This document shows positions 1 to 64,000 of a stretch of DNA of 64,000 bases, piece by piece. The stretch is taken from positions 124,001 through 188,000 of the forward strand of contig CADBZW010000005.1 of assembly GCA_902799345.1 (NCBI GenBank). Reading direction: 5' to 3'. A program made the position numbers and the translations under genes. Numbering within the stretch: position 1 is the stretch's first letter; the number at the start of each line of letters is the position of its first letter. The notes beneath the pieces are model-generated. The model ran no database searches and was not told where the DNA came from. It saw only the letters and a program-made list of their open reading frames with translations. The DNA is from an uncultured Bacteroidia bacterium (lineage in GTDB: Bacteria; Bacteroidota; Bacteroidia; Bacteroidales; F082).

Positions 1-1124
1 TACCCCTCCCACTCCCCTTTCAGCAGCTCGGGGTGGAAGAAATAGATGAAATCAGCCAGCAGCAGGTCAGGCTCGCACTGCGACTGCTCGAAATACCCCG
101 TCGAGAGGATGTCGCAGACGATGATTTGATGGTTTTTAAAGGCGTCGAAGAGCGGATAGACAGGGCTTTCCTTGGCTAACGACTCGTAAGTCATCGGGAA
201 AGGATTGGAGTTGATGACGCGCCAAAAATCAGCCTTTTGAGCCTTGGCTAAAATCGTTTCGGCATCCATGGGGACGCTGGCCGTCGAGGGGTTGTCCTTC
301 CATATATAGTCGGCACCAGCATCGGCAAAGAGCTTGGCAATATAGCTGCGGCCACCTGCCACGTACCACTGTCCGTTGAAGGCCAAGTCGGAAAACACCG
401 TTGGACGGTGCTCAACATTGGCGCAAAGGCCGGAAAGCGCATTATAACGTCTTTCAATGTCGTCAAACCAAGCGTCGGCCTTGTCCTCGCAGCCCGCAAG
501 CATCCCGATGACACGAATCCACTCGGCGCGACCCAAGGGCGTGTTTTCCATATAATCGGCAAAGGGGAACAGCACGGCACCCGTGACGTTCAATCCGCCT
601 TGGTTGCCATCGAAATAAGGGGAATAAAGCAAGGCATCGGGTTGCAGTTGTATCATCCGCTCGATGTCGGCAGCAGCCTCCGTGCCAATGTCGTAGACCT
701 TTTCCTCCGCCAACAAGCTAAGCATCGTAGAATCATGCACAAAACGCCCTTCAAGGATGCCTTTCACGCGGTCAATCTCACCCAAACGCATGAACACCGA
801 CCATTGCGTGGCGGAGAATGAAATCACTGAATTGACAGGGACATTGAGGATGCCTTTCACATCTTTGTCGACGGCCTTCGTCGTGTCCTTGACGAAGGCA
901 AAAGAACCCAAGGATAGTGTAGTGTCCCAGGGGCAGATTACCTCTGCGCGATAACCGTAGTCTTTTTCGTACACCACAATGTTTCGGGCATAGCGCATGA
1001 GGTTGTCGCCATGCGATGTATCATTGCTCTCTTGTACTTTAGGTGCACAAGCGACAAAAAGCAGCAACAGGCACAACACCCACATACAGCAAAACAGGCA
1101 TCGCTTTGCGTCACGGCGAGGCAC
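1..1124 (-). CDS. Periplasmic substrate-binding lipoprotein of a cobalamin/iron-type ABC transporter (BtuF-like), 3' end outside window
   Basis: The minus-strand frame reads an N-terminal signal with lipobox (LLLLFVACAPK), then a PF01497-type periplasmic binding fold. Visible segments include VYEKDYGYRAEVICPW, a middle segment GRAEWIRVIGMLAGCEDKA, and FFHPELLKGEWEG at the window edge. This class delivers cobalamin, haem or siderophores to a BtuCD/FecCD permease. The riboswitch upstream of this operon makes cobalamin the likely ligand. The start is uncertain. An ATG at 1085 gives a signal peptide without positive charge. A GTG at 1124 gives MPRRDAKRC ahead of the hydrophobic core and is preferred, but it lies inside a palindromic repeat that has invaded this spot. 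The C-terminus runs off the left edge. Confidence 0.75.
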   Translation of the reverse strand, partial: MPRRDAKRCLFCCMWVLCLLLLFVACAPKVQESNDTSHGDNLMRYARNIVVYEKDYGYRAEVICPWDTTLSLGSFAFVKDTTKAVDKDVKGILNVPVNSVISFSATQWSVFMRLGEIDRVKGILEGRFVHDSTMLSLLAEEKVYDIGTEAAADIERMIQLQPDALLYSPYFDGNQGGLNVTGAVLFPFADYMENTPLGRAEWIRVIGMLAGCEDKADAWFDDIERRYNALSGLCANVEHRPTVFSDLAFNGQWYVAGGRSYIAKLFADAGADYIWKDNPSTASVPMDAETILAKAQKADFWRVINSNPFPMTYESLAKESPVYPLFDAFKNHQIIVCDILSTGYFEQSQCEPDLLLADFIYFFHPELLKGEWEG

Positions 1125-1207
1125 GAAGCAGTCCAGGCCACCGCCATGTGAATTATGGTCTATTGTCTGGATTGCTTCGTCGTGCCTCCTCGCAATGTCG
1201 CGAAGCG
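1101..1207. repeat. REP/BIME-like palindromic repeat
   Basis: The arms are GTCACGGCGAGGCACGAAGC on the left and, inverted, GCTTCGTCGTGCCTCCTCGC on the right, around a loop of about 40 nt. The same layout and core (CATTGCGAG...GACGAAGCAATC) occurs at 24421-24540. The repeat separates the Cys-rich small gene from the BtuF-like gene and overlaps the start of the latter. Confidence 0.6.
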
Positions 1208-1224
1208 GCAGACATGTTTGGATC

Positions 1225-1389
1225 TTATTTTCCATTGATTTCCTCCAAACAGTCTTTGCACAGGCAGTCGCTGTAATGATCTTTCAGATAGGCTTTTGTG
1301 GCGTCAGTGAGCTTCACCTTGACGCACCAGCAGTCGATGGAATGCACGCATTCGAAGGTTTTTCCGCAGCGGGGACAGGTTTTGGTCAT
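1225..1389 (-). CDS. Small Cys-rich protein (CWC-type), 54 aa
   Basis: This is a 54-codon gene. It begins MTKTCPRCGKTFEC and carries eight cysteines, including CPRC near the N-terminus, CWC in the middle (residues 20-22) and CLCKDC near the C-terminus. This spacing matches the cysteine-rich CWC family of small bacterial proteins, thought to bind metal through Cys clusters. No signal peptide is visible, so it should be cytoplasmic. It lies between the BtuG-like and BtuF-like genes in the riboswitch-led operon, so it probably goes with cobalamin uptake, but its role there is unknown. It is short but has a clear start, stop and Cys pattern. Confidence 0.65.
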   Translation of the reverse strand: MTKTCPRCGKTFECVHSIDCWCVKVKLTDATKAYLKDHYSDCLCKDCLEEINGK

Positions 1390-1426
1390 TGTTGAACTGT
1401 TGATATTGTTGAACTGTTTGTTAGAA

Positions 1427-1480
1427 AGTTCGGGCGGATGTGAAATCCGCCCGAACTGAGTTGGGGATTTGCCATCCCCT
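1427..1480. repeat. Tandem pair of intergenic hairpins
   Basis: A perfect 13-bp stem (AGTTCGGGCGGAT at 1427-1439 with ATCCGCCCGAACT at 1445-1457) is followed by a second hairpin, GGGGAT-TTGCC-ATCCCC, at about 1463-1479. It sits between two cistrons of the cobalamin operon. No good U-tract follows on the minus strand, so it looks more like a REP-type element or an mRNA processing/stability hairpin than a strong terminator. Confidence 0.6.
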
Positions 1481-1493
1481 AAAAGAATATCAA

Positions 1494-2630
1494 TTATTTA
1501 AACAACATTGCACTGGGGAATATGTCAGCCTTAAACGAGCTAAGCAGCACGCCGTCGGCGGTATAGCGATACACCATTCCAGGAGCCACTGGGTTGCCGA
1601 TGCGAGAGACATATATTTCTCCCGTCCTGGGGTCGACAGCCATGTTATAGAACGTGTCGCCTTCCGACGAGATGCAGAACGCCTCAGAAAACTGCTGCGT
1701 CTCGACATCGAAACGGTGGACTTCGCTGTCGGAAGCATCGCCATCTTCGTCGACATGACTCACGATGACATAGAAATAGCGGCCCGTAGGGTCTGCTTTG
1801 ATGTTGGATGCGGCAAAACGAATCACTTCACCTGTTTCAGGGTCGACGACATCGTCGAATGTATAGCGGCACTGGGCGGTCTTCAGCATCGGGTCGATCT
1901 CCCACATCGTCGGCTTCTCGCCGTCGTCCTGCCAGGTGGCACCTTCGCAGAGCACCCACACGTGGTTGTTCTTGTCAACCACCATCGTGTTAGGCTCCTT
2001 CCCCACCCTGATTTCGGCCACTTTCACATCGTTGTCGATGTCAACAACCTGCACGGTGTTCTTCTCCATAGCGGGGAAGTAGTAGTTCGACCAGTTGCTG
2101 AAATATAACTCGTTGCCCACCTGCACCATTTTTTCCGTGGTCTTGCCCGTCTCCACAAATCCGCAATGGGTCATATCCTGCGGATTGATAATCCACAAGC
2201 CCTTGCCAATCAAGTCGCTGACGTAGGCTTTGTTAGGCGCCACAATGTGCATCTCACGGGGCGAATAGAAATCTACCAACTGATATGGCTTCGTGGTATC
2301 AAGAACCAAGGTATTGGCATCCACCTTATAAATGTAGTTACTGCTATTGACAACAATAAAGAGCTTGCCATCCAACAAAGCCATGCTTTCAGGCACATCG
2401 CCAATCGGGATGCCGTTGACCTTATAAAACAATTTGTTGGCTACCGTGTCAGCCTCAGGGTCGTAAAATGACAACGAGCCACCATCGGAAAATTGGTACA
2501 CTCCTTCGTTAAGGACGAGCACACCGGAACCGAGGTTGAACATGCCAGGGTCGACAGGCGAAGGCTGAGGCTTGCAGGAAAACAGCGTCACGGCCATTAT
2601 CGCCAGCAATAAGATCTGTAATCTTTTCAT
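1494..2630 (-). CDS. Surface lipoprotein, YncE/DUF5074-like beta-propeller (BtuG-like)
   Basis: The 378-aa product starts with a lipoprotein signal (MAVTLFSCKPQPSP). It then shows repeated blade-like motifs such as SGVLVLNEGVYQFSDGG, NKAYVSDLIGKGLWIIN, EPNTMVVDKNNHVWVL and PRTGEIYVSRIGN, typical of the YncE/DUF5074 seven-bladed propeller family. BtuG of Bacteroides, a surface lipoprotein that binds vitamin B12 very tightly and hands it to the TonB receptor BtuB, belongs to this fold. The cobalamin riboswitch upstream and the BtuF-like gene downstream support that role here. The gene is 11 bp downstream of the preceding T9SS gene, in one operon. B12 binding is inferred from context and family, not from specific residues. 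Confidence 0.75.
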   Translation of the reverse strand: MKRLQILLLAIMAVTLFSCKPQPSPVDPGMFNLGSGVLVLNEGVYQFSDGGSLSFYDPEADTVANKLFYKVNGIPIGDVPESMALLDGKLFIVVNSSNYIYKVDANTLVLDTTKPYQLVDFYSPREMHIVAPNKAYVSDLIGKGLWIINPQDMTHCGFVETGKTTEKMVQVGNELYFSNWSNYYFPAMEKNTVQVVDIDNDVKVAEIRVGKEPNTMVVDKNNHVWVLCEGATWQDDGEKPTMWEIDPMLKTAQCRYTFDDVVDPETGEVIRFAASNIKADPTGRYFYVIVSHVDEDGDASDSEVHRFDVETQQFSEAFCISSEGDTFYNMAVDPRTGEIYVSRIGNPVAPGMVYRYTADGVLLSSFKADIFPSAMLFK

Positions 2631-2641
2631 TGAAATCGTGT

Positions 2642-3631
2642 TTATTGTTTCACAATACGTTTCGTCACTACTTTGCCCTCCGCTGTGACGCGAACGAAAT
2701 AAATTCCTTGACCTACACTGTCCAAATCAATGGTATCATCCTCCGACACCATCACCTGTTGTCCCATAAGATTAAAGACTTCCACCATTTGCAGGCCTTC
2801 TGCCTTGACAAACAGCCTGTCTTTCACCGGATTGGGATACAAGGCCACGAAATCATCTTCATTTTCGGTCACGTCGTTATGTGCCAAGTCGTGAATCACG
2901 CCCACGGCATCAAGGTCGAAGCCACCGGATTTGAACCCAGTAGGCCAAGGGTCGTTGACGACATGGCCTTGAGAATCATATCTTGCACAAGAATCAATAC
3001 TAATGCAGCCCACCACATCCACGAGGCGGACATGGGTGATTCGGTCCTTATTGAGCAGGGCATTGTCCTCAACCTCGTCGAGATCGAAAGGCGTGCCATA
3101 CATGACCTCGTATTTGCCTGCGAAATTGTGTATCTGCGAGGGATCGATGGCATCCGCATTTTCCAGTTGTGTTTCACTTTGCACATGAGTGACAGCTGGG
3201 AAACGGAAGAAATGCTCACCATCGGAGCTGACCTCCACAAAGGCAAGCTCGAGGAAATACAGGGTCATCGTCGAATCCGTATCGGGGTGAAGGCCATTTT
3301 CAAAGACGGCAAAATCGGGACCTTTGCCATTGAAGATGGGCGAATCAAAGGTCAACGTGGCTGTTCCGCCGTCGCCGAGACTCACGACATCCATCGTGCC
3401 ACCTGGCTTACCCAAGGCAAGGGTCTCGTCGCCAAAGGAAGCCAAAGCCGAATTAGGCACGTCGATACGCTTGGGGCCACGTTCCACGGCGCAACCTGTA
3501 GCCCATGCCACAAACGCCGACGAGTCGGCATGCATGGCCGTGGTGCCGGCGAAACACGATGCAGGCGGAAACTGCGCCCACAACATCGTCGGCACCAAAG
3601 CCAAAAGCAGTATGGAAAGCCTTTTTATCAT
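2642..3631 (-). CDS. Secreted T9SS cargo protein of the cobalamin operon, function unknown
   Basis: The 329-aa product has an N-terminal signal peptide (MIKRLSILLLALVPTMLWAQ). A globular domain follows with GPDFAVFENG, ELAFVEVSSDGEHFFRFP and THVRLVDVVG. The C-terminus is a T9SS type A sorting domain (ALYPNPVKDRLFVKAEG ... GIYFVRVTAEGKVVTKRIVKQ). I recognise the central domain only as a secreted domain found in environmental bacteria and cannot assign a reaction. Its ATG overlaps the stop of the preceding gene (ATGA), suggesting translational coupling. Lying between a riboswitch-controlled gene and a BtuG-like gene, it is probably a surface cobalamin-capture or accessory protein. Confidence 0.7.
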   Translation of the reverse strand: MIKRLSILLLALVPTMLWAQFPPASCFAGTTAMHADSSAFVAWATGCAVERGPKRIDVPNSALASFGDETLALGKPGGTMDVVSLGDGGTATLTFDSPIFNGKGPDFAVFENGLHPDTDSTMTLYFLELAFVEVSSDGEHFFRFPAVTHVQSETQLENADAIDPSQIHNFAGKYEVMYGTPFDLDEVEDNALLNKDRITHVRLVDVVGCISIDSCARYDSQGHVVNDPWPTGFKSGGFDLDAVGVIHDLAHNDVTENEDDFVALYPNPVKDRLFVKAEGLQMVEVFNLMGQQVMVSEDDTIDLDSVGQGIYFVRVTAEGKVVTKRIVKQ

Positions 3632-4890
3632 TTCACCACGAGTTTGGCGGTACGCACGGCGCTGTCGTTGCTGACACGGACGAAGTACACTCCGCTACTC
3701 ATCGTTTCAGTGCCGAGACGCACTTGCTCGCCAGCCTCAGCCTCGACGCTCATGGTGCTGACCACGCGGCCCTGAATGTCGTAGACCGACACCATGTTCA
3801 AGCCTGCATCCTCGATGGTCACGAAGGCCTCATTTTCAGCAGGATTCGGATAGACCGACAGCGTCATCGACAGGCTCTCGTTCACGCCAGTATAGATAGT
3901 GGCAGGTTCAATGGGTTGTTCCCAAGAAATGGTGGTCCAATCTGAGGACATGATGCTGCAAGCGACGCCGCCAATCTTCACGAAGTCGCCGTTGTGAATC
4001 GGCTCGGCAGCCATGGCGTTCATTCCCATCATACCATTCACGCTATGCATGGGGACATCATAATCCTCATCGCCCCACTCAGCATCCGGGTTGGGGCACA
4101 TGGTCAGGTTATAATTCTCATCCACGTAAGTGACATTGCTGGGGGCAGAACCAACCACTACCAAACGTTCGTCAACAGCGGCGATATCGGTAAGGGCCTG
4201 GAAAACGGTGGCCTCACCATCGAAACGATAGCCCCATGCGAGAGCCGTCTCAGTGTAGCTGCACCAGCTGATGGCAACCACGACTTCGTTTTCGCCTTCG
4301 CCAATCCAATATTTAATGTCTTCAGGGGAAATAGTAGCATCTACCACATCACCACCTGCGTTCGGGTCGACGGCAGGAACAATCTCGGTAGCCCATGAGA
4401 TGGTGGTCCAGTCGGACGACATGGTGCCACAAGCAACGCCGCCAATCTTCACGAAGTCGCCGTTGTGAATCGGTTCGGCGGCCATGGCGTTCATTCCCAT
4501 CATACCATTCACGCTGTGCATGGGGACATCATAATCCTCATCACCCCACTCTGCATCCGGGTTCGGGCACATGGTCAGGTTGAATTCCTCATCCACGTAT
4601 GTGACATTAGAGGGAGCCGAACCAATGACCGTCAGACGGCTGTCAGCGGCGGCGATATCGGTAAGGGCCTGGAAAACGGTGGCCTCGCCGTCGAAGCGAT
4701 AGCCCCAAGCCAGAGCCGTTTCAGTGTAGCTGCACCAACTGATGGCAACCACAACTTCGTTTTCACCCTCGCCGATCCAATACTGGATTTCGTCAGCGGA
4801 GATAGTAGCATCCTGTTGAGCAAACAGGTTGGTCGAGAAAAGACCGAAGATTCCCATGAGGAATAAAAGTGTAAAGTTTTTAAAACGCAT
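3628..4890 (-). CDS. Secreted T9SS protein with two near-identical tandem domains, first gene of the cobalamin operon
   Basis: The 420-aa product has a signal peptide (LMGIFGLFSTNLFAQQ). Two copies of a domain of about 150 residues follow (about 27-165 and 185-325). Both contain IGEGENEVVVAISWCSYTET, ALAWGYRFDGEATVFQALTD and MHSVNGMMGMNAMAAEPIHN. A T9SS type A sorting domain (LSVYPNPAENEAF ... GVYFVRVSNDSAVRTAKLVVK) ends the protein. The two copies are almost identical in DNA as well, so the duplication is recent or kept homogeneous. Each copy carries Cys, several Met and one His in the MHSVNGMMGMNAM stretch. The WGYRFDG motif occurs in secreted domains of other bacteria. It is the first cistron after the cobalamin riboswitch, so a cobalamin-binding or cobalamin-scavenging role is inferred. 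Confidence 0.75.
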   Translation of the reverse strand: MRFKNFTLLFLMGIFGLFSTNLFAQQDATISADEIQYWIGEGENEVVVAISWCSYTETALAWGYRFDGEATVFQALTDIAAADSRLTVIGSAPSNVTYVDEEFNLTMCPNPDAEWGDEDYDVPMHSVNGMMGMNAMAAEPIHNGDFVKIGGVACGTMSSDWTTISWATEIVPAVDPNAGGDVVDATISPEDIKYWIGEGENEVVVAISWCSYTETALAWGYRFDGEATVFQALTDIAAVDERLVVVGSAPSNVTYVDENYNLTMCPNPDAEWGDEDYDVPMHSVNGMMGMNAMAAEPIHNGDFVKIGGVACSIMSSDWTTISWEQPIEPATIYTGVNESLSMTLSVYPNPAENEAFVTIEDAGLNMVSVYDIQGRVVSTMSVEAEAGEQVRLGTETMSSGVYFVRVSNDSAVRTAKLVVK

Positions 4891-5010
4891 AATACTTTAA
4901 GTTTAAAGGTTTGATAATAAGTTATTTACCTCAAAACTTCAAGGAAAATGTTGGTACACCTTATAATAATAAGGAAAGGCCAGCTCTTATCCCGAAAGCT
5001 TTGTTTCACT

Positions 5011-5169
5011 GACAAGCGGCAGGTCTTCTGACTTACTCCTTTGGGCTTTGCGCCTTCCCGAAAAACGAGGTTTTCAGTGGCATTGTGCTCGGCGTGAAGA
5101 GCTTACAGCAGCGGGAACTGTCCGGGATTCTCACCCGATTCCCTATTGAGCCTTGCGGCACCGCTTATC
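5011..5169 (-). promoter_or_regulatory. Cobalamin riboswitch (B12 element)
   Basis: Read on the minus strand, the P1 stem GATAAGCGG/CCGCTTGTC encloses GGGAATCGGGTGAGAATCCC, the CGCTGCTGTAA segment, GCCACTG and the 3' B12 box AGTCAGAAGACCTGCC. These are the conserved landmarks of the AdoCbl riboswitch family. It lies in the leader of the minus-strand operon that starts at 4890, about 120 nt upstream of its ATG. Bacteroidales B12 riboswitches usually repress translation of uptake genes when cobalamin is plentiful. Confidence 0.93.
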
Positions 5170-5174
5170 GGCGG

Positions 5175-5182
5175 CAAAGATA
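5175..5182 (-). promoter_or_regulatory. -7 box of the cobalamin operon promoter
   Basis: The minus strand reads TATCTTTG, matching the Bacteroidota -7 consensus TAnnTTTG, and sits directly upstream of the riboswitch P1 stem. Transcription would begin within a few nt of the aptamer. Confidence 0.6.
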
Positions 5183-5274
5183 AGCAATTTTTCCATTAGG
5201 CATGTCTCAATCAAGAAAAAGTTGCTATTTTTGCCCTTTCAAAACGTTTGATTATTTACGAAATAACTCACATA

Positions 5275-8100
5275 ATGAAAAAGCTAACCACATTTTTCGC
5301 CGCCTTGTTCCTTTGCCTTGGGATGGCACAAGCGCAAGATGTCTATTATTCAGGCAACAGCAAGATTTGGAAAAACGACTCGCTGTTATACAACCTCACC
5401 GACAGCATCAGCATCCAACTGAAAGCCATTCAAGTGACGGACTCCGGGTCTGTCTATAGCGCAGGATACGCATTCGACACTGCTGGTATTCAGGGCCGTA
5501 TTTGGATGAATGACTCTTGCGTTTTCACTGGCGACACCAACACTTATTTCGACCATTTGGCTCTCACCGCCAACGGCTGGACGGCGGCTGGCTTCAACAA
5601 CGTCTGGCAAAACGGGGAACTTCTTTATTCCTACAGTCATGGAGAAGACGAGTGCCACATTCAGGGTTTAGCCGTTGACACAACGACAGGCGACATTTAT
5701 GCAGGTGGCGCTATCTCCTTCGTTAGCGACTCTCTCTTCCATGCCTGCGTTTGGAAAAACGACTCGCTCCTTTGGATGGAAGACACCGTTTCGAGCATCC
5801 AAAACATCTGCTTTGGCGGTGGAAACATTTATGCAGCAGGGTTCATGATTGAAAACGACTCCCTCTACGGTGTCATCTGGCAAAACGACTCCATCATCTA
5901 TCAAATGGAAAACGCCAACTTCGGGCACATCGCTGAATTTAACGGAAGCCTATATTGGTCTGGACTTTCCATGACTGATACAGTATTTTATATTTGGCAA
6001 GACGGCGAGGTGCTCTACGCCTTGCCCGAACTTTCTGGAATCAGCAATTTAGTCGTCAACGAGGATGGCGTATATTACACTGACGCACAAACGGTTTATA
6101 AAGATGGCGAAGTCCTCTATCAGCCCGGATGCATCATCACGGACCTCGTCGTGATTCCCACCTCTCCCGAACCTCCCGTACCCATGGGCACCCTCACCGT
6201 GACGGTCAACGACACACTCATGGGCAGCGTTATTGGCGAAGGCACTTATCCCTTGGGCGACACCGTCACCATCGAAGCCGTTCCCAATGTGGGCTACGAG
6301 TTCCTGCAATGGCACGACAGCATCACCGACAACCCGAGAGACATCCTCTTCACGCATGACACCACCTTCACCGCTTATTTCGGTCTGGCCGAATACACCA
6401 TCACGACAGCGGTTAACCCCGAAGGCACCGGCACCGTGACCGAAGGCGGCATCTACCATTATGGCGATACCATCACACTGGTGGCAGTGGCCGATTCCAG
6501 CTACCTGTTCCTCAGATGGGACGACGGCAACACTGACAACCCACGTGACGTCATCGTCACGCAAAGCGCCACCTTCATTGCCTATTTCGTTAACGCCGAA
6601 TGCACTATTGAAACTTTAGTTACCCCAGAAGGCACTGGCACCGTGACGGGTGCTGGCACCTATCCCTATGGCGACACCATAGTGTTGATAGCCACCCCCA
6701 TCACTGGCTATGAGTTCATCAGCTGGAACGACGGCAACACCGAGAACCCACGCACCCTCGTCGTCACAGAGAACCAGACCTACACCGCGCAGTTCGACAT
6801 CATCCAACATGTCGTCACCACGGTAGTCACGCCCGAAGGCAGCGGCACCGTGGAAGGAGGCGGCATCTACCCTTACGGCGAAACCGTTACTTTGACGGCG
6901 CAAAACAACACGGGCTATATCTTCAAGATGTGGTCCGATGAGGTTTTCGACAACCCACGCCAAGTCGTTGTAGATCGTGACACCACATACACTGCCGTTT
7001 TCTCGCCGTTGCAATATACGATTACGACAGGCAGCGACCCCGAGGAAGGCGGTGTTGTGGAAGGTGGCGGCCGCTATCCCTATGGTGAACCCGTCACCTT
7101 GACGGCACGCCCAGCCAACAACTACAGCTTCCTCTGCTGGCAAGACGGCATCACCAGCAACCCGCGCAACATCATCGTCACAGGCGACGCTACTTACAAA
7201 GCCCTCTTCCGATTCACTGGCACTGTTGAGTATCACATCAAGCTGATCCCCAGTGATGCCAGTATGGGCACCGTGGAGGGCGAGGGACAATATCCCGCCG
7301 GTTCCGTCATCGAAATCAAGGCCGTTCCTTTCGAGCATGCCCAATTCGTCGGCTGGGATGACGGCAACACCGACAATCCTCGCACCTTGGTGGTCAATTC
7401 CGACATGATTCTCACTGCCATCTTTGAGCCTCGGCCGATGTACACCATCACCGTGACATCGATTTCCAACACCATGGGCACGGTCTTCGGCGGAGGCACC
7501 TTCTACGCCAACACGGAAATCAATATCGGGGCCATACCGTACGAAGGCTTCCATTTCGCAGGATGGCAGGATGGTGAGATGAGCAACCCGCGCACCATCA
7601 CTGTCACGGAGGATGCTGAATACATCGCCAACTTCTCGCAGACATTGCCGACAACATACACGGTCACTGTGCATTACCTTCCCGAGCAAGGCTACATCCT
7701 TGGTGCAGGCTCATACATCGAGGGCACAACCGCCACGCTAGTTGCCATTTCCAAAGAAGGCTATGTCTTTGCCCAATGGAGCGACGGCATCACCGACGAA
7801 ACACGAGAAATCCTCGTTGACCACGACATCGAATTGTCCGCCTTCTTCTCCTTCACCGACGTGGAAGAGAATGACGCAATAAGCCTCTGCCTCTACCCCA
7901 ACCCCGCTAGCGACGTCATCCGCATTGAGGGGACAGAAGGCATTCACGACATCTGCATCTTCAACCTGATGGGCCAAGTGGTAAAAACCGCCACCATTCA
8001 AGACAACGAGGAGATACACATCGACGATCTTCCTGCAGGCTTGTACCTTATTCGTATCGACAGCCTACACGCCATCAGATTCATAAAGGAAAACAAATAA
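5275..8100 (+). CDS. Large secreted T9SS protein with eight InlB-B/Flg_new_2-type repeats
   Basis: From the ATG at 5275 (MKKLTTFFAALFLCLGMAQAQ, a clear signal peptide) the product is about 941 aa. Residues about 20-300 form a propeller-like region with recurring IWKNDS/VWKNDSLL/IWQNDS motifs. Eight tandem repeats of about 66 aa follow. Each has the form YTITT..PEGTGTV.G.G.Y.YGDT, then W.DG.TDNPR, then a T.TAYF end, the pattern of bacterial beta-grasp/InlB B-like repeats. The C-terminus is a T9SS sorting domain (CLYPNPASDVIRIEG ... LYLIRIDS). An upstream in-frame ATG at 5248 would precede the signal peptide and is rejected. It diverges from the cobalamin operon. It is probably a surface or adhesion protein; the ligand is unknown. 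Confidence 0.85.
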   Translation: MKKLTTFFAALFLCLGMAQAQDVYYSGNSKIWKNDSLLYNLTDSISIQLKAIQVTDSGSVYSAGYAFDTAGIQGRIWMNDSCVFTGDTNTYFDHLALTANGWTAAGFNNVWQNGELLYSYSHGEDECHIQGLAVDTTTGDIYAGGAISFVSDSLFHACVWKNDSLLWMEDTVSSIQNICFGGGNIYAAGFMIENDSLYGVIWQNDSIIYQMENANFGHIAEFNGSLYWSGLSMTDTVFYIWQDGEVLYALPELSGISNLVVNEDGVYYTDAQTVYKDGEVLYQPGCIITDLVVIPTSPEPPVPMGTLTVTVNDTLMGSVIGEGTYPLGDTVTIEAVPNVGYEFLQWHDSITDNPRDILFTHDTTFTAYFGLAEYTITTAVNPEGTGTVTEGGIYHYGDTITLVAVADSSYLFLRWDDGNTDNPRDVIVTQSATFIAYFVNAECTIETLVTPEGTGTVTGAGTYPYGDTIVLIATPITGYEFISWNDGNTENPRTLVVTENQTYTAQFDIIQHVVTTVVTPEGSGTVEGGGIYPYGETVTLTAQNNTGYIFKMWSDEVFDNPRQVVVDRDTTYTAVFSPLQYTITTGSDPEEGGVVEGGGRYPYGEPVTLTARPANNYSFLCWQDGITSNPRNIIVTGDATYKALFRFTGTVEYHIKLIPSDASMGTVEGEGQYPAGSVIEIKAVPFEHAQFVGWDDGNTDNPRTLVVNSDMILTAIFEPRPMYTITVTSISNTMGTVFGGGTFYANTEINIGAIPYEGFHFAGWQDGEMSNPRTITVTEDAEYIANFSQTLPTTYTVTVHYLPEQGYILGAGSYIEGTTATLVAISKEGYVFAQWSDGITDETREILVDHDIELSAFFSFTDVEENDAISLCLYPNPASDVIRIEGTEGIHDICIFNLMGQVVKTATIQDNEEIHIDDLPAGLYLIRIDSLHAIRFIKENK

Positions 8101-8228
8101 TCACCAACCTTATATGAAGAAAGCGAACTCATAACCGAACAAGAAGAGCGTGAGATTTGAGAACACAGCAAAAGCCATAGGTCTGTTGGATGACTTAAAC
8201 GATGAATAAAGTCTCCTGACGTTAACAA

Positions 8229-8274
8229 AAAAAGCGGAAAGCCGACTCCAATTGACTTTCCGCTTTTGCTTTTT
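8229..8274. terminator. Bidirectional intrinsic terminator
   Basis: The stem AAAAGCGGAAAG/CTTTCCGCTTTT (about 8230-8241 and 8256-8267) has an A-run on its left and GCTTTTT on its right. It therefore can end both the plus-strand repeat protein gene and the minus-strand protease gene that converge here. Confidence 0.8.
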
Positions 8275-8287
8275 AGGGCAACGCTCC

Positions 8288-9940
8288 TTACCTCGTCAAC
8301 ACGAGCTTCAGCGTCTCGTTGCCTGCCTCCGACACGGCGTTGATGAAATACACGCCTGAAGTCAGACTGTTGAGATGGTTTTCCAATGTCGTGTGATTTA
8401 ATCCGTTGAAGTGATAGCTGAACAACTGGCGACCCGTGATGTCGAACACCGTCAGCTCGGCCTTGTGGAGATCGTTGAGTACCACATGCACTTCACCCTG
8501 GGAAGGATTGGGATACACGGAGATGATATGTGCGGGCGTATTTCCCGTCGACTCCTCCATGCTCAGCAACTCCAAGGCTTGACTAAAATCGGGAATGCCA
8601 TAGCCATAATAGCTGTCGGGGTTGCCTGCGCGGTTGCCACACTGACGGATGACATCACAGATCTCCTGCACCGAGGAGTAAGGACGCGCCTGACGCAGGC
8701 ATGCCACTGCACCTGCCAACACGGGTGTGGCGAAAGAGGTGCCACTGCCGTTGTAATAATCCCATCCCCATCCCGGGTAACCAGTAGCCACATACGTACC
8801 TTCTCCCAATGCCATCACATCGGGTTTGATGCGACCGTCGTAGGTAGGACCCACCGAGCTGAAACTGGCACGTTCGCCCGAGGCACCGACAGCCCCAACG
8901 GTCAAAATGTGTTCGGCATCGGCAGGGATACCCAAAGTGCAGGTGCCTGAGCCTTCGTTGCCTGCGGCGTTGACGCAAATCATGCCACGACTGGCAGCTA
9001 TTTCGGCACCTATCGTCATAGGAGCGGTGTGACCGTCAAAGTGAGAGAACGGATGACCCCATTGCGTCATGTCGAAGTCGATGTAACCTAACGAAGTAGA
9101 GCACACATCAACTCCGAGGCTGTCAGCGAATTCTGCGCCCGAAACCCAGTTGTATTCCTCAACGATATTCTCGCCATCGCCATCCTCGGTATGAATCAGG
9201 TAATAGGATGCTTTGGGAGCTGTACCCACCATGGTGTTGGGGTCATAGGCAGCCATGGTACTCAAACAAGAGGTGCCATGTGTAGATTGGGTATATACCG
9301 AAGTGGCGCCGTATACAAAGTCGCGCACGCCAAGCAGACGACCTTCCTCGCGCATATTGTCGAAACAAGTTTGGGCGTCGGTGCCGATGAAGCCGCCATC
9401 CAACACGGCAATGACAACACCAGTGCCATCATATCCCATATCGTGCAGAACATTGACTTTCAACTGCGTCACCTGATCTTCGGCACCACCATAATAGCCT
9501 CTCAAACCGCGATTGGCCACCACGGGTTTCATTTCATTGGCCATCCAACGTTGCTTTTGTTCTTGTGCCTTCAAGTCGTTGGGGCAGTTACGCACCGTCG
9601 ACACAAAATCCAGGGCATTGATGGCATCAATCACGCCGGGATCGGTGACATGAACAGTGACCCCGTTCAGCCACTTCGAAGGGTTAAGTAACTCAGCACC
9701 GCAATTGGCTACCGCCTGAAGGTATTGCGGATTGACAGGGATGTCGTACTCATCGATGGCTATACCCAGATTGGCACGGCGTTGTAAGGCCCTTGGGCTC
9801 AGATAAGCCTCAGGGTTGTCGATAGAATAAGGTGAGTTGTCCTTGTCGGTGAACTGCACCCAGTAGATGTTGGTCGCGATCTGTGCTTGTGCAAACATGG
9901 TGACAACCAAAAACATAACTAAAAACGCTACTTTTCTCAT
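8288..9940 (-). CDS. Secreted subtilisin-like (S8) serine protease with T9SS sorting domain
   Basis: The 550-aa product has a signal peptide (MRKVAFLVMFLVVTMFAQAQ), then a propeptide-like region to about residue 150. The S8 catalytic domain carries Asp181 (AVLDGGFIG), His221 (STHGTSCLSTMA), the oxyanion-hole Asn region (VNAAGNEGSG) and nucleophile Ser402 (GSGTSFATPVLAG). A T9SS type A C-terminal domain follows (SVYPNPSQGEVHVV ... SGVYFINAVSEAG). All three catalytic residues are present, so it should be active outside the cell or on its surface. It converges with the repeat protein gene and shares the terminator between them. The substrate is unknown. Confidence 0.92.
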   Translation of the reverse strand: MRKVAFLVMFLVVTMFAQAQIATNIYWVQFTDKDNSPYSIDNPEAYLSPRALQRRANLGIAIDEYDIPVNPQYLQAVANCGAELLNPSKWLNGVTVHVTDPGVIDAINALDFVSTVRNCPNDLKAQEQKQRWMANEMKPVVANRGLRGYYGGAEDQVTQLKVNVLHDMGYDGTGVVIAVLDGGFIGTDAQTCFDNMREEGRLLGVRDFVYGATSVYTQSTHGTSCLSTMAAYDPNTMVGTAPKASYYLIHTEDGDGENIVEEYNWVSGAEFADSLGVDVCSTSLGYIDFDMTQWGHPFSHFDGHTAPMTIGAEIAASRGMICVNAAGNEGSGTCTLGIPADAEHILTVGAVGASGERASFSSVGPTYDGRIKPDVMALGEGTYVATGYPGWGWDYYNGSGTSFATPVLAGAVACLRQARPYSSVQEICDVIRQCGNRAGNPDSYYGYGIPDFSQALELLSMEESTGNTPAHIISVYPNPSQGEVHVVLNDLHKAELTVFDITGRQLFSYHFNGLNHTTLENHLNSLTSGVYFINAVSEAGNETLKLVLTR

Positions 9941-10039
9941 AGTGTATAAAATTTAAAATGTAATAATCCATTAGGAGCTAAAAAGCGCGCAAAAATAACA
10001 TAAATTATAGTCGTAAGCTGCAATTTGAACCAAAATCAG

Positions 10040-10047
10040 TAATTTTG
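10040..10047 (+). promoter_or_regulatory. -7 box upstream of trmD
   Basis: TAATTTTG matches the Bacteroidota TAnnTTTG consensus and ends 23 nt before the trmD ATG. Confidence 0.5.
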
Positions 10048-10070
10048 CGGAAAATTTCAAAACACACGCC

Positions 10071-10760
10071 ATGCGCATCGACATCATCGCCGTTTTCCCT
10101 GAAATGTTTGAGGGACCCTTCACCGAATCCATCATCAAACGCGCCATCAACAAGGGCATTGTGGAAATCGGGCTGCACAACCTCCGCGACTATACCACCG
10201 ACAAGCACCACAAGGTGGACGACTACGCTTTTGCCGCCGGTGCGGGCATGGTGATGATGATCGAGCCCGTCGACAACTGCATCAGCCACCTGAAAAGCCA
10301 ACGCGACTACGACGAAGTCATCTACATGAGCCCCGACGGCGAGATGCTCGACCAGCCTTTGTGTAACCAACTCTCGATGAAGGAGAACATCATCATCCTC
10401 TGCGGTCACTACAAAGGAATCGACGAACGTATCCGCGAGCACTTGATTACCAAGGAGATAAGTATTGGCAATTATGTCCTCTCCGGAGGGGAACTCGGTG
10501 CCGCCGTCTTGGTTGACAGCCTAGTGCGCCTCATCCCAGGAGCCTTGGGCGACGAGACCTCTGCCCTCTCCGACTCGTTCCAGGACGGTTTGGTGTCGCC
10601 TCCCGTCTATACGCGTCCGCGAAACTACAAAGGTTGGGAGGTCCCCGAGGTGCTTTTGTCGGGCAACGACAAGCTCATCAACGACTGGAAACTTGAGCAA
10701 GCCATCGAACGCACCAAGGCACGCCGACCAGAAATGTACGAAATTTTCAAAAAAAGCTGA
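10071..10760 (+). CDS. trmD: tRNA (guanine-N1)-methyltransferase TrmD
   Basis: The 229-aa product transfers a methyl group from S-adenosylmethionine to N1 of G37 in tRNAs, which prevents +1 frameshifting. It starts [16 protein letters not shown]. It shows the trefoil-knot SAM-binding signature [11 protein letters not shown] and [12 protein letters not shown], and the C-terminal segment [25 protein letters not shown], all diagnostic for TrmD. The length is normal. It precedes rplS, as in many bacteria, although rplS has its own promoter-like box in the gap. The start is chosen at the only ATG before the conserved N-terminus. Confidence 0.97.
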
Positions 10761-10790
10761 GGAATATAAGTTTTGTATTGTTTTTTTGTG

Positions 10791-10798
10791 TATTTTTG
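10791..10798 (+). promoter_or_regulatory. -7 box upstream of rplS
   Basis: TATTTTTG lies in the 77-nt gap between trmD and rplS, 39 nt before the rplS ATG. It gives the ribosomal protein gene its own transcription start. Confidence 0.5.
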
Positions 10799-10837
10799 CA
10801 CCCACTTTTGGAGAAAAATATACAAAAATCATATAAA

Positions 10838-11191
10838 ATGAGCAAACAAGCATTAATCCAATTCGTTGAAGATCAAATCGTTGTAAAAGATTTTCCGAAG
10901 TTCAAGACAGGTGACACCATCACGGTGACCTACAAAATTATCGAAGGACAAAAAGAGCGTCTGCAAAAGTTCCAGGGCATCGTCCTGAAGCGCAGCGGCC
11001 AAGGCAAGACCGGCACTTTCACCATCCGCAAGATTTCCAACAACATCGGTGTTGAGAGATGCTTCCCGATTGCCTCCCCCATGATTGAGAACATCGAGCT
11101 CAACAAGCAGGGTGCAGTCCGCAAGTCACGCATTTACTACCTCCGTGGTCTGCGTGGTAAGAAAGCCAGAATCAAGGAACTCAAGAAGTAA
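10838..11191 (+). CDS. rplS: 50S ribosomal protein L19
   Basis: The 117-aa product begins MSKQALIQFVEDQ. It has the L19 core GDTITVTYKIIEGQKERLQ and FQGIVLKRSGQG, the motif TFTIRKISNNIGVERCFP, and the basic C-terminus RKSRIYYLRGLRGKKARIKE. L19 sits at the 30S-50S interface. The start at 10838 is preferred over an in-frame ATG 60 nt upstream because only the former gives the conserved N-terminus; the upstream ATG also lies ahead of the -7 box. A strong terminator follows the gene. Confidence 0.97.
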   Translation: MSKQALIQFVEDQIVVKDFPKFKTGDTITVTYKIIEGQKERLQKFQGIVLKRSGQGKTGTFTIRKISNNIGVERCFPIASPMIENIELNKQGAVRKSRIYYLRGLRGKKARIKELKK

Positions 11192-11216
11192 TTGGTTTCG
11201 GCAACAACGAACAAAA

Positions 11217-11250
11217 AAGCTCCGAGCGTCGCTCGGAGCTTTTCTTTTTT
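11217..11250. terminator. Bidirectional intrinsic terminator between rplS and gltS
   Basis: The hairpin GCTCCGAG-CGTCG-CTCGGAGC is preceded by an A-run and followed by TTTTCTTTTTT. It serves rplS on the plus strand and probably the convergent symporter gene on the minus strand. Confidence 0.88.
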
Positions 11251-12661
11251 ATTCTTCTTTCTTCTTCCGTTTAAAGATCTTGGTTCGTAGCATGAAGATT
11301 GTCAAGGCGACCCAGAAGACCACCAAGATGCCTAAAGTGATCCAGGCGGAATGCAAGCTCTGTGGTGCAATGCCCAGCAGCAGCAACACAGGGAAGCCCA
11401 AGACGATGGCGGCCAACGACTGCAAGACGAGGTTGTTGGCGGCAGGCGTCTCAAACTTCGGGTCGATTTCACGCAACAAAATCATGCCGTTGCTGGCAGT
11501 GCCCGTCAGCATGCCAAACATGGAGAAGAAGCCTTCGTACTTGTAGTCGGGGTACAAATGCTTCGAAATGAGCAGCACATAGAAGAAGGTGACAATGGTG
11601 CCCAAGGTGACGATGATGACGAAAGGCAACACGAACTTGCCGAGCTCCTCGAAGTTGATGGCTGCCGTGCCGGCCACAATCATGATGTCGAAGCAAAAAC
11701 CGCTGATGCGGTTGAGCATATAATTATTAATGTACTCACGGCTCATCAGCTTGGCTTTCTTGAAACGGCCCAAGATCCACTTGAAGAGGATGCCGAACAG
11801 CGTGCCAATCAGGAAGTTGAAGCCCCAGAGCATGGGTTTCAAGGTCTTAGTACCGAAGTCGCCCAACTCCATGCCTTGTATCCAGTTGGTGAACAGATAG
11901 ACGAGGAAATAGACGAACAACACCATGCAAATCTGCACCGAGAGTTTGTCGATGGACTCAGCATCGGGAATCTCGCCCTTGCCTTCGTAGTCTTCCAACT
12001 TATTCACTTGCGCTTCAGCGATTTTCTTTCTTGAAAGGACGCCTTTTCTCCGTAAGATGTTCATGTAGATGACACCCACCACGCTGCCCACGATGAAACC
12101 CGTAGCCGCGATGGAGAGACCGAAGTCGGCACCCGGGAAATCGATGCCCTGCTGCGAAGCCCAGCCCGTGAAAATCTTGCCGAAGTTCAAGGCCTGTCCC
12201 GGTCCTTGACCAAAGCCCATGGGGAGCAACAAACCAGCGGCGTAGAACAGTTTTTTGCCCACAAGGAAGAAAATGATGGAGACAATCAATCCGATGATGC
12301 CTTGGATGACGTAGGTAGAGGCCGTCAAGGCGCCCGTCTCAATCACCTTCATAGGCGTGGACTTCGATTCTATCTTATTGTTTTTCAACGCCAAGGCCAC
12401 AAAACCCAAGCCCAAGGCGTGATAAGTCACGATTTCCATCATGGGCTTGTTGATGATGTTGCTACAACTAGGGAACTGCTTGAAAATCAGCAGCAGCAAG
12501 CCGCCCAACAACGCCGAGGGCAGCAGGCTCTTGTTTAGGAATGGCACCTTGGTTCTCAGCACGTTACCCAGAAGCAGGGCCGTCGCCAAGATGCAGAATT
12601 GCACCAACCATTGCCAGGCCTCGGGCCGGTCAAAGGTCATTACGGAAACGTCTAAAAGCAT
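11249..12661 (-). CDS. gltS: Sodium/glutamate symporter, GltS family
   Basis: The 470-aa integral membrane protein has about ten hydrophobic segments arranged as two halves. The GltS-family re-entrant motifs are visible: GFGQGPGQALNFG in the first half and MFGMLTGTASNGMILLRE in the second. The family takes up glutamate with sodium. A charged cytoplasmic loop (RRKGVLSRKKIAEAQVNKLE) separates the halves, and the C-terminus is basic (RTKIFKRKKKEE). The protein is longer than E. coli GltS (about 400 aa), as in other Bacteroidota members. It stands alone, converging with rplS. Substrate preference is inferred from the family. Confidence 0.85.
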   Translation of the reverse strand: MLLDVSVMTFDRPEAWQWLVQFCILATALLLGNVLRTKVPFLNKSLLPSALLGGLLLLIFKQFPSCSNIINKPMMEIVTYHALGLGFVALALKNNKIESKSTPMKVIETGALTASTYVIQGIIGLIVSIIFFLVGKKLFYAAGLLLPMGFGQGPGQALNFGKIFTGWASQQGIDFPGADFGLSIAATGFIVGSVVGVIYMNILRRKGVLSRKKIAEAQVNKLEDYEGKGEIPDAESIDKLSVQICMVLFVYFLVYLFTNWIQGMELGDFGTKTLKPMLWGFNFLIGTLFGILFKWILGRFKKAKLMSREYINNYMLNRISGFCFDIMIVAGTAAINFEELGKFVLPFVIIVTLGTIVTFFYVLLISKHLYPDYKYEGFFSMFGMLTGTASNGMILLREIDPKFETPAANNLVLQSLAAIVLGFPVLLLLGIAPQSLHSAWITLGILVVFWVALTIFMLRTKIFKRKKKEE

Positions 12662-12740
12662 ATTAGCTACTTATTTGGTTATCATTTATTATTTATGACC
12701 GCAAAGATAATGTATTTTTCAATCAATGAACGAAAAACAG

Positions 12741-12748
12741 TATTTTTG
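12741..12748 (+). promoter_or_regulatory. -7 box immediately upstream of the first chromate transporter gene
   Basis: TATTTTTG ends only 4 nt before the ATG at 12753. The transcript would start at or very near the start codon, implying a leaderless or nearly leaderless mRNA. Confidence 0.5.
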
Positions 12749-12752
12749 CGCC

Positions 12753-13376
12753 ATGAAAAAAGCGCTGCAACTCTTCCTTACCTTCTTCAGAATCGGCGCC
12801 TTCACCCTTGGTGGAGGCTACGCCATGCTGTCGTTGGTGGAGAAGGCCGTCGTCGACCAAAAGAAGTGGATTCCCACGGATGAGTTTTGGGACATGATTG
12901 CCGTGGTGCAGTCGTTGCCAGGTGTGTTTGCCGTCAACACAGCCTTGTATGTCGGGCATCGTGTGGCGGGCACCAAAGGTGCTTTCGCCGCCATGCTGGG
13001 TGCCATCATCCCGTCCATCGTCATCATCCTGCTGTTGGCCACGGTGTTTCGTGAGTACCGCGACCAGCCAGTGGTGGAGCGCATCTTCAAGGGCATCCGT
13101 CCCTGCGTGGTGGCCCTCATCCTCGCCCCTTCGCTGCGCATGATCAAGTCGGCCAAAGTGACTTGGAAGACCGCCATTATTCCCATCGCAACGGTGTTCC
13201 TGATTTGGTGGTGCAAGATTTCGCCCGCATACGTCATCCTCGCTGCCATCGCGGGGAGTCTGGTTTACGCTATCGTCATAGGACGGAAGACGGAAGACGG
13301 AGGACGAAGGACGGAAGACGTCCCTAGTCCCCAGTCCTCAGTCCCCAGTCAAGAAAGAAAGGAGGCCGAGTCATGA
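12753..13376 (+). CDS. Chromate transporter family protein, first half-size subunit
   Basis: The product is about 207 aa, starting MKKALQLFLTFFRIGAFTLGGGYAM. This is one CHR domain (PF02417) with the motifs FTLGGGYAMLSLVEK, QSLPGVFAVNTALYVGHRVAG and GIRPCVVALILAPSLRM. Half-size ChrA proteins usually work as pairs of opposite topology, and the second half is encoded immediately downstream with a 4-bp ATGA overlap. Chromate export is the family name-function; in anaerobic Bacteroidales the true substrate may be sulfate or another anion. The last 30 residues (from GRKTEDGGRRTED on) come from a purine/pyrimidine palindromic DNA repeat and look like an acquired tail. Confidence 0.88.
   Translation: MKKALQLFLTFFRIGAFTLGGGYAMLSLVEKAVVDQKKWIPTDEFWDMIAVVQSLPGVFAVNTALYVGHRVAGTKGAFAAMLGAIIPSIVIILLLATVFREYRDQPVVERIFKGIRPCVVALILAPSLRMIKSAKVTWKTAIIPIATVFLIWWCKISPAYVILAAIAGSLVYAIVIGRKTEDGGRRTEDVPSPQSSVPSQERKEAES
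13281..13350 (+). repeat. In-frame purine/pyrimidine palindromic repeat in a coding sequence
   Basis: Repeated GACGGAAGAC/GGACGAAGGAC units (13281-13320) are followed by the pyrimidine complement GTCCCTAGTCCCCAGTCC (13319-13336 and onward). The arms can fold on each other. It encodes the low-complexity tail of the chromate transporter. Similar material lies inside aroC (14168-14210) and hsdR (33233-33305). Confidence 0.6.
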
Positions 13377-13912
13377 TTTACCTGCAGTTGCTTTGGGTCT
13401 TCATCAAGATTGGCGTGCTGGGCTTCGGCGGCGGCTACGCCATGCTTTCGCTCATCCAACACGAGGTGGTGGACCACTACGCCTGGATGAGCACGACCGA
13501 TTTTGCCGACATGGTGGCCATCTCGCAGATGACACCCGGTCCCATCTCCATTAACTTGGCGACTTATGTGGGCTATACCACAGCAGGCTTCGGTGGCTCG
13601 TTGCTGGCTTCGTTTGCCTTGTGTCTGCCTTCCATCATCATGGTGTATTTCATCTTGAAGCTATTCATGAACAAAAAAAGCAACGCCTTAATGGAAAACA
13701 CCTTAAAAGGCCTGAAGCCTGCCATCGCAGGACTCATCTTCGCCGCCGGTCTATCCATGATGAACACACAAAACTTCGTGGACTTCGGTCGCGGACAAAA
13801 CAACATCAGCGTCGTCATCTGCGTTTTGGTGTTTGTGGCCTCGTATTTCTTCAAAGCCAACCCGATATTGTTGATAGTGATTTCTGGCGTGATAGGGTTC
13901 TTTGCGTATTAG
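13373..13912 (+). CDS. Chromate transporter family protein, second half-size subunit
   Basis: The 179-aa single CHR domain protein shows FIKIGVLGFGGGYAMLSLIQ, MTPGPISINLATYVGYTTAG and GLKPAIAGLIFAAGLSMM, and ends in a hydrophobic stretch (LLIVISGVIGFFAY). Its ATG overlaps the stop of the preceding half-size gene, so the two are co-translated and probably assemble as a heteromer. It converges with aroC, and the two stop codons overlap by two bases (13909-13912). Confidence 0.88.
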   Translation: MIYLQLLWVFIKIGVLGFGGGYAMLSLIQHEVVDHYAWMSTTDFADMVAISQMTPGPISINLATYVGYTTAGFGGSLLASFALCLPSIIMVYFILKLFMNKKSNALMENTLKGLKPAIAGLIFAAGLSMMNTQNFVDFGRGQNNISVVICVLVFVASYFFKANPILLIVISGVIGFFAY

Positions 13913-14904
13913 TGTCGCATATTCTGAATCATCCCCATATCCAAGGTAACCATCGCCGCCAAAGCCTCCACCAACACCAAGGCGCGGGGCAAAGCACACA
14001 CATCGTGCCGTCCGTCGATGGCGATTGTGCAGGTCTCCCCTGCCCTGTTCACAGTCTGTTGAGGCTGGGCAATGCTCGGTATCGGCTTGAAAGCTACGCG
14101 GAAAACGACATCATTGCCATTGGTGATGCCGCCTTGGATGCCGCCCGAATGATTTGTAGCCGTTGTAACCCCTTGTCCTACGTCCCCTGTCCTACGTCCC
14201 TCGTCCTTATTAATAAAGGTGTCGTTGGCCTCTGACCCTTTCATCTTCGCCGAGGCAAAGCCGTTGCCGACTTCGAAGCCTTTCACGGCAGGCAGGCTGA
14301 ACATGGCTTGGGCCAACTCGGCGGAGAACTTGCCAAACATCGGCTCACCCAAGCCCGCTGGCACACCCTTGATGCGACATTCCACGATACCACCCACCGT
14401 GTCACCTTCTTTTTTGGCTTGTTCCGCATCGCCCATAAAGGTCACCTCGGCAGCAATCGTGATGTCTTTGTCTTTCAGAATCTGCTTGGCGATGGCACCC
14501 GCCACCACAATGGGCAAAGTCGTACGAGCCGAAGCCCTGCCGCCCCCACGCCAGTCGCGGACGCCGTATTTCTGCTCGTAGGTGAAATCGGCGTGCGAAG
14601 GACGATAAACGTCTTTCAAAGCCTCGTAATCCGATAACTTTGCGTCTTCATTACGCACCATAAAGGCTATCGGCGTGCCCAGAGTGACGCCATCAAGCAG
14701 ACCCGAGAGCCACTCGATTTGGTCGGGTTCCTTACGTTGTGAAGCAGTTGCAGTTTGTGCCGTCTTACGCCTACGCAATTCGCTCTCAATGAAATCGAAA
14801 TCCAGTTTCAGCTGCGAGGGGCAGCCGTCGATGACGCCGCCTATGGCTGTGCCGTGCGACTCGCCGAAAGTCGTTAATCTAAAGATATAGCCAATAGTAT
14901 TCAT
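13909..14904 (-). CDS. aroC: Chorismate synthase
   Basis: From ATG 14904 (MNTIGYIFRLTTFGESHGTAIGG) the product is 331 aa. It converts 5-enolpyruvylshikimate-3-phosphate to chorismate with reduced FMN, the last common step of aromatic amino acid synthesis. Signatures visible are GESHG, the SADFTY segment (RPSHADFTYEQKYG), GGGRASARTT and TNHSGGIQGGI. An upstream in-frame ATG at 14943 is rejected because it adds a non-conserved leader. Between the GSEANDTF and TNHSGG motifs there is a segment longer than usual (KDEGRRTGDVGQGVTTA), encoded by a GGACGTAGGAC-type repeat. It is probably tolerated as a surface loop. Confidence 0.95.
   Translation of the reverse strand: MNTIGYIFRLTTFGESHGTAIGGVIDGCPSQLKLDFDFIESELRRRKTAQTATASQRKEPDQIEWLSGLLDGVTLGTPIAFMVRNEDAKLSDYEALKDVYRPSHADFTYEQKYGVRDWRGGGRASARTTLPIVVAGAIAKQILKDKDITIAAEVTFMGDAEQAKKEGDTVGGIVECRIKGVPAGLGEPMFGKFSAELAQAMFSLPAVKGFEVGNGFASAKMKGSEANDTFINKDEGRRTGDVGQGVTTATNHSGGIQGGITNGNDVVFRVAFKPIPSIAQPQQTVNRAGETCTIAIDGRHDVCALPRALVLVEALAAMVTLDMGMIQNMRH
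14168..14210 (-). repeat. In-frame GGACGTAGGAC-type repeat within aroC
   Basis: On the minus strand the segment reads AGGACGAGGGACGTAGGAC, then AGGGGACGTAGGACAAGGGG, encoding DEGRRTGDVGQG. It is the same purine-rich sequence class as in the chromate transporter tail and hsdR. Confidence 0.5.
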
Positions 14905-14944
14905 GGTGCAAAAATATGAAATAAAACATTTTGCCCATGTCATT

Positions 14945-15010
14945 CCGAGGATTTTATCGGCACAGATACGCTCGCCTTAAAGGCTCGGTATGACATGCCG
15001 ATAAAATCCG
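14945..15010. repeat. REP-like palindrome between aroC and smpB
   Basis: Inverted arms GGATTTTATCGGCA (14949-14962) and TGCCGATAAAATCC (14996-15009) enclose ACAGATACGCTCGCC and GGCTCGGTATGACA. The flank CATGTCATTCCGAGG matches the header of the repeat at 60861-60972. Confidence 0.6.
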
Positions 15011-15045
15011 AAGCGAATCTATGGGCAAAAACGGCAAGATTTTTG

Positions 15046-15053
15046 TATTTTTG
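15046..15053 (+). promoter_or_regulatory. -7 box directly upstream of smpB
   Basis: TATTTTTG ends 8 nt before the smpB ATG, so the 5' leader would be only a few nt long. Confidence 0.5.
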
Positions 15054-15061
15054 CAGCCGCA

Positions 15062-15523
15062 ATGGCAAAAAAGGACACAAATAACATCAAGATAAAAAAC
15101 AAGCGCGCCACATTCGAGTACTTCCTCGTGGAGACGCTGACGGCGGGCATTGTGCTGACAGGGACGGAGATCAAGTCCATCCGCGGAGGCAAGGCGAGCC
15201 TGGCGGACTCGTATTGCAGCTTCAAGGGCAATGAGCTGTTTGTCATCGGCATGCACATCGCTGAATATGCCCAAGGCACCTACAACAACCACGACCCGAA
15301 GCGCGACCGTAAGCTGCTCCTCAACGCCCGCGAGTTGCGCAAGCTGAAGAACAAAGTGCAGGAAAAAGGCTTCACCATCGTGCCCGTCACCTTGTTCATC
15401 AACGAGAACGGCTTGGCCAAACTGGACATCGCCCTGGCGCGAGGCAAACATTATTACGACAAGCGCGAGACGCTGAAGACGAAGGACTCGAAGCGCGAGT
15501 TGGAACGTATGGATAGATATTGA
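15062..15523 (+). CDS. smpB: SsrA-binding protein SmpB
   Basis: The 153-aa product binds tmRNA and brings it to stalled ribosomes for trans-translation. Family hallmarks are the oligonucleotide-binding barrel start [55 protein letters not shown] and the basic C-terminal tail [19 protein letters not shown], which folds into the mRNA channel. The length is normal. It has a very short leader and a nearby palindromic repeat upstream. No ssrA gene was seen in the window. Confidence 0.97.
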
Positions 15524-15596
15524 CTATGGCTGATGGCCAATGGCTAATTTAACCAAAGCCAAAGGCAATCAACCATAGATAAAAGCAACATAAACA

Positions 15597-16151
15597 ATGA
15601 AGAAACTATTAGTTACCACCTTGCTTGCTATGATGAGCATGAGCGCCATGGCGCAAGAAAAAATCAACTGGATGAGCATCGAAGAGGCCGAAGCCCGATG
15701 TGTCGAGGAGCCCAGGATGATTTTCATCGACGTCTACACCGACTGGTGCGGCTGGTGCAAGCGCATGGACAAGTCGACCTTCGCCAACCCAGTGATAGCC
15801 AAATACATGAACGAGCATTTCTACAATGTAAAGCTAAACGCCGAAACTTCAGACACCATCTCTTTCCAAGGGCAACAATATGTTGGATATGTCCGTGAAG
15901 ACGGAAGACAAGGCACGCACCGCCTGGCGCGCACCTTGCTGAACGGCAGGATGTCGTACCCTTCCTACGTCATCATGAACGAGGAAATGAGAGCGCTTCA
16001 GGTCATCCCTGGCTACCAAAACGAAAAGGCCTTCGAGCCGATGATGCATTTCTTCGGCGACAAAGTCTACCTTGAGATGAGCAGCGAAGACTTCCTGAGA
16101 GATTTCAAGTCAGAGCTTGAGCCAGAAGAAGCGCCCGATCAGAAGCAATAA
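15597..16151 (+). CDS. Secreted thioredoxin-fold protein (DUF255/thioredoxin_7-like)
   Basis: The 184-aa product has a signal peptide (LLAMMSMSAMAQ) and a thioredoxin-like domain with IFIDVYTDWCGWCKRMDKST; the redox pair is the CGWC motif near residues 50-53. The downstream segment YNVKLNAETSD and the TLLNGRMSYPSYVIMNE loop (cis-Pro equivalent SYPSY) fit the thioredoxin_7/DUF255 group of periplasmic thiol-disulfide proteins. The acidic C-terminus (ELEPEEAPDQKQ) is poorly conserved. It lies downstream of smpB with a 73-nt gap and overlaps the next, convergent gene by 13 bp. The redox partner is unknown. Confidence 0.8.
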   Translation: MKKLLVTTLLAMMSMSAMAQEKINWMSIEEAEARCVEEPRMIFIDVYTDWCGWCKRMDKSTFANPVIAKYMNEHFYNVKLNAETSDTISFQGQQYVGYVREDGRQGTHRLARTLLNGRMSYPSYVIMNEEMRALQVIPGYQNEKAFEPMMHFFGDKVYLEMSSEDFLRDFKSELEPEEAPDQKQ

Positions 16152-16687
16152 CCTATGCGGACTGAGATGGGGGTATTGTAAGGCGTATCCCAGTTGTCAG
16201 AAGGGAAGACGTTACACCAAGTAAGGTTGCAAAGCACCATGAAATAGGCATAGCTTCCCGTGTAGGTATATTGACGGTAGCCAGCACCTACAAAGACCGT
16301 GTTGTACCAATCGTTTTTGACGTTTTCGTTCCACCGATTGATGCCATACATGATTTCATCCTCGGCATGTAGGAACAAGCCCCTGAAAACCTCAACACTG
16401 GTGTAAGGCGCCACGCCGAAATAATGAGCATATTCATTACCATAGGTACGGTCGAAGTAGCATTGTAGGTTATAGATGCCACGCACACCCAGTTCCCATT
16501 GATGGAAGACTCGGTATCCAATCTGCGGAGCGATGGAAAAATTCAGGCGATGTCCAGAAACCCCAAAGCCAAAATTACCACCATAAACCATCTTCCCTCT
16601 CAAATCGGGGGTATCCTGTGCCGAAGCCTGGCCGACACAGCCCATAAGCATCAAAAACATGCTTGCTATGATTGCAAATCGTTTCAT
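16139..16687 (-). CDS. Hypothetical secreted protein, probable small outer-membrane beta-barrel
   Basis: The 182-aa product has a signal peptide (MFLMLMGCVGQASAQDTP; the Cys could alternatively mark a lipoprotein). The body consists of alternating aromatic/Gly strands (KMVYGGNFGFGVSGHRLNFS, APQIGYRVFHQWELGVRG, NTVFVGAGYRQYTYTGSY) and ends in SVRIGYCF, with a terminal Phe as is usual for outer-membrane barrels. No specific family is recognised. It is monocistronic and divergent from the following lipoprotein gene. Confidence 0.6.
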   Translation of the reverse strand: MKRFAIIASMFLMLMGCVGQASAQDTPDLRGKMVYGGNFGFGVSGHRLNFSIAPQIGYRVFHQWELGVRGIYNLQCYFDRTYGNEYAHYFGVAPYTSVEVFRGLFLHAEDEIMYGINRWNENVKNDWYNTVFVGAGYRQYTYTGSYAYFMVLCNLTWCNVFPSDNWDTPYNTPISVRIGYCF

Positions 16688-16749
16688 CTTTCTATAATTT
16701 CCTGCAAAAATACAATAAAATCCGTTTCCGCTCGTATCGAATAATAGTT

Positions 16750-16757
16750 TATCTTTG
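16750..16757 (+). promoter_or_regulatory. -7 box upstream of the beta-helix lipoprotein gene
   Basis: TATCTTTG lies 18 nt before the ATG at 16776. Confidence 0.5.
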
Positions 16758-16775
16758 CTTTTTCAAATCATCACC

Positions 16776-18239
16776 ATGAAGAATCGACATATCCTTCTCA
16801 TACTCGCCATCTTAGCCTTGGTTGCTGTTTCGTGCAAGAAACACAACCAAATCAATCCCGATTCCAACTTGAAGCTGGAGTTTTCGGCGGACACCGTCTT
16901 GTTCGACACCGTTTTCACTTCGTTGGGTTCGACCACCCACGAACTGATGATTTACAACCGCCATAGCGACGACTTGCAAATCAGCTCGATACGCCTCGTC
17001 CAGGGCGATGGCTCTCCGTTCCGCCTCAACCTTGACGGTGAGAGTGCCACCGAGATTTACGACAAAGTCATCCCTGCCAAGGACAGCCTCTTTTCCTTCC
17101 TGCGCGTCACCATCAACCCGAACGATTTGAACACGCCTTTCGTGGTGGAGGATGAGTTGGAGTTCGTCACCAACGGCAACACACAGACTGTCAAGCTCTT
17201 GGCTTGGGGACAAAACGCCAATTACATCGTCGCCGACAAGGTGGTGAACATTGGCGGACAGCCTTATCCTTACCATATCGTCGCCGACAGCTTGCAAACC
17301 ACGGTGTGGACCAAAGAAAAGCCTTACGTCATCTATGGCTATGCACTCATCAACTCGTATGGAACCCTAAGAATCGAAGAAGGCACGCGCATCTACTGTC
17401 ACCAAAACGGAGGCATCCTTTCGTGGAGCGATGGTCAACTTATCATCGATGGAACCGCCGAGGAGCCTGTCATCGTCCAAGGCGACCGTTTGGAGCCATA
17501 CTACCAAAACACGCCTGGACAATGGCAACAAATCCTGATGATGGATGGTCGCGCCGGTGCCGACCACCGCATCAGCCATGCCATCATCCGCAACGGCACC
17601 ATCGGCCTCAACTGCCAATCGGTGCTGAAAGCAACGGAATGCGCCTTGCGCATCGACAATACCATCGTCGAAAACCAAAGCGGCTACGGCCTGTTTTCCA
17701 TCTACTATGCGGCCGAAGCCAAGAACTTTGTCATCGCCAACTGCGGCCATGCCAACTTCTGGGCCTTCGGCGGCGACTACCGTTTTGTGCACGGCACCAT
17801 CGCCAATTATTGGAACGCCAACGAGCACAACAACAACGAGCACGCCGTTTCGGTGGCCAACCGTGCCATCGATGCCAACGACGAGTACTTCTATTATCCT
17901 TTCCACATGGAGATGGAAAACTGCATCATCTACGGCAAGCAAAAAGACGAGTTTAAGGGCGTCTTCGGCCCCGATGCCGACTCCTCTTACGTTTTCGACC
18001 ATTGTCTCATCCGCTCGGAGCAATACAATAACGACATGCCTGGGTTCCATCAATGCCTCTTCAACCTCGACCCGATGTTTGCCGACCCGATGAAGCCCGA
18101 CTGCCACATCGACAGCCTCGCCTCGCCTGTCATCGGCATGGGTAACCCACTGATTGGCAACCAGGTGCCTTACGATTTGGATGGAGTGTCACGCGTGGGC
18201 GCACCGGATATGGGTGCCTATCAGTTTGTTGGTCAATAA
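16776..18239 (+). CDS. Lipoprotein with parallel beta-helix-like domain
   Basis: The 487-aa product starts MKNRHILLILAILALVAVSC, a lipoprotein signal with lipobox VAVSC. An N-terminal immunoglobulin-like part (LEFSADTVLFDTVFTSLGST ... FRLNLDGES) is followed by short repeating strands typical of right-handed beta-helices (GYALINSYGTLRIEEGTRIY, HAIIRNGTIGLNCQSVLK, DNTIVENQSGYGLFSIYY). The C-terminal segment has DGVSRVGAPDMGAYQF, as in choice-of-anchor/pectate-lyase-like proteins. It is probably a surface carbohydrate-associated or structural protein; no catalytic residues can be named. An in-frame ATG at 16755 is ignored because it precedes the signal peptide and overlaps the -7 box. Its stop overlaps that of the convergent M23 peptidase gene. 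Confidence 0.75.
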   Translation: MKNRHILLILAILALVAVSCKKHNQINPDSNLKLEFSADTVLFDTVFTSLGSTTHELMIYNRHSDDLQISSIRLVQGDGSPFRLNLDGESATEIYDKVIPAKDSLFSFLRVTINPNDLNTPFVVEDELEFVTNGNTQTVKLLAWGQNANYIVADKVVNIGGQPYPYHIVADSLQTTVWTKEKPYVIYGYALINSYGTLRIEEGTRIYCHQNGGILSWSDGQLIIDGTAEEPVIVQGDRLEPYYQNTPGQWQQILMMDGRAGADHRISHAIIRNGTIGLNCQSVLKATECALRIDNTIVENQSGYGLFSIYYAAEAKNFVIANCGHANFWAFGGDYRFVHGTIANYWNANEHNNNEHAVSVANRAIDANDEYFYYPFHMEMENCIIYGKQKDEFKGVFGPDADSSYVFDHCLIRSEQYNNDMPGFHQCLFNLDPMFADPMKPDCHIDSLASPVIGMGNPLIGNQVPYDLDGVSRVGAPDMGAYQFVGQ

Positions 18240-19942
18240 ACCACCTTTGCCTTCAGGGTTTTCTTGTTGCCGGCGCCATCGGTCACCACGACCTTCACGT
18301 TGTTGGTGCCTTTCTTCATCTTCTCGTCGATTTCGTAATACAACAAGGCGTTCTTGGCGTCGTATTGACCCAACACCCACACGTCGTCGAGATAGATGTC
18401 GTAGGTCTCGATGCCCGTCATGTCGTCGGAAATCTTGAAGCGCAGCGACTTGAGCGTGCTCACCGCCTGGCCGTCCTTGAAGTTGGAGGCCTTGACCGTA
18501 GGGGCAATCGAATCGACTTTGACGGCATACTCGCCCATGGTATAGGTGCTGACTTCCATGCAGCCGTTTTTCATCTTGCCGCCCAGCGACGACACCTTGC
18601 CGTTTTTGTCGATGTTGGCGATATACAGCCTTGAGTCGGAGGCCCATTCCTCATTGGGGCGGATGCGCACCGTGAACTTCTTGAAGGTGGTCATCTCCTC
18701 GTCGCCAAAGCGATAGACACGTGAGCAGCAGCCTTTGGCATCGCGTTGTCCCGTCTGGATCCACTCGTCGCGGAACAAGGTGCCTTTCTCCATCGACACA
18801 TTGAAATCCTCGATGATGATATCGCTGTTGAGCGTGCCGTCGGCCTTCACGAAGTACTCGCTGCGGCGGTGCATGGGACGTTCCACCTCGGCGGGTGCCG
18901 TGCCCACCAGCTTGAATCCGATGCGCGAGGTGTTGCCTGCATAGTCGGAGACTTTGAAGCAGACATTCACCGTGTCGCCTTCCACGACCGTCACCGTGCC
19001 ATTCTTGATTTCAATCATGTGAAGCTTGTTGTTGGGGTCGGTCTCGGTGCGCACATAGCTCGTCTTCTTTTGCTTGTAATGGCGATAATCCAGGAGGCTG
19101 TTCACATAGCGCGGCTCGCTATAGGAAAAGCTGTCGGCCTCCATCTGGAACGCCAATTCGTCGTCGAGATAAAGCTCATAGAGATACGGGCCATTCTTAT
19201 TAGTCGAAGTGCCCACATTGTCATAGGTGCGGATGCCGAACGCCATCGCGCCATTACCATGCACAAACTCACTGTCTTTCATGGTATAACGTCCTTTGTC
19301 GCCGCCCTCCACCGAATAATACAGAGGCTTGATGTCGCCTTCGAGCGTCGCCGAGTCGCCAATGGGATACACGGCCACGCCCTGGATGAGCGGCCGCACG
19401 TTGTCTTCGATCTTATAGCCGAAATACATCGGGTTGACGGGTTTCTCGCTCTTCGTGTGACGGATCTCGAAATGCAGGTGCGGTCCGCCCGAGCCGCCCG
19501 AGTTGCCCGCGTAGCCAATCAAGTCACCCTTTTTGACGGGAAACTTGTCGGCATCGGGATAAATCTGGGAGGCGAATTTCTTGTTGCGGTATTGGTATTG
19601 CTTCACATATTTGGCTATCTCGCCCGAGAAACGCTGCAAGTGGGCATACACCGAGGTATAGCCGTCGTAATGCGTGATATACAACACATTACCATAGCCG
19701 TAGGGCGACACGCCGATGCGGCTGATATAGCCATCGGCCACGGCATACACCTTCTTGCCTTCCACGCCTTGGGTCTTGATGTCGAGGCCGGCATGAAGGT
19801 GATTGGGGCGCAGCTCGCCAAAGGTAGCGGAGAGGTAAATCGGGATATCCAAGGGGCTGCCGTATTTCGGAAACTCTTGTGCGAAGGCACCCATCGTCAC
19901 CGAAAACGCCAATAAAACCAATAAAGAGCGCAATTTTGTCAT
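18233..19942 (-). CDS. Secreted M23-family metallopeptidase (LytM domain)
   Basis: The 569-aa product has a signal peptide (MTKLRSLLVLLAFSVTMGAFAQ). The LytM/M23 domain lies at about residues 28-170, with zinc ligands in NHLHAGLDIKT (H-x3-D) and GGPHLHFEIRHT (HxH). These enzymes cut peptide cross-bridges in peptidoglycan, or act as division/morphogenesis factors when inactive; all expected ligands are present here. The remaining 400 residues are beta-rich with Ig-like motifs (VCFKVSDYAGNTSRIGF, TNNVKVVVTDGAGNKKTLKA), probably for substrate or envelope binding. It stands alone between convergent and divergent neighbours. Confidence 0.88.
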   Translation of the reverse strand: MTKLRSLLVLLAFSVTMGAFAQEFPKYGSPLDIPIYLSATFGELRPNHLHAGLDIKTQGVEGKKVYAVADGYISRIGVSPYGYGNVLYITHYDGYTSVYAHLQRFSGEIAKYVKQYQYRNKKFASQIYPDADKFPVKKGDLIGYAGNSGGSGGPHLHFEIRHTKSEKPVNPMYFGYKIEDNVRPLIQGVAVYPIGDSATLEGDIKPLYYSVEGGDKGRYTMKDSEFVHGNGAMAFGIRTYDNVGTSTNKNGPYLYELYLDDELAFQMEADSFSYSEPRYVNSLLDYRHYKQKKTSYVRTETDPNNKLHMIEIKNGTVTVVEGDTVNVCFKVSDYAGNTSRIGFKLVGTAPAEVERPMHRRSEYFVKADGTLNSDIIIEDFNVSMEKGTLFRDEWIQTGQRDAKGCCSRVYRFGDEEMTTFKKFTVRIRPNEEWASDSRLYIANIDKNGKVSSLGGKMKNGCMEVSTYTMGEYAVKVDSIAPTVKASNFKDGQAVSTLKSLRFKISDDMTGIETYDIYLDDVWVLGQYDAKNALLYYEIDEKMKKGTNNVKVVVTDGAGNKKTLKAKVVY

Positions 19943-19992
19943 CGTTGAAGCCTAGTTATGTGAATAATTGGGCAAAGATACACCTTTTTTCT

Positions 19993-20000
19993 TATTTTTG
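19993..20000 (+). promoter_or_regulatory. -7 box upstream of the sulfatase-fold membrane protein gene
   Basis: TATTTTTG lies 22 nt before the ATG at 20023, which favours that start over upstream in-frame ATGs. Confidence 0.5.
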
Positions 20001-20022
20001 CCACGCAATTAGCAACAAAACG

Positions 20023-22017
20023 ATGCGTCGTAAAACGAGAAAAGAGAAATTCCAAGCCTGGCTTTCGTCACCTTACATGCTGTTGGCTTACCGCATGCTG
20101 GCCACTTTGTTGGCGCTCAGCATCAGCCGTTGGATGCTCTATTTGTTCAACATCCAGTTCTTCCACCAGCTGAGTCTCAGGCAAGCCGCCGTGTTGTATT
20201 TCTACGGCATGAAGTTCGACTTGCCCATCGTCTTCGCCGTCAACCTGTTGAACATCCTCTTCTATTGCTTCCCCTCGCGCATCATCTATAACAAAGGGTT
20301 GCAAAAGGTGGTCGACTTCGTGTATGTCGTGGCCAACGCCGTAGCCATCCTGCTGAACTTCCTTGACATCGTCGCGTTCCACTTCTTCGGAAAGCACCTC
20401 ACCATCGACTTCATCAAGCTGCAGAGCGGGTCTGACGAGGTGTCGTTTGGCGTGGTGAGGCAAGTCTTTTTCGACCATTGGTATTTATTGGTTATCTTTA
20501 TTCTTTTTGTGTTGATTATCAGAGTAGTGGCCAAGAGCACCCAACTTGAAGAGCCGGAAAAGGGCAAGGACGAGCAGCCCCATTGGCAACTCCACCAGAG
20601 CATCAGTCTGGCTGTCATGCTTGTGCTCACGCTTATTGCCAGCAGAAGCATCATCCATGCCAAGCCCATCACCAAGGAGACCACGATGCACTATACCGAC
20701 CCGCAAAATGCGCCCATACTATTCAACACGCCCTTCTGCCTCCTCGCTTCCCACGAATCTGAGCTGAAGGAATGGACAGGAAAATACGAGAGCGACTACT
20801 CCCCCATCCATAAAAACCTGACGGCCAACCGTTTCATCGAAAACGACAGCTTGAATATAGACACCCTCCCGAGCAATGTGGTCGTCATCATCCTGAAAAA
20901 CGTCGGGCAGGAGATGCTGGGCTATTACAGCCACGACCGCCGATCCCAACTCACGCCTTTCCTCGACTCCTTACTGACCGAGAGCCTCACTTTCAATGGG
21001 ATGTCGAACAGCAGAAGAAGCCTTGAGGTGCTACCTTCCATCCTAGCCAGCATCCCGCCGATGATGGAGAACGACTTCGTGAGATCGCCTTATGCCGACA
21101 ACGACTTTGACGCCTTCTGCCAGCACTTGCAGAGGCGGGGCTACAACACCATCTTCATGCACGGTGGCAAAAACGGGGTGCAAGGCTTCGACGACTTTGC
21201 GCGCCGTGCCGGTTTCAGCAAGTACTTCGGCCGCATCGAGTATGGCGACGACAGCGATTACGACGGACAGTGGGGCATCTACGACGGCCCCTTCCTGCAA
21301 TATGCCGTCAAGACCTTGAGCCGTGTCAAGGAGCCTTTTGCCACGGCCATTTATACCCTTTCGTCGCGCTATCCCTACAAGGTGCCCAAGGACTTTGAGC
21401 TGCCCGAGGAGAGCTACTTCTGGACGGGCTTTGAGAAGACCGTCTACTATGTGGACTGCGCCATGAGGGACTTCTTCCAGTCCGCCTCACAGATGCCTTG
21501 GTACAACCATACCTTGTTCGTCATCACATCCGATTATTCCAACAGCGAACACTTCCAGCCCGAATACAGCAACGTCTGGGGCATGTATTCCATCCCAGTA
21601 GCCTTCTATTATCCCGGCAAAATCAAGGCTCAGCGTTGCGACGAGCTAGCCCAGCAAATCGACCTCGGACCTTCCATCCTCTCCGCACTCGAAGTCAACG
21701 ACACCTTGTTTGCCTTCGGGCGCAACCTCTTCGACACGCTCAGCGAACAAGCCTTCGCCAGTTACTACAACCTCACTTACCAGTATTGCGACGGAACTTA
21801 TCTGGTGCAGTCCGACGGTGACACGCCTTTTGGCATCTTCAAGCCCATCAGCGACTCACTCTTGAGCGACAACCTCCTCGACCGCCTGCAGTGCCCCGAT
21901 ATCTACGACAAGTTGTACCGTTTCCTTCAGGTGTACAGCAACAGGATGATCTCCAATGAATTAAAACCCACAATTGACGACTTATATGAGCAAGCAGAAG
22001 ATACGATTCATTATTAA
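20023..22017 (+). CDS. LTA synthase/sulfatase-fold membrane protein with altered metal site
   Basis: From ATG 20023 (MRRKTRKEKFQAW) the product is 664 aa. About five transmembrane helices occupy residues 20-210, followed by an extracytoplasmic alkaline-phosphatase/sulfatase-fold domain. Such proteins normally transfer phosphoglycerol or phosphoethanolamine. Landmarks include a Ser in the nucleophile position (Ser333, SRRSLEVLPS), the GYNTIFMHGGKNG segment and LFVITSDYSNSEHF. Two of the four usual metal ligands are not conserved: the Glu of the ESF motif is Lys292 (IILKNVGQEM), and the His after the Asp of the TxDH motif is Tyr505 (TSDYS). It may therefore be a non-catalytic homologue. It overlaps the downstream lipid kinase gene by about 30 bp. 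Confidence 0.8.
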   Translation: MRRKTRKEKFQAWLSSPYMLLAYRMLATLLALSISRWMLYLFNIQFFHQLSLRQAAVLYFYGMKFDLPIVFAVNLLNILFYCFPSRIIYNKGLQKVVDFVYVVANAVAILLNFLDIVAFHFFGKHLTIDFIKLQSGSDEVSFGVVRQVFFDHWYLLVIFILFVLIIRVVAKSTQLEEPEKGKDEQPHWQLHQSISLAVMLVLTLIASRSIIHAKPITKETTMHYTDPQNAPILFNTPFCLLASHESELKEWTGKYESDYSPIHKNLTANRFIENDSLNIDTLPSNVVVIILKNVGQEMLGYYSHDRRSQLTPFLDSLLTESLTFNGMSNSRRSLEVLPSILASIPPMMENDFVRSPYADNDFDAFCQHLQRRGYNTIFMHGGKNGVQGFDDFARRAGFSKYFGRIEYGDDSDYDGQWGIYDGPFLQYAVKTLSRVKEPFATAIYTLSSRYPYKVPKDFELPEESYFWTGFEKTVYYVDCAMRDFFQSASQMPWYNHTLFVITSDYSNSEHFQPEYSNVWGMYSIPVAFYYPGKIKAQRCDELAQQIDLGPSILSALEVNDTLFAFGRNLFDTLSEQAFASYYNLTYQYCDGTYLVQSDGDTPFGIFKPISDSLLSDNLLDRLQCPDIYDKLYRFLQVYSNRMISNELKPTIDDLYEQAEDTIHY

Positions 22018-22876
22018 CCCCATCTCTGGAAAGAAACACAAAGACCATCTTCCGCAGCAAATCGAGGAGCACCTTGACCATTCGAGGTTTGACTACGAAA
22101 TCTTCATCTCGAATTATGCGGGGCATGCCTCCATCCTTGCCCAAGATGCCATCAACCAGCACGTTGACATCCTTGCCGTAGCTGGCGGCGACGGCTCCAT
22201 CAATGAGGTGGGCACAACGCTCATCGGCACCGATATGGCATTGGCAGTCATTCCTTGTGGCTCAGGCAATGGTTTATCGCGCTGCATGAACCTCCCTCTC
22301 GACCCCATCAAGGCCCTGCAAGTCATCAACAAGAACTATCGGCGCAAGATTGACACCGTGACTGTCAACGACAAGTCTTTCATCAGCATTTCAGGAACGG
22401 GTTATGATGCCAAGGTGGCCGAGGACTACAGCAAAGACATACGTCGTGGCTTCGAGACCTATTTCAGGTACATCATCCGCAACTACATCACCATGGAGGA
22501 GCAGCCCTACACCATCGTCATGCCCGATGAAACGCTGGACGTCAAAGCGTTCTTCATCTCCTTCGCCAACTCCAACCAGATGGGCTACGACTTCCCCATC
22601 TCGCCCCATGCCTCGTTGTGGGACGGCAAGGTGGACCTTTGCATCGTGCAAAAACCCAATCCTTTTGAACTGCCCATCATGGGCGGCTATATGCTCGATG
22701 GCATGATGGACAAGGCCCCGAAAGTCAAGATTATCCAAACGCCCGAAGCCACCATCATCCGTCCCAAGGCCGATGTCATCAACCTTGACGGCGAGTCGGT
22801 GATGATGGGAAAAGACCTTCATCTTAAAGTCAACCCATTAAGTCTCAATATCATCTGCAATGAAACACAGAAGTGA
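21986..22876 (+). CDS. Diacylglycerol kinase-family lipid kinase (YegS-like)
   Basis: The 296-aa product starts MSKQKIRFIINPISGKK. It belongs to the DAGK catalytic family: the nucleotide-binding motif AVAGGDGSINEVGT is intact, followed by VIPCGSGNGLSRCMNLP and a C-terminal ISFANSNQMGYDFPISP ... DGKVDLCIVQ domain. These soluble kinases phosphorylate membrane lipids using ATP. The gene begins inside the end of the preceding membrane protein gene and overlaps the next gene by 17 bp, so the sulfatase-fold, kinase, SUI1 and MscS genes form one operon. The in-frame ATG at 21974 is possible but less likely. Confidence 0.9.
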   Translation: MSKQKIRFIINPISGKKHKDHLPQQIEEHLDHSRFDYEIFISNYAGHASILAQDAINQHVDILAVAGGDGSINEVGTTLIGTDMALAVIPCGSGNGLSRCMNLPLDPIKALQVINKNYRRKIDTVTVNDKSFISISGTGYDAKVAEDYSKDIRRGFETYFRYIIRNYITMEEQPYTIVMPDETLDVKAFFISFANSNQMGYDFPISPHASLWDGKVDLCIVQKPNPFELPIMGGYMLDGMMDKAPKVKIIQTPEATIIRPKADVINLDGESVMMGKDLHLKVNPLSLNIICNETQK

Positions 22877-23201
22877 CAACAACGGAACCGTCTACTCCAC
22901 CAACCCCGACTTCGTCTTCGACTACGGCGAAGAAGAAGCCATCACCCTAGAGCCTGCCAAGCAAAACCTCCGTGTGATGCTCGACAAGAAGCAGCGTGCC
23001 GGCAAGAAAGTAACCCTCATCACGGGCTTCCAAGGCTCCGACTTTGACCTTGCCGTGTTGGGCAAGGAGCTGAAGTCGGCCTGCGGCGTGGGCGGCAGCG
23101 TCAAAGACGGCGAAATTTTGCTTCAAGGCGACTTCCGTGAGAAGGTGTTGGCCTTGCTCTTACAAAAAGGATACACGAAAACCAAAATCAGCGGAATATG
23201 A
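22860..23201 (+). CDS. SUI1/eIF1-family translation factor homologue (YciH-like)
   Basis: The 113-aa product has a variable N-terminus and a SUI1 domain: RAGKKVTLITGFQGSDFDL, AVLGKELKSACGVGGSVKDG, and EILLQGDFREKVLALLLQKG, with the conserved C-terminal GYTKTKISG. Bacterial YciH proteins resemble eIF1 and may affect start-codon fidelity, though they are non-essential. It overlaps both neighbours, starting 17 bp inside the lipid kinase gene and ending in an ATGA overlap with the MscS gene. Confidence 0.92.
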   Translation: MKHRSDNNGTVYSTNPDFVFDYGEEEAITLEPAKQNLRVMLDKKQRAGKKVTLITGFQGSDFDLAVLGKELKSACGVGGSVKDGEILLQGDFREKVLALLLQKGYTKTKISGI

Positions 23202-24418
23202 TTGAAAAATACATAGAAATACTTAAAAACACAGGGCTGCGGCTTCATTTTGGCGAAGCGTTGTCCGTCGGCATAGCCGAAACTCTGGCAACGCTCTCGC
23301 TGCTTTTGCTTGGCTTTGGGATATATTTTCTCGCAAAATTCATCCTGAAAAAAACCATCTACGGCATCATCCAGCGTTCCACCTCCAAATACGATGACTT
23401 ATTGCTGAAAAACAAGGTGTTGAATCGCATTTGTTTGCTCATCCCCGCCCTTCTCACGGCTGCCTTGCTCCCCGATGTCCTCCCTGATTTTCCAGAGGCG
23501 GCAGCATCCTCGCTGAAGTTGGTCAGGATCTTTGAAATCATCATTTATACGATGATCCTCAGCTCCATTGTGACGACATTGGAGGACATCTACAACACCC
23601 ATGAGATGTCGAAACTCAAGCCCATCACGGGCTTGGTGCAAGTCATCAAAATCGTGCTATACGTGGTGGCTTGTTTGGTCATCATCGCCTACCTTTTGGA
23701 CACCAAGCTCACCACCATCCTCATCAGTTTAGGCACCATGTCGGCAGTATTAATGTTGGTTTTCCAAGACACCATCAAAGGCTTTGTGGGCAGCATACAG
23801 CTCTCGGCCAACGACATGCTCCGCATCGGCGACTGGATTGCCATGGGGCCCGCCGACGGCAATGTACTGGAAATCAACCTCACCACAGTGAAGGTGCAGA
23901 ATTGGGACAACACCATCACGACCATCCCGACCTACAGTTTGGTCTCCAGCCCGTTCACCAACTGGCGCGGCATGTCGGAGTCGGGCGGACGACGCATCGC
24001 CCGCACCATCAACATCGACGTGAACACCATACGCTACTGCACACCAGAGATGATTGAGAAATACAAGCACTATTCCCTCATCAAGGACTATCTCACACAA
24101 AAAGAAGAAGACATTCTCGAATACAACAAGGCCAACCGCATCGACACGAGCGAGATCATGAACGGTCGCCAGCAGACCAACCTAGGTGTTTTCCGCGCCT
24201 ATATCAAGGCTTACCTGAACAACAACCCGAAACTGAACCACAACCTCACCATGATGGTCAGGCAGATGCAGCCCACCGAGTTTGGTATCCCGTTGCAAAT
24301 CTATGCTTTCAGCAACGACAAGAGATGGGTCAACTACGAGGAAATCCAAAGTGACATTTTTGACCATATCATTTCGGCGGCGACGATGTTTGATTTGAGG
24401 ATATACCAAAAACACTAA
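23198..24418 (+). CDS. MscS-family mechanosensitive ion channel (YbdG/MscM-like)
   Basis: The 406-aa product has about five transmembrane helices in residues 25-190. The MscS pore-lining helix and beta domain follow: LGTMSAVLMLVFQDTIKGFV, GSIQLSANDMLRIGDWI, then VQNWDNTITTIPTYSLVSSP and FTNWRGMSESGGRRIARTI. The insertion after the beta domain and the length match the YbdG/MscM subgroup, which opens under osmotic downshock. It is the last gene of the lipid kinase-SUI1-MscS operon, coupled by a 4-bp overlap, and is followed by a REP-like palindrome. Confidence 0.93.
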   Translation: MIEKYIEILKNTGLRLHFGEALSVGIAETLATLSLLLLGFGIYFLAKFILKKTIYGIIQRSTSKYDDLLLKNKVLNRICLLIPALLTAALLPDVLPDFPEAAASSLKLVRIFEIIIYTMILSSIVTTLEDIYNTHEMSKLKPITGLVQVIKIVLYVVACLVIIAYLLDTKLTTILISLGTMSAVLMLVFQDTIKGFVGSIQLSANDMLRIGDWIAMGPADGNVLEINLTTVKVQNWDNTITTIPTYSLVSSPFTNWRGMSESGGRRIARTINIDVNTIRYCTPEMIEKYKHYSLIKDYLTQKEEDILEYNKANRIDTSEIMNGRQQTNLGVFRAYIKAYLNNNPKLNHNLTMMVRQMQPTEFGIPLQIYAFSNDKRWVNYEEIQSDIFDHIISAATMFDLRIYQKH

Positions 24419-24420
24419 GA

Positions 24421-24540
24421 CGCGCTTCGCGTCATTGCGAGCGGAGCGAAGCAATCTAGACTACCGACTTCATCCCTAGATTAACTCCGTTGAATCTTCG
24501 ATTTGCTTCGTCGTTCCTCCTCGCAATGACGGCAAGCGAC
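24421..24540. repeat. REP/BIME-like palindromic repeat
   Basis: The left arm GTCATTGCGAGCGGAGCGAA (24431-24450) continues into GCAATCTAG. The inverted right arm GCTTCGTCGTTCCTCCTCGC continues into AATGAC (ending at about 24530). It lies directly after the MscS stop codon and is the best-preserved member of the set also found at 1101, 14945, 41386 and 60861. Confidence 0.65.
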
Positions 24541-24558
24541 AAAACAGTAAGTATAATA

Positions 24559-25458
24559 ATGAACGCAGGAAGAGTTTTTACTGAAAAGTATTTGCGACTG
24601 ATGTTCAAGTCGTTGCGCGATGCCACGCCTGACGAGGTGATGGAGGAGTTGGAGCATTGCCGTCGCGAGAACCGCCGCCCTGTGAGAGTGCCGCGCTATT
24701 TCAGAGGCTACTTCACCGAAGAGAAATTCAATGCGTCAACGGGTTATGAGATGCAGGTTTTCAGACATAAAAAAGGCTCTCACAAGCTCATACTCTACCT
24801 CCATGGTGGCGCCTTCATCTACCCACCCGTGTTCTTCCATTGGCGTTTCTTGCACGACCTCTGTCTGCGCACACATTGCGATGCCTTGCTGCCCGTCTAT
24901 CCCAAAGCGCCCGAATACACCTGCTCCGACACCGTCCCAGTCGTGCTTGACTTCTACAAAAGCATCTCGGAATCAAGGCAATACAAAGAAATCCACCTCG
25001 TTGGAGACTCGGCAGGGGCACATCTTTGCCTCGTCGTCGCCCAAGAAGCAGCCAAAAACGGCTGGCAACGACCCGCCACCACCACCCTGCTTTCCCCCTG
25101 CGTCGACCTGAGCCACACCAAAGAGAAGGAAATGAGGGCGTTGCAGGACAAAGACATGATGCTGCAACTCGACCGCGTCATCACCCTCAACGCCATCTGG
25201 CAAGGGGATTTACCTGTAAAGCACCCTTGGGTCAGTCCCGTGTTCGGCGACTTCAGCGGTGTCGACAACCTATATGTTTACTACGGTTCCGATGAAATCC
25301 TCCAGCCCGACGACCTCTTTCTCAAGGAGACCTACGAAAAGGCAGGAAAAACCGGACAGTTCCATGAATATGAGGGGATGTTCCACACCTTCGCGATGTT
25401 CCCGATTCCGGAGGGATTTAGGGCTTTAAAGGAGATTACAAATGATATTTTACACTAA
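24559..25458 (+). CDS. Alpha/beta hydrolase, hormone-sensitive lipase-like esterase
   Basis: From ATG 24559 (MNAGRVFTEKYLRLM) the product is 299 aa. It has the HSL-family oxyanion motif ILYLHGGAFIYPP, the nucleophile elbow LVGDSAGAHLCL, the acid region YGSDEILQPDD and the catalytic His near EYEGMFHTF. It should hydrolyse short-chain or aromatic esters in the cytoplasm; no signal peptide is present. The in-frame ATG at 24490 would extend the gene into the palindromic repeat and is rejected. It is monocistronic. Confidence 0.88.
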   Translation: MNAGRVFTEKYLRLMFKSLRDATPDEVMEELEHCRRENRRPVRVPRYFRGYFTEEKFNASTGYEMQVFRHKKGSHKLILYLHGGAFIYPPVFFHWRFLHDLCLRTHCDALLPVYPKAPEYTCSDTVPVVLDFYKSISESRQYKEIHLVGDSAGAHLCLVVAQEAAKNGWQRPATTTLLSPCVDLSHTKEKEMRALQDKDMMLQLDRVITLNAIWQGDLPVKHPWVSPVFGDFSGVDNLYVYYGSDEILQPDDLFLKETYEKAGKTGQFHEYEGMFHTFAMFPIPEGFRALKEITNDILH

Positions 25459-25505
25459 AAAGTGAAAATTAACGCAAAAATTACACTTAAAAATAAAAAG
25501 ATTTG

Positions 25506-25513
25506 TATCTTTG
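25506..25513 (+). promoter_or_regulatory. -7 box of the toxin-antitoxin operon
   Basis: TATCTTTG lies 20 nt before the toxin ATG at 25534, in an AT-rich leader. Confidence 0.5.
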
Positions 25514-25533
25514 CATCGTGATTACTGACAGCT

Positions 25534-25899
25534 ATGATAAAAACGAAACAAGAAGTTGAGGAATTTCTCGGTCGGTTTGGCATCAAGTTCGATGTTTGGG
25601 GCATATTCTATTTGGACAGGGGCAAAAACGAAGAAGCCTTGAAGGCATTGGGCATCACCCCAAAAGCCAGAGACGAAATCGTCCGCCAATTACAGGCAGA
25701 CGATTATGTGGAAACTTTGCCCACCGATTTCTTCGATGAGATGTGGGTATTCGGGAGAGACATGGACGGGACTGAACTTTATATTAAAATCGCCATGGGA
25801 CAGCCAAACGACCGTACCATATGCATTTCGTTCCACATAGCGGAACATCCCATTAACTATGCATTCAAAAAGGAGAAAAAACATGGAAAAATTTGTTGA
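25534..25899 (+). CDS. MqsR-family toxin-like protein
   Basis: The 121-aa product resembles MqsR/type II toxin proteins, which are ribonucleases of the RelE-like fold. The conserved run is ARDEIVRQLQADDYVETLPT, then EMWVFGRDMDGTELYIKI and ICISFHIAEHPI. An extra N-terminal segment (KTKQEVEEFLGRFGIKFDVW) precedes it. The gene comes first, ahead of an antitoxin-like regulator, the order also used by mqsRA. The downstream gene begins 17 bp before this one ends and has its own AAGGAG ribosome-binding site. The family call is moderate because MqsR sequences diverge strongly. Confidence 0.72.
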   Translation: MIKTKQEVEEFLGRFGIKFDVWGIFYLDRGKNEEALKALGITPKARDEIVRQLQADDYVETLPTDFFDEMWVFGRDMDGTELYIKIAMGQPNDRTICISFHIAEHPINYAFKKEKKHGKIC

Positions 25900-26878
25900 A
25901 ATAAAGAGTCCTTTCACCGGAGGAAAAGTAAAGGAGGTGAGCACCGTGGAAAACCATGAGTTTCGGAAAGAGCAGTTTTCGGTCCACGTGCGCTATTATG
26001 TCTGCGAAGATACAGGTAATCGGTTTACGACGACAGAGCAAGACGAACTCCTCTTTAACGAGCTTTATTCCCAATATCGGGTGAACCACGGCATCCCGTT
26101 TCCTGAGGAAATCAAAGATATTAGGTTGCTTTATGGCTTGAATTACCAACAAATCACCAAAATTTTGGGATTCGGTGTCAACCAGTATGCGCAATACGAA
26201 AAAGGCCAAATGCCTTCGGAATCCAACGGGAAACTACTCTCGGCAGCCATGAACCGCCAGTTCATGCTTCATTTGTTGGAAGACAGCCGTGCCGAATTTG
26301 ACGAAGGGGAATACAACAAGGTGCATCAATCCATCTTGGCCACGGAAATGAGGCCAGAGAACGAGGTTCAAAAACGGCTTATTTATCGTGGCATCCGACG
26401 TTCCATTTACAATGGCTTTGGCCAACTAAATGTCGAAAAGGTCTCCGAAATGACCAAGTTTTTCATCTGCAAAGAGGGCGGAGTATTCCCGACAAAGCTC
26501 AACAAGGAAATGTTTTATGCCGATTTTCTGCACTACAAGTTGCACGGACAGTCCATCAGCGGACTCCAGTACCAGGCCATCCAATACGGTCCCGTTCCCG
26601 TACATTACGACACCGTTTACGACAACATCGATGGCATCAGCAAAGAGATTGTAGTGGCGCACGACATGGAAAGCACCAAATTAAGCAGCAGTTCGTGCAA
26701 CATCAGCGTGTTTAGCAAGCAGGAACAAAAAACGCTCAATGACGTTTTGGCCATAATAAAGCCCATGAGCACCCAAGAGATTATTGACAAAAGCCACAAA
26801 GAAGATGCCTGGCTGTTCTATCGCGACGGAAATCAGCTTATTCCTTATTCTGAGGCGTTTTCAATTCAATTCGTTTAA
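25883..26878 (+). CDS. Antitoxin: MqsA-like HTH fused to a Panacea (SocA/DUF4065) domain
   Basis: The 331-aa product has three parts. Residues about 1-55 resemble the MqsA/YgiT zinc-finger region, but with weak metal ligands (SPFTGGKVKEV ... YYVCEDTGNRF). Residues 60-115 are an HTH with EEIKDIRLLYGLNYQQITKI and GVNQYAQYEKGQMPS. Residues about 175-331 are a Panacea/DUF4065 domain (EMTKFFICKEGG, FYADFLHYKLHGQSISGLQY, QYGPVPVHYDTVYDNI, STQEIIDKSHKEDAWLFY). Panacea domains neutralise many unrelated toxins, and this one probably neutralises the upstream MqsR-like protein while the HTH autoregulates the operon. The start at 25883 follows AAGGAG. Confidence 0.85.
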   Translation: MEKFVEIKSPFTGGKVKEVSTVENHEFRKEQFSVHVRYYVCEDTGNRFTTTEQDELLFNELYSQYRVNHGIPFPEEIKDIRLLYGLNYQQITKILGFGVNQYAQYEKGQMPSESNGKLLSAAMNRQFMLHLLEDSRAEFDEGEYNKVHQSILATEMRPENEVQKRLIYRGIRRSIYNGFGQLNVEKVSEMTKFFICKEGGVFPTKLNKEMFYADFLHYKLHGQSISGLQYQAIQYGPVPVHYDTVYDNIDGISKEIVVAHDMESTKLSSSSCNISVFSKQEQKTLNDVLAIIKPMSTQEIIDKSHKEDAWLFYRDGNQLIPYSEAFSIQFV

Positions 26879-26889
26879 AAACTACTAAA

Positions 26890-27603
26890 ATGCAGAATAT
26901 CAAATACTTAATAAAAGAAGACCTCAAAGGTTGGAAGCCGTTCGACATCATCTGGCTGGTGCTTGTGAGTGTCGTCATCACGGTGATGTCCATTCTGTTC
27001 AAATACGACAAAGCCAACGACCAGTTCTATTGGATCCACATCGTGGCGGCGACCTGCGGCATCATCAACGTGGTGCTGGGTGGCAAAGGCAAGCTCTCCA
27101 ACTACCTCTTCGGTTTCATCCATTGCTGCCTGATGATTTACATCACACTGATTTCCAGACTCTATGCCGACTTTGGCGTGACCGTCTACAACTTCGTCAT
27201 GCAGTTCGTGGGCTTCTTCACTTGGTCGAGGAACATGAACCACGAGACCCACGAGGTGATGAAAATCCATGCCTCCAACAAAACCCGTCTCATCAGCCTC
27301 GCCATCATCGTGGTGGGCACCGCTGTCGTTGGTTTTATCATGCAACGCTTCACTAACGACCTAGCCCCCTATGCCGATGCCGCCAAAGCCGTGATGCAAG
27401 TCGTGGCCATGATACTGATGGTCAGGATGTTCAGCGAGCAGTGGTGGCTTTGGATTGCCATCAACTGCGTCAGCATCTTTATGTATATCAAAGCGGGTAA
27501 CTTCCCCATCACGATGATGTATGTCGTCTACCTCGTCAACTCCATCATCATGTGCGTGCGTTGGGAGAAAGAAGCCTGCGCTAACGACAAACTACTGAAA
27601 TGA
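26890..27603 (+). CDS. pnuC: Nicotinamide riboside/vitamin transporter, PnuC family
   Basis: The 237-aa membrane protein has seven hydrophobic helices. PnuC-family features include AATCGIINVVLGGKGKLSNY, the helix ending NFVMQFVGFFTWSRNM and the signature FSEQWWLWIAINCVSIFMYI. Family members facilitate uptake of nicotinamide riboside; Bacteroidota paralogues may carry thiamin or riboflavin, so the substrate is not certain. It starts 11 nt after the antitoxin stop and overlaps the following DMT transporter gene by 4 bp, so these two form a pair, possibly co-transcribed with the toxin-antitoxin genes. Confidence 0.88.
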   Translation: MQNIKYLIKEDLKGWKPFDIIWLVLVSVVITVMSILFKYDKANDQFYWIHIVAATCGIINVVLGGKGKLSNYLFGFIHCCLMIYITLISRLYADFGVTVYNFVMQFVGFFTWSRNMNHETHEVMKIHASNKTRLISLAIIVVGTAVVGFIMQRFTNDLAPYADAAKAVMQVVAMILMVRMFSEQWWLWIAINCVSIFMYIKAGNFPITMMYVVYLVNSIIMCVRWEKEACANDKLLK

Positions 27604-28526
27604 AAGACAACCAACAAAACACAAAACTCATCGGGGCGTTGGCCGTGGCGCTTTCCGCCGTGCTTTGGGGCGTGGACGGCATCCTGCTCACCCCACAGCT
27701 CTACAACCTCAACACCGCCTTCGTGGTCTTCATCATCCACCTCTGCCCCTTCGCGCTGATGAACGTGTTCTTCTTCAGGGAATACCGTCTCTTGAAGACC
27801 ATGACGCGCTCCGACTTGATCTATTTCCTGCTCATCGCCTTGTTTGGCGGCGCCTTGGGCACCTTGGCCATCGTCAAGTCGCTGTTTCTGTTGCATTTCA
27901 ACAACCTGTCCGTCGTCGTTTTGCTCCAAAAACTGCAACCCGTCTTCGCCGTCATCTTGGCGCGCATCATCCTGAAGGAGCAAATCAAGAGGCACTTCGC
28001 GCTTTGGGCTTGTGTCGCCCTCATCGGTGGCTATTTCCTCACCTTCGGCTGGTCGCTGCCCGATTTCAGCACCGAAGGCATCACCACGGTTTATGCGGCT
28101 TTACTGTCGTTGTTGGCGGCTTTCTCCTTCGGTAGCTCGACGGTGTTTTCCAAGAAGATTTTGGGCAACTATTCCTTCGTCAGTTCCACCTTCTTCCGCT
28201 ATGGTTTCACCACGCTGATTATGTTAGTCATCGTGTTGTTCACCGGCCATATCGGCGACTTCTCGCAGGTGACGCCACGCAACTGGCTTTTCATTGCCCT
28301 CATCGGCCTGACCACGGGTTCGGGAGCCATCTTCCTGTATTACTACGGTTTGCGTCATGTAAAGGCCTCGCTTTCCACCTTCCTTGAGCTGATGTATCCC
28401 ATCACCGCTGTGGTGCTCGACTATTTCGTGAATGGCACAAAGTATTCACCCGTGCAGTGGGTGGCGGCTTTCGTGATGCTGTTCGCCATCGTGATGCTGA
28501 ATGTTAGCGGAAGAGAAAGCGAATAG
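27600..28526 (+). CDS. EamA/DMT-family membrane transporter
   Basis: The 308-aa product contains ten hydrophobic helices arranged as two EamA domains. The first has VALSAVLWGVDGILLTPQLY and VKSLFLLHFNNLSVVVLLQK. The second has LLSLLAAFSFGSSTVFSKKI and the end YYGLRHVKASLSTFLELMYP. DMT proteins export or import small metabolites; the substrate cannot be told from sequence. It is coupled to pnuC through an ATGA overlap, suggesting a vitamin- or metabolite-related role. About 160 bp without a gene follow before the clpB terminator; nothing was recognised there. Confidence 0.88.
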   Translation: MKDNQQNTKLIGALAVALSAVLWGVDGILLTPQLYNLNTAFVVFIIHLCPFALMNVFFFREYRLLKTMTRSDLIYFLLIALFGGALGTLAIVKSLFLLHFNNLSVVVLLQKLQPVFAVILARIILKEQIKRHFALWACVALIGGYFLTFGWSLPDFSTEGITTVYAALLSLLAAFSFGSSTVFSKKILGNYSFVSSTFFRYGFTTLIMLVIVLFTGHIGDFSQVTPRNWLFIALIGLTTGSGAIFLYYYGLRHVKASLSTFLELMYPITAVVLDYFVNGTKYSPVQWVAAFVMLFAIVMLNVSGRESE

Positions 28527-28691
28527 TTTCCCTCTCATCACCGTATCGCCCGAATTCAATGTCATCAGTCATGTAGCATCGCCTTGCCGTCCATAAAACT
28601 TAACCTGGTGCCTCCGTTTTCGTATATCACAGCCGAGGGATTCATGACCTCTAATATTTGCTGCAAATATACACATTCTTCTTAACAACAA

Positions 28692-28726
28692 AAAAAAAAC
28701 CAAGAAGCACTTTCGCACCTCTTGGC
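28692..28726 (-). terminator. Intrinsic terminator of clpB
   Basis: On the minus strand the stem CCAAGAGGTGC-GAAA-GTGCTTCTTGG (with G-U pairs) has a GAAA tetraloop and is followed by a run of ten T. Confidence 0.9.
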
Positions 28727-28749
28727 TTTTCATTTGTATTGGCAAAGGT

Positions 28750-31338
28750 TTAATTCCTAAAGATCAAACCATCGCCATTCACATCGACGATGATGGTCTT
28801 CGTCTTGTCGACCGACTCGGCCAGGATCATCTTCGAGAGTGAGTTGAGCAACTCACGCTGCATCATACGCTTCACAGGACGCGCACCGTATTGCGGGTTG
28901 TAGCTCTGCTTTGCGATGAAGTCGACGGCGGCATCGGTGATGTCGATCTTGATGTCGTTGGCGGCCAGCATCTTCTGCACGCTGCGGAACTGCATCCTCA
29001 CGATGTCGGCTATCTGGCTCTCGTCCAAAGGCTTGAACATGATGATATCGTCGACACGGTTCAGGAACTCAGGCCGCATGAACTGCTTCAGCTGCTCCAT
29101 CACCTCGTTACGGGTCTTCTCGAAGACTTCTTCGTCATTGCTGCCATTCAGCAGAGCGAAGTTGTCTTGGATGACATTCGCGCCGATGTTGGAGGTCATG
29201 ATGACGATGGTGTTCTTGAAGTCCACCGTACGGCCCTTGTTGTCGGTCAAACGGCCGTCGTCCAAGACCTGCAGCAGGATGTTGAACACGTCGGGGTGTG
29301 CCTTTTCGATTTCATCCAACAGGATGACGGAATACGGCTTACGACGCACAGCCTCGGTCAGCTGGCCGCTCTCTTCATAGCCCACATATCCTGGAGGCGC
29401 TCCGATGAGTCGCGACACGGTGTGACGCTCCTGGTACTCCGACATGTCGATACGCACCATGGCGTTCTCGTCGTCGAACAGGAACTCAGCCAAAGCCTTG
29501 GCTAGCTCGGTCTTACCCACGCCCGTGGTACCCATGAAGATGAAGGAACCGATAGGACGCTTGGCATCCTGCAAGCCCGCACGGCTACGACGGATGGCGT
29601 CGCTGACTGCGGTGATGGCCTCGTCCTGACCCACCACACGCTTGTGCAGTTCGTCTTCGAGGTGCAACAGCTTCTCGCGCTCGCTCTGCATCATCTTGTT
29701 GACCGGGATACCCGTCCAACGCGACACGATCTCTGCCACGTCGTCGGCACCGACTTCCTCGTCCACCAGCGGGTGGTCGCCTTGTACCGCTTTCAAGTCG
29801 GCCTTGGCCTTTTCGATGGCGGCCTCAGCCTCGCGGATCTTGCCGTAACGCAGCTCAGCCACACGGCCATAGTCGCCGTCACGCTCAGCAACTTCGGCTT
29901 GGTGCTTGTAAGTCTCTATGTTGCTCTTCTCCTTCTGGATGCGTTCCACGTAGTTACGTTCGGTCTCCCACTTGGCTTTGATGGCGGAGCGTTTGTCGTT
30001 GAGTTCGGCAAGCTCCTTCCCTATCTCCTCCACCTTCTTGGTGTCGTTCTCGCGCTTGATGGCCTCGCGTTCGATCTCCAACTGACGGATGGCACGCTCC
30101 ACGTCTTCGAGCTCTTCAGGCATCGAGTCGATCTGCAGCCTCAGACGCGAGGCGGCCTCGTCGATCAAGTCGATGGCCTTGTCGGGCAGGAAACGGTCGG
30201 AGATATAACGCACCGACAGCTGCACGGCGCTGATGATGGCCTCGTCCAAGATACGGATGTGGTGGTGTGTCTCGTAACGCTCCTTCAAGCCACGGAGGAT
30301 GCTGATGGCCGAAGCCTCGTCAGGTTCGTCGATCATGACCTTCTGGAAACGACGCTCCAGTGCCTTGTCCTTCTCGAAATACTGTTGGTATTCCTTCAAA
30401 GTGGTGGCACCGATGGCACGCAGCTCGCCACGCGACAGGGCCGGCTTCAGGATGTTGGCCGCGTCCATGGCGCCTTCGCCGCCGCCTGCGCCTACCAAGG
30501 TGTGAATCTCATCGATGAACAGGATGACCTCGCCATCGCTGTCGACGACTTCCTTGACGACGTTCTTCAGACGTTCCTCAAACTCGCCCTTATATTTGGC
30601 ACCGGCCAGCAAGGCACCCATGTCCAGGCTGAACACGGTCTTGCTCTTCAGGTTCTCAGGCACGTCGCGGTTGACGATACGTTGGGCCAGACCCTCCACG
30701 ATGGCGGTCTTACCCACGCCCGGCTCACCTATCAAGATAGGGTTGTTCTTTGTGCGTCGGCTCAAGATCTGCAGCACACGACGGATCTCCTCGTCACGGC
30801 CGATGACCGGGTCGAGCTTGCCTTGTTGGGCGAGTTCGTTCAGGTTCTTGGCGAAACGGTTCAGGCTGTCGTAGTTCTGCTCGGCGTCTTGCGAGTCGAC
30901 CTTCTTACCCTTGCGGAACTGCTTGATGGCGGTTTCGAGGTCGTCCTTACGGATGCCTTGGTCCTTCATCATCTGTGAGGTCATGCCGTTGCTCTCGAAG
31001 ATAGCCAGCAGCAGGTGCTCGATGGAGACGTACTCGTCACCCATCTTCTTGGCCAGTGTCAAAGCGTCGTTAAAGACACGGCTGACTTCGGAGGAATAAT
31101 ACAGTTCGGTGCCGCTCGAACGCGGTTGCGAATTGATGGCCTGGTCGAGGGCGTCGTTGAGGCGGGCCATGTTGACGCCCAGCTTCTTCATCAGGTTGGG
31201 CACCAGATAGTCGTCGCTCAACAGCATACCCTTCAGCAGGTGGAAGCTCTCGATGGTCTGGCACTGATGGCTTTGCGCTATCTCCTGTGCCTTCCCGATG
31301 GCTTCTTGTGATTTGATTGTGAATTGGTTGATGTTCAT
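28750..31338 (-). CDS. clpB: ATP-dependent chaperone ClpB
   Basis: From ATG 31338 ([20 protein letters not shown]) the product is 862 aa, the normal ClpB length. The order is: Clp N domain repeats to about residue 145; AAA+ module 1 with Walker A GEPGVGKT and Walker [18 protein letters not shown]; the long coiled-coil middle domain (about 400-520), which distinguishes ClpB from ClpA/ClpC; AAA+ module 2 with GTTGVGKT and [16 protein letters not shown]. It works with DnaK to rescue aggregated proteins. In-frame upstream ATGs (to 31476) are rejected. A GGAGAAAAG ribosome-binding region precedes the chosen start. Two palindromes further upstream may be heat-shock operators. Confidence 0.97.
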
Positions 31339-31462
31339 ATTTCTTTTCTCCTTTCTTTCGATTTGACTGCGGGACTGCGGGACGGGGCTGTCTCGCAGAC
31401 TCGAATTGGGGGCCATCAAAACTCCAACCAAATTCAAATCTTTGAAAAAACGGCAGGATTCA

Positions 31463-31517
31463 TGACAAAATGTCACTAAATCAATAGATTAAGGAATGAA
31501 TTTACGACAAAATGTCG
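31463..31517 (-). promoter_or_regulatory. Paired palindromic sites upstream of clpB (TGACA-AAA-TGTCA and CGACA-AAA-TGTCG)
   Basis: Two 13-bp perfect palindromes with an AAA/TTT centre lie at 31463-31475 and 31505-31517, 42 bp apart (four helical turns), 125-180 bp upstream of the clpB start. Spacing and symmetry suggest a dimeric regulator. The core GACAAAATGTC is identical in both copies. Confidence 0.5.
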
Positions 31518-31583
31518 CGCTATGTTATGTTCAGCAGCCATGTCATGCCGACGTGGGCTTGTGCGAGGGCGGGCATCTATAAA

Positions 31584-34500
31584 TCACTGATGTGCCGCCA
31601 TCGACACCTCGTTTTCATTGACGGGATACAACGGAATCACCACGTTATGAATGTTTTCGATGTATCTTGCCAAGGGAATCATATAGGCATTGAAGACATC
31701 TAACCTCTCGTCAAAAGGCGGTTCGTTTACCACGATTTCCTTGGTAATGTCGCCGTTTTCGCACACATAGCTGATCACAGTCATCAGGAATTCCTCTTGT
31801 TCCGAGTTGAGTTCGACACCGGAAATGAAGCTGCCAAAACGCTGCATGGCCACCTTCCTATCCACGCCAATCAAGGAACGGATAAGTACGGCCACATTGT
31901 CGCCGCACATCTTGCCTTGGGTGTATTGTTTGTATTCATCCCTGCTGCCCAATTCTTCCCAAAGGATGCGCTGCAACTCGCGGAAATCGGCATCTTCCAG
32001 TTTCTCCATGTTGTAAATCTTGTCTAACACGGGCAAATGTCTGTTGTTGGCAAGGAAATCCATCACACGCTGCCTGTAGCTGACCCTCGGCGTCACGCCT
32101 TCGACTTCTCCCTCATCGCTGATGACATCGTCAATGTCGACCACAAACCATTTCTTCTTGTCGCCCAAAAGGAACTTCATCAGGTCGCGCAAGTCGGTCC
32201 TCACCTTCTCAAGCCATTGCAGCGACACATTCTGCCATGCCACATCAGAAAGCACCTCTTTAATAGTGCCCATCTTGGCCTGAACCTGCGGCAACGTGGC
32301 CATTTCCTCCAACTTCTCCGCTATCAACTTCACGCGCTGGATGCTCTTTGAGGCGTTTACCTCCTTGTCGAGGCAGCCTAACTCAATGGTCAGGGTCAAC
32401 ACGTCGAATTTCTTGGCGCTTTCGTCCAAGGTGCTTTTGGGCAGGAGCGGCGCAATGTCGTTTTTCAGGGTCATCAGGTCCAAGTCGGAAATGTAAGTCC
32501 ACGCCTCTTTTTCCTTGAAATGGCTCACGGCTTCCCACTTCATGCGGACTGAAATATGGCTGTCCGATAGGGTTTCAACCTGCTCGTGAAGCAAGGCCTT
32601 GATGTCATCGTGGAAGTTTTTGCAGTATTCGTCCTCCTGCCATTGCTGATGCTGCAAATGGAAAGCGATTTCGGAACGCAAACAGAACAGCCGTTCTGTA
32701 AGCGATTGAGTGGCAGGTGCTTCTTGACCATCGGGGTTTTGGTCGAAGTAGTCAAAATTGCCGCACCAGTCGAAGATGTAGAAACATTCCTTGTCCTTGC
32801 CGGGACCAAAGATGTTTTCGCTCAACCGCGTTCCACGGCCAATCATCTGCAAGAATTTGATTTTGCTCTTGATGGGCTTGAAGAACACGAGATTGAGGAT
32901 ATCGGGCACGTCGATGCCCGTGTCGAGCATATCGACCGAAACGGCAATCTGCGGGTCTTTGTCGCGTTCCTCAAACTTGTCGATCAGGTCGTGGGCGTAG
33001 GTGATGTAGTTGTCAATCAGCACACAAAAGCCTGCTCCATATTCGGGATAAAGCGCATTGAACCTACCGACAATCATTTCCGCATGACGGTGGTTGTAGG
33101 CAAAGATGACCGATTTCCCGATGCGCTCGCCACTCTGCACCTTCAAGCCGTTTTCCATCAAATCCTGCAGCACTGCATCAATCGTGTTCTCGTTGAAGAT
33201 ATAGCTGAAGATCTCACTGCTATCAATATCTCGTGAGGTAGGAGGTTTGAGGTTTGAGTCTCCGACTTCATACCTCTTACCTCCGACCTCATACCTTCCA
33301 CTTTCGTATTCCCACACCAACTCCAACTGCCGCTTTTCATCCTCCGTCAGTTTATTGTATTTGATGCCTTCCTTCAGAATGAGTGAGCCGCGTTTGAAAC
33401 CGTGATAGTTGACCAGATAATGGTCGGCCACGGCCTCATCCAGCTCGTAGGCGAAATTCGGCTCGCCCTCTTCCATCTGGAAGATTTCGTAGGTGCTGCG
33501 GTCGACATCCTCACGCGGCGTGGCGGTCAAGCCGACCAACATGGCATCGAAATAGTTGAACACGGCGGCATACTTTCCGAAGATGCTGCGGTGCGCCTCA
33601 TCGATGACAATCAGGTCGAAATGGCCCACGGAATACAGTTTCTCGTCCGTGTCGATGTAATTGATCATCGTCTGATAGGTGGAGAAGACAATGCGGGCAT
33701 TGAGGTCTTTCTTCTTGTCGCTGTCCTTGTCGCTCAGCACGCAGGTGGTGGTGTTGGGCAGCAGCTTCGCATAGTTCTTGTGGGCTTGGCTGACGAGGCT
33801 GGTGCGGTCGGCCAAAAACAGCACATTCTTCACCCAGTCGTTGCGCATCAGCACATCGACCAACGAGATGGAGACCCTTGTCTTGCCCGTTCCCGTGGCC
33901 ATCACCAGCAGGGCTTTGCGGTGCTTCTTGTTGTAATGCTCGCACACGGCTTTGATGGCCATTTTCTGATAGTGGCGGTCGGTGATGCTGTCTTTCACGG
34001 AGAAATCGGTGATGTCCTTGCGGCCTCGTTTCTGTATCAGGCGTTCCAGGTCGTCGGCGGTATGAAAACCGAACAAGGGCCTCGGCGGATAGCCCAAGCC
34101 GTCGATGATGTTGGTCTCGAAGCCATTGGTGTAGTAGATGACCGGCCTGACGCCATACTGCTTTTCGAGGCAGTCGGCATAGAGTTCGGCCTGGTGTTTG
34201 CCTTTGAGCGGCGAGGCTGTGGTACGCTTGGCTTCGACCACGGCCAACGGGAGTCCGTTGCCGCCAAACAACACATAGTCGGCATAGCCGATGCCTTCGT
34301 CGTTGGGCATTCCGTGGACTTCGACCTCAATACAGGCTTTGAGGGGTTGCACCGCGCCTTCGGTTTCGAGCACTTCCCACCCTGCCTCGCGCAACATCAG
34401 GTCAATGAACATCTTGCGCGTCTCGGCCTCCGAGAGGTCGGTGGGGAGCGTTTCCACCGGCGTGGTATCGGCGACCGACTCCTTGTCGGCAGCCACTACG

Positions 34501-34985
34501 ATGGTGTCGTTACCCTTCACCTCCACCTTGGTGGGAACCACCACGGACGTCTCCACCGTCTTGGGTATCAAGTCCTTGTCGAAAGGCTTCACCTCCTCCA
34601 CCAGCTTCAGTTTCAAGAGGATGGCGCCGACCACATTATAGATATTGAGCAAGGCGAAGAACGCCTCCTTGCGCGTCACATTGCCCGTGTGGGCGCCGTT
34701 GTTGCCCACCTTGCGGACATAGTGGACGGCCATCATCACCTTGTCGTCGTTGATGAACGCGCGGAACGGCTCGCCGTCGACCAGCTCGAACAGCGAAGCC
34801 TTTTCCTTCACCTCGATGTCCTTGAGGTAATACACGGCGCGGACGATGTATTCCAACGCCTTGCGGGCATTGATGGCGCTGAAGTCGGGACTGCTCCATT
34901 GGTTTTCCTCCGCCGCCGAGCAAAAGCGGTAGAGGTCGTTCAGCCCAAGGTCTTTTATGTAGTCGAAGTTGCGCATGTTATCCAA
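31584..34985 (-). CDS. hsdR: Type I restriction endonuclease subunit R (HsdR)
   Basis: The 1133-aa motor/nuclease subunit has an N-terminal DUF4145-like helical region (about 5-110). The HSDR nuclease core follows with GYADYVLFGGN ... LPLAVVEAKRTT (about 235-265, the D...ExK pattern). The SF2 helicase carries Walker A VMATGTGKTRVS, DEAH (LIVIDEAHRSIFG), the GLTATP motif and motif VI QMIGRGTRLSEN, and a long C-terminal domain ends the protein. Between the two helicase lobes (about residues 560-584) lies an unusual GRYEVGGKRYEVGDSN insert encoded by a palindromic repeat. The gene is last in the hsdM-RAYT-hsdS-hsdR operon and overlaps hsdS by 8 bp. Confidence 0.95.
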   Translation of the reverse strand: MDNMRNFDYIKDLGLNDLYRFCSAAEENQWSSPDFSAINARKALEYIVRAVYYLKDIEVKEKASLFELVDGEPFRAFINDDKVMMAVHYVRKVGNNGAHTGNVTRKEAFFALLNIYNVVGAILLKLKLVEEVKPFDKDLIPKTVETSVVVPTKVEVKGNDTIVVAADKESVADTTPVETLPTDLSEAETRKMFIDLMLREAGWEVLETEGAVQPLKACIEVEVHGMPNDEGIGYADYVLFGGNGLPLAVVEAKRTTASPLKGKHQAELYADCLEKQYGVRPVIYYTNGFETNIIDGLGYPPRPLFGFHTADDLERLIQKRGRKDITDFSVKDSITDRHYQKMAIKAVCEHYNKKHRKALLVMATGTGKTRVSISLVDVLMRNDWVKNVLFLADRTSLVSQAHKNYAKLLPNTTTCVLSDKDSDKKKDLNARIVFSTYQTMINYIDTDEKLYSVGHFDLIVIDEAHRSIFGKYAAVFNYFDAMLVGLTATPREDVDRSTYEIFQMEEGEPNFAYELDEAVADHYLVNYHGFKRGSLILKEGIKYNKLTEDEKRQLELVWEYESGRYEVGGKRYEVGDSNLKPPTSRDIDSSEIFSYIFNENTIDAVLQDLMENGLKVQSGERIGKSVIFAYNHRHAEMIVGRFNALYPEYGAGFCVLIDNYITYAHDLIDKFEERDKDPQIAVSVDMLDTGIDVPDILNLVFFKPIKSKIKFLQMIGRGTRLSENIFGPGKDKECFYIFDWCGNFDYFDQNPDGQEAPATQSLTERLFCLRSEIAFHLQHQQWQEDEYCKNFHDDIKALLHEQVETLSDSHISVRMKWEAVSHFKEKEAWTYISDLDLMTLKNDIAPLLPKSTLDESAKKFDVLTLTIELGCLDKEVNASKSIQRVKLIAEKLEEMATLPQVQAKMGTIKEVLSDVAWQNVSLQWLEKVRTDLRDLMKFLLGDKKKWFVVDIDDVISDEGEVEGVTPRVSYRQRVMDFLANNRHLPVLDKIYNMEKLEDADFRELQRILWEELGSRDEYKQYTQGKMCGDNVAVLIRSLIGVDRKVAMQRFGSFISGVELNSEQEEFLMTVISYVCENGDITKEIVVNEPPFDERLDVFNAYMIPLARYIENIHNVVIPLYPVNENEVSMAAHQ
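33233..33305 (-). repeat. In-frame palindromic repeat within hsdR
   Basis: On the minus strand, purine-rich units GGTATGAGGTCGGAGGTAAG and AGGTATGAAGTCGGAGACTC are followed by the pyrimidine-rich complement CAAACCTCAAACCTCCTACC. It encodes about 25 residues between the helicase lobes and keeps the frame open. Confidence 0.6.
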
Positions 34986-36096
34986 AGTATTTATCCATCG
35001 TATAATCGAAAAGTTTCTGTGTCTCTTCTAAGGATTTGCCGATGGCTGCTTTCTGTTTTTCAATTGATTCGATTTTGGCGGCGAAGGATTGTTGAAGGGG
35101 AAGAGGAGGAAGTATGATTTCATAATCATTCAGTGTGGTTTGATTCAAGTTAGAAATATTACATCCACGGCCTTTCAATGTTAATGCTTCGTGGCTTGTT
35201 GGTAATTTCAATAAATTATTTATAAAAAAAGCAGAAACATCATTTCGTGTAATTCTTGCTCTGATACAAAATCCACTAAATGTTACATTTAGATTATTAG
35301 TTTTTACAAGGATATTTCTGGCAATCAATTGTTTGTTACCATTTGAGCGTACAAATAGAATATCATCGTTTTGTAATAGGTATTCTTTGTTAATTGCATC
35401 ATTTAAGTAGATGGTTGTTAGGTTCTCATTGCAATTAATTTCTGATTTGGTTTGAAAATCGCTAACCCCAATAATGTAATACATTTCTCCATTTTCGTTA
35501 AGAGAATAATTCAACCCATTTTTGAATGATGCCACTTCTCCCAACTTCTTCACTTCCCATCCCTTATCATTCTCGACGGGGTCGCCGAACATATCATAGA
35601 AGACGGCTTGGGCGAGGTTGTCCAATTCCTTGAGTTGTGCCTTCTGCTTGTCGATGATGGATTGGAGGAGGTCGAGTTCGGAAACGATGCGGGATTGGGT
35701 TTCTATTGGGGGGACGGGGATTATCAGATTTTTGAAAGAAGGAATATCAAGATTCCTTTGAGCCATTCCTTTTCCGAACGAATAAATAGTATCATTATTT
35801 GCCAAAAGGACTTTGTCAACAAATGACTGTGTCAATTCTTTTACCTTTGGGCTAACTGACAATCCACTATCATTCAAAAAGAATTTCCCTTTCACAAATC
35901 TTGTACATTTTGGAGACATGGCAAAACGAGAAACAATAAAACAATCTTCTCTATTGTAACTGTCAACCATAAATGTAGCACCTCCTCCACCATATACATA
36001 ATATGTTGACCCCTTATCCTTCTTTTGAACAACACGGGTTCCGTAATTGATCTCACAAACCTCATCAAGTTTCTTATATGTCCAGTTTTCTTTCAT
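34978..36096 (-). CDS. hsdS: Type I restriction-modification specificity subunit S (HsdS)
   Basis: The 372-aa protein has two target-recognition domains, each followed by a conserved helix. TRD1 spans about residues 1-135 (starting WTYKKLDEVCEINYGTRV) and ends in IPVPPIETQSRIVSELDLL. TRD2 spans about 180-330 (WEVKKLGEVASFKNGLNYS) and ends in ILPPLPLQQSFAAKIESIEK. The two TRDs determine the bipartite DNA sequence recognised by the HsdM2S methylase. The TRD-coding DNA is much AT-richer than hsdM and hsdR, as expected for recently exchanged specificity domains. It lies 13 bp after the transposase-like gene and overlaps hsdR. Confidence 0.93.
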   Translation of the reverse strand: MKENWTYKKLDEVCEINYGTRVVQKKDKGSTYYVYGGGGATFMVDSYNREDCFIVSRFAMSPKCTRFVKGKFFLNDSGLSVSPKVKELTQSFVDKVLLANNDTIYSFGKGMAQRNLDIPSFKNLIIPVPPIETQSRIVSELDLLQSIIDKQKAQLKELDNLAQAVFYDMFGDPVENDKGWEVKKLGEVASFKNGLNYSLNENGEMYYIIGVSDFQTKSEINCNENLTTIYLNDAINKEYLLQNDDILFVRSNGNKQLIARNILVKTNNLNVTFSGFCIRARITRNDVSAFFINNLLKLPTSHEALTLKGRGCNISNLNQTTLNDYEIILPPLPLQQSFAAKIESIEKQKAAIGKSLEETQKLFDYTMDKYFG

Positions 36097-36109
36097 ACGT
36101 CAAACCTCA

Positions 36110-37255
36110 TTACTTCATACTTACTATTTTAGCGTTGCCATCGAAGGCGCACAGCTCAGCGGCGAGGGTGTTCAGGTTATGGAAGCGGCTGTAGTCGGTG
36201 CTGGAAGGCACGCCGGCCACAGCGCCCATTTCGTCGAGGCCCCAAGGGGCGAGGATGAGCAGGCTGCCGTTGGCGCAGGCCTCGAAGCGCTGGCGCTCGG
36301 GCTTCCAATACGGGCCGATGGGCTCCTTCTGTATGTGGATGAGTGGGAAGCCGCGCTCTATGCATTCGTTTTTCATCAGCAGCTCGCCGCGCGAGATGCC
36401 GGGCGTCACGATTACCGTGGCGCCGCCGAGGATGGCGGCGAGCCATTGGTCGTGCTGTTGGGCGTAGTCGGGGGTGGTCTCGTAGGGCTGGCCGTTGGCG
36501 GGGTGTCGGCGGTGGCATTGCACTTGAAGTTTGTTCGCCCAGCGCAGCAGGAAGAGGTTGCCGAAGGCACCGTAGCTGCGGCTGCCTATCTGCACATGGA
36601 GGCAGCGTTGCATGAGGTCGGGCAAAGTGCGGCGCAGGATGGCGCGGCGCGGGTTGTCGTGCACATAGGCAATCATGGCCTCGCGGTGGCGGTCGTTGAG
36701 GCACACGGTGTCGTCGTAGTTGTCATCGAACAGCGGGCGGTGCTCCCGCCCAACGAGGGCGTAGTATTCTTGGCGCTGCTTTTTGGAGAGGCTCCTTATC
36801 AGAGAGCCTTCGTCGGTGTGCTTTTGGGCCTTTTCCTGCAGCCAGGCTGGGGCATTTTCCCGAACGACCGATATCGGGCGTTCGGTTGAAGCAGAAAGGC
36901 CTTGCAACTGTTGCCACCGCGTAGTGCACACCGACTTGAATGCCTGCATAATATCACCCAAGCTCCATTCCATAGGCTCAAGCACCTCTATCACTCCATG
37001 GAAATGATCAGGCATGCAGACGCAGGCGTGCACAAGCACCTTGTTGCCATGGTTGGCCTGCTTTTCTGGGATCCGCTCCCATGTCTGTTGCGCCACTTCG
37101 CCCAAAGGCGACAACTGCACCCCTGGGTGCTGGGCATCACTGCCCAAACGGCCCAACAACGGCTCTCTTCCACTTACCACTAAGGTGATAAGGTAAGTGC
37201 CTTTGCCGTAGTAGTCGTGGCCAGGGTTGCGTGGACGATAGGAAGCGGTAATCAT
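36110..37255 (-). CDS. RAYT/Y1-type HUH transposase fused to a Rossmann-like C-terminal domain
   Basis: The 381-aa protein begins like REP-associated tyrosine transposases (PRNPGHDYYGKGTYLITLVV). The HUH motif is His84-Phe-His86 (MPDHFHGVIEV). The helix region DIMQAFKSVCTTRW follows, and the candidate catalytic Tyr180 lies in PLFDDNYDDTVCLN, ahead of MIAYVHDNPRRA. Residues about 215-381 form a second domain with GGATVIVTPGISRGE, ERGFPLIHIQKEPIG and ACANGSLLILAPWG, resembling DprA/SLOG-type Rossmann folds. The gene sits between hsdM (5-bp gap) and hsdS (13-bp gap) in the same direction, as if it were an operon cistron. Its GC content matches hsdM rather than hsdS. Confidence 0.8.
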   Translation of the reverse strand: MITASYRPRNPGHDYYGKGTYLITLVVSGREPLLGRLGSDAQHPGVQLSPLGEVAQQTWERIPEKQANHGNKVLVHACVCMPDHFHGVIEVLEPMEWSLGDIMQAFKSVCTTRWQQLQGLSASTERPISVVRENAPAWLQEKAQKHTDEGSLIRSLSKKQRQEYYALVGREHRPLFDDNYDDTVCLNDRHREAMIAYVHDNPRRAILRRTLPDLMQRCLHVQIGSRSYGAFGNLFLLRWANKLQVQCHRRHPANGQPYETTPDYAQQHDQWLAAILGGATVIVTPGISRGELLMKNECIERGFPLIHIQKEPIGPYWKPERQRFEACANGSLLILAPWGLDEMGAVAGVPSSTDYSRFHNLNTLAAELCAFDGNAKIVSMK

Positions 37256-37260
37256 ATTAT

Positions 37261-38754
37261 TTATAGGTATTGTTCTTTGAACTCCCTGATGGCAGCAGTT
37301 ATCTCTCCCTGCAACGCCTCAATCCTGCCCAGCACCACCTCGGGCTTCTCGTATTCCACCTTCACCTTCTCCACTTCCTTGTATTTGTTGATGGAGAGGT
37401 CATAATCGATGGCCTTGATTTCATCCACAGGTACGAGGAAACTTTGGTCTTTGCGTGTGCGGCTTTCCTCGGCCGCAAGGTTGTGAAAACGGGCAATCAC
37501 ATCGGGGATGTCGTTGTCTGCAATCGGGGTGCGCTTGTCGTCCAATGAGAAACCATCGGCTTTCATGTCGTAGAACCACACCTTGTCCGTGCCGCCTGCA
37601 TTGGTCTTGGTGAAAATCAGGATGGCAGTGGAGACACCTGCATACGGCTTGAACACGCCCGAAGGCATCGAAATCACAGCCTGCAAACGTTGGTTGTCAA
37701 TCAACTCTTTGCGGATGGACTTGTGGCCTGTGCTGTTGCCGAACAACACGCCATCGGGCACAATGCTGGCGCAACGGCCACCGATTTGCAGCATCCTCAC
37801 AAACAAAGCCAAAAACAGCAGTTCCGTCTTCTTTGTCTTGGTAATGGCCAACAGGCTTTTGCTCACAGCCTCGTTGTCAAGGCTGCCGGTGAAAGGCGGA
37901 TTGGCAAGGCAAAGCGTATAGCGGTCGGCATCCTTGTTGTCGGTTGAGAGGCTGTCTTGATATTGGATGTCAGGATTGTCAACGCCATGCAGCATCAAGT
38001 TCATTGCCCCGATACGAAGCATGGTGGCATCGGTGTCGAAGCCATGAAGCATGCCGTTCTTGTAATGCTCGGCATTCTCCTTTTTCAACAATTCTTTACT
38101 ATAATGGCTTTGGACATACTTTGCCGATTCCACAATGAATCCGGCACTACCCATGGCAGGGTCGCAAATGGTGTCTTTCAACGTGGGCTGCATCAGTTCC
38201 ACCATCATGCGGATGATGTGTCTTGGGGTGCGGAACTGACCATTATTGCCTGATGCCGCCATTTTGCCCAAAACATACTCATACACATCGCCCATCGTGT
38301 CGCGGTTGTTCATGTCGAGATGATCGATGCCTTCCACAATCTTCACCAGCGTTCTCGAACTTTGGATGAGAAACGTAGCGTTAGCCATGAATCTGCTGTA
38401 GGCCGACTCCCTACCCTCGTTCAGGTTTTTGATAAAAATGAACACATCCTTGCTGATGACGCGGTACATCTGCTCGGCTTCCATATTCTTGAAGACGTGC
38501 CAGCGAAGGTCGTTGTATGGCACATCCCTGTCGGTTTCGGGGTTATGCCAATTGCCTTCCTTGAAAACGGGGTCTTTCACCTTGACACCCATCACGTTGG
38601 CATTGGCTTCCTTGGTGCGTTGCGCATCATCAAGCATCTTCATGAAAAAGAGGTAGGTCATCTGCTCCAAAACGGTCACTGAGTTGGTAATGCCACCTGT
38701 CCAAAACGTGTCCCATATCGCATCAATGCGGTTCTTGATTTCGCCGGTTATCAT
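37261..38754 (-). CDS. hsdM: Type I restriction-modification methyltransferase subunit M (HsdM)
   Basis: The 497-aa N6-adenine methyltransferase has an N-terminal helical HsdM_N domain (EIKNRIDAIWDTFWTGGITN). The catalytic domain carries the SAM-binding motif CDPAMGSAGFIVES and catalytic motif IV ANPPF (CLANPPFTGSLDN). The C-terminus contacts HsdS. It is the first gene of the operon, with a -7 box about 35 bp upstream. The chosen start MITGEIKNRIDAIW matches family N-termini. Confidence 0.96.
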   Translation of the reverse strand: MITGEIKNRIDAIWDTFWTGGITNSVTVLEQMTYLFFMKMLDDAQRTKEANANVMGVKVKDPVFKEGNWHNPETDRDVPYNDLRWHVFKNMEAEQMYRVISKDVFIFIKNLNEGRESAYSRFMANATFLIQSSRTLVKIVEGIDHLDMNNRDTMGDVYEYVLGKMAASGNNGQFRTPRHIIRMMVELMQPTLKDTICDPAMGSAGFIVESAKYVQSHYSKELLKKENAEHYKNGMLHGFDTDATMLRIGAMNLMLHGVDNPDIQYQDSLSTDNKDADRYTLCLANPPFTGSLDNEAVSKSLLAITKTKKTELLFLALFVRMLQIGGRCASIVPDGVLFGNSTGHKSIRKELIDNQRLQAVISMPSGVFKPYAGVSTAILIFTKTNAGGTDKVWFYDMKADGFSLDDKRTPIADNDIPDVIARFHNLAAEESRTRKDQSFLVPVDEIKAIDYDLSINKYKEVEKVKVEYEKPEVVLGRIEALQGEITAAIREFKEQYL

Positions 38755-38785
38755 AGTAATATCCTAATCATTGTAAAACAATCTA

Positions 38786-38793
38786 CAAAGATA
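38786..38793 (-). promoter_or_regulatory. -7 box of the hsd operon
   Basis: The minus strand reads TATCTTTG, 31 nt before the hsdM ATG. Confidence 0.5.
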
Positions 38794-38883
38794 CAAATTA
38801 TTTTTCATTCATCGCAGGTTGTTTTTTCATTTGCAAAGATGTGATACTCTAGGATAAAGTATCAAACAATCCAATCTTTTCCC

Positions 38884-38891
38884 TACCTTTG
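38884..38891 (+). promoter_or_regulatory. -7 box upstream of the DUF3667 gene
   Basis: TACCTTTG lies 21 nt before the ATG at 38913. It is divergent from the hsd operon promoter about 90 bp away. Confidence 0.45.
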
Positions 38892-38912
38892 CCCCATCAA
38901 TTCATATTGTTC

Positions 38913-39824
38913 ATGGGAACCGAAATACAAACCGAAGTACAACCAAACATCCAACCCGAAACCAACTCCACCAAATGCCTCAACTGTGGCACCGAGTTCG
39001 AAGGCAAGTATTGCCCAGAATGTGGGCAGAAGGCCGACACGAGCCGCTTCACGATGAAGTTCATTTCCCAGAACCTTCTCACCGCCATCCTCAGCAACGA
39101 CGGCGGCGTTTGGTTCACTTTAAAAAGCCTCTTCACCCGTCCCAGCGCGATGGTTGTCGAAATCCTCAACGGCAAGCGCAAACGCTACTTCTCCCCTTTC
39201 CCCATGCTGTTTTTCGCCCTGACGGTCTACATCCTGCTGTTTACGTTCACGGGCAGCCGCCAATCCATTCAAGAACTGGAAAGCATAAGCGCTGAAGACA
39301 CAGAGATCGCGAAATCCGACACGACAGTTTTCTCTTCAGACCTGGAGAGAAAAGAGTCCGTTAAAGAAGAAATAGCCAACAGGGTGAGTTGGTATATAGG
39401 AACTGCAATCAAGTTCTACAACAACCATTACACTGCGGTCTTCATGTTGACCCTGCCCATTCTTCTCCTCGCAACACGAGCTTGGTATGGCAAAAGCAAC
39501 AGAAGGCGTTATTACAAAGCGGAATACCTTGTTGCCATCGTCTATGCGATGGTCATGGTGGTCCTCTTCCGATGTTTGGTCAGCCTTGTGTATCTGTTTT
39601 CGGAACGAGCCTCCGACGTTATCAACAACTTTCTCATGGTGGTCATCGTTGCAGCCTTCACAGCCTGCTTCCAAAAGATGCTGGGGTTCAGCATCGCGAA
39701 GACAGCCTGGCGCAGCCTACTGGCGATTGTGTTGTATTACATCATTTTGGGAGCCCTCTTATTAAGCGTCCTTTTGATTCTCATCTTTTTCGTCTTCTTC
39801 GTCGTCAAGCGGCAACAGGGATGA
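38913..39824 (+). CDS. DUF3667-type membrane protein with N-terminal zinc ribbon
   Basis: From ATG 38913 (MGTEIQTEVQPN) the product is 303 aa. A zinc ribbon CLNCGTEFEGKYCPECGQKA lies at residues about 21-40. The DUF3667 signature follows (NLLTAILSNDGGVWFTLKSL, TRPSAMVVEILNGKRKRYFS, PFPMLFFALTVYILLF). Four further hydrophobic helices include two in the C-terminal third, and the protein ends KRQQG. The family occurs across Bacteroidota; its function is unknown. The first in-frame ATG at 38889 overlaps the -7 box and is rejected. Confidence 0.82.
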   Translation: MGTEIQTEVQPNIQPETNSTKCLNCGTEFEGKYCPECGQKADTSRFTMKFISQNLLTAILSNDGGVWFTLKSLFTRPSAMVVEILNGKRKRYFSPFPMLFFALTVYILLFTFTGSRQSIQELESISAEDTEIAKSDTTVFSSDLERKESVKEEIANRVSWYIGTAIKFYNNHYTAVFMLTLPILLLATRAWYGKSNRRRYYKAEYLVAIVYAMVMVVLFRCLVSLVYLFSERASDVINNFLMVVIVAAFTACFQKMLGFSIAKTAWRSLLAIVLYYIILGALLLSVLLILIFFVFFVVKRQQG

Positions 39825-39838
39825 TGGACATGAGTCCT

Positions 39839-41341
39839 TCACTTCGCCCGCCAAAAGCTCCGAGTGAAGAGCAGCAATATGGTGAAAATTTCGAGACGCC
39901 CCACCAGCATGTCGAACGAAAGCAGCCATTTGGCGAAGTTGGAGATGTTGTCGAAAGTACCGCTCGGTCCGGTGATGCCCGTGCCAGGGCCATAGTTGCT
40001 AAAGCAGGTCAAGAACGACACGCCAGCTTCCTCTATTCCCATCCCCACGGCGGTAAGCAGCACGAGGTTGATCATGAACAGAATGATGAATAGAGAGAAA
40101 AACGACACCACACGCCTCACCGACATTTCCTCGACGGGCTGGTCAGAGATTTTGATGGTGTAGACGCTCGACGGATGTATCAGCTCATAGATGGATTTCT
40201 TGATGTACTTGAACAGCACCAGGACACGCACCACCTTGATGCCACCACTGGTGGAACCGGCACAGCCGCCGATGATCATCATCACGACGGTGGGGATGAT
40301 GAACAGCCTACCCCATGTGTCGTAGTCGTAGTTCTGCCCTTGGAAACCCGTGTTCGACATCAACGCCACTACATGGAACAGCGAGGTGCGTAGTCTATCG
40401 GCACCCGTCATGGGATGTGCCGCCAGTTGTTCGTCGGAGAAGACGCCAAGACGCGGGGCGAAATAGAAACGGCCGACGAAAAGCAGCACACCACCCAAGA
40501 TCAGCAAGGCATACCATCGCAGCTCCTCGTTTTTGGCAACCACCTTAAAACGGCCGGAAAACATGAAATAATACATGCCAAAGTTGACGCCCGACAAGAA
40601 CATGAAGGCCACGCAGACATACTCCAGATAACCAGACTGGAAATAGCCCATGCTAGCCTGATGGGTGCTGAAACCACCTGTAGCCAATGTCGTGAGGGCA
40701 TGACACACGGCATCGAAGGTATTCATAGGACCGATGCGGTAGGCCACGGCACACATGAACGTCAGGAAGATATAGATGAGCCACAGCGCACGCGAGGTGG
40801 CTCCCATGGTCGGGGCAAGCTTCTCAACACTCATGCCTGGCGCTTCGGCGGCAAACAACGACATCTTCTTCGAGCCCTTAGCCACCGACGGGATGAATGC
40901 CAAGGTGAACACCACGACACCCAAACCGCCCATCCACTGCATGAGGCTACGCCAAAAGAGGATGCCATGCGGCTGCTGGTCGATGTTGCTGAGAATGGTG
41001 GCTCCCGTCGTGGTAAAACCCGACATAGTCTCAAAAAAAGCATCCGTGACATTGTCGACGGTGCCATACATGAGAAAAGGCAACATACCGAATAAGGAAA
41101 ACAACACCCATGAAAAGGCCACCACCATGAAGGTGTCGCGGATCTGCAGCCTGCCGGGTTTGCTCATGCGACCGATGCAATACAGAAATAGTCCCACAGC
41201 ACCCGTCAGGGCGGCAGTGAGCAGGAAGTAACGGGCATCACCATCCCCCGCCACGCGCTGATAGTGTAACGCCACTGCAGCCGTCAGCAACAAGGCTGCG
41301 GCCTCAATCAGCAACAATACACCAAACAGCTTGCTTTTCAT
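39839..41341 (-). CDS. trkH: TrkH-family potassium uptake protein
   Basis: The 500-aa membrane protein has four pore-loop repeats. Selectivity-filter segments are visible: SGFTTTGATILS, LTTLATGGFSTH, ALMSNTGFQGQN and SNYGPGTGITGP. TrkH/KtrB proteins import potassium and are gated by a cytoplasmic TrkA/KtrA partner, which is not encoded nearby. The start MKSKLFGVLLLIEAAALLL gives a good first helix. It converges with the DUF3667 gene and is followed upstream by a REP-like repeat. Confidence 0.94.
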   Translation of the reverse strand: MKSKLFGVLLLIEAAALLLTAAVALHYQRVAGDGDARYFLLTAALTGAVGLFLYCIGRMSKPGRLQIRDTFMVVAFSWVLFSLFGMLPFLMYGTVDNVTDAFFETMSGFTTTGATILSNIDQQPHGILFWRSLMQWMGGLGVVVFTLAFIPSVAKGSKKMSLFAAEAPGMSVEKLAPTMGATSRALWLIYIFLTFMCAVAYRIGPMNTFDAVCHALTTLATGGFSTHQASMGYFQSGYLEYVCVAFMFLSGVNFGMYYFMFSGRFKVVAKNEELRWYALLILGGVLLFVGRFYFAPRLGVFSDEQLAAHPMTGADRLRTSLFHVVALMSNTGFQGQNYDYDTWGRLFIIPTVVMMIIGGCAGSTSGGIKVVRVLVLFKYIKKSIYELIHPSSVYTIKISDQPVEEMSVRRVVSFFSLFIILFMINLVLLTAVGMGIEEAGVSFLTCFSNYGPGTGITGPSGTFDNISNFAKWLLSFDMLVGRLEIFTILLLFTRSFWRAK

Positions 41342-41385
41342 AAGTGGCTCGTCCTTTTCGAATTATTGCGACCTTCTCACCCCTA

Positions 41386-41475
41386 ATGTCATTGCGGGCT
41401 TGACCCGCAATCTCCAATTCCAAATGGAATTCCTCTGCGTTTTAGGAGATGGCGGGTCTCCGCCCGCCATGACGA
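41386..41475. repeat. REP-like repeat with two hairpins
   Basis: The header ATGTCATTGCGGGC carries the hairpin GCGGG-CTTGA-CCCGC. After a 40-nt spacer a second hairpin GGCGGGTCTCCGCCCGCC ends in ATGAC. The outer ends (GTCATTGCG, ATGAC) match the repeats at 24421 and 1101. It occupies the gap between trkH and the DUF2750 gene. Confidence 0.6.
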
Positions 41476-41522
41476 ACAAGGGGTCATGATTATATAGTCT
41501 TGTTCATAGTCTCATGCCAGTA

Positions 41523-41930
41523 TCATGTCCACGGTTGCGCCCAACCCTCGCCATAGTCGAAATCATCGTCACCATCGTCGTCTTTGTCTTTAAAGGAATG
41601 GTCGTCGTAGGGCTTCAGCCAGTTTCTGAACTTATACGAAGGGATGGCCGTAATCTCGCCATCGGCCATGGGCGACACGGCGATGTCGATTTCATCGGCA
41701 GCCAGTTCCTTCAGCCAATGGCTCAGCTCCGAGAAGCCCATATCGGTCACGGTGTAGCCTTCCCAGTCGCCTTGTGCGGCCTTGACAGCCAGCTCCTCCG
41801 ACTCCCACAGCGGGATATAAGGCTCGCCATCGCCGTCTTCCAGCATGGCGAAGAAACCTTCCTTGGCTTCGAGCAGCCAAACCTTGCGCGTTTCAAGAAT
41901 GGCGTTGATGAATTTTTCCAGTTTTTCCAT
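41523..41930 (-). CDS. DUF2750-like cytoplasmic protein
   Basis: From ATG 41930 (MEKLEKFINAILETRKVWLL) the product is 135 aa. It follows the DUF2750 pattern: AKEGFFAMLEDGDGEPYIPL, WESEELAVKAAQGDWEGYTV and SHWLKELAADEIDIAVSP. An acidic C-terminal tail (KDKDDDGDDDFDYGEGW) follows. Such proteins are small, soluble and of unknown function. It lies 5 bp downstream of yidC in the same direction and so is probably co-transcribed with it. A longer in-frame start at 41984 would lie inside yidC. Confidence 0.7.
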   Translation of the reverse strand: MEKLEKFINAILETRKVWLLEAKEGFFAMLEDGDGEPYIPLWESEELAVKAAQGDWEGYTVTDMGFSELSHWLKELAADEIDIAVSPMADGEITAIPSYKFRNWLKPYDDHSFKDKDDDGDDDFDYGEGWAQPWT

Positions 41931-41934
41931 GACC

Positions 41935-43872
41935 TCAGCGTTTCTTTTGTTGTTGCTGCAACTTGGCCTGCTGCTTCTGAGCATCTTCGAGACGTTTCAT
42001 GAAGTTGGACTTCTTCTGGGGCTTCCTCTTGTTTTCCTCGATGGTGGCGCGTACCTTGTCCTCGTTGATCATCTTACGGAAGATGAACATCTGGATGAAG
42101 GTGATGATGTTGACCAGCATGTAGTAGTAGCTCAAGCCGGCCGAGTAGTTGTTGAAGATGCCGAAGAACATGATGGGCATCAGATACATCATCCACTTCA
42201 TCGGCTTCATCTGCGGGTTGCTCGAGTAGTCCATCTGCTTGTTGTTCACGTAGGTGTAGATGAACGTGGTGATGGTCATCAAGAGGGTGAAGAGGCTGAG
42301 GTGGTCCATACCGAGGAACCTCGGGAACTCAATGATGCTGTCGTAAGTCGAGAGGTCGTCGGCCCAAAGGAAGGGCTGCTGACGCAACTCGATACTGGCG
42401 GGGAAGAAACGGAAAATGGCGATGAGGATGGGGAACTGCAGCAAGGCAGGCAGGCATCCCGAGGCGGGACTGACACCGGCTTGTCGTTGCAGGTTGAGCA
42501 CCGCCTGTTGTTTCTTCATGGCGTCCTCTTCCTTGGGGTATTTCGCGTTGATGGCCTCCATCTCGGGCTTCAGCACACGGGTGATGGCTGACGACTTGTA
42601 GGACTTGAACGCCAAGGGGAACAGCAAGGTCTTGATGAGGATGGTCAGAATCAGGATGACGATACCGTAGTTCCAGCCGTAGCTGCTCAGCCAGTTGAAG
42701 ACGGCGATGACGCCGTAGTTGATCCAACGGATGAGGAAGAAGTTACCCAGGTTGATTTGGTCTTGCAGGCCGATGCCATAGCTGCGCAAGGTCTTGAAGT
42801 GGTTGGGGCCGAAGTAAAGTTGCATCGGGATGACGTTGGTCTCAGCGGTGATGTCGTAAGGCACCTCGATGTTGGCCAACATCGACTTGAAGTAGCGCGG
42901 GTTATCCGTCTTACGCGTCCTAGTGGCCATCTTGGCGTTCTCAAACTCATCCTTCGCCACGATGACGTTGCAGAAGAAACGCTGCTTGAACGACACCCAT
43001 TTAAGCTTATTGTTGACGACTTTCTCCTCGTCTTTCTGTTCGTTGAGGTGATCCACATCCTTGTCGGTCAGCGACTTGTAGTACACCGATTCGCCAGCGA
43101 AACGGTCGGTGCTCTTTTCCTGTTTCATCAGGTCGACTTCCCAATCAATGCTCATGTAGTCGGCATTGGAGGCGATGACGTCTTTCAGTCCTATGGTGCG
43201 GATGTCGAAGTCCATCATGTAATTGTCGTAGCGGACGGTATAGGTGTATTCGATGTATTTGTCGGCCACCTCGGTGGGCAGACGCAGGGCAAATACTATG
43301 CTGTCGCCTTCGGCCACCGTCATGTCGCCGCCCGTGTAAGGCTGGCCGTTCATGTAAGGTTGGAAATAGAACTGCGAAGTGTTGACAATGCGGTTCTGCG
43401 CGAAGAACGAAAGGTCGAATTTTGCCGTCTCGGGGTCGAACGAGATCAACGGCAGGGAGTCGTAGGTCTTGTAGTCCTTCAGCTCCACCTGTTTGAGGAA
43501 GCCGCCTTTGTTGGTGAAGGTCAGTTTCTGGAGTTTGTTTTCGATGGTCCAAGTCTGTTCCTCTCCTTGTGAGGCCACGGCAAAGATGCCGTATTTGTCG
43601 CGCAAGGCGTTCTGCTGCTGTTGGGCGAGGCTTAATGAGTCGGTGGCTTCCATTTGCACGGTGTCAGATGGCATGGCTGCCAGCTGTGCCGCTTTTTGTT
43701 CCGCGATGCGCATGGAATCCAGTGCCATCTGCTCCATACGTGCCAGACGGATAGAGTCTTGCACGCGCTTTTGTTCAGCGAGTTCCTCCTTCGAGGGGCT
43801 CATGAAATACATCCAGCCAAAGAGAATGGCCGCGATGAGGACAAAACCGATTAGGGTGCTTTTATTGTTCAT
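41935..43872 (-). CDS. yidC: Membrane protein insertase YidC
   Basis: The 645-aa product has an N-terminal transmembrane anchor (MNNKSTLIGFVLIAAILFGW). A large periplasmic beta-rich domain follows (about 90-370, with MYIST-like YFKSMLANIEVPYDI and KLTFTNKGGFLKQVELKD). The C-terminal YidC/Oxa1 core has five helices, including YGWNYGIVILILTILIKTLL, SPASGCLPALLQFPILIAIF and KWMMYLMPIMFFGIFNNYSA, and a basic tail ends the protein. It inserts inner-membrane proteins alone or with SecYEG. The length fits Bacteroidota YidC. Confidence 0.96.
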   Translation of the reverse strand: MNNKSTLIGFVLIAAILFGWMYFMSPSKEELAEQKRVQDSIRLARMEQMALDSMRIAEQKAAQLAAMPSDTVQMEATDSLSLAQQQQNALRDKYGIFAVASQGEEQTWTIENKLQKLTFTNKGGFLKQVELKDYKTYDSLPLISFDPETAKFDLSFFAQNRIVNTSQFYFQPYMNGQPYTGGDMTVAEGDSIVFALRLPTEVADKYIEYTYTVRYDNYMMDFDIRTIGLKDVIASNADYMSIDWEVDLMKQEKSTDRFAGESVYYKSLTDKDVDHLNEQKDEEKVVNNKLKWVSFKQRFFCNVIVAKDEFENAKMATRTRKTDNPRYFKSMLANIEVPYDITAETNVIPMQLYFGPNHFKTLRSYGIGLQDQINLGNFFLIRWINYGVIAVFNWLSSYGWNYGIVILILTILIKTLLFPLAFKSYKSSAITRVLKPEMEAINAKYPKEEDAMKKQQAVLNLQRQAGVSPASGCLPALLQFPILIAIFRFFPASIELRQQPFLWADDLSTYDSIIEFPRFLGMDHLSLFTLLMTITTFIYTYVNNKQMDYSSNPQMKPMKWMMYLMPIMFFGIFNNYSAGLSYYYMLVNIITFIQMFIFRKMINEDKVRATIEENKRKPQKKSNFMKRLEDAQKQQAKLQQQQKKR

Positions 43873-43912
43873 TACGTCTTAGATTTTCATATAAGGCGGC
43901 AAAAATACAAAA

Positions 43913-43936
43913 AAAAGTGTCCCGCAGGACACTTTT
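43913..43936 (-). terminator. Intrinsic terminator of gap
   Basis: The minus strand reads the stem AAGTGTCC-TGCG-GGACACTT followed by a T-run, about 40 bp after the gap stop codon. The plus strand also carries a short T-run. Confidence 0.85.
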
Positions 43937-43975
43937 TTCGTTTAACGCTTCGTCTTTTTCGGTAAAAGCCCAGAA

Positions 43976-45427
43976 TCAATAGTATCTGTAGCTCTTTACC
44001 TGGCCAATGTGGCGGGCGAGGCGGACCACCTGGTTGCTGTAGCCGAACTCGTTGTCGTACCACAGATACAGGATGACGGTCTTGCCGTCTTCGCTGACCT
44101 TGGTGGCCGGTGCGTCGAAGATGCAGGCGCAGCTGTCGCCGATGCCGTCGCTGCTGACGAACTCAGTGTTGCTGCTGAAGCGGATCTGCTCGATGAGGTT
44201 ACCCTCGAGGCAGGCGAGACGGAAGGCCTCGTTGACTTCTTCCACCGTGGTGGCTCTTTCAACATCGAGGGCGAGTACGGCCAACGACACATCCGGCGTA
44301 GGCACACGCACGGCGTTGCTCGTCAGCTTGCCTTTCAGCTCGGGGATGGCCTTGGCGGCGGCCTTACCGGCACCCGTCTCGGTGATGACCATGTTCAAGG
44401 CAGCGCTACGGCCACGACGCTCTTTCTTGTGGTAGTTGTCCAGCAGGTTCTGGTCGTTGGTGTAGCTGTGGATGGTCTCGATGTGGCCTTTGACGATGCC
44501 GAAGTTCTTCAGCATGACCTCAAGGCCAGGCACGATGGCGTTGGTGGTGCAGCTGGCTGCCGAGAAGACGGTTTCGTTCTCGAGGTCGAGCGTGTCTTGG
44601 TTGACGCCATAGACCACATTCGGGATGTCGCCCTTGCCGGGAGCGGTGAGCAACACCTTGCTGACGCCCTTGGCTTGGAGGTGACGCGACAGCGACTCAC
44701 GGTCACGGAAGGCACCCGTGTTGTCGATAAGCAGCGCATCGTTGATGCCATATTGCGTGTAGTCGAGGTCCTCGGGGTTCTTGGCTTCGAGGAAGAGAAT
44801 CTTTTGTCCGTTGACCATCATGGCGTTCTCTTCGATCAGCGGGTAGCACACGCCGTGGAAGTAACGGTGTACCGAGTCGGTGCGGAACAGGTTGATACGC
44901 TTGAGGATGTCCTCGGGCGAGTTCTTGCGGGTGACGATGGCGCGCACGCGGAGGGCGTCGCCACGGCCAGCCATCTCGGTCATCTCACGGCAGAGGATAC
45001 GGCCGATACGACCGAAACCGTAGAGGATGACATCCTGCACCTTGTTGCTGCGCGGGACGGCGTTGATGATGTAATGGAGCTTGTCGCGCACGAAAGCCGT
45101 GACGTCGTTGTTATACTTTTCTTTCTCGTCCGTCCATTCAGAATTGAGGCGACCGAGGTCGATACGGGCCGGTGCGAGGTTCTCTGCAAGAAGGGCCTTG
45201 GCGATGAGCAGCGAGTCCTGCACGCGCACGGGCTTGTGCAACACATTCTCGGCACGGAGGTGCTTGTTGAGGATCTTACCCGAGCCGCGGTTGACCAGCA
45301 GCGAACGCAACAGGATGAGTTCCACCGACTTGTCATACCACAACTTACCTACAATGTTGATAAGTTCGTTAGCGGCTTTTTCATTTTCATTCCAAGCCTT
45401 CAATGAGGTTTCGAAATTGTCATTCAT
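43976..45427 (-). CDS. gap: Glyceraldehyde-3-phosphate dehydrogenase, long form
   Basis: The 483-aa product has an N-terminal extension of about 130 residues absent from classical GAPDH. The NAD-binding Rossmann fold follows (YGFGRIGRILC, about 136-146), then the catalytic motif SAASCTTNA with Cys293, then NMVITETGAGKAAAKAIPEL and WYDNEFGYSNQVVRLARHI. It oxidises glyceraldehyde-3-phosphate in glycolysis/gluconeogenesis. The extended form is common in Bacteroidota and some proteobacteria, where it may act in gluconeogenesis or use NADP. It stands alone with its own terminator. Confidence 0.94.
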   Translation of the reverse strand: MNDNFETSLKAWNENEKAANELINIVGKLWYDKSVELILLRSLLVNRGSGKILNKHLRAENVLHKPVRVQDSLLIAKALLAENLAPARIDLGRLNSEWTDEKEKYNNDVTAFVRDKLHYIINAVPRSNKVQDVILYGFGRIGRILCREMTEMAGRGDALRVRAIVTRKNSPEDILKRINLFRTDSVHRYFHGVCYPLIEENAMMVNGQKILFLEAKNPEDLDYTQYGINDALLIDNTGAFRDRESLSRHLQAKGVSKVLLTAPGKGDIPNVVYGVNQDTLDLENETVFSAASCTTNAIVPGLEVMLKNFGIVKGHIETIHSYTNDQNLLDNYHKKERRGRSAALNMVITETGAGKAAAKAIPELKGKLTSNAVRVPTPDVSLAVLALDVERATTVEEVNEAFRLACLEGNLIEQIRFSSNTEFVSSDGIGDSCACIFDAPATKVSEDGKTVILYLWYDNEFGYSNQVVRLARHIGQVKSYRYY

Positions 45428-45557
45428 GATTGATCAATTTTATTCTACAATTAGGTTGATGTTGTTCAGATTTTTGGCAAAGTTAGGCATTATTTCAATC
45501 CGAACAAGGAAAAAGCAGAAAAAAGTTTTTTTTGTGAGCAAGTACGCTGCATTTTCG

Positions 45558-45565
45558 TAATTTTG
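45558..45565 (+). promoter_or_regulatory. -7 box upstream of the UPF0597 gene
   Basis: TAATTTTG lies 18 nt before the ATG at 45584, supporting that start. Confidence 0.5.
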
Positions 45566-45583
45566 CGCAAATTTTCAAACACG

Positions 45584-46852
45584 ATGGAAAAAAGCGATTG
45601 TCTTTACAACTCCTATTTGAATATCCTAAAGGAAGAGCTTGTGCCCGCCATGGGCTGCACCGAGCCCATTTGTCTAGCATACGCTGCCGCCAAAGCCAGG
45701 GAAGTCTTAGACTCGCTTCCTAAAAAAGTCGAAATCGAAGCTAGCGGCAACATTATTAAAAATGTGAAAAGTGTCATCGTGCCCAACACCGACGGCATGA
45801 AGGGGCTGAAGGCCTCCGTGGCGGCAGGTATCGTGGCCGGCAAGCCCGAAAAGGTGCTTGAAGTCATTGCCGACGTGAAGCCCGAGCAAAAGAAAGACAT
45901 CGCCGATTTCCTTGAGAACACGCCTATCGCGGTCAAGCCTCTGGACTGCGTCGCCCGCCTGGACGTCACCGTGCGCCTCTTCGACGGCGAACACAGCGCC
46001 ATGGTCCGTATCGCAGGGCATCACACCAACATCGTTTGCGTCAAGAAAGACGACGAGACGCTTTTCGACTGCCCTTGCTCCGACACCAACGCCAACATGA
46101 CCGACCGCAGCTGCCTCAAGTTGGACAAGATCTACGACTTCGCCTCCACTGCCGACATCGACGATCTGCGTCCCATCATCGGGCGACAGATGACCTTCAA
46201 CAAGGCCATCGCCATGGAAGGCCTGAAGAACGACTGGGGCGCCAACGTGGGCAGCACCATCCTGCGTTGTGGCGTCGACATCCGACAAAAGGCAAAGGCC
46301 TGGGCTGCAGCGGGCAGCGACGCCCGCATGAGCGGCTGCGAGATGCCCGTCATCATCAACTCGGGTAGCGGTAACCAAGGCATGACCGTGTGTTTGCCTA
46401 TCCTCGCCTTCGCCGAAGAATTCAACGTCGACGAGGAACGCACCATCCGCGCCGTGGCCCTCTCCAACCTCGTGGCCATCCACCAAAAGACCGGCATCGG
46501 CAGGCTCTCGGCCTACTGTGGCGCCGTCAGCGCGGGCTGTGCCTCAGGTTGTGGCATCGCCTTCCTCTTCGGTCACGGCCTCGACGTCATCGAACACACT
46601 CTTGAGAACGCTCTCGGCATGGCCGCCGGCATCGTGTGCGACGGCGCCAAGCCTTCGTGCGCTGGCAAGATCGCCCTATCGGTCGAAGCCGGATTGCTCG
46701 GTTTCGAGATGAGCAAGCACGGCGACAACCTCCTCGGTGGCGACGGCATCATCGGCTGCGACGCCGAAGAGACCATCGACCACATCGGTCGACTCGGTCG
46801 ACTCGGCATGAAAGAGACCGATGTGGAGATTTTGAAGATAATGGTCGAATGA
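45584..46852 (+). CDS. L-serine dehydratase alpha-like/cysteine desulfidase family protein (UPF0597)
   Basis: From ATG 45584 (MEKSDCLYNSYLNILKEELV) the product is 422 aa. Iron-sulfur ligands typical of the family are visible: PAMGCTEPICLAYAAA near residue 30, and the C-terminal pair SAGCASGCGIAFLFG and GAKPSCAGKIALSVE. SGCEMPVIINSGSGNQGMTV is the other signature. Family members (CdsB/CyuA, YhaM) break down L-cysteine to pyruvate, ammonia and sulfide, or dehydrate L-serine. Cysteine catabolism is the more likely function, but sequence alone does not settle it. It is monocistronic and cytoplasmic. Confidence 0.85.
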   Translation: MEKSDCLYNSYLNILKEELVPAMGCTEPICLAYAAAKAREVLDSLPKKVEIEASGNIIKNVKSVIVPNTDGMKGLKASVAAGIVAGKPEKVLEVIADVKPEQKKDIADFLENTPIAVKPLDCVARLDVTVRLFDGEHSAMVRIAGHHTNIVCVKKDDETLFDCPCSDTNANMTDRSCLKLDKIYDFASTADIDDLRPIIGRQMTFNKAIAMEGLKNDWGANVGSTILRCGVDIRQKAKAWAAAGSDARMSGCEMPVIINSGSGNQGMTVCLPILAFAEEFNVDEERTIRAVALSNLVAIHQKTGIGRLSAYCGAVSAGCASGCGIAFLFGHGLDVIEHTLENALGMAAGIVCDGAKPSCAGKIALSVEAGLLGFEMSKHGDNLLGGDGIIGCDAEETIDHIGRLGRLGMKETDVEILKIMVE

Positions 46853-46902
46853 CAGATGCTTTGACCATCCCATTTCGTCCCTTTCTCACCTCTATGCGGA
46901 CA

Positions 46903-46950
46903 ATAAGCCGCAAAATCTGCGGTTAATTATCCGCAAAATTTGCGGCTTAT
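46903..46950. repeat. Nested palindrome after the UPF0597 gene
   Basis: ATAAGCCGCAAAATCTGCGG (46903-46922) is mirrored by CCGCAAAATTTGCGGCTTAT (46931-46950), around TTAATTAT. Each arm is itself a CCGCAAAAT.TGCGG palindrome, so the DNA can fold as one long hairpin or two short ones. It lies between the UPF0597 stop and the permease promoter. Confidence 0.65.
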
Positions 46951-46987
46951 TACTTTGATTAGACTATCTATCGGTTAGATAAAACCT

Positions 46988-46995
46988 TATCTTTG
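46988..46995 (+). promoter_or_regulatory. -7 box of the FecCD/BtuCD operon
   Basis: TATCTTTG lies 21 nt before the ATG at 47017. Confidence 0.5.
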
Positions 46996-47016
46996 CAACG
47001 CAAAACAACCCTAAAA

Positions 47017-48075
47017 ATGGTTTCTGACACCGAAAACAACCTCCGCCGCAAAGCCCCATCCATCGCGCTGATTTCCATAGTGATAGTGGCTGTAGGAGTG
47101 GTTTTGTTTGTCCTCAACCTGATGCTTGGATCGGTGTCGATTCCTTTTGAAGAGTTCAAAAACGCAGTTTTCGGCGGCGAAGGCTCCACCTACCGCGCCA
47201 TCATCCTCGACTACCGCCTACCGCAAGCCATCACGGCGCTCCTGGCGGGCATAGGTCTATCGGTATCGGGCCTCCTGATGCAGACCCTCTTCCGTAACCC
47301 CTTGGCCGACCCTTCCCTGCTGGGCATCAGCAGTGGAGCAAGCCTCGGCGTGGCCTTGGTGGTGCTAGTAGCAGGCGGCTTCGGTGGCATCGCCGTCAGC
47401 ACGCTGTCGCTGTGGTCGACCTTCGGCGTCACCATTGCGGCTTTCCTGGGTGCCTTTGCGGTATTGTTGCTTATCCTTGCTTTAAGTTCCCGACTGAAAA
47501 GCATGGTCAGCCTGGTGCTGGTGGGTATCATGATCGCCTACATCGCAGGCTCGGTCACCGACATCCTGAAGTTCTTCAGCCAGAAGGAAGGGCTACATTC
47601 CTTCGTCATCTGGGGCATGGGTAGTTTCTCCAACGTGAGCAAGGCACAACTGCCGTTCTTCGCCATCGCGGTGGCGGTTGGTAGCATCGGCTCATTCCTA
47701 TTATTCAAGACCTTGAACCTCTTGCTGTTGGGCGAGCGTTATGCCGAGAACCTCGGTGTGAACATCAAGCGGAGCAGCATGCTCATCATCCTGGCATCGG
47801 GCTTCCTCACCGCCCTCATCACGGCGTTCTGCGGCCCCATCGCCTTCCTGGGCTTGGCTGTGCCGCATATCGCGCGTTTCCTCTTCCGCAGCAGCGACCA
47901 TAAGTTGCTCATCCCCGCCACGGCCTTCCTCGGCATGGACTTGGCCTTGTTCTGCAACCTCATCGCACGCCTGCCCTCTTTCGAAGGCAACCTGCCCATC
48001 AACTCGGTCACGGCACTGATTGGTGCGCCTATCGTGCTGTGGGTGATTTTCCACCGTCAAAAAGTCATGAGATGA
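47017..48075 (+). CDS. FecCD/BtuC-family ABC transporter permease
   Basis: The 352-aa protein has about ten transmembrane helices. FecCD-family motifs include DYRLPQAITALLAGIGLSVS, LFRNPLADPSLLGISSGASL, VLVGIMIAYIAGSVTDILKF and FCGPIAFLGLAVPHIARFLF. It forms the membrane channel for cobalamin, haem or iron-siderophore import. The ATG at 47017 (MVSDTENN) is chosen; a TTG 24 nt upstream lies within the -7 box. It overlaps the ATPase gene by 4 bp. No substrate-binding protein gene is adjacent; the only one in the window is the cobalamin-operon lipoprotein at its left end. Confidence 0.9.
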   Translation: MVSDTENNLRRKAPSIALISIVIVAVGVVLFVLNLMLGSVSIPFEEFKNAVFGGEGSTYRAIILDYRLPQAITALLAGIGLSVSGLLMQTLFRNPLADPSLLGISSGASLGVALVVLVAGGFGGIAVSTLSLWSTFGVTIAAFLGAFAVLLLILALSSRLKSMVSLVLVGIMIAYIAGSVTDILKFFSQKEGLHSFVIWGMGSFSNVSKAQLPFFAIAVAVGSIGSFLLFKTLNLLLLGERYAENLGVNIKRSSMLIILASGFLTALITAFCGPIAFLGLAVPHIARFLFRSSDHKLLIPATAFLGMDLALFCNLIARLPSFEGNLPINSVTALIGAPIVLWVIFHRQKVMR

Positions 48076-48827
48076 ACGAAGTGCTCCATACCACGAACCT
48101 ACTTATCGGCTATAAAGGTCAAGCCCTGATGCCCGCAATCGACGTGAGCCTCGGCGAAGGCGACATCGTGGCCTTGGCGGGTCCCAACGGCTCGGGCAAG
48201 ACGACGCTGTTCAAGACGCTGTCGGCCAGCCTCAAACCCGTCGGCGGCGAGGTCAAGCTGTTCGGCAAGGACTTGCGCGACTACTCCCCCACCGAACGCA
48301 GCTCGCTCTTCAGCCTCGTCCTCACCGAGAAGCCCGACGACCTGTTTTTGAAGGTTTTCGACATTGTGGCCGCCGGTCGCTATCCCCATCTCGGTCTTTT
48401 AGCCAAACTTAAGGCTGAAGACGAGCAAATCATTTACGACAGCCTCGAAACCGTCGGCATCAGCCATTTGGTCAACCGGAACTTCGTCTCGTTGAGCGAT
48501 GGCGAACAACAGAAAGTGATGATAGCCAAGGCCTTGGTACAGGACACGCCACTCATCTTCATGGACGAGCCTGCCGCCTTCCTCGACTATCCGAGCAAAA
48601 TCGAGTTGGTCAACATCATGCACAAACTCTCGCGCGAGAAGCACAAGACCATCCTTTTCAGCAGCCACGACCTCGATTTGTTGCTCCGTCACGCCGATGT
48701 TATGTGGGTCGTCGCGCCGCAGCAGCCTTTGCGCCAAGGTACGCCGAAAGAATTGGTTGAGCGAGGGGTTATCGACGCCTATTTTAAGCCAATCGTAGCG
48801 AAAGAAGAATTCTATTGGATGAGGTAA
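48072..48827 (+). CDS. FecE/BtuD-type ABC transporter ATP-binding protein
   Basis: From ATG 48072 (MNEVLHTTNLLIGYKGQALM) the product is 251 aa. It has Walker A AGPNGSGKTTLFKTL, the signature VSLSDGEQQKVMIAKAL, Walker B PLIFMDEPAAFLDYP, and the H-loop FSSHDLDLLL. It powers the upstream permease. The C-terminus PIVAKEEFYWMR recurs as isolated remnants at 49665-49709 and 58283-58327. Confidence 0.92.
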   Translation: MNEVLHTTNLLIGYKGQALMPAIDVSLGEGDIVALAGPNGSGKTTLFKTLSASLKPVGGEVKLFGKDLRDYSPTERSSLFSLVLTEKPDDLFLKVFDIVAAGRYPHLGLLAKLKAEDEQIIYDSLETVGISHLVNRNFVSLSDGEQQKVMIAKALVQDTPLIFMDEPAAFLDYPSKIELVNIMHKLSREKHKTILFSSHDLDLLLRHADVMWVVAPQQPLRQGTPKELVERGVIDAYFKPIVAKEEFYWMR

Positions 48828-48843
48828 CTACCTCAATTTCAAG

Positions 48844-48851
48844 TAACTTTG
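48844..48851 (+). promoter_or_regulatory. -7 box upstream of the SGNH hydrolase gene
   Basis: TAACTTTG lies 17 nt before the ATG at 48869. Confidence 0.45.
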
Positions 48852-48868
48852 CACCAAACTATCATCCT

Positions 48869-49546
48869 ATGCGTAAAACAACCCTTATCCTCATCTTAAC
48901 AGCTATGTGGTTTTCAGGTTATGCACAAAAAGACTGGTTCGGCTTCAACCGTTACAAGGCCGACAACGACAGTATCATTGCCAGCGGCAAGTTCCCCGAC
49001 GTCGTGTTTATGGGCAACTCCATCACCGACAACTGGGCCTATTTCCATCCCGAGTTCTTCACCGAGAACAACTTCTGCGGCAGGGGCATCGGGGGACAGA
49101 CCTCGGCGCAGATGCTGGTGCGCTTCACCGCCGATGTCATCGACCTGCATCCCAAGGCCGTGGTTATCATGGCAGGCACCAACGACGTGGCGCACAACGA
49201 CTATTGGGTGACTCCTGAGAAGGTGGTCGACAACATCATCGCCATGTGTGACCTGGCCCGCGACCATGGCATCGTGCCCATCATCAGCTCCATACCGCCT
49301 TGCTCGAAATTCCCATGGAGGGAGGAGATTGAGAACCCGGGGCAGACCATCGTCGAAATCAACGACAACCTGAGAGCTTACGCCGAAGCCCATGACATCG
49401 TATACGTGGACTACCATTCCGCCCTCGCCGACGAGCACCTTGGATTGCCCTCCTCGCTGAGCGAAGACGGCTGCCATCCCAATCCCGACACCTATCTTGT
49501 CATGGAGGAGATGGTATTAGAGGCGATACGCGTTGCGTTACAATAA
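48869..49546 (+). CDS. Secreted SGNH/GDSL-family hydrolase
   Basis: The 225-aa product has a signal peptide (MRKTTLILILTAMWFSGYAQ). The SGNH blocks follow: block I VVFMGNSITDNW (Ser in GNS), block II RGIGGQTSAQM (Gly), block III MAGTNDVAH (Asn), and block V DGCHPNPDTYLVM (Asp and His). This matches the acetylxylan-esterase/GDSL lipase-like group common in Bacteroidota. All catalytic residues are present. It probably removes acyl groups from polysaccharide in the periplasm. It lies just after the ATPase gene but has its own -7 box. Confidence 0.9.
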   Translation: MRKTTLILILTAMWFSGYAQKDWFGFNRYKADNDSIIASGKFPDVVFMGNSITDNWAYFHPEFFTENNFCGRGIGGQTSAQMLVRFTADVIDLHPKAVVIMAGTNDVAHNDYWVTPEKVVDNIIAMCDLARDHGIVPIISSIPPCSKFPWREEIENPGQTIVEINDNLRAYAEAHDIVYVDYHSALADEHLGLPSSLSEDGCHPNPDTYLVMEEMVLEAIRVALQ

Positions 49547-49664
49547 GAAATCACGGGGACATATAAGAATCAAGCAAAAGAAAACTCCTACGGAGTACAA
49601 CTCGTTGAATGATTGTTTTTTGTTATTAAAAGAGAGCTCCTACGGAGCAAATTTTAGAAATTCC

Positions 49665-49709
49665 TTAAAGCCGATTGTGTCTAAGGATGAGTTTTTCTGG
49701 ATGAAATGA
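49665..49709 (+). pseudogene. Remnant of the 3' end of an ABC ATPase gene
   Basis: The frame reads LKPIVSKDEFFWMK then a stop, matching the last residues of the intact ATPase (FKPIVAKEEFYWMR, ending at 48827). The nucleotides differ mostly at synonymous positions. No further ATPase similarity is visible upstream. Two CTCCTACGGAG palindromes lie just upstream (about 49585 and 49637). Confidence 0.55.
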
Positions 49710-49731
49710 GACTGCACCAGAAAAAAATGCT

Positions 49732-49739
49732 TATTTTTG
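49732..49739 (+). promoter_or_regulatory. -7 box of the first small transcript of the island
   Basis: TATTTTTG is followed at once by CAGCGTCT, the same initial sequence as the transcripts beginning near 54688 and 57043. Confidence 0.55.
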
Positions 49740-49741
49740 CA

Positions 49742-49893
49742 GCGTCTGAAGCGCCCAGGCCCTCGCATCTTGCCTTTGTCGTGCGTTGGGCAGCTAACAG
49801 ACAGGCCGAGCAAGCGGTCTCGTAGCAGGGGCGACTACGAAAAACTCCGACGGAGAGGTTCACGAACGACCCTTTACCGTCGGAGTCTTTTTT
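49742..49893 (+). ncRNA. Candidate small RNA B (family 1)
   Basis: A unit of about 150 nt runs from the -7 box to an intrinsic terminator. Its core (49757-49820) includes CCCTCGCATCTTGC, GTTGGGCAGCTAACAGACAG and CCGAGCAAGCGGTCT. It aligns with candidate RNA C at about three quarters identity, with mostly transitions and one 1-nt indel. Next comes a hairpin CGTAG-CAGGGGCGA-CTACG, then the terminator stem. Any reading frame across it begins before the promoter, so a protein product is unlikely. Function unknown. Confidence 0.6.
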
Positions 49894-49901
49894 TATTTTT
49901 T
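49844..49901 (+). terminator. Intrinsic terminator of candidate RNA B
   Basis: The stem ACTCCGACGG (49844-49853) with CCGTCGGAGT (49877-49886) is followed by TCTTTTTTTATTTTTTC. It overlaps the 3' end of the convergent gene at 49893. Confidence 0.85.
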
Positions 49902-50969
49902 CTTTTTCGACAAACAATTCTCGTTGAAGACGATCATCGGATAATGCGCTCCGAACTCCCCACGCACCACTTTCTTTCCCGGATACCAATCATAGTAAAA
50001 CAGGTCTATCGTATCAGGCAACAACTTTCGCACCTGCTGGGCTAATGAAAAACCGCGCTCAAACCATTCTTTGTCTTGTTTTTTGGTCCAATTAAGAGAA
50101 GTAACATCATCATACTCATCATACCATTCACGTAAGCCTTCGATAGAATCCAACTTGATTTCCCCTGCCGTGTCCGTCCAAAGGGAATCGGCACTGCCAC
50201 AACAACTGCTGCCCCAAAACAAAGCATCGCCGAAGTCGCACCACATGCAGACCGTTTCCTTTATCTTGGGCATCCTCCTGAAACTGATGTCCGCTCCATA
50301 GCAAAATGGTGACCGGATATTCCATTCTATCAAAGGCGATTTGATGTCATTGTAGAAAGTCATATTATCCCACTTTGGTCCGCTCCTGTATCCATTTGGA
50401 CCATAAAACCATTCTTTCGCAAAATCACTGCGTTGCGTGTTGTAGCAGTTGCCGCATAGTGCAAGAAGCGCAAGGTAAATCGAGTTGACGAAATCCTTGG
50501 TTTCACACAATGCATAGAAAGGGATGCTGTCGGTATCAGAATCATACACAAAGAACAAGCCAATCTCAGGGTCGGTATTGGCATCATAATCATGAACTAT
50601 TTCTTTTCCCGGATCAGGCCTTTCAACCGAAAAACCAAAGCTCGCAGCACGCAACATTTCGTAATGAAGATACACCTCCTTGCCCTCGCAATCGATTCGC
50701 ATCGTGTGCTCCAATTGGATACCCTTCACGATATCTTCGAGCCACATCGTCATTTCAACGAAAGGATCAAAGACCACACTGCAATCGCAAGTCAGCCGTT
50801 TTTTCCCGTTCAGGTACATCTCCATATCAATCCATCCCGCTTCGGGCGGAGTGAAATAGAAGAAGGTGGAATCCAACTTCTTAAACAAGTCTTTACGCTC
50901 CGAAATTTCTTTGTATACACGGCTCCTTTCGGCGAACCAACCGTTTTCATACTCCAGTTCCATAATCAT
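49893..50969 (-). CDS. Unknown cytoplasmic protein, paralogue of the gene at 51635-52750
   Basis: The 358-aa product has no signal peptide or membrane segment and is not recognised. It is clearly paralogous to the product of 51635-52750. Shared runs include AERSRVYKE, STFFYFTPPEAGW, MEMYLNGKKRLTC, VNSIYLALLAL, KIKETVCMWCDFG, VRKLLPDTIDLFYYDWYPGK and MIVFNENCL. Several Cys and many acidic and aromatic residues are present. It is the last gene of a four-gene minus-strand operon (LRR protein - paralogue - DUF5618 - this gene) with gaps of 9-14 bp. The DNA is AT-richer than the core genome. One possibility is that the two paralogues are immunity-type or regulatory proteins; that is speculation. 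An ATG two codons inside is an alternative start. Confidence 0.7.
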   Translation of the reverse strand: MIMELEYENGWFAERSRVYKEISERKDLFKKLDSTFFYFTPPEAGWIDMEMYLNGKKRLTCDCSVVFDPFVEMTMWLEDIVKGIQLEHTMRIDCEGKEVYLHYEMLRAASFGFSVERPDPGKEIVHDYDANTDPEIGLFFVYDSDTDSIPFYALCETKDFVNSIYLALLALCGNCYNTQRSDFAKEWFYGPNGYRSGPKWDNMTFYNDIKSPLIEWNIRSPFCYGADISFRRMPKIKETVCMWCDFGDALFWGSSCCGSADSLWTDTAGEIKLDSIEGLREWYDEYDDVTSLNWTKKQDKEWFERGFSLAQQVRKLLPDTIDLFYYDWYPGKKVVRGEFGAHYPMIVFNENCLSKKKK

Positions 50970-50981
50970 TGTATTTTTTAA

Positions 50982-51626
50982 TTATGAAAACACCAAAAGA
51001 TTAAAACGTTTTTTCTCTTCTGGAGTTATCAAGTCAAGGTTTTTTGCCATCCAATGCTTATATGCCGTCTCAACAATATCATTTCTTTTCAGGTTTGCTT
51101 TTGCCAACATCAAATCCAACAATTCATTCTTTTGTCTATCAGCCTCTTTATGCCTTTGTTTTTCCTCTTCTTTTTGCTTTTTCCATTCCTCTTCATCTCT
51201 GCGACTTTCCTCTTCTTTTTGTTGCTCGACAATGGCTTCCCTGCTCTTGCACCAATCGAGCAGCTTTTCGCCATAAGACATGGCTCTATCGCATATCACC
51301 TTGTCCTTTTCGCCATCGCAAGCCATGGTGAAATTCAGCAAGTTATAAGCCGATTCAAAAACGGTGACGATTTTACTGTCAACGCCAGTGAGCCACTCTT
51401 TATACTTGGCTTTGTCGTATTCGCTTACATACTCATGGCAATCCCTATGTTCTTGGTATAGCACATAGTCCAATGCTTCAACGCACCCTTCCCATGCTGT
51501 CCTTCCTGCCTTTTTTATGCTTTTTGCGTCAGCATAGTGTTCATCGTCTTCCAGCGAAGTCTTGTCCAATATGTCCTTCGCTTTTTGCAGGTATGCTTCT
51601 GCTTTTTTCATTGGATGCTTTTTCAT
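50982..51626 (-). CDS. DUF5618-like helical protein with charged C-terminal extension
   Basis: The 214-aa product has an N-terminal helical domain of about 125 residues that fits DUF5618: MKKAEAYLQKAKDILDKTSL, HYADAKSIKKAGRTAWEG, ALDYVLYQ, VFESAYNLLNF and EKLLDWC. A coiled-coil-like charged segment follows (EEESRRDEEEWKKQKEEEKQ), and the C-terminal motif is ITPEEKKRFNLLVF. The product of 55277-55912 has the same layout and the same C-terminal motif. DUF5618 has no known function; its all-helical AW.G...AL pattern recalls HEPN-type folds, but no RNase motif can be shown. Each of the two cassettes of the island contains one copy. Confidence 0.68.
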   Translation of the reverse strand: MKKHPMKKAEAYLQKAKDILDKTSLEDDEHYADAKSIKKAGRTAWEGCVEALDYVLYQEHRDCHEYVSEYDKAKYKEWLTGVDSKIVTVFESAYNLLNFTMACDGEKDKVICDRAMSYGEKLLDWCKSREAIVEQQKEEESRRDEEEWKKQKEEEKQRHKEADRQKNELLDLMLAKANLKRNDIVETAYKHWMAKNLDLITPEEKKRFNLLVFS

Positions 51627-51634
51627 AGTTCATT

Positions 51635-52750
51635 TCATTTTTTCGTTTTCGGCAAACAATTCTCGTTAAAAACAATCATCGGGCACCTTGCTTCATGCTT
51701 GTAAACAATCTTAGGTTTCTTTGATATTACGCACTCATCACCATCACGCACGACTCTCTTTCGCGGATACCAATCATAGTAAAACAGGTCTATCGTATCA
51801 GGCAACAACTTTCGCACCTCCAAGGCAAAAGAAAAGCCGCGCTCTTGAAAGTCGTTCCATCGCTTTTTGGACCAATCTTTTTCGGGAAGATGCGCGGAAT
51901 CATACTCATTATACCACTCTTTCAATCCCTTGATTGAATCCAACCGAATTTCTCCAGCAGTGTCAGTAGAGATGCTTTCAACATCACCGATACAAGCACC
52001 CTCATTAATTGTTCCTCTACCCCAAAACAAAGCACCACCGAAATCGCACCACATACTTACCGTTTCTTTTATCTTGGGCATTTTCCTGAAATGTTTGTCG
52101 CCACAAAAGCACTGTGGATTTTGGATTTTCCATTCTATCAAAGGCGATTTGATAGAATTGTATACAGTCAAATGGTCCAGCTTCTTCCCGTTCCGGAGGT
52201 CGTTTTCATCATAAAACCATTCCTCTGCAAAATTGCTGTGTTGTGTGTTGTAGCAGTTGCCAAAAAGCGCAAGAAGTGCGAGATAAATCGAGTTGACAAA
52301 ATCTCCCGTTTCGCAGAGGGCATAAAACGGTATGGTATCAGAACACGAATCATAGACATAAAACAGGCCAATTTCCGAAAAGACATCTGTCCGAGAATGG
52401 CGCCATTTATCTTTTGTGCTTATGACAAAGTCTGCGTCACGAAGTTTCTCATAGTGCAAATACATCTCTTCGCCCTCACAATCAATATGCATGGTCGTTT
52501 CCATATTTCTGCTACGAACGATATCTTCAAGCCATCGTTTCATGTCGGGGAACGGGTCATGCACACAGCTACATGCGCAAGTCAGCCGTTTTTCCCCGTT
52601 CAGGTACATTTCCATATTAATCCAACCCGCTTCGGGCGGAGTGAAATAGAAGAACGTGGAATCCAAGTTCTTAAACAAGTTTTCGCGCTCAGAAAGCTCT
52701 TTGTACACGCGGCTCCTTTCGGCAAGCCAACCTTTTTGATAGTATAACAT
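51635..52750 (-). CDS. Unknown cytoplasmic protein, paralogue of the gene at 49893-50969
   Basis: The 371-aa product is similar along its whole length to the 358-aa product two genes downstream, sharing STFFYFTPPEAGW, MYLNGEKRLTCAC, DCEGEEMYLHYEKLRDADF, FAEEWFYDENDLRNGKKLD, MPKIKETVSMWCDFGGALFWG and LPDTIDLFYYDWYPRK. It has a short insert (TINEGACIGDVE) near residue 256 and a longer C-terminal loop before MIVFNENCL. No catalytic motif is recognised. The DUF5618 gene separates the two paralogues, so the operon looks like a partial duplication. It lies 14 bp downstream of the LRR gene. Confidence 0.7.
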   Translation of the reverse strand: MLYYQKGWLAERSRVYKELSERENLFKNLDSTFFYFTPPEAGWINMEMYLNGEKRLTCACSCVHDPFPDMKRWLEDIVRSRNMETTMHIDCEGEEMYLHYEKLRDADFVISTKDKWRHSRTDVFSEIGLFYVYDSCSDTIPFYALCETGDFVNSIYLALLALFGNCYNTQHSNFAEEWFYDENDLRNGKKLDHLTVYNSIKSPLIEWKIQNPQCFCGDKHFRKMPKIKETVSMWCDFGGALFWGRGTINEGACIGDVESISTDTAGEIRLDSIKGLKEWYNEYDSAHLPEKDWSKKRWNDFQERGFSFALEVRKLLPDTIDLFYYDWYPRKRVVRDGDECVISKKPKIVYKHEARCPMIVFNENCLPKTKK

Positions 52751-52763
52751 AGGTTATCAACAT

Positions 52764-54578
52764 TTAGTCAACAAACTTCTCCACCATCTCCAAGGAAAGG
52801 AAGCTGAGGTGGTCGTGCTCGCTGAACAATTCTTCCGGTATTTTCTTGCCTTGCCTTACACATTCCCTGACGGTTTCCGAACATTCCTCGGGTAAAACCG
52901 TTACCGCCATATCGGATGAATCCACATATTTGGAATCGATTTGCTCTTTTGACGGCTTGTAAAATTCCGCAACGACATATTGTTTCGAATAGTGTTTCAA
53001 CTTCACAATGTCGCCTGGGCCGAAAGGATGGGGAATATCGACATAGCAGTCAATGAGGTTTTCTATTTCTTTTGGAACAGGATAGTCTCCAAGATAATAG
53101 TCGTTATTAACAGGAGAATAGTCCTTTTCAAGCTCGAATGAGCCAATCGCGTTTTCAAGGGCCTTGTCCTTGGCTTTGTATTGTCGGCAAATGATTTTGT
53201 CATACTTTTTCAGGGCTTCCTTTTTTCTCATGTCATCCTCGCAGGCAAAACTATGCGGATACTTGCCAAGCAGAATCTCTTTGTAGCCCACCCGTGCTCC
53301 GCTTTCAGGGTCTTTGTAATCATAGTAGACGCCGAATGCCGCTATTCTCCTTGTCTTAAAGTTCCCGTGTAACTCAGCCCAGTTTTTTTCCCATTTGTTT
53401 TTTAAGTAGGAAAGCAGCAACCGTTCTTGCTTGGTAAGTATAGTCGTTTGCTCCAGATCCCAGTAGAACCACTTCTTATTGCTGCCCGCAGGTTCCGGCG
53501 ACATTTCCACCAAATTGATTATCTCTTTCGGGGAGAGCAATAGATCTTTTTCAAGCAAATAGTTCCGCTCGGTGTCCGATTCCACATAACCTATCGCACG
53601 GCGGGAAAATTCCAGCTGGGTCTCGACATCCATAACACATTTATAGACAAGTTTGTTGATGCCTTCCACGGCGAAATAGGGATTGTCAGTGTCTATGACA
53701 ATGGCAGGTTTTCTCGCGACATCATCACCAACGATGTAATCATACCAGAAATCATCGGCGATATACTTTGTGGTGGCAGGCAAACGAACTTGTTCAAATT
53801 CGGTGAATGCGTAACTTCCCAGATGCTCGAATCCATACGGGAACTCAATGATTCCATCGCCTTCCTCCCCGAAATGGAAGCAGTTGTCATCTTCTACGGT
53901 TTTGAGCGAAGATGGAAGTCTGTCAATTGCGCAATAGCGGAAGCAATAAGGTGGAAAAGTTTCAATTCTGTCCGAAACCCTTATGATACCTATATCGGCA
54001 TAACAAAACGCGCCGTCACCAAGTGTCTCGACCGTCTCGGGCATGATGAGTTCTTCCAAATTCTCGACATTTGAGAAAGAACTCTCGCCAAATTCCTTCA
54101 ACCCTGTCGGCAGATCGATTTTTTCCATTTTCTCGTAGGCGGCAAAGGCCAAGCGGCCAATGGTTTCAATCCCTTCGGGAACAACGACGTGTTCGGTGTC
54201 GGGGTGATGCACAAGCACCTTCCTGTCGGGAGTCGTCAAAATGCCATCGTTGTAAACAAACCTTGTTCCATACTTCCTGTTTACAAGCATCTTAAAGATC
54301 ATGGAAGGTTGTTCTTCATCGGCATCTTCCGGAATGTCCTCATCGTTGACATTACCCTCATAATCCAGCAAGTGCATATCGGTAATGTCAAATTCAACTG
54401 GATGGAAATCCTTGGCGATTTCGTTGAATCCGAAAAGCAATTCGTAGGAATAACTTCCTTTGTCATTAAATGGGTTGCAATACACGTTGCCAACCAAAAC
54501 CATTTTCTCACAATCACGGTTTTGCTCAATCCATTCAGCAAGATACAGCTTTCCAAATTCAAAAGTTGCCGTCTTCAT
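52764..54578 (-). CDS. Cytoplasmic protein with BspA-type leucine-rich repeats
   Basis: From ATG 54578 (MKTATFEFGKLYLAEW) the product is about 604 aa. Residues about 125-270 contain LRR_5/BspA-like repeats (VVPEGIETIGRLAFAAYEKM, LPTGLKEFGESSFSNVENLE, MPETVETLGDGAFCYADIGI). Unlike most BspA proteins it has no signal peptide, so it is probably intracellular. The C-terminal third has helices and a small beta domain (HPFGPGDIVKLKHYSKQYVV), with no recognised catalytic motif. It is the promoter-proximal gene of the four-gene operon and has a -7 box preceded by the 19-bp palindrome described at 54621-54639. An upstream ATG at 54614 would precede the transcription start and is rejected. Confidence 0.72.
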   Translation of the reverse strand: MKTATFEFGKLYLAEWIEQNRDCEKMVLVGNVYCNPFNDKGSYSYELLFGFNEIAKDFHPVEFDITDMHLLDYEGNVNDEDIPEDADEEQPSMIFKMLVNRKYGTRFVYNDGILTTPDRKVLVHHPDTEHVVVPEGIETIGRLAFAAYEKMEKIDLPTGLKEFGESSFSNVENLEELIMPETVETLGDGAFCYADIGIIRVSDRIETFPPYCFRYCAIDRLPSSLKTVEDDNCFHFGEEGDGIIEFPYGFEHLGSYAFTEFEQVRLPATTKYIADDFWYDYIVGDDVARKPAIVIDTDNPYFAVEGINKLVYKCVMDVETQLEFSRRAIGYVESDTERNYLLEKDLLLSPKEIINLVEMSPEPAGSNKKWFYWDLEQTTILTKQERLLLSYLKNKWEKNWAELHGNFKTRRIAAFGVYYDYKDPESGARVGYKEILLGKYPHSFACEDDMRKKEALKKYDKIICRQYKAKDKALENAIGSFELEKDYSPVNNDYYLGDYPVPKEIENLIDCYVDIPHPFGPGDIVKLKHYSKQYVVAEFYKPSKEQIDSKYVDSSDMAVTVLPEECSETVRECVRQGKKIPEELFSEHDHLSFLSLEMVEKFVD

Positions 54579-54603
54579 ATCCGTTGTTTTTTGTTTTACG
54601 CGG

Positions 54604-54639
54604 CAAAAATACAAGCTGCTTGTTTCAAAACGTGAAACA
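54604..54639 (-). promoter_or_regulatory. Promoter with 19-bp operator palindrome (LRR operon)
   Basis: On the minus strand the palindrome TGTTTCACGTTTTGAAACA (54639 to 54621) is followed by 9 nt and then the -7 box TATTTTTG (54611 to 54604). The same palindrome-9 nt-box layout occurs at 55007-55042, 56642-56677 and 57049-57084. The palindrome covers the -33 region. Confidence 0.7.
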
Positions 54640-54687
54640 TGGCGAAAAAAAATCTAGTCGTTCAGAAAAGTTTTCGTAATTTTGCAG

Positions 54688-54939
54688 CGTCTTTATCCAT
54701 TGCGGGTGTGTGATGATGACTAGACAAGAGTGTCTGGGTGTCCCTACAACACTGGTTGAAGAAGCCGAGTCGGTCGGCTATATTCCACATCCGTCCGCCG
54801 CCCTGGCAGGTCTGCACGATCACCTGACCAGCGGGGTACGGGACGTTGGGGGTGCAGACAACCCATACTGGCATCGGGCGGTTGCCAGCTCTGAAGACTG
54901 ACATACGGGGAGTCCTTTGTGGGCTTCCCGTTTCCTTTT
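54688..54939 (+). ncRNA. Candidate small RNA A (family 2), about 250 nt
   Basis: A -7 box TAATTTTG at 54677-54684 is followed by CAGCGTCT. An intrinsic terminator ends the unit: stem ACGGGGAGTCC (54905-54915) with GGGCTTCCCGT (54921-54931), then TTTCCTTTT. The body has paired GC-rich segments (e.g. GCCGAGTCGGTCGGC, CAGGTCTGCACGATCACCTG). An ORF of 63 codons (54710-54901) fills most of it, so a small protein cannot be excluded. No ribosome-binding site is evident, and the GC-rich, structured body favours RNA. It diverges from the LRR operon. Confidence 0.55.
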
Positions 54940-55006
54940 GCTTCATACTGATGTCACTGCATCTTGCATCCATAATAATCTATAATTTCCTTTTTTTTTG
55001 ACGCGG

Positions 55007-55042
55007 CAAAGACAAAAAACAACTGTTTCGAAACATGAAACA
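55007..55042 (-). promoter_or_regulatory. Second copy of the 19-bp operator with weak -7 box
   Basis: The minus strand reads the palindrome TGTTTCATGTTTCGAAACA (55042 to 55024), 9 nt, then TGTCTTTG (55014 to 55007), a poorer -7 box. The transcript would run antisense through candidate RNA A. A 103-codon ORF (54662-54973) follows, but it may only be the mirror of the RNA. Confidence 0.55.
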
Positions 55043-55072
55043 TGTCGTTTTTTTGAATCATATCAAAAAGAG

Positions 55073-55216
55073 AACTGCCGTCCCGAAAAGTCCCAAAAGA
55101 AACCTTAAAGAGGCAGCAGTTTCTTGTTATCGCTGGAGGGAACATACGCGAAGGTCCGCCCCTTACGTCTTGATAATTCATTTGTTTTTCATTCCGTGTC
55201 CGCGACCAACTGGCTA
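55073..55216 (-). ncRNA. Possible small RNA E
   Basis: The minus strand has a -7 box TACTTTTG (55224 to 55217). About 140 nt later an imperfect stem (AACTGCTG with CGGCAGTT) is followed by CTCTTTTTG at about 55066-55074. The arrangement resembles the other small units of the island, but the terminator is weaker and no homologue was found in the window. A 75-codon frame (MNYQDVRGGPSR...) also runs through it. Confidence 0.3.
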
Positions 55217-55276
55217 CAAAAGTACAAAAAAACTGAAATACCGCCATCTGATTGCGTTTTTTCAACGAATCAATCC

Positions 55277-55912
55277 TCAAAACACCAGATAATCAAACCG
55301 TTTTTTCTCTTCAGGAGTCAACAAGTAGATGTTATCGCATACAAATTCTTGAAAAGCGATTTCGATGAGGTCTTTACGCTTTGTGCCCGTTTTATCAAGC
55401 AGCAGTTCAAACAGCTCCTTGCTTTGCCTCTTGACGATACGTCTGTCTTCCCTCTTGGTGGAATTAAACTTCTTCATCCTCTCTTCCCTGTCTCTTTTCT
55501 CTTCCTCGATTTGCTCGATGACACTTTGTATGTTTTTGCACATATCAATCAGGTATTCAGCCCTTTCAATGCCATCATCGCAAATATTTTTGGATTGATT
55601 TCCGTCCACTGACAAATAAATTGCCAGCGCATAATAGGCAATATCAAAACCGTTATATAATCTATCGCCAATTTTCCTTGTTTCTTCCTCATAAGCCTTG
55701 TAATCATAGGTTTCTATGTTTTTTTCAAGGGCATAATTCAAGGCTATGGAACAACCCTTCCACGCTGACCTTCCGGCCTTTTTTACGTTTTTCACATCAG
55801 CGTAATGCAACAAAATGCCATCGTCCGAAATATCATCAATGGGTGTGTTGGCCAGTATGTCTTTTGCCTTTTGCAGGTATTCTTCCGCTTTTTGTATAGG
55901 GGTCTTTTTCAT
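55277..55912 (-). CDS. DUF5618-like helical protein, second copy
   Basis: The 211-aa product has the same architecture as the product of 50982-51626. The DUF5618-like domain shows IQKAEEYLQKAKDILANTPI, LLHYADVKNVKKAGRSAWKG and FDIAYYALAIYLSVDG. The charged segment (QIEEEKRDREERMKKFNS) and the terminal motif LTPEEKKRFDYLVF follow. It is the second gene of a two-gene cassette, 18 bp downstream of the unknown gene at 55931-56623. Presence of one copy per cassette suggests a shared partner role for the otherwise unrelated first genes. Function unknown. Confidence 0.68.
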   Translation of the reverse strand: MKKTPIQKAEEYLQKAKDILANTPIDDISDDGILLHYADVKNVKKAGRSAWKGCSIALNYALEKNIETYDYKAYEEETRKIGDRLYNGFDIAYYALAIYLSVDGNQSKNICDDGIERAEYLIDMCKNIQSVIEQIEEEKRDREERMKKFNSTKREDRRIVKRQSKELFELLLDKTGTKRKDLIEIAFQEFVCDNIYLLTPEEKKRFDYLVF

Positions 55913-55930
55913 AGGGCTATATTTGCAAAA

Positions 55931-56623
55931 TCAAACATTTCTGAAACTAGTGTTTTTGTCGAAGCCCGCCGATTCCAGTTTCTGGATGTCGCTACGAGTA
56001 TCAACTATCGGTTTTTCCTTCTGCGAAGAGAGAAACTCATAGATTGCCTTCCACATCTCTTCCGAAGGAATGACTTTGGGAATATAGGTCTCACATAGAA
56101 TAGGATTGTCCACCCGTTTGGCAACATCCACTTTTCTCTTACCCCATTCAACCTCTCCCGTCCAAAAGCTAAAAAGCAGACTGCAAGGAGCTAACGCGAT
56201 GGGCGAATCCGAAATACGGTCCTTCACCTCATGCTCCGTTCTGATCAGCCTATAATCCACACATAGACTATTGTTTTTGGTATCAATCCATCTTTCTACC
56301 TCAAAGCAATACCGATTCCATCCGACTTCCAAGACATAATGGAAAACCCTACCTTCAAGCCTAGTCTTGTGATAAAACCTTTTTTTCGTTTTTTCCACTT
56401 CACTCCTATTGCGAACGCTGTTCAACTCCCATATTTGTTTGGCTTCCATAGGTTTGTCGTCAGGCAATAATGTGGTGGCGAAACATTCTTCCAAACCAGA
56501 TTGCAAGACGCCTGGTGCATTGAGCGACTTTGAACCTCTGCGGTCAAAGACAATCTGTTCGTCAATGCCATACACGCCCGACAGATAATCGTAGTAGTCT
56601 TTCTTGTTATCGATGATTTTCAT
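55931..56623 (-). CDS. Unknown cytoplasmic protein, first gene of the second cassette
   Basis: From ATG 56623 (MKIIDNKKDYYDYLSGVYGI) the product is 230 aa, without signal peptide or membrane helix. Visible features are DEQIVFDRRGSKSLNAPGVL near the N-terminus, a Trp/Tyr-rich central part (FHYVLEVGWNRYCFEVERWI) and CSLLFSFWTGEVEWGKRKVD. I know of similar-looking uncharacterised Bacteroidota proteins beginning this way but cannot name a family. Its promoter carries the 19-bp palindrome. The start at 56623 is preferred over 56644, which lies next to the -7 box. Confidence 0.65.
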   Translation of the reverse strand: MKIIDNKKDYYDYLSGVYGIDEQIVFDRRGSKSLNAPGVLQSGLEECFATTLLPDDKPMEAKQIWELNSVRNRSEVEKTKKRFYHKTRLEGRVFHYVLEVGWNRYCFEVERWIDTKNNSLCVDYRLIRTEHEVKDRISDSPIALAPCSLLFSFWTGEVEWGKRKVDVAKRVDNPILCETYIPKVIPSEEMWKAIYEFLSSQKEKPIVDTRSDIQKLESAGFDKNTSFRNV

Positions 56624-56641
56624 GCTTCCTAATTTTGGCGG

Positions 56642-56677
56642 CAAAAATAAAAGCCAATTGTTTCATAACATGAAACA
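56642..56677 (-). promoter_or_regulatory. Third copy of the 19-bp operator with promoter (second cassette)
   Basis: The minus strand reads the palindrome TGTTTCATGTTATGAAACA (56677 to 56659), 9 nt, then TATTTTTG (56649 to 56642), 18 nt before the ATG at 56623. Confidence 0.7.
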
Positions 56678-56691
56678 TCCTCAAAAAAGCA

Positions 56692-57043
56692 TAAAAAACC
56701 GCCGACGGCTAAAGGCTTTTTGCTGCCCTTGCCGCCGGCGGCTGTATTTTGTTTCGGTGAACCAAGGTAGGTTTGTACTACGTTTGGCCTACGCACCTGA
56801 AGGTTACGTTTTGTCGCCAACAGGTGGGAGCGAAACAGAAGGTCTTGGCCTTCAAAAATGCAGTGTCGATACCTCCGCAAGGATACTCGTAGGATCGGTT
56901 TTATGGCCAGCCCTGTTTATTGGCCAACGACACCGCTTATTAAACAAGGGGATGCCAACAACACCCCTAAGGCCGCTTGCTCGACCTATCCGTTAACCAC
57001 CCAACACACAATGAAGCAAGATGTGAGGGCTTTGGCAGATGGA
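56692..57043 (-). ncRNA. Candidate small RNA C (family 1), about 350 nt
   Basis: Transcription would start just after the -7 box at 57049-57056 with CAGCGTCC. The core at 56970-57032 (minus strand: CCCTCACATCTTGC, GTTGGGTGGTTAACGGATAG, TCGAGCAAGCGGCCT) is homologous to RNA B. A hairpin AGGGGTG...CATCCCCT follows, in place of the CGTAG hairpin of RNA B. About 200 nt of further structured sequence ends in the terminator CCGCCGGCGGC/GCCGTCGGCGG plus six T at 56693-56741. No credible ORF spans it. Confidence 0.6.
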
Positions 57044-57048
57044 CGCTG

Positions 57049-57084
57049 CAAAAATACAAAACCATTGTTTCACAGCGTGAAACA
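57049..57084 (-). promoter_or_regulatory. Fourth copy of the 19-bp operator with promoter (RNA C)
   Basis: The minus strand reads the palindrome TGTTTCACGCTGTGAAACA (57084 to 57066), 9 nt, then TATTTTTG (57056 to 57049). Confidence 0.7.
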
Positions 57085-57089
57085 TGACG

Positions 57090-57281
57090 AAAAAAAAACT
57101 TTCAGGACAGCCGGTAGCAGCAACTAATGATAGGCTGTGGTGCCAATCCTGAAAGTATTCTATTGTCGCATCCAAAAGGAAGCAGTACCCGCGTCACTTG
57201 TGACGGGTGGGGACAACCACCCTGCTTCGGTCTGCCGACCCATGTCCCGTTTCCGGAGATCTACACAGCAACCAGATCGAC
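57090..57281 (-). ncRNA. Candidate small RNA D, about 190 nt
   Basis: The -7 box TACTTTTG (57293 to 57286) is followed by CAGTGTCG. The 3' end is a two-step terminator: outer stem ACTTTCAGGA/TCCTGAAAGT, inner stem ACAGCC/GGCTGT, then nine T on the minus strand (57090-57098). An internal hairpin GGGTGG...CCACCC and the stretch ACGGGACATGGG...GCAGAC loosely resemble RNA A (ACGGGACGTTGG...GCAGAC). A 28-codon frame exists but looks incidental. Confidence 0.55.
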
Positions 57282-57285
57282 ACTG

Positions 57286-57342
57286 CAAAAGTACAAAACT
57301 TTTTGGAATCCAACATTACTTTACGGAATTTCCCTATTTTTG
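57286..57342. promoter_or_regulatory. Divergent promoters of RNA D and the WYL regulator
   Basis: A minus-strand -7 box (57286-57293) and a plus-strand TATTTTTG (57335-57342) lie back to back. Between them is the palindrome TTGGA-A-TCCAA (57303-57313), which differs from the TGTTTCA operator. It is a plausible site for autoregulation by the WYL protein. Confidence 0.5.
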
Positions 57343-57381
57343 CAAACGTAATCAAAACAGTATCAGAACTGTTGGAACACC

Positions 57382-58281
57382 ATGAGAAACACCGACACAT
57401 TCAGACAATACACTTGGTTAGTGAACACCATCCAAAGGGCAGGTGGCATCACCTTCGAAAGAATCGGACAGATGTGGATCGATAGCGACCTAAACGAAGG
57501 CAAGCCCTTGTCGCGCACCACGTTCTATCGCCTGCGCCAAGCCATCGACGACATGTTCGGCATCCGCATCGAGAGCGACAACCAGCACCGCTATTACATC
57601 AGCAACCCGGAAACACTCTACGACAACTCGACCCAGAACTGGATGCTGCGAACCCTCACCGTCAGCAGTCTCCTCATGGACGGCCTTTCCATCAAAGACC
57701 AAATTGTGCTGGAAGACATCCCTGCCGGATTGGAGCATCTCGAGACCATCATCGACGCCCTCAAAAACCGCCACGCACTGCGCATGGGCTACAAAAAATT
57801 CACCGACTCCGAGCCTTACACCACCCTCATCGAGCCTTATTGCCTCAAACTCTTCCGTCAACGTTGGTACCTACTCGGAAAAAGCGAAAGAAAAGACCAT
57901 AAGATGGCTATCTACGCCCTCGACCGCATAACGGAAATCACAGAAACAGAGACAAAGTACGAACTAGATGCCGACTTTGATGCCGAGGCCTTTTTCAAGG
58001 ACTATTTTGGCGTGTTTATCGGAGAGGAGATGCCTGCACAACGCATCGTATTGCGCGCCTATTACAACATGCCCAACCTACTGCGCACCCTTCCCTTGCA
58101 TCGCTCGCAAAAAGAAATATGCAGGACAGATGCCTATGCTGATTTTGAGTATTTTCTTGTCCCCACCATGGACTTCAGACAAGCCATCCTCAAAGAAGGC
58201 AACGAATTGGAGGTCATCGAACCTCTATCGTTGCGCGAGATGATACACGATGAGCTAAAGGAGACAATTAAATTGTACTGA
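57382..58281 (+). CDS. WYL-domain transcriptional regulator
   Basis: The 299-aa product has an N-terminal winged-helix region (RQYTWLVNTIQRAGGITFER, PLSRTTFYRLRQAIDDMFGI). A central WYL domain follows with the core YTTLIEPYCLKLFRQRWYLL and GKSERKDHKMAIYALDRI, and a WCX-like C-terminal extension (EEMPAQRIVLRAYYN ... EVIEPLSLREMIHDELKE) ends it. WYL proteins sense ligands, often nucleotides or nucleic acids, and several control phage-defence loci. It is divergent from RNA D and at the edge of the island, making it the obvious candidate regulator of the repeated operators. Confidence 0.9.
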   Translation: MRNTDTFRQYTWLVNTIQRAGGITFERIGQMWIDSDLNEGKPLSRTTFYRLRQAIDDMFGIRIESDNQHRYYISNPETLYDNSTQNWMLRTLTVSSLLMDGLSIKDQIVLEDIPAGLEHLETIIDALKNRHALRMGYKKFTDSEPYTTLIEPYCLKLFRQRWYLLGKSERKDHKMAIYALDRITEITETETKYELDADFDAEAFFKDYFGVFIGEEMPAQRIVLRAYYNMPNLLRTLPLHRSQKEICRTDAYADFEYFLVPTMDFRQAILKEGNELEVIEPLSLREMIHDELKETIKLY

Positions 58282-58282
58282 C

Positions 58283-58327
58283 AAGCATATTGTGGCAAAA
58301 GAGGAGTTCTATTGGATGAGATTATGA
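58283..58327 (+). pseudogene. Second remnant of an ABC ATPase 3' end
   Basis: Right after the WYL stop, the frame reads KHIVAKEEFYWMRL then a stop. IVAKEEFYWMR is identical to the last residues of the ATPase at 48072-48827. The two tails share TTCTATTGGATGAG exactly. Confidence 0.55.
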
Positions 58328-58399
58328 GATAAGAGACACCGAAAAAGAAAGATTTTTATTGTTTTTTACTAAAACATACCAAAATTGAAAAAAACTAAT

Positions 58400-58407
58400 T
58401 ACTTTTG
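58400..58407 (+). promoter_or_regulatory. -7 box upstream of the VapB-like antitoxin gene
   Basis: TACTTTTG lies 30 nt before the ATG at 58438 in AT-rich sequence. Confidence 0.45.
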
Positions 58408-58437
58408 CATTTGTAACCATAATAAAATGGTCTGATT

Positions 58438-58665
58438 ATGTTCGAAACCACAAGTATCACCGATTTATATATGCTGATTCTGGCCTCATTGAGTCCAGAC
58501 GACAAACTTGACTTGATTGCCAAGTTATCCGCCTCAATGAAAGAAAAGTCAGAGGTTTCCAAAAGACCCGACTTAAGCACTTGTTTTAGTGGAGATTGGA
58601 GTGATATCGATGCTAACGCTTTAAGGAATAACGAATACTTTGGCAGAAGCGTTGAAAACTGGTAA
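58438..58665 (+). CDS. Small antitoxin-like protein preceding a PIN toxin remnant
   Basis: The 75-aa product begins MFETTSITDLYMLILASLSP. It contains DDKLDLIAKLSASMKEKSEV and ends GRSVENW. The length, the position 5 bp before a PIN-domain reading frame, and the C-terminal acidic/aromatic region (CFSGDWSDIDANALRNNEYF) fit antitoxins of vapBC-type modules in Bacteroidota. It has no recognised DNA-binding motif. Because the partner toxin is disrupted, the module is probably inactive, though the antitoxin frame itself is intact. Confidence 0.6.
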   Translation: MFETTSITDLYMLILASLSPDDKLDLIAKLSASMKEKSEVSKRPDLSTCFSGDWSDIDANALRNNEYFGRSVENW

Positions 58666-58670
58666 GCATT

Positions 58671-59032
58671 ATGTCAAAATACATTCTTGATACTGATACT
58701 TGCATTGAACTTTTCAGAGTTGTTTTATCACCGAAATAACCATTGCAGAACTGTTTTATGGTGCTGCGAAGTCTAACAATCCTAAGCATTTCCAAGATAT
58801 TGGTTTCATTCTCCAATCATTTGAATTATTACCTATTTTCCCTTCACTTAGAATATACGGAACTATCAAGGCATTGCTTGAAAATCAAGGAAATAGGATT
58901 GATGAATTTGATTTGCTGATAGGCGCTTGCGCTGTTTACAACAATTGCGTTACAGTTACCTCCAACATCAAACATTTCAGCCATATCCCGAACCTTCTGA
59001 TTGAAGATTGGGCAGAAAAATCCAAGCACTAG
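58671..59032 (+). pseudogene. VapC-type PIN-domain toxin, disrupted by an internal deletion
   Basis: The frame starts MSKYILDTDTCIELFR, a typical PIN N-terminus with the first acidic residues, then hits a stop at 58737. A second frame continues the PIN fold: CFITEITIAELFYGAAKSNN, FELLPIFPSLRIYG, NRIDEFDLLIGACAVYNNCV and TVTSNIKHFSHIPNLLIEDW, ending at 59032. Normal VapC proteins have about 15-20 extra residues between these parts, so a deletion of roughly 45-60 nt that also shifts the frame is inferred. Confidence 0.75.
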
Positions 59033-59065
59033 AGTTTTTCTATATTCAGTATTTTTGATTTTTTG

Positions 59066-59073
59066 TATTTTTG
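59066..59073 (+). promoter_or_regulatory. -7 box upstream of typA
   Basis: TATTTTTG lies 32 nt before the typA ATG at 59106. Confidence 0.5.
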
Positions 59074-59105
59074 CACCTTAAATCATTGCAGCAATTTTTA
59101 CTAAA

Positions 59106-60908
59106 ATGCAGAATATCAGAAATATAGCAATTATCGCTCACGTTGACCACGGCAAAACCACCCTCGTGGACCGTATCCTTTACCAATCACAACTCTTCAA
59201 GGAATCGGACGAAGCACCCGGCCAACTCATTCTCGACAACAACGACCTCGAACGCGAACGCGGCATCACCATCCTTTCGAAGAATGTGTCTGTTCGTTAT
59301 AAAGACGTCAAAATCAATATCATAGATACTCCTGGCCACGCCGACTTCGGTGGCGAGGTGGAGCGCGTGCTCAACATGGCCGACGGCGTGCTGCTGCTGG
59401 TCGACGCCTTCGAAGGCCCCATGCCGCAGACCCGTTTCGTGCTGCAGAAGGCCATCGAACTGGGCCTGAAGCCCATCGTGGTCATCAACAAGGTGGATAA
59501 ACCCAACTGCCGTCCCGACGAGGTGCAAGAGGCTGTCTTCGACCTGATGTTCAACCTCGGCGCCACCGAGGACCAGCTGGACTTCCCCACCGTCTATGGT
59601 TCCTCAAAACAAGGCTGGATGTCGGACCACTGGGAAAACGTCACCGACAACGTCTCCTACCTCTTGGACGTCATCATCGACACCATCCCGCCCGCGAAGT
59701 TCGAGGAAGGCACACCGCAGATGCTCATCACCTCTTTGGACTACAGCTCGTATGTTGGCCGTATTGCTGTGGGCCGTCTGAAGCGTGGCACCCTGCAGGC
59801 CGGACAGAACGTCTCGCTGGTGAAACGCGACGGTTCCGTGACCAAGTCGACCATCAAGGAACTCTACACCTTTGAAGGCCTGGGCAAGGAGCGCACCAAG
59901 AAACCTGTCGAGGCCGGCGACATCATCGCGCTGATGGGTATCGACGACTTCGAAATCGGCGACACCGTGGCCGACTACGAGAACCCTGAGCCGCTGCCGC
60001 CCATCCATGTGGACGAGCCCACGATGAGCATGCTGTTCACTATCAACAACTCACCGTTCTTCGGCAAGGAAGGCAAATACGTCACCTCGCGTCACCTGCG
60101 CGAACGCCTCTACAAAGAGACCGAGAAGAACCTCGCCTTGAAGGTGGAAGACACCGAATCACCTGATTCTTTGATGGTTTACGGCCGCGGCATACTGCAC
60201 CTCAGCATCCTTGTCGAGACCATGCGTCGTGAGGGCTATGAGTTCCAACTTGGTCAGCCCAAGGTCATCATCAAATACATCGACGACGTGAAGTGCGAGC
60301 CTATCGAGGCCTTGACCGTCCTCGTCCCCGAGGACTTTGCAGGCCGTGTCATCGAGCAGGTCAGCGCCCGCAAGGGTGAGATGACCCAGATGGAGCCCAA
60401 GGGCGACCGCATGTGCCTCGACTTCGACATCCCGTCGCGCGGTCTCATCGGCTTGAGAAACACGCTGCTGACCGTCACCGAGGGTGAGGCCATCGTCTCG
60501 CACCGCTTCAAGGACTACGAACCTTGGAAGGGCGAGATGCCGACCCGTAACACCGGTGCCTTGATTTCGATGGAGACGGGCCAAGCCATCCCCTACGCCA
60601 TCTGGAAGCTGCAGGACCGTGGCACCTTCTTCGTCAACCCGAACGAAGACGTCTATGCCGGCGAGGTCATCGGCGAGAACACGCGCAGCAACGACATCGT
60701 CATCAACGTGTGCAAGACCAAGTGCGTTTCTCGTTGGAGGAATACATGGAATACATCCGCGACGACGAATATCTTGAGGTCACGCCCAAGAGCCTGCGTC
60801 TGCGCAAGATCATCCTCGACGAGCTGGAACGCAAACGCGCCTCACGTCGTGGCGAGGAATGATGATAAAGCCATAGAGATACACTCCCTCCTTCGTCAGT
60901 CGGTATGA
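59106..60908 (+). CDS. typA: Ribosome-associated GTPase TypA/BipA, apparently frameshifted near the 3' end
   Basis: The GTPase domain has G1 [24 protein letters not shown] and NKVDK. Domains II-V follow normally to INVCKTK at about residue 538. There the family continues with a loop (KLTNMR...) and a C-terminal domain. Here the sequence jumps to [20 protein letters not shown] and [21 protein letters not shown], but in another frame, which stops at 60862. About 20 codons of the loop are missing. The unshifted frame reads non-homologous residues and ends at 60908. TypA helps ribosome assembly under stress and is often dispensable. This may be a real mutation or an assembly error. Confidence 0.85.
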
Positions 60909-60972
60909 CATGGCTTTATCATCATAGCCACCAATGTCATTCCGAGCGAGGAACGAGCGAGAGAATCTTTTA
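60861..60972. repeat. REP-like repeat overlapping the 3' end of typA
   Basis: Inverted arms GATGATAAAGCCAT (60861-60874) and ATGGCTTTATCATC (60910-60923) are followed by AATGTCATTCCGAGCGAGGA. That header is shared with the repeat at 14945. Confidence 0.6.
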
Positions 60973-61124
60973 GTGGTCGAATGCAACAAAAATTAATTTC
61001 TCAAAGTCGGGCAAAATGTCCGACTTTTTTTGTATTATTGCAGTTTGTAGAAACGAGCACCAAAGAGGTTATTCCTCTATCCTCTTTAACCTTATATTTT
61101 ATTGAAATTCAAAAACTTAAGAAT

Positions 61125-61715
61125 ATGTCTAAAATTAAGAAAACTCTGATAATCCTACTCGTCATGATGGGATTGGCTTCATGCGATGTGCTGAACCAAG
61201 TGGCCCAGATGGCCAACTTCGCCAACTGTTCCTTCAATTTCAACAGCGTGAACCAGATCCAGATGCTCGGCGTCAACCTGAGCAGAGGCATGTCGAAAAC
61301 CGACCTCAACGCGGCCCAACTGCTTAACCTGGCCAACTCCATCATGCAAAAGAAACTGCCTGTGACTTTCAACGTGAATGTGGACGTCACCAACCCCAAC
61401 AGCATCGCCGCCGCCATGACCAAGATGGACTATATCCTGACTCTGAACGGCAAGCAGGTCGTCAGCACCTCGATGAACAACGCCATCAACGTGCCAGCCA
61501 ACTCAAGCAATATGGTTTCGATTCCCATCTCCACCGACCTGTTCCAGCTCTTCAGCGGTGAGTCGGCCGATGCCATCGTCAACCTGGCGTTCAAGTTGGC
61601 CGGTGCCAGCAGCCAGCCCGTCAACGTGGGGCTAAAGGTGAAGCCTTATATCAACATCAACGGACAGCAACTGGCCTATCCTGACTACATCACGATGAAC
61701 AAAACGTTGAACTAA
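61125..61715 (+). CDS. Lipoprotein, LEA14-like (hypothetical)
   Basis: From ATG 61125 (MSKIKKTLIILLVMMGLAS) the product is 196 aa, with lipobox LASC at about residues 18-21. The rest is beta-rich: CSFNFNSVNQIQMLGVNLS, LPVTFNVNVDVTNPNSIAAA and VSIPISTDLFQLFSG. The VNVDVTNPNSIAAAM segment resembles the water-stress/LEA type 2 fold of periplasmic lipoproteins. The function is unknown. A -7-like TATTATTG lies about 90 bp upstream, and the next gene follows after 20 bp, so the two may form an operon. The in-frame start at 60981 is rejected, as it lies before the promoter. Confidence 0.75.
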   Translation: MSKIKKTLIILLVMMGLASCDVLNQVAQMANFANCSFNFNSVNQIQMLGVNLSRGMSKTDLNAAQLLNLANSIMQKKLPVTFNVNVDVTNPNSIAAAMTKMDYILTLNGKQVVSTSMNNAINVPANSSNMVSIPISTDLFQLFSGESADAIVNLAFKLAGASSQPVNVGLKVKPYININGQQLAYPDYITMNKTLN

Positions 61716-61735
61716 TCCCAGAAAACGAGCAGAAA

Positions 61736-62506
61736 ATGGCGGATTTTAAAGAAAGACGCTTCAGCATCGACCCTGGCAGAGGCAAGAAAATGGACGGCTG
61801 TCCCTACTCTATCTATGAGGACGGGCACGACGTGAAAGACTATATCATCCCGCCGAAAGGCTATATCTTCAAAGGCTTCAGGTTCGACCCCGACGCCAGC
61901 AACCAGATATACGACGGCAAGCTCATCGCGATATACGAGAAAGAGACGTTCAACCAAAAAATGATGTCGCAGATGTGGAAGTTCATCTTGGCATTTGCCA
62001 TCATCGCCGTCATCGCCATCATCGCTATTTTGGCCGCTGGAGTGTTCAAAGACCCCAGCCCGAAGCCGAACCGTCAGGTCGACCAACCTGCCGCCGTCGT
62101 GGAGGCCAACGAACCTGCCCCTGTCGTCGTCGGCACTACCGAAACGGAGACCGTAGAGACGACAAGCGCTTCGGAAGAGCAACCTGCCGAGACCGTCGTT
62201 GAGGAGGTCAAACCACAAGAAGAGACCACACAACCCGTCGCCGACGACCCGAACGAGTTGTTCAAGCAAGCGTTCTGGACCTTGATCCATCAACGCACCA
62301 TCTTGATGGACGCTTACGATACCTTATTTAAGGACAACAAAGGTAAGGTGGAAGGCGAAGAATATGACTACCTGCGCTTCACCATTTTGCAAAATTCGAG
62401 TGCCTTCAAGGCATGGACAGGAAAACTACAGAAGGTTCCTGCCACTGAATTGGAATCCATCAACAACATCAACGACTTGAAGAGTAAAATCAAAGATATT
62501 GAATAA
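61736..62506 (+). CDS. Hypothetical membrane-anchored protein
   Basis: The 256-aa product has a compact N-terminal domain (residues 1-75: MADFKERRFSIDPGRGKKMD ... KGYIFKGFRFDPDASNQIYD). One transmembrane helix follows (about 83-105, FILAFAIIAVIAIIAILAAG). Then come a Pro/Glu/Thr-rich linker (about 110-170) and a helical C-terminal domain (LFKQAFWTLIHQRTILMDAY ... DLKSKIKDIE). No family is recognised. It sits between the lipoprotein and gcvP with short gaps and could be co-transcribed with either. Confidence 0.65.
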   Translation: MADFKERRFSIDPGRGKKMDGCPYSIYEDGHDVKDYIIPPKGYIFKGFRFDPDASNQIYDGKLIAIYEKETFNQKMMSQMWKFILAFAIIAVIAIIAILAAGVFKDPSPKPNRQVDQPAAVVEANEPAPVVVGTTETETVETTSASEEQPAETVVEEVKPQEETTQPVADDPNELFKQAFWTLIHQRTILMDAYDTLFKDNKGKVEGEEYDYLRFTILQNSSAFKAWTGKLQKVPATELESINNINDLKSKIKDIE

Positions 62507-62542
62507 CAACAACTAAACAAATCAACAATAAACATTTCAACA

Positions 62543-64000
62543 ATGATCAGAAACAACTTCATCAAACGCCACAACGGCCCCACCGCATCGGATGCTGAAA
62601 AGATGCTCAAGGTCATCGGCGTGAAATCGCAAGAACAACTTGTCGACGAAATCATCGCTCCCGAGATCCGTCTGCCGAAAGACCTCAACATCGGCGAGGG
62701 CATGAGCGAATACGAAGTCATCAGCCACCTCAAGGCCATCGGCGCGAAGAACAAGCAGTTCCGCACCTACATCGGCTTGGGCTACTACAACACCATCACC
62801 CCTGGCGTCATCATGCGCAACATCCTTGAGAACCCGGGCTGGTACACCTCTTACACTCCCTATCAGGCCGAGATTTCGCAAGGCCGTTTGGAGGCTTTGG
62901 TGAACTACCAAACCGTCATCAGCGACCTCACCGCCCTGCCGTTGGCCAACGCCAGCCTGCTCGACGAAGGCACTGCCGCTGCCGAAGCCATGCTGATGTT
63001 CTGGCACAGCCGCAGCCGTGCCCAAGTGAAGGCCGGCGTGAAGAAGTTCTTCGTGGCCTGCGACTTGTTCCCGCAGAGCATCGAGGTCATCAAGACCCGC
63101 GCCCATTTCCAAGGCATCGAGGTTGTGGTGGACGACATCAACAAGTTTGAAGCCAACGAGGAATATTTCGGTGTTATCATCCAATGCCCGAACCAATTCG
63201 GTGAAATTGTCGACAACCGCGGCAAGGTTGCCGAATGGAAGGCCAAGGGAATGCAAGTGGCCGTCGCCGCCGACCTGCTCAGTCTCACCCTCATCACGCC
63301 TCCCGGCGAATGGGGTGCCGACGTAGTGCTCGGTTCCAACCAACGCTTCGGTCTGCCGATGGGATTCGGTGGCCCGCACGCCGGTTACTTCGCCACCACC
63401 GAGGCCTACAAGCGCGAAATGCCCGGCCGTATCATCGGCATCAGCATCGACGCTCTGGGCAATCCTGCCTACCGTCTGGCCCTGCAAACCCGCGAGCAAC
63501 ACATCAAGCGCGAACGCGCCACGTCAAACATCTGCACGGCCCAAGCCCTGCTCGCCATCATGTCGGGCTTCTACGCCCTCTATCATGGTCCGGAAGGCTT
63601 GACCGAGATTGCACACCATATTAATTGCTTAGCCGGAAAACTCTGTGGCGAATTGGCCAAACTCGGCGTGAAGCAACTCAACAAGCATTTCTTCGACACG
63701 CTGTTGTTCGAACTGCCTGAAGGCGCATGCACCTGCAAGGTGAAGGAAGCCGCCGAGAAACACGGCATGAACTTCCGCATCATCGACAAGCAACACTTCG
63801 GCATCAGCATCGACGAGACCACGACCAAGGAAGACCTCAACGAGATTGGCCAAGTGGTGGCCGAAGCCATGGGCAAGCAACACGAGGAACTGGTTTGCGA
63901 CCCGAATTGCCAAAACTTCAGCGGCATCCAACCCGAGATGCGCCGCACCTCGAAGTTCATGCAGGCCCCGATGTTCTTCAAATATCGCAGCGAGACCGAC
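62543..64000 (+). CDS. gcvP: Glycine dehydrogenase (decarboxylating), P protein, 3' end outside window
   Basis: 486 codons of the P protein of the glycine cleavage system are present. It decarboxylates glycine with pyridoxal phosphate and passes the aminomethyl group to the lipoyl H protein. The N-terminus IRNNFIKRHNGPTASDAEKM, the segment YYNTITPGVIMRNILENPGW, the region YTPYQAEISQGRLEALVNYQ and the GGPHAGYFA motif are all conserved. The PLP lysine would lie in the C-terminal half, beyond the window. It begins 36 bp after the preceding gene. The full gene should run about 950 codons. Confidence 0.95.
   Translation, partial: MIRNNFIKRHNGPTASDAEKMLKVIGVKSQEQLVDEIIAPEIRLPKDLNIGEGMSEYEVISHLKAIGAKNKQFRTYIGLGYYNTITPGVIMRNILENPGWYTSYTPYQAEISQGRLEALVNYQTVISDLTALPLANASLLDEGTAAAEAMLMFWHSRSRAQVKAGVKKFFVACDLFPQSIEVIKTRAHFQGIEVVVDDINKFEANEEYFGVIIQCPNQFGEIVDNRGKVAEWKAKGMQVAVAADLLSLTLITPPGEWGADVVLGSNQRFGLPMGFGGPHAGYFATTEAYKREMPGRIIGISIDALGNPAYRLALQTREQHIKRERATSNICTAQALLAIMSGFYALYHGPEGLTEIAHHINCLAGKLCGELAKLGVKQLNKHFFDTLLFELPEGACTCKVKEAAEKHGMNFRIIDKQHFGISIDETTTKEDLNEIGQVVAEAMGKQHEELVCDPNCQNFSGIQPEMRRTSKFMQAPMFFKYRSETD

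Follow-up and report, generated by a model that had tools for sequence, protein, structure and literature searches.

Within the 64-kb stretch of Bacteroidales DNA analyzed here (the window), promoters of two protein operons and of small RNAs carry the same palindrome, raising the question of what such a set is for and which regulator reads it. The palindrome has a 7-5-7 layout, TGTTTCA-N5-TGAAACA, and the initial annotation had reported four copies, each exactly 9 nt from a minus-strand -7 box. The spacing holds for all four, but the sequence is exact in only three, the remaining copy having a single mismatch (TGTTTCG). The boxes were as described, TATTTTTG at three sites and TGTCTTTG at one.

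54604..54639, minus strand: operator 1 (exact, 54621-54639) and its -7 box (54604-54611), LRR operon
55007..55042, minus strand: operator 2 (one mismatch, 55024-55042) and its -7 box TGTCTTTG
56642..56677, minus strand: operator 3 (exact, 56659-56677) and its -7 box, P6-DUF5618 operon
57049..57084, minus strand: operator 4 (exact, 57066-57084) and its -7 box, RNA C

Given the base composition of the window, the exact motif is expected by chance 0.0002 times per 64 kb and 0.01 times per 3.1 Mb; it was observed three times in the window and four times in the 3.1-Mb genome, the outcome of a scan that the initial annotation had proposed. When up to three mismatches were allowed, the window contained 9 matches, compared with 4.3 predicted by shuffling, while a genome-wide search at up to two mismatches returned 26 matches against 24 for a reversed control, no clear excess, so the operator set is a short list of near-perfect sites. 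Among all 7-5-7 palindromes of the window with at most one mismatch (n = 131), a T[AG]NNTTTG box lies at exactly 9 nt in five, which include all four reported sites. The 58-nt promoter blocks of the four operators share 62-83% mutual identity, with 9-nt spacers that are not alike, and judged by this sequence likeness they may descend from one copied promoter.

The operators lie in an island with the following boundaries and protein genes.

48786..48823, plus strand: boundary repeat copy 1, at the 3' end of an ABC ATPase gene
49668..49705, plus strand: boundary repeat copy 2, left island end
49893..50969, minus strand: P1, paralogue of P3
50982..51626, minus strand: P2, DUF5618 protein
51635..52750, minus strand: P3, 371 aa, paralogue of P1 (68% identity), no Pfam match
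52764..54578, minus strand: P4, BspA-type LRR protein (LRR_5), heading the operator-1 operon
55277..55912, minus strand: P5, DUF5618 protein
55931..56623, minus strand: P6, about 230 aa, no Pfam match
57382..58281, plus strand: WYL regulator, its WYL domain scoring above and WCX below cut-off
58283..58320, plus strand: boundary repeat copy 3, right island end

In one relative, a type I-C CRISPR-Cas system appears to occupy the same chromosomal slot, and in another the slot is an empty site; no cas genes or CRISPR repeats were found between 49706 and 58320 in the window. PADLOC, run on eight window proteins, matched the WYL gene alone. Searches with P3 and P6 returned only unnamed relatives, 30 among 5.8 billion proteins for P3 and 318 at E 0.001 for P6, one of which (L122) is divergent from a PBECR1 gene with the two starts 191 nt apart. 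The C-terminal block of P5 recurs as short separate frames. We regard the LRR and DUF5618 operons as co-regulated cargo whose role is unexplained.

The island also contains eight RNA modules, all of kinds that are paired elsewhere with PBECR-type RNase genes.

49732..49890, plus strand: m1-related small RNA (120 bits) with its own promoter and terminator, convergent with P1
54686..54946, plus strand: RNA A, single module, about 260 nt
55066..55227, minus strand: RNA B, single module (55125-55227, including promoter) and terminator
56692..57045, minus strand: RNA C, fusion of three modules (m1 56939-57061, including promoter; m2 56864-56936; m3 56744-56839) with a single terminator at its end
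57090..57304, minus strand: RNA D, fusion of two modules (m4 57163-57304 and m5 57092-57160)

Of the native terminators that would lie inside RNA C, that of m1 is degraded and that of m2 absent. The predicted promoter of RNA D, TACTTTTG, lies 9 nt from a different palindrome, TTGGATTCCAA. RNA A is 89% identical to one relative, which lies opposite a gene whose PBECR3 match is sub-threshold; this relative showed the plus strand, and the reading of RNA A as the antisense strand was rejected. Since RNA A lies on the plus strand, the predicted transcript of operator 2 would be antisense to it, as the initial annotation had it, and may terminate at a T8 tract close to 54650. Consensus base pairs are retained in RNA B (16/16), m1 (19/19), the small RNA at 49732..49890 (19/19), m3 (25/27), and m2 (21/23). 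The RNA B alignment (A2) comprised the window sequence and 39 of 42 selected relatives, L178, L181, and L193:3196 being omitted as decayed or without the 5' half; after a 96% redundancy cut, 11 relatives were aligned for m1, 6 for m2, and 5 for m3, with covariation in the latter two counted without a shuffle control. Module copy numbers are lower bounds, as at most three candidates were scored per genome. An Rfam search of 48000-64000 gave no match above the gathering score and one sub-threshold match outside the RNAs. A search of the window for toxin genes of seven partner types detected none.

In other loci, the relatives of these RNAs are structured and stand alone, in convergent orientation to small genes of PBECR type. 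Such a gene is present at 81 of 111 RNA places and is the cognate one in 80; this count includes one place in the window's own genome (L118), omits RNA matches covering less than 45% of the module and places with identical 200-nt flanks, and scores truncated frames of at least 60 codons as partners. The RNA stands without a toxin at 30 of the 111 places, and the toxin without the RNA at none of 30 loci of tB, the partner of RNA B (one locus per genome, from 67 tB matches listed; 13 more places were retrieved from the remainder). Native loci carry single RNA units; the window arrays combine different modules. Pfam assigned PBECR domains above cut-off to the partners of RNA B, m2, m3, and m4, but not to those of m1, m5, and RNA A. 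A Foldseek search with the predicted m1 partner structure was negative at E 0.001, and a second comparison indicated a weak likeness to RelE-type toxins. PDB sequence searches with the m1 and PBECR1-type partners found nothing relevant, and PADLOC matched none of seven partner proteins. The window small RNAs would accordingly be antitoxin-like counterparts of PBECR-type nucleases, some of them joined into arrays, rather than anonymous regulators, a point that the initial annotation had missed.

Of the 30 RNA places without a partner gene, three lie at contig ends; among the other 27, inspection identified cognate toxin remnants at eight, only fragments or the gene of a neighboring unit at three (all in L112), and nothing at 16. 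The eight remnants suit an explanation that we consider unlikely, namely that the RNAs are leftovers of toxin-antitoxin modules, kept by chance or to buffer residual toxin, with operators that arrived on copied promoters and have no role in immunity. The own-genome RNA B next to a truncated tB, the decayed or shortened RNA B relatives omitted from the alignment, and the apparent copying of the promoter blocks point the same way. The window modules, however, have kept nearly all of their consensus pairs, their tandem fusions have shed internal terminators and retain a single one, and the L112 locus, in another species, holds a row of RNAs without toxins. It is improbable, in our view, that the function of the RNAs is restricted to cis, where they would serve the convergent toxin mRNA as antisense or termination elements: although the match and the gene end overlap or lie within about 100 nt of each other in the convergent native pairs, the layout is the same across unrelated toxin families, and the fold is retained in tandem RNAs with no toxin nearby. 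As antitoxin-like partners, the RNAs most likely bind and inhibit cognate RNases in trans, so the island would be an RNA-based orphan-immunity array, and its targets would be nucleases borne by phages and mobile elements.

The operator connects this array to CRISPR-Cas loci. The fourth exact copy in the genome sits between cas9 and a paralogue of the WYL gene (78% identical), and each of the 12 WYL relatives that named genomes yielded (12 loci from 11 genomes) has the palindrome in its divergent promoter, with cas9 or cas3 on the opposite side in 11 and a contig end in the remaining one. A family of CRISPR-associated WYL regulators thus very likely uses the palindrome as its operator; the sites in the window agree with it in sequence yet face genes other than cas. 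Together with the palindrome shared by the four promoters, these 12 loci strongly support the earlier claim of one common regulator. That claim had named the neighboring WYL protein; the WYL family is strongly supported as the candidate, but the promoter of the window protein itself lacks the palindrome and carries TTGGATTCCAA, as had been noted. The cas9-adjacent paralogue, which has the palindrome at its own promoter, is an equal or better candidate and had been overlooked. The WYL tree was mostly unresolved and gave the window WYL no placement; a PDB sequence search with it listed other WYL proteins and PafBC. We give little credence to a transcription factor outside the WYL family, which the bare promoter of the window WYL and a cas9-linked palindrome with no WYL gene in view (L072) might suggest, because the palindrome adjoins every one of the 12 WYL relatives while the gene across it alternates between Cas9 kinds and Cas3, and the inverted repeats that the WYL protein BrxR is described as binding likewise have a 5-bp spacer (PMC9122601).

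BrxR-family WYL regulators are reported from phage-defence islands (PMC9122601, PMC9122589), where, as here, the regulator lies beside defence genes, promoters carry inverted repeats with a 5-bp spacer, and an island has more than one site; the WYL protein Sll7009 is described as repressing a type I-D CRISPR locus (PMC9122601). BrxR proteins combine an N-terminal HTH, a WYL domain, and a C-terminal dimerisation domain; in the window protein, Pfam recognized WYL above cut-off and WCX below it. Unlike BrxR, the present family is linked to Cas9 and type I-C loci through a 7-5-7 operator, and the island cargo consists of RNA modules and proteins of unassigned function. The pairing of an RNase-like protein with a specific structured RNA, probably bound, resembles the type III toxin-antitoxin systems ToxIN, CptIN, and TenpIN, which are described as same-strand bicistrons of RNA, terminator, and toxin with tandem repeats of one RNA unit and a MazF-like fold (PMC5086642); here the genes are convergent with separate promoters, one unit is not repeated in tandem, and the partners are PBECR/RelE-like. 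PBECR1 and PBECR3 are Pfam families of nucleases encoded by solo genes of phages and mobile elements, for which no RNA partner was seen in the describing article, its main text being without the term 'noncoding RNA' (PMC5512222). MuF polymorphic toxins of temperate phages likewise require an antidote, but those proposed are small downstream ORFs; in the text of that paper 'noncoding' is absent and 'small RNA' occurs once, in the reference list (PMC5576092). Bacteroidales orphan immunity arrays and acquired interbacterial defence also keep antidotes without toxins (PMC12247911, PMC10470768), but theirs are proteins rather than RNAs and are not under a CRISPR-linked operator. CreTA, a CRISPR-regulated toxin-antitoxin element, couples RNA to CRISPR-Cas (PMC9458426, PMC8501985); here the coupling would run through a protein operator, and no similarity was found between the modules and the own-genome cas9 locus or array. 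Small RNAs can be toxins, as CreT is (PMC9458426), and PBECR proteins are predicted RNases (PMC5512222), but a harmful or regulatory RNA removed by its PBECR partner is very improbable, as a toxic RNA would predict the opposite of the asymmetry between 30/111 RNAs without protein and 0/30 tB loci without RNA.

On balance we consider it probable that the island is an array of RNA antitoxins without toxins, controlled through the operator of a CRISPR-associated WYL family, providing orphan immunity against phage and mobile-element nucleases and tied to the regulator of the cell's own CRISPR-Cas system. The palindrome fronts parts of an island lying in a slot that apparently holds type I-C CRISPR-Cas in a relative. 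The WYL protein, whose binding we infer together with the direction of control and the inhibition of toxin by RNA, would by analogy with BrxR probably repress until an infection or damage signal frees the promoter. More tentatively, antidotes to many PBECR RNases might be banked as tandem transcripts, with one CRISPR-associated WYL switch for Cas9 and the bank, such that phage-injected RNases, themselves possible attackers of CRISPR RNAs, are neutralized during CRISPR action as an RNA-based counter-counter-defence. Exact-pattern scans of IMG/VR returned 11 stretches for RNA B, none confirmed by the RNA model, and no stretches for m5, m2, and m4; the m1 pattern, which was not strict enough, picked out 77, but no convincing one (top score 17.7 bits). 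That collection thus did not reveal a viral carrier.

If correct, this reading would define precisely the operator used by CRISPR-associated WYL proteins of uncultured Bacteroidales, and it would provide a family of RNase-RNA pairs whose structured RNA probably serves as antidote to a solo PBECR nuclease (no description of such antidotes was found in the open-licence papers searched) and an immunity locus of fused, toxin-less RNA antidotes in a slot apparently used by CRISPR-Cas in a relative, a single locus connecting RNA antitoxins, orphan immunity, and CRISPR regulation.

Weak matches to the RNA B model in another family (L290 and L291; 31.6 bits) were taken as chance. The surroundings of L036, L111, and L288 are phage-like in gene content, as judged by eye.

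A window motif scan located the palindrome TGTTTCA-N5-TGAAACA at four positions, and on the minus strand each copy is followed by a 9-nt gap and then by a -7 box, which we take to be of the Bacteroidetes type.

54621, minus strand: operator 1, exact, before the LRR operon
55024, minus strand: operator 2, one mismatch, before a transcript antisense to RNA A
56659, minus strand: operator 3, exact, before the P6-DUF5618 operon
57066, minus strand: operator 4, exact, before RNA C

The initial annotation, which placed the palindrome 9 nt from the -7 box at four promoters, was borne out at all four, with the one mismatch at 55024, and operator 2 does point antisense across RNA A, as had been proposed. 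Base composition predicts 0.0002 exact copies in 64 kb, where three are present, and 0.01 in the whole genome, which has four. When up to two mismatches were allowed, the genome scan gave 26 matches versus 24 for the reversed control, with no clear excess, indicating that the number of true sites is small. Palindromes of this shape number 131 in the window; a -7 box stands at 9 nt in only five of them, and four of the five are the reported sites. The RNA D promoter (57300-57330), within the WYL promoter region, carries a different palindrome, TTGGATTCCAA, likewise 9 nt from its -7 box, which may mark a modified operator or the site of another regulator.

The fourth exact genomic copy, on contig C4, is flanked by a WYL gene 78% identical to that of the window (57382..58281, plus strand) and by a type II CRISPR-Cas locus comprising cas9, cas1, cas2 and an array, and the 9-nt spacing is repeated towards cas9. 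When the two WYL proteins were scanned against named GTDB genomes, 12 relatives were identified; the 11 genomes that carry them are all assemblies of uncultured Bacteroidales or Bacteroidia. The palindrome was present at all 12 (exact in 11), some 60 nt before WYL; it lies 9-10 nt from the -7 box of the divergent gene, and the distance to the box of WYL itself is 14-18 nt. On the divergent side are cas9 (seven loci), a type I-C cas3 operon (three) and a cas3 gene (one), and at the twelfth locus the contig ends there; family models were applied to these cas genes in L016, L026, L029, L030 and L034. WYL and operator remain while at least two Cas9 kinds (~26% identity) and Cas3 swap, and the 12 WYL proteins compared are invariant in PLSRTTF[YF]R, their presumed recognition helix. 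By sequence comparison, then, this palindrome very likely serves as operator to a CRISPR-associated WYL family. The earlier nomination of the WYL protein as natural candidate regulator is thereby supported at the level of the family. The full pattern, with one mismatch allowed, had 16 matches in 173 genomes of the family versus 2 for the reversed control. Eleven of the 16 are in other genomes than this one: eight lie beside WYL (six on contigs already found by the protein scan), one beside cas9 with no WYL in view, and two, in other genera and with one mismatch each, beside neither. The Cas9 kinds are exchanged among loci with similar WYL, Cas1 and Cas2 (L024-L034 and L016). In L016 (8909-13426), the cas9 leader driven by the operator on the minus strand is antisense to a plus-strand unit that by eye resembles a tracrRNA, which repeats the arrangement of operator 2 and RNA A.

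The island of the window spans 8.6 kb and is bounded on both sides by a repeated copy of the 3' end of an upstream ABC ATPase gene.

48786: ABC gene 3' end itself, first copy of the boundary repeat
48824-49667: GDSL-lipase gene between the first two boundary repeats
49668 and 58283: repeats bounding the island
59106-60908: TypA reading frame

The lipase gene is placed as if a smaller insertion had entered the same slot before the island. In a relative, G465, the ABC gene nearly abuts the typA region, an empty site. In a second relative, G464, a contig ending downstream of the ABC gene bears three copies of a repeat that recurs in 35 copies on the contig carrying a I-C operon, WYL and typA; across this contig break, CRISPR-Cas very probably occupies the slot that holds the island in the window. 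The TypA frame changes towards its end, and ~57 nt at 60722 are missing in alignment to L030, reflecting a deletion, a frameshift or an assembly error.

Short promoter-like matches aside, matches to other genomes fall in five separate blocks for the RNA D-C region and two for the RNA B-A region. In these other genomes such blocks typically occur singly, as 70-260 nt RNAs that have a promoter and a terminator of their own and converge with a gene encoding ~136-167 aa. In Pfam, the partners of RNA B and module m4 are PBECR3 and those of m2 and m3 PBECR1; the RNA A partner has a sub-threshold PBECR3 match, and the partners of m1 and m5 have no family match. Profile comparison gives the m1 partners a moderate match to PBECR3, and pairwise comparison weak ones to that of m4; the best structural matches of a predicted m1 partner model, all weak, are RelE/BrnT/HigB/CDI-type toxins. 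A partner frame lies within 250 nt at 81 of the 111 RNA places, and it belongs to the family proper to its RNA in all but one (80/81), an RNA B beside a PBECR1-like frame.

The pairing was also searched from either side. Run on another family, the m1 model located RNAs in two genomes (L295, L296) whose convergent partners share 56% and 48% identity with t1, the m1 partner. An additional m1 copy there (L299) had no cognate partner, nor did the two copies of RNA B (L288, L289). Searching with tB, the RNA B partner, gave 67 matches in 41 genomes, and RNA B lay at the 3' side of tB in all 30 loci fetched, one per genome. Among thirteen further places, mostly distant matches, eight (six distinct) have in common a new RNA candidate that follows a -7 box at a constant position, two are PBECR1-like loci with unshared candidate RNAs, one has a partial match overlapped by a sequence like RNA B, one is a cut contig and one also contains a known tB locus. 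A candidate RNA family beyond those in the window, core GCACGTTAAGGACGTACAGCGTCACG, lies 3' of distant PBECR3 relatives in L336-L346. In L111 (G095:C4:15000-34900), the RNA-partner pairs of m5, A and B, three in all, occupy 13 kb of what reads by eye as a phage-like element with many small membrane-protein-like frames; in L288, a frame that by eye is packaging-ATPase-like adjoins the solo RNA B.

The m1 alignment has 99.6% of cells paired and two-sided changes at 8/19 pairs (0/500 shuffles as high), with an unremarkable count of further pair types (108/500). RNA B changes on both sides at 3/16 pairs (4/500 shuffles), its further pair types being no better than shuffles, and m2 and m3 do so at 6/23 and 9/27, without a shuffle control; relatedness of the sequences may inflate all these scores. 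Every consensus pair is intact in the window copies of RNA B, m1 and the 49740 RNA, as are 25/27 in m3 and 21/23 in m2.

In the window these modules form an array. RNA C (m1-m2-m3) is driven from operator 4 and has a single terminator at its end, the T-tract of the m1 terminator being broken and the m2 terminator gone; RNA D (m4-m5) has lost the m4 terminator. RNA A, RNA B and an m1-like RNA at 49740 are single units. Frames of at least 40 codons in the 64 kb gave no match at E 0.1 to any of the ten partner proteins, which represent seven types. RNAs without an intact partner are common (30/111 places, three at contig ends), whereas no partner lacked its RNA at the 30 tB loci fetched, the pattern expected of an antidote. 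L112, from another species, carries several toxin-less RNAs in succession, every one behind a promoter of its own, and the series ends in one complete pair.

The window locus is not a CRISPR locus, and its layout, repeat structure and fold set it apart from type III toxin-antitoxin systems. It would work like orphan immunity arrays, but with RNA in place of protein. The listings and passages searched, from open-licence literature, yielded neither an RNA partner of PBECR nucleases nor an operator of this WYL family; the main text of PMC5512222 lacks "noncoding RNA", and PMC5576092 lacks "noncoding" and has "small RNA" once, in its references.

Anatomy, operator family, pairing, fold conservation and internal terminator loss are read from the sequences; what follows on the mechanism is inferred. 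WYL would bind the palindromic operator and repress, as does BrxR, which represses at inverted repeats with a 5-bp spacer (PMC9122601), or might activate, given that the operator covers the -33 region. Each RNA may bind and block its own RNase in trans, like type III antitoxin RNAs (PMC5086642), and the array may guard against RNases brought by phages or other elements, as PBECR proteins are predicted to be (PMC5512222). Because operator 2 points across RNA A, the switch may turn RNA A down as the other RNAs go up. The operator is common to the LRR and P6-DUF5618 operons, and a P6 relative divergent from a PBECR1 gene hints that P6 is part of the same conflict. The C-terminal 60 aa of DUF5618 (55277-55460) recur at ~51% identity in short frames at G104:C37, G132:C28 and G108:C120.
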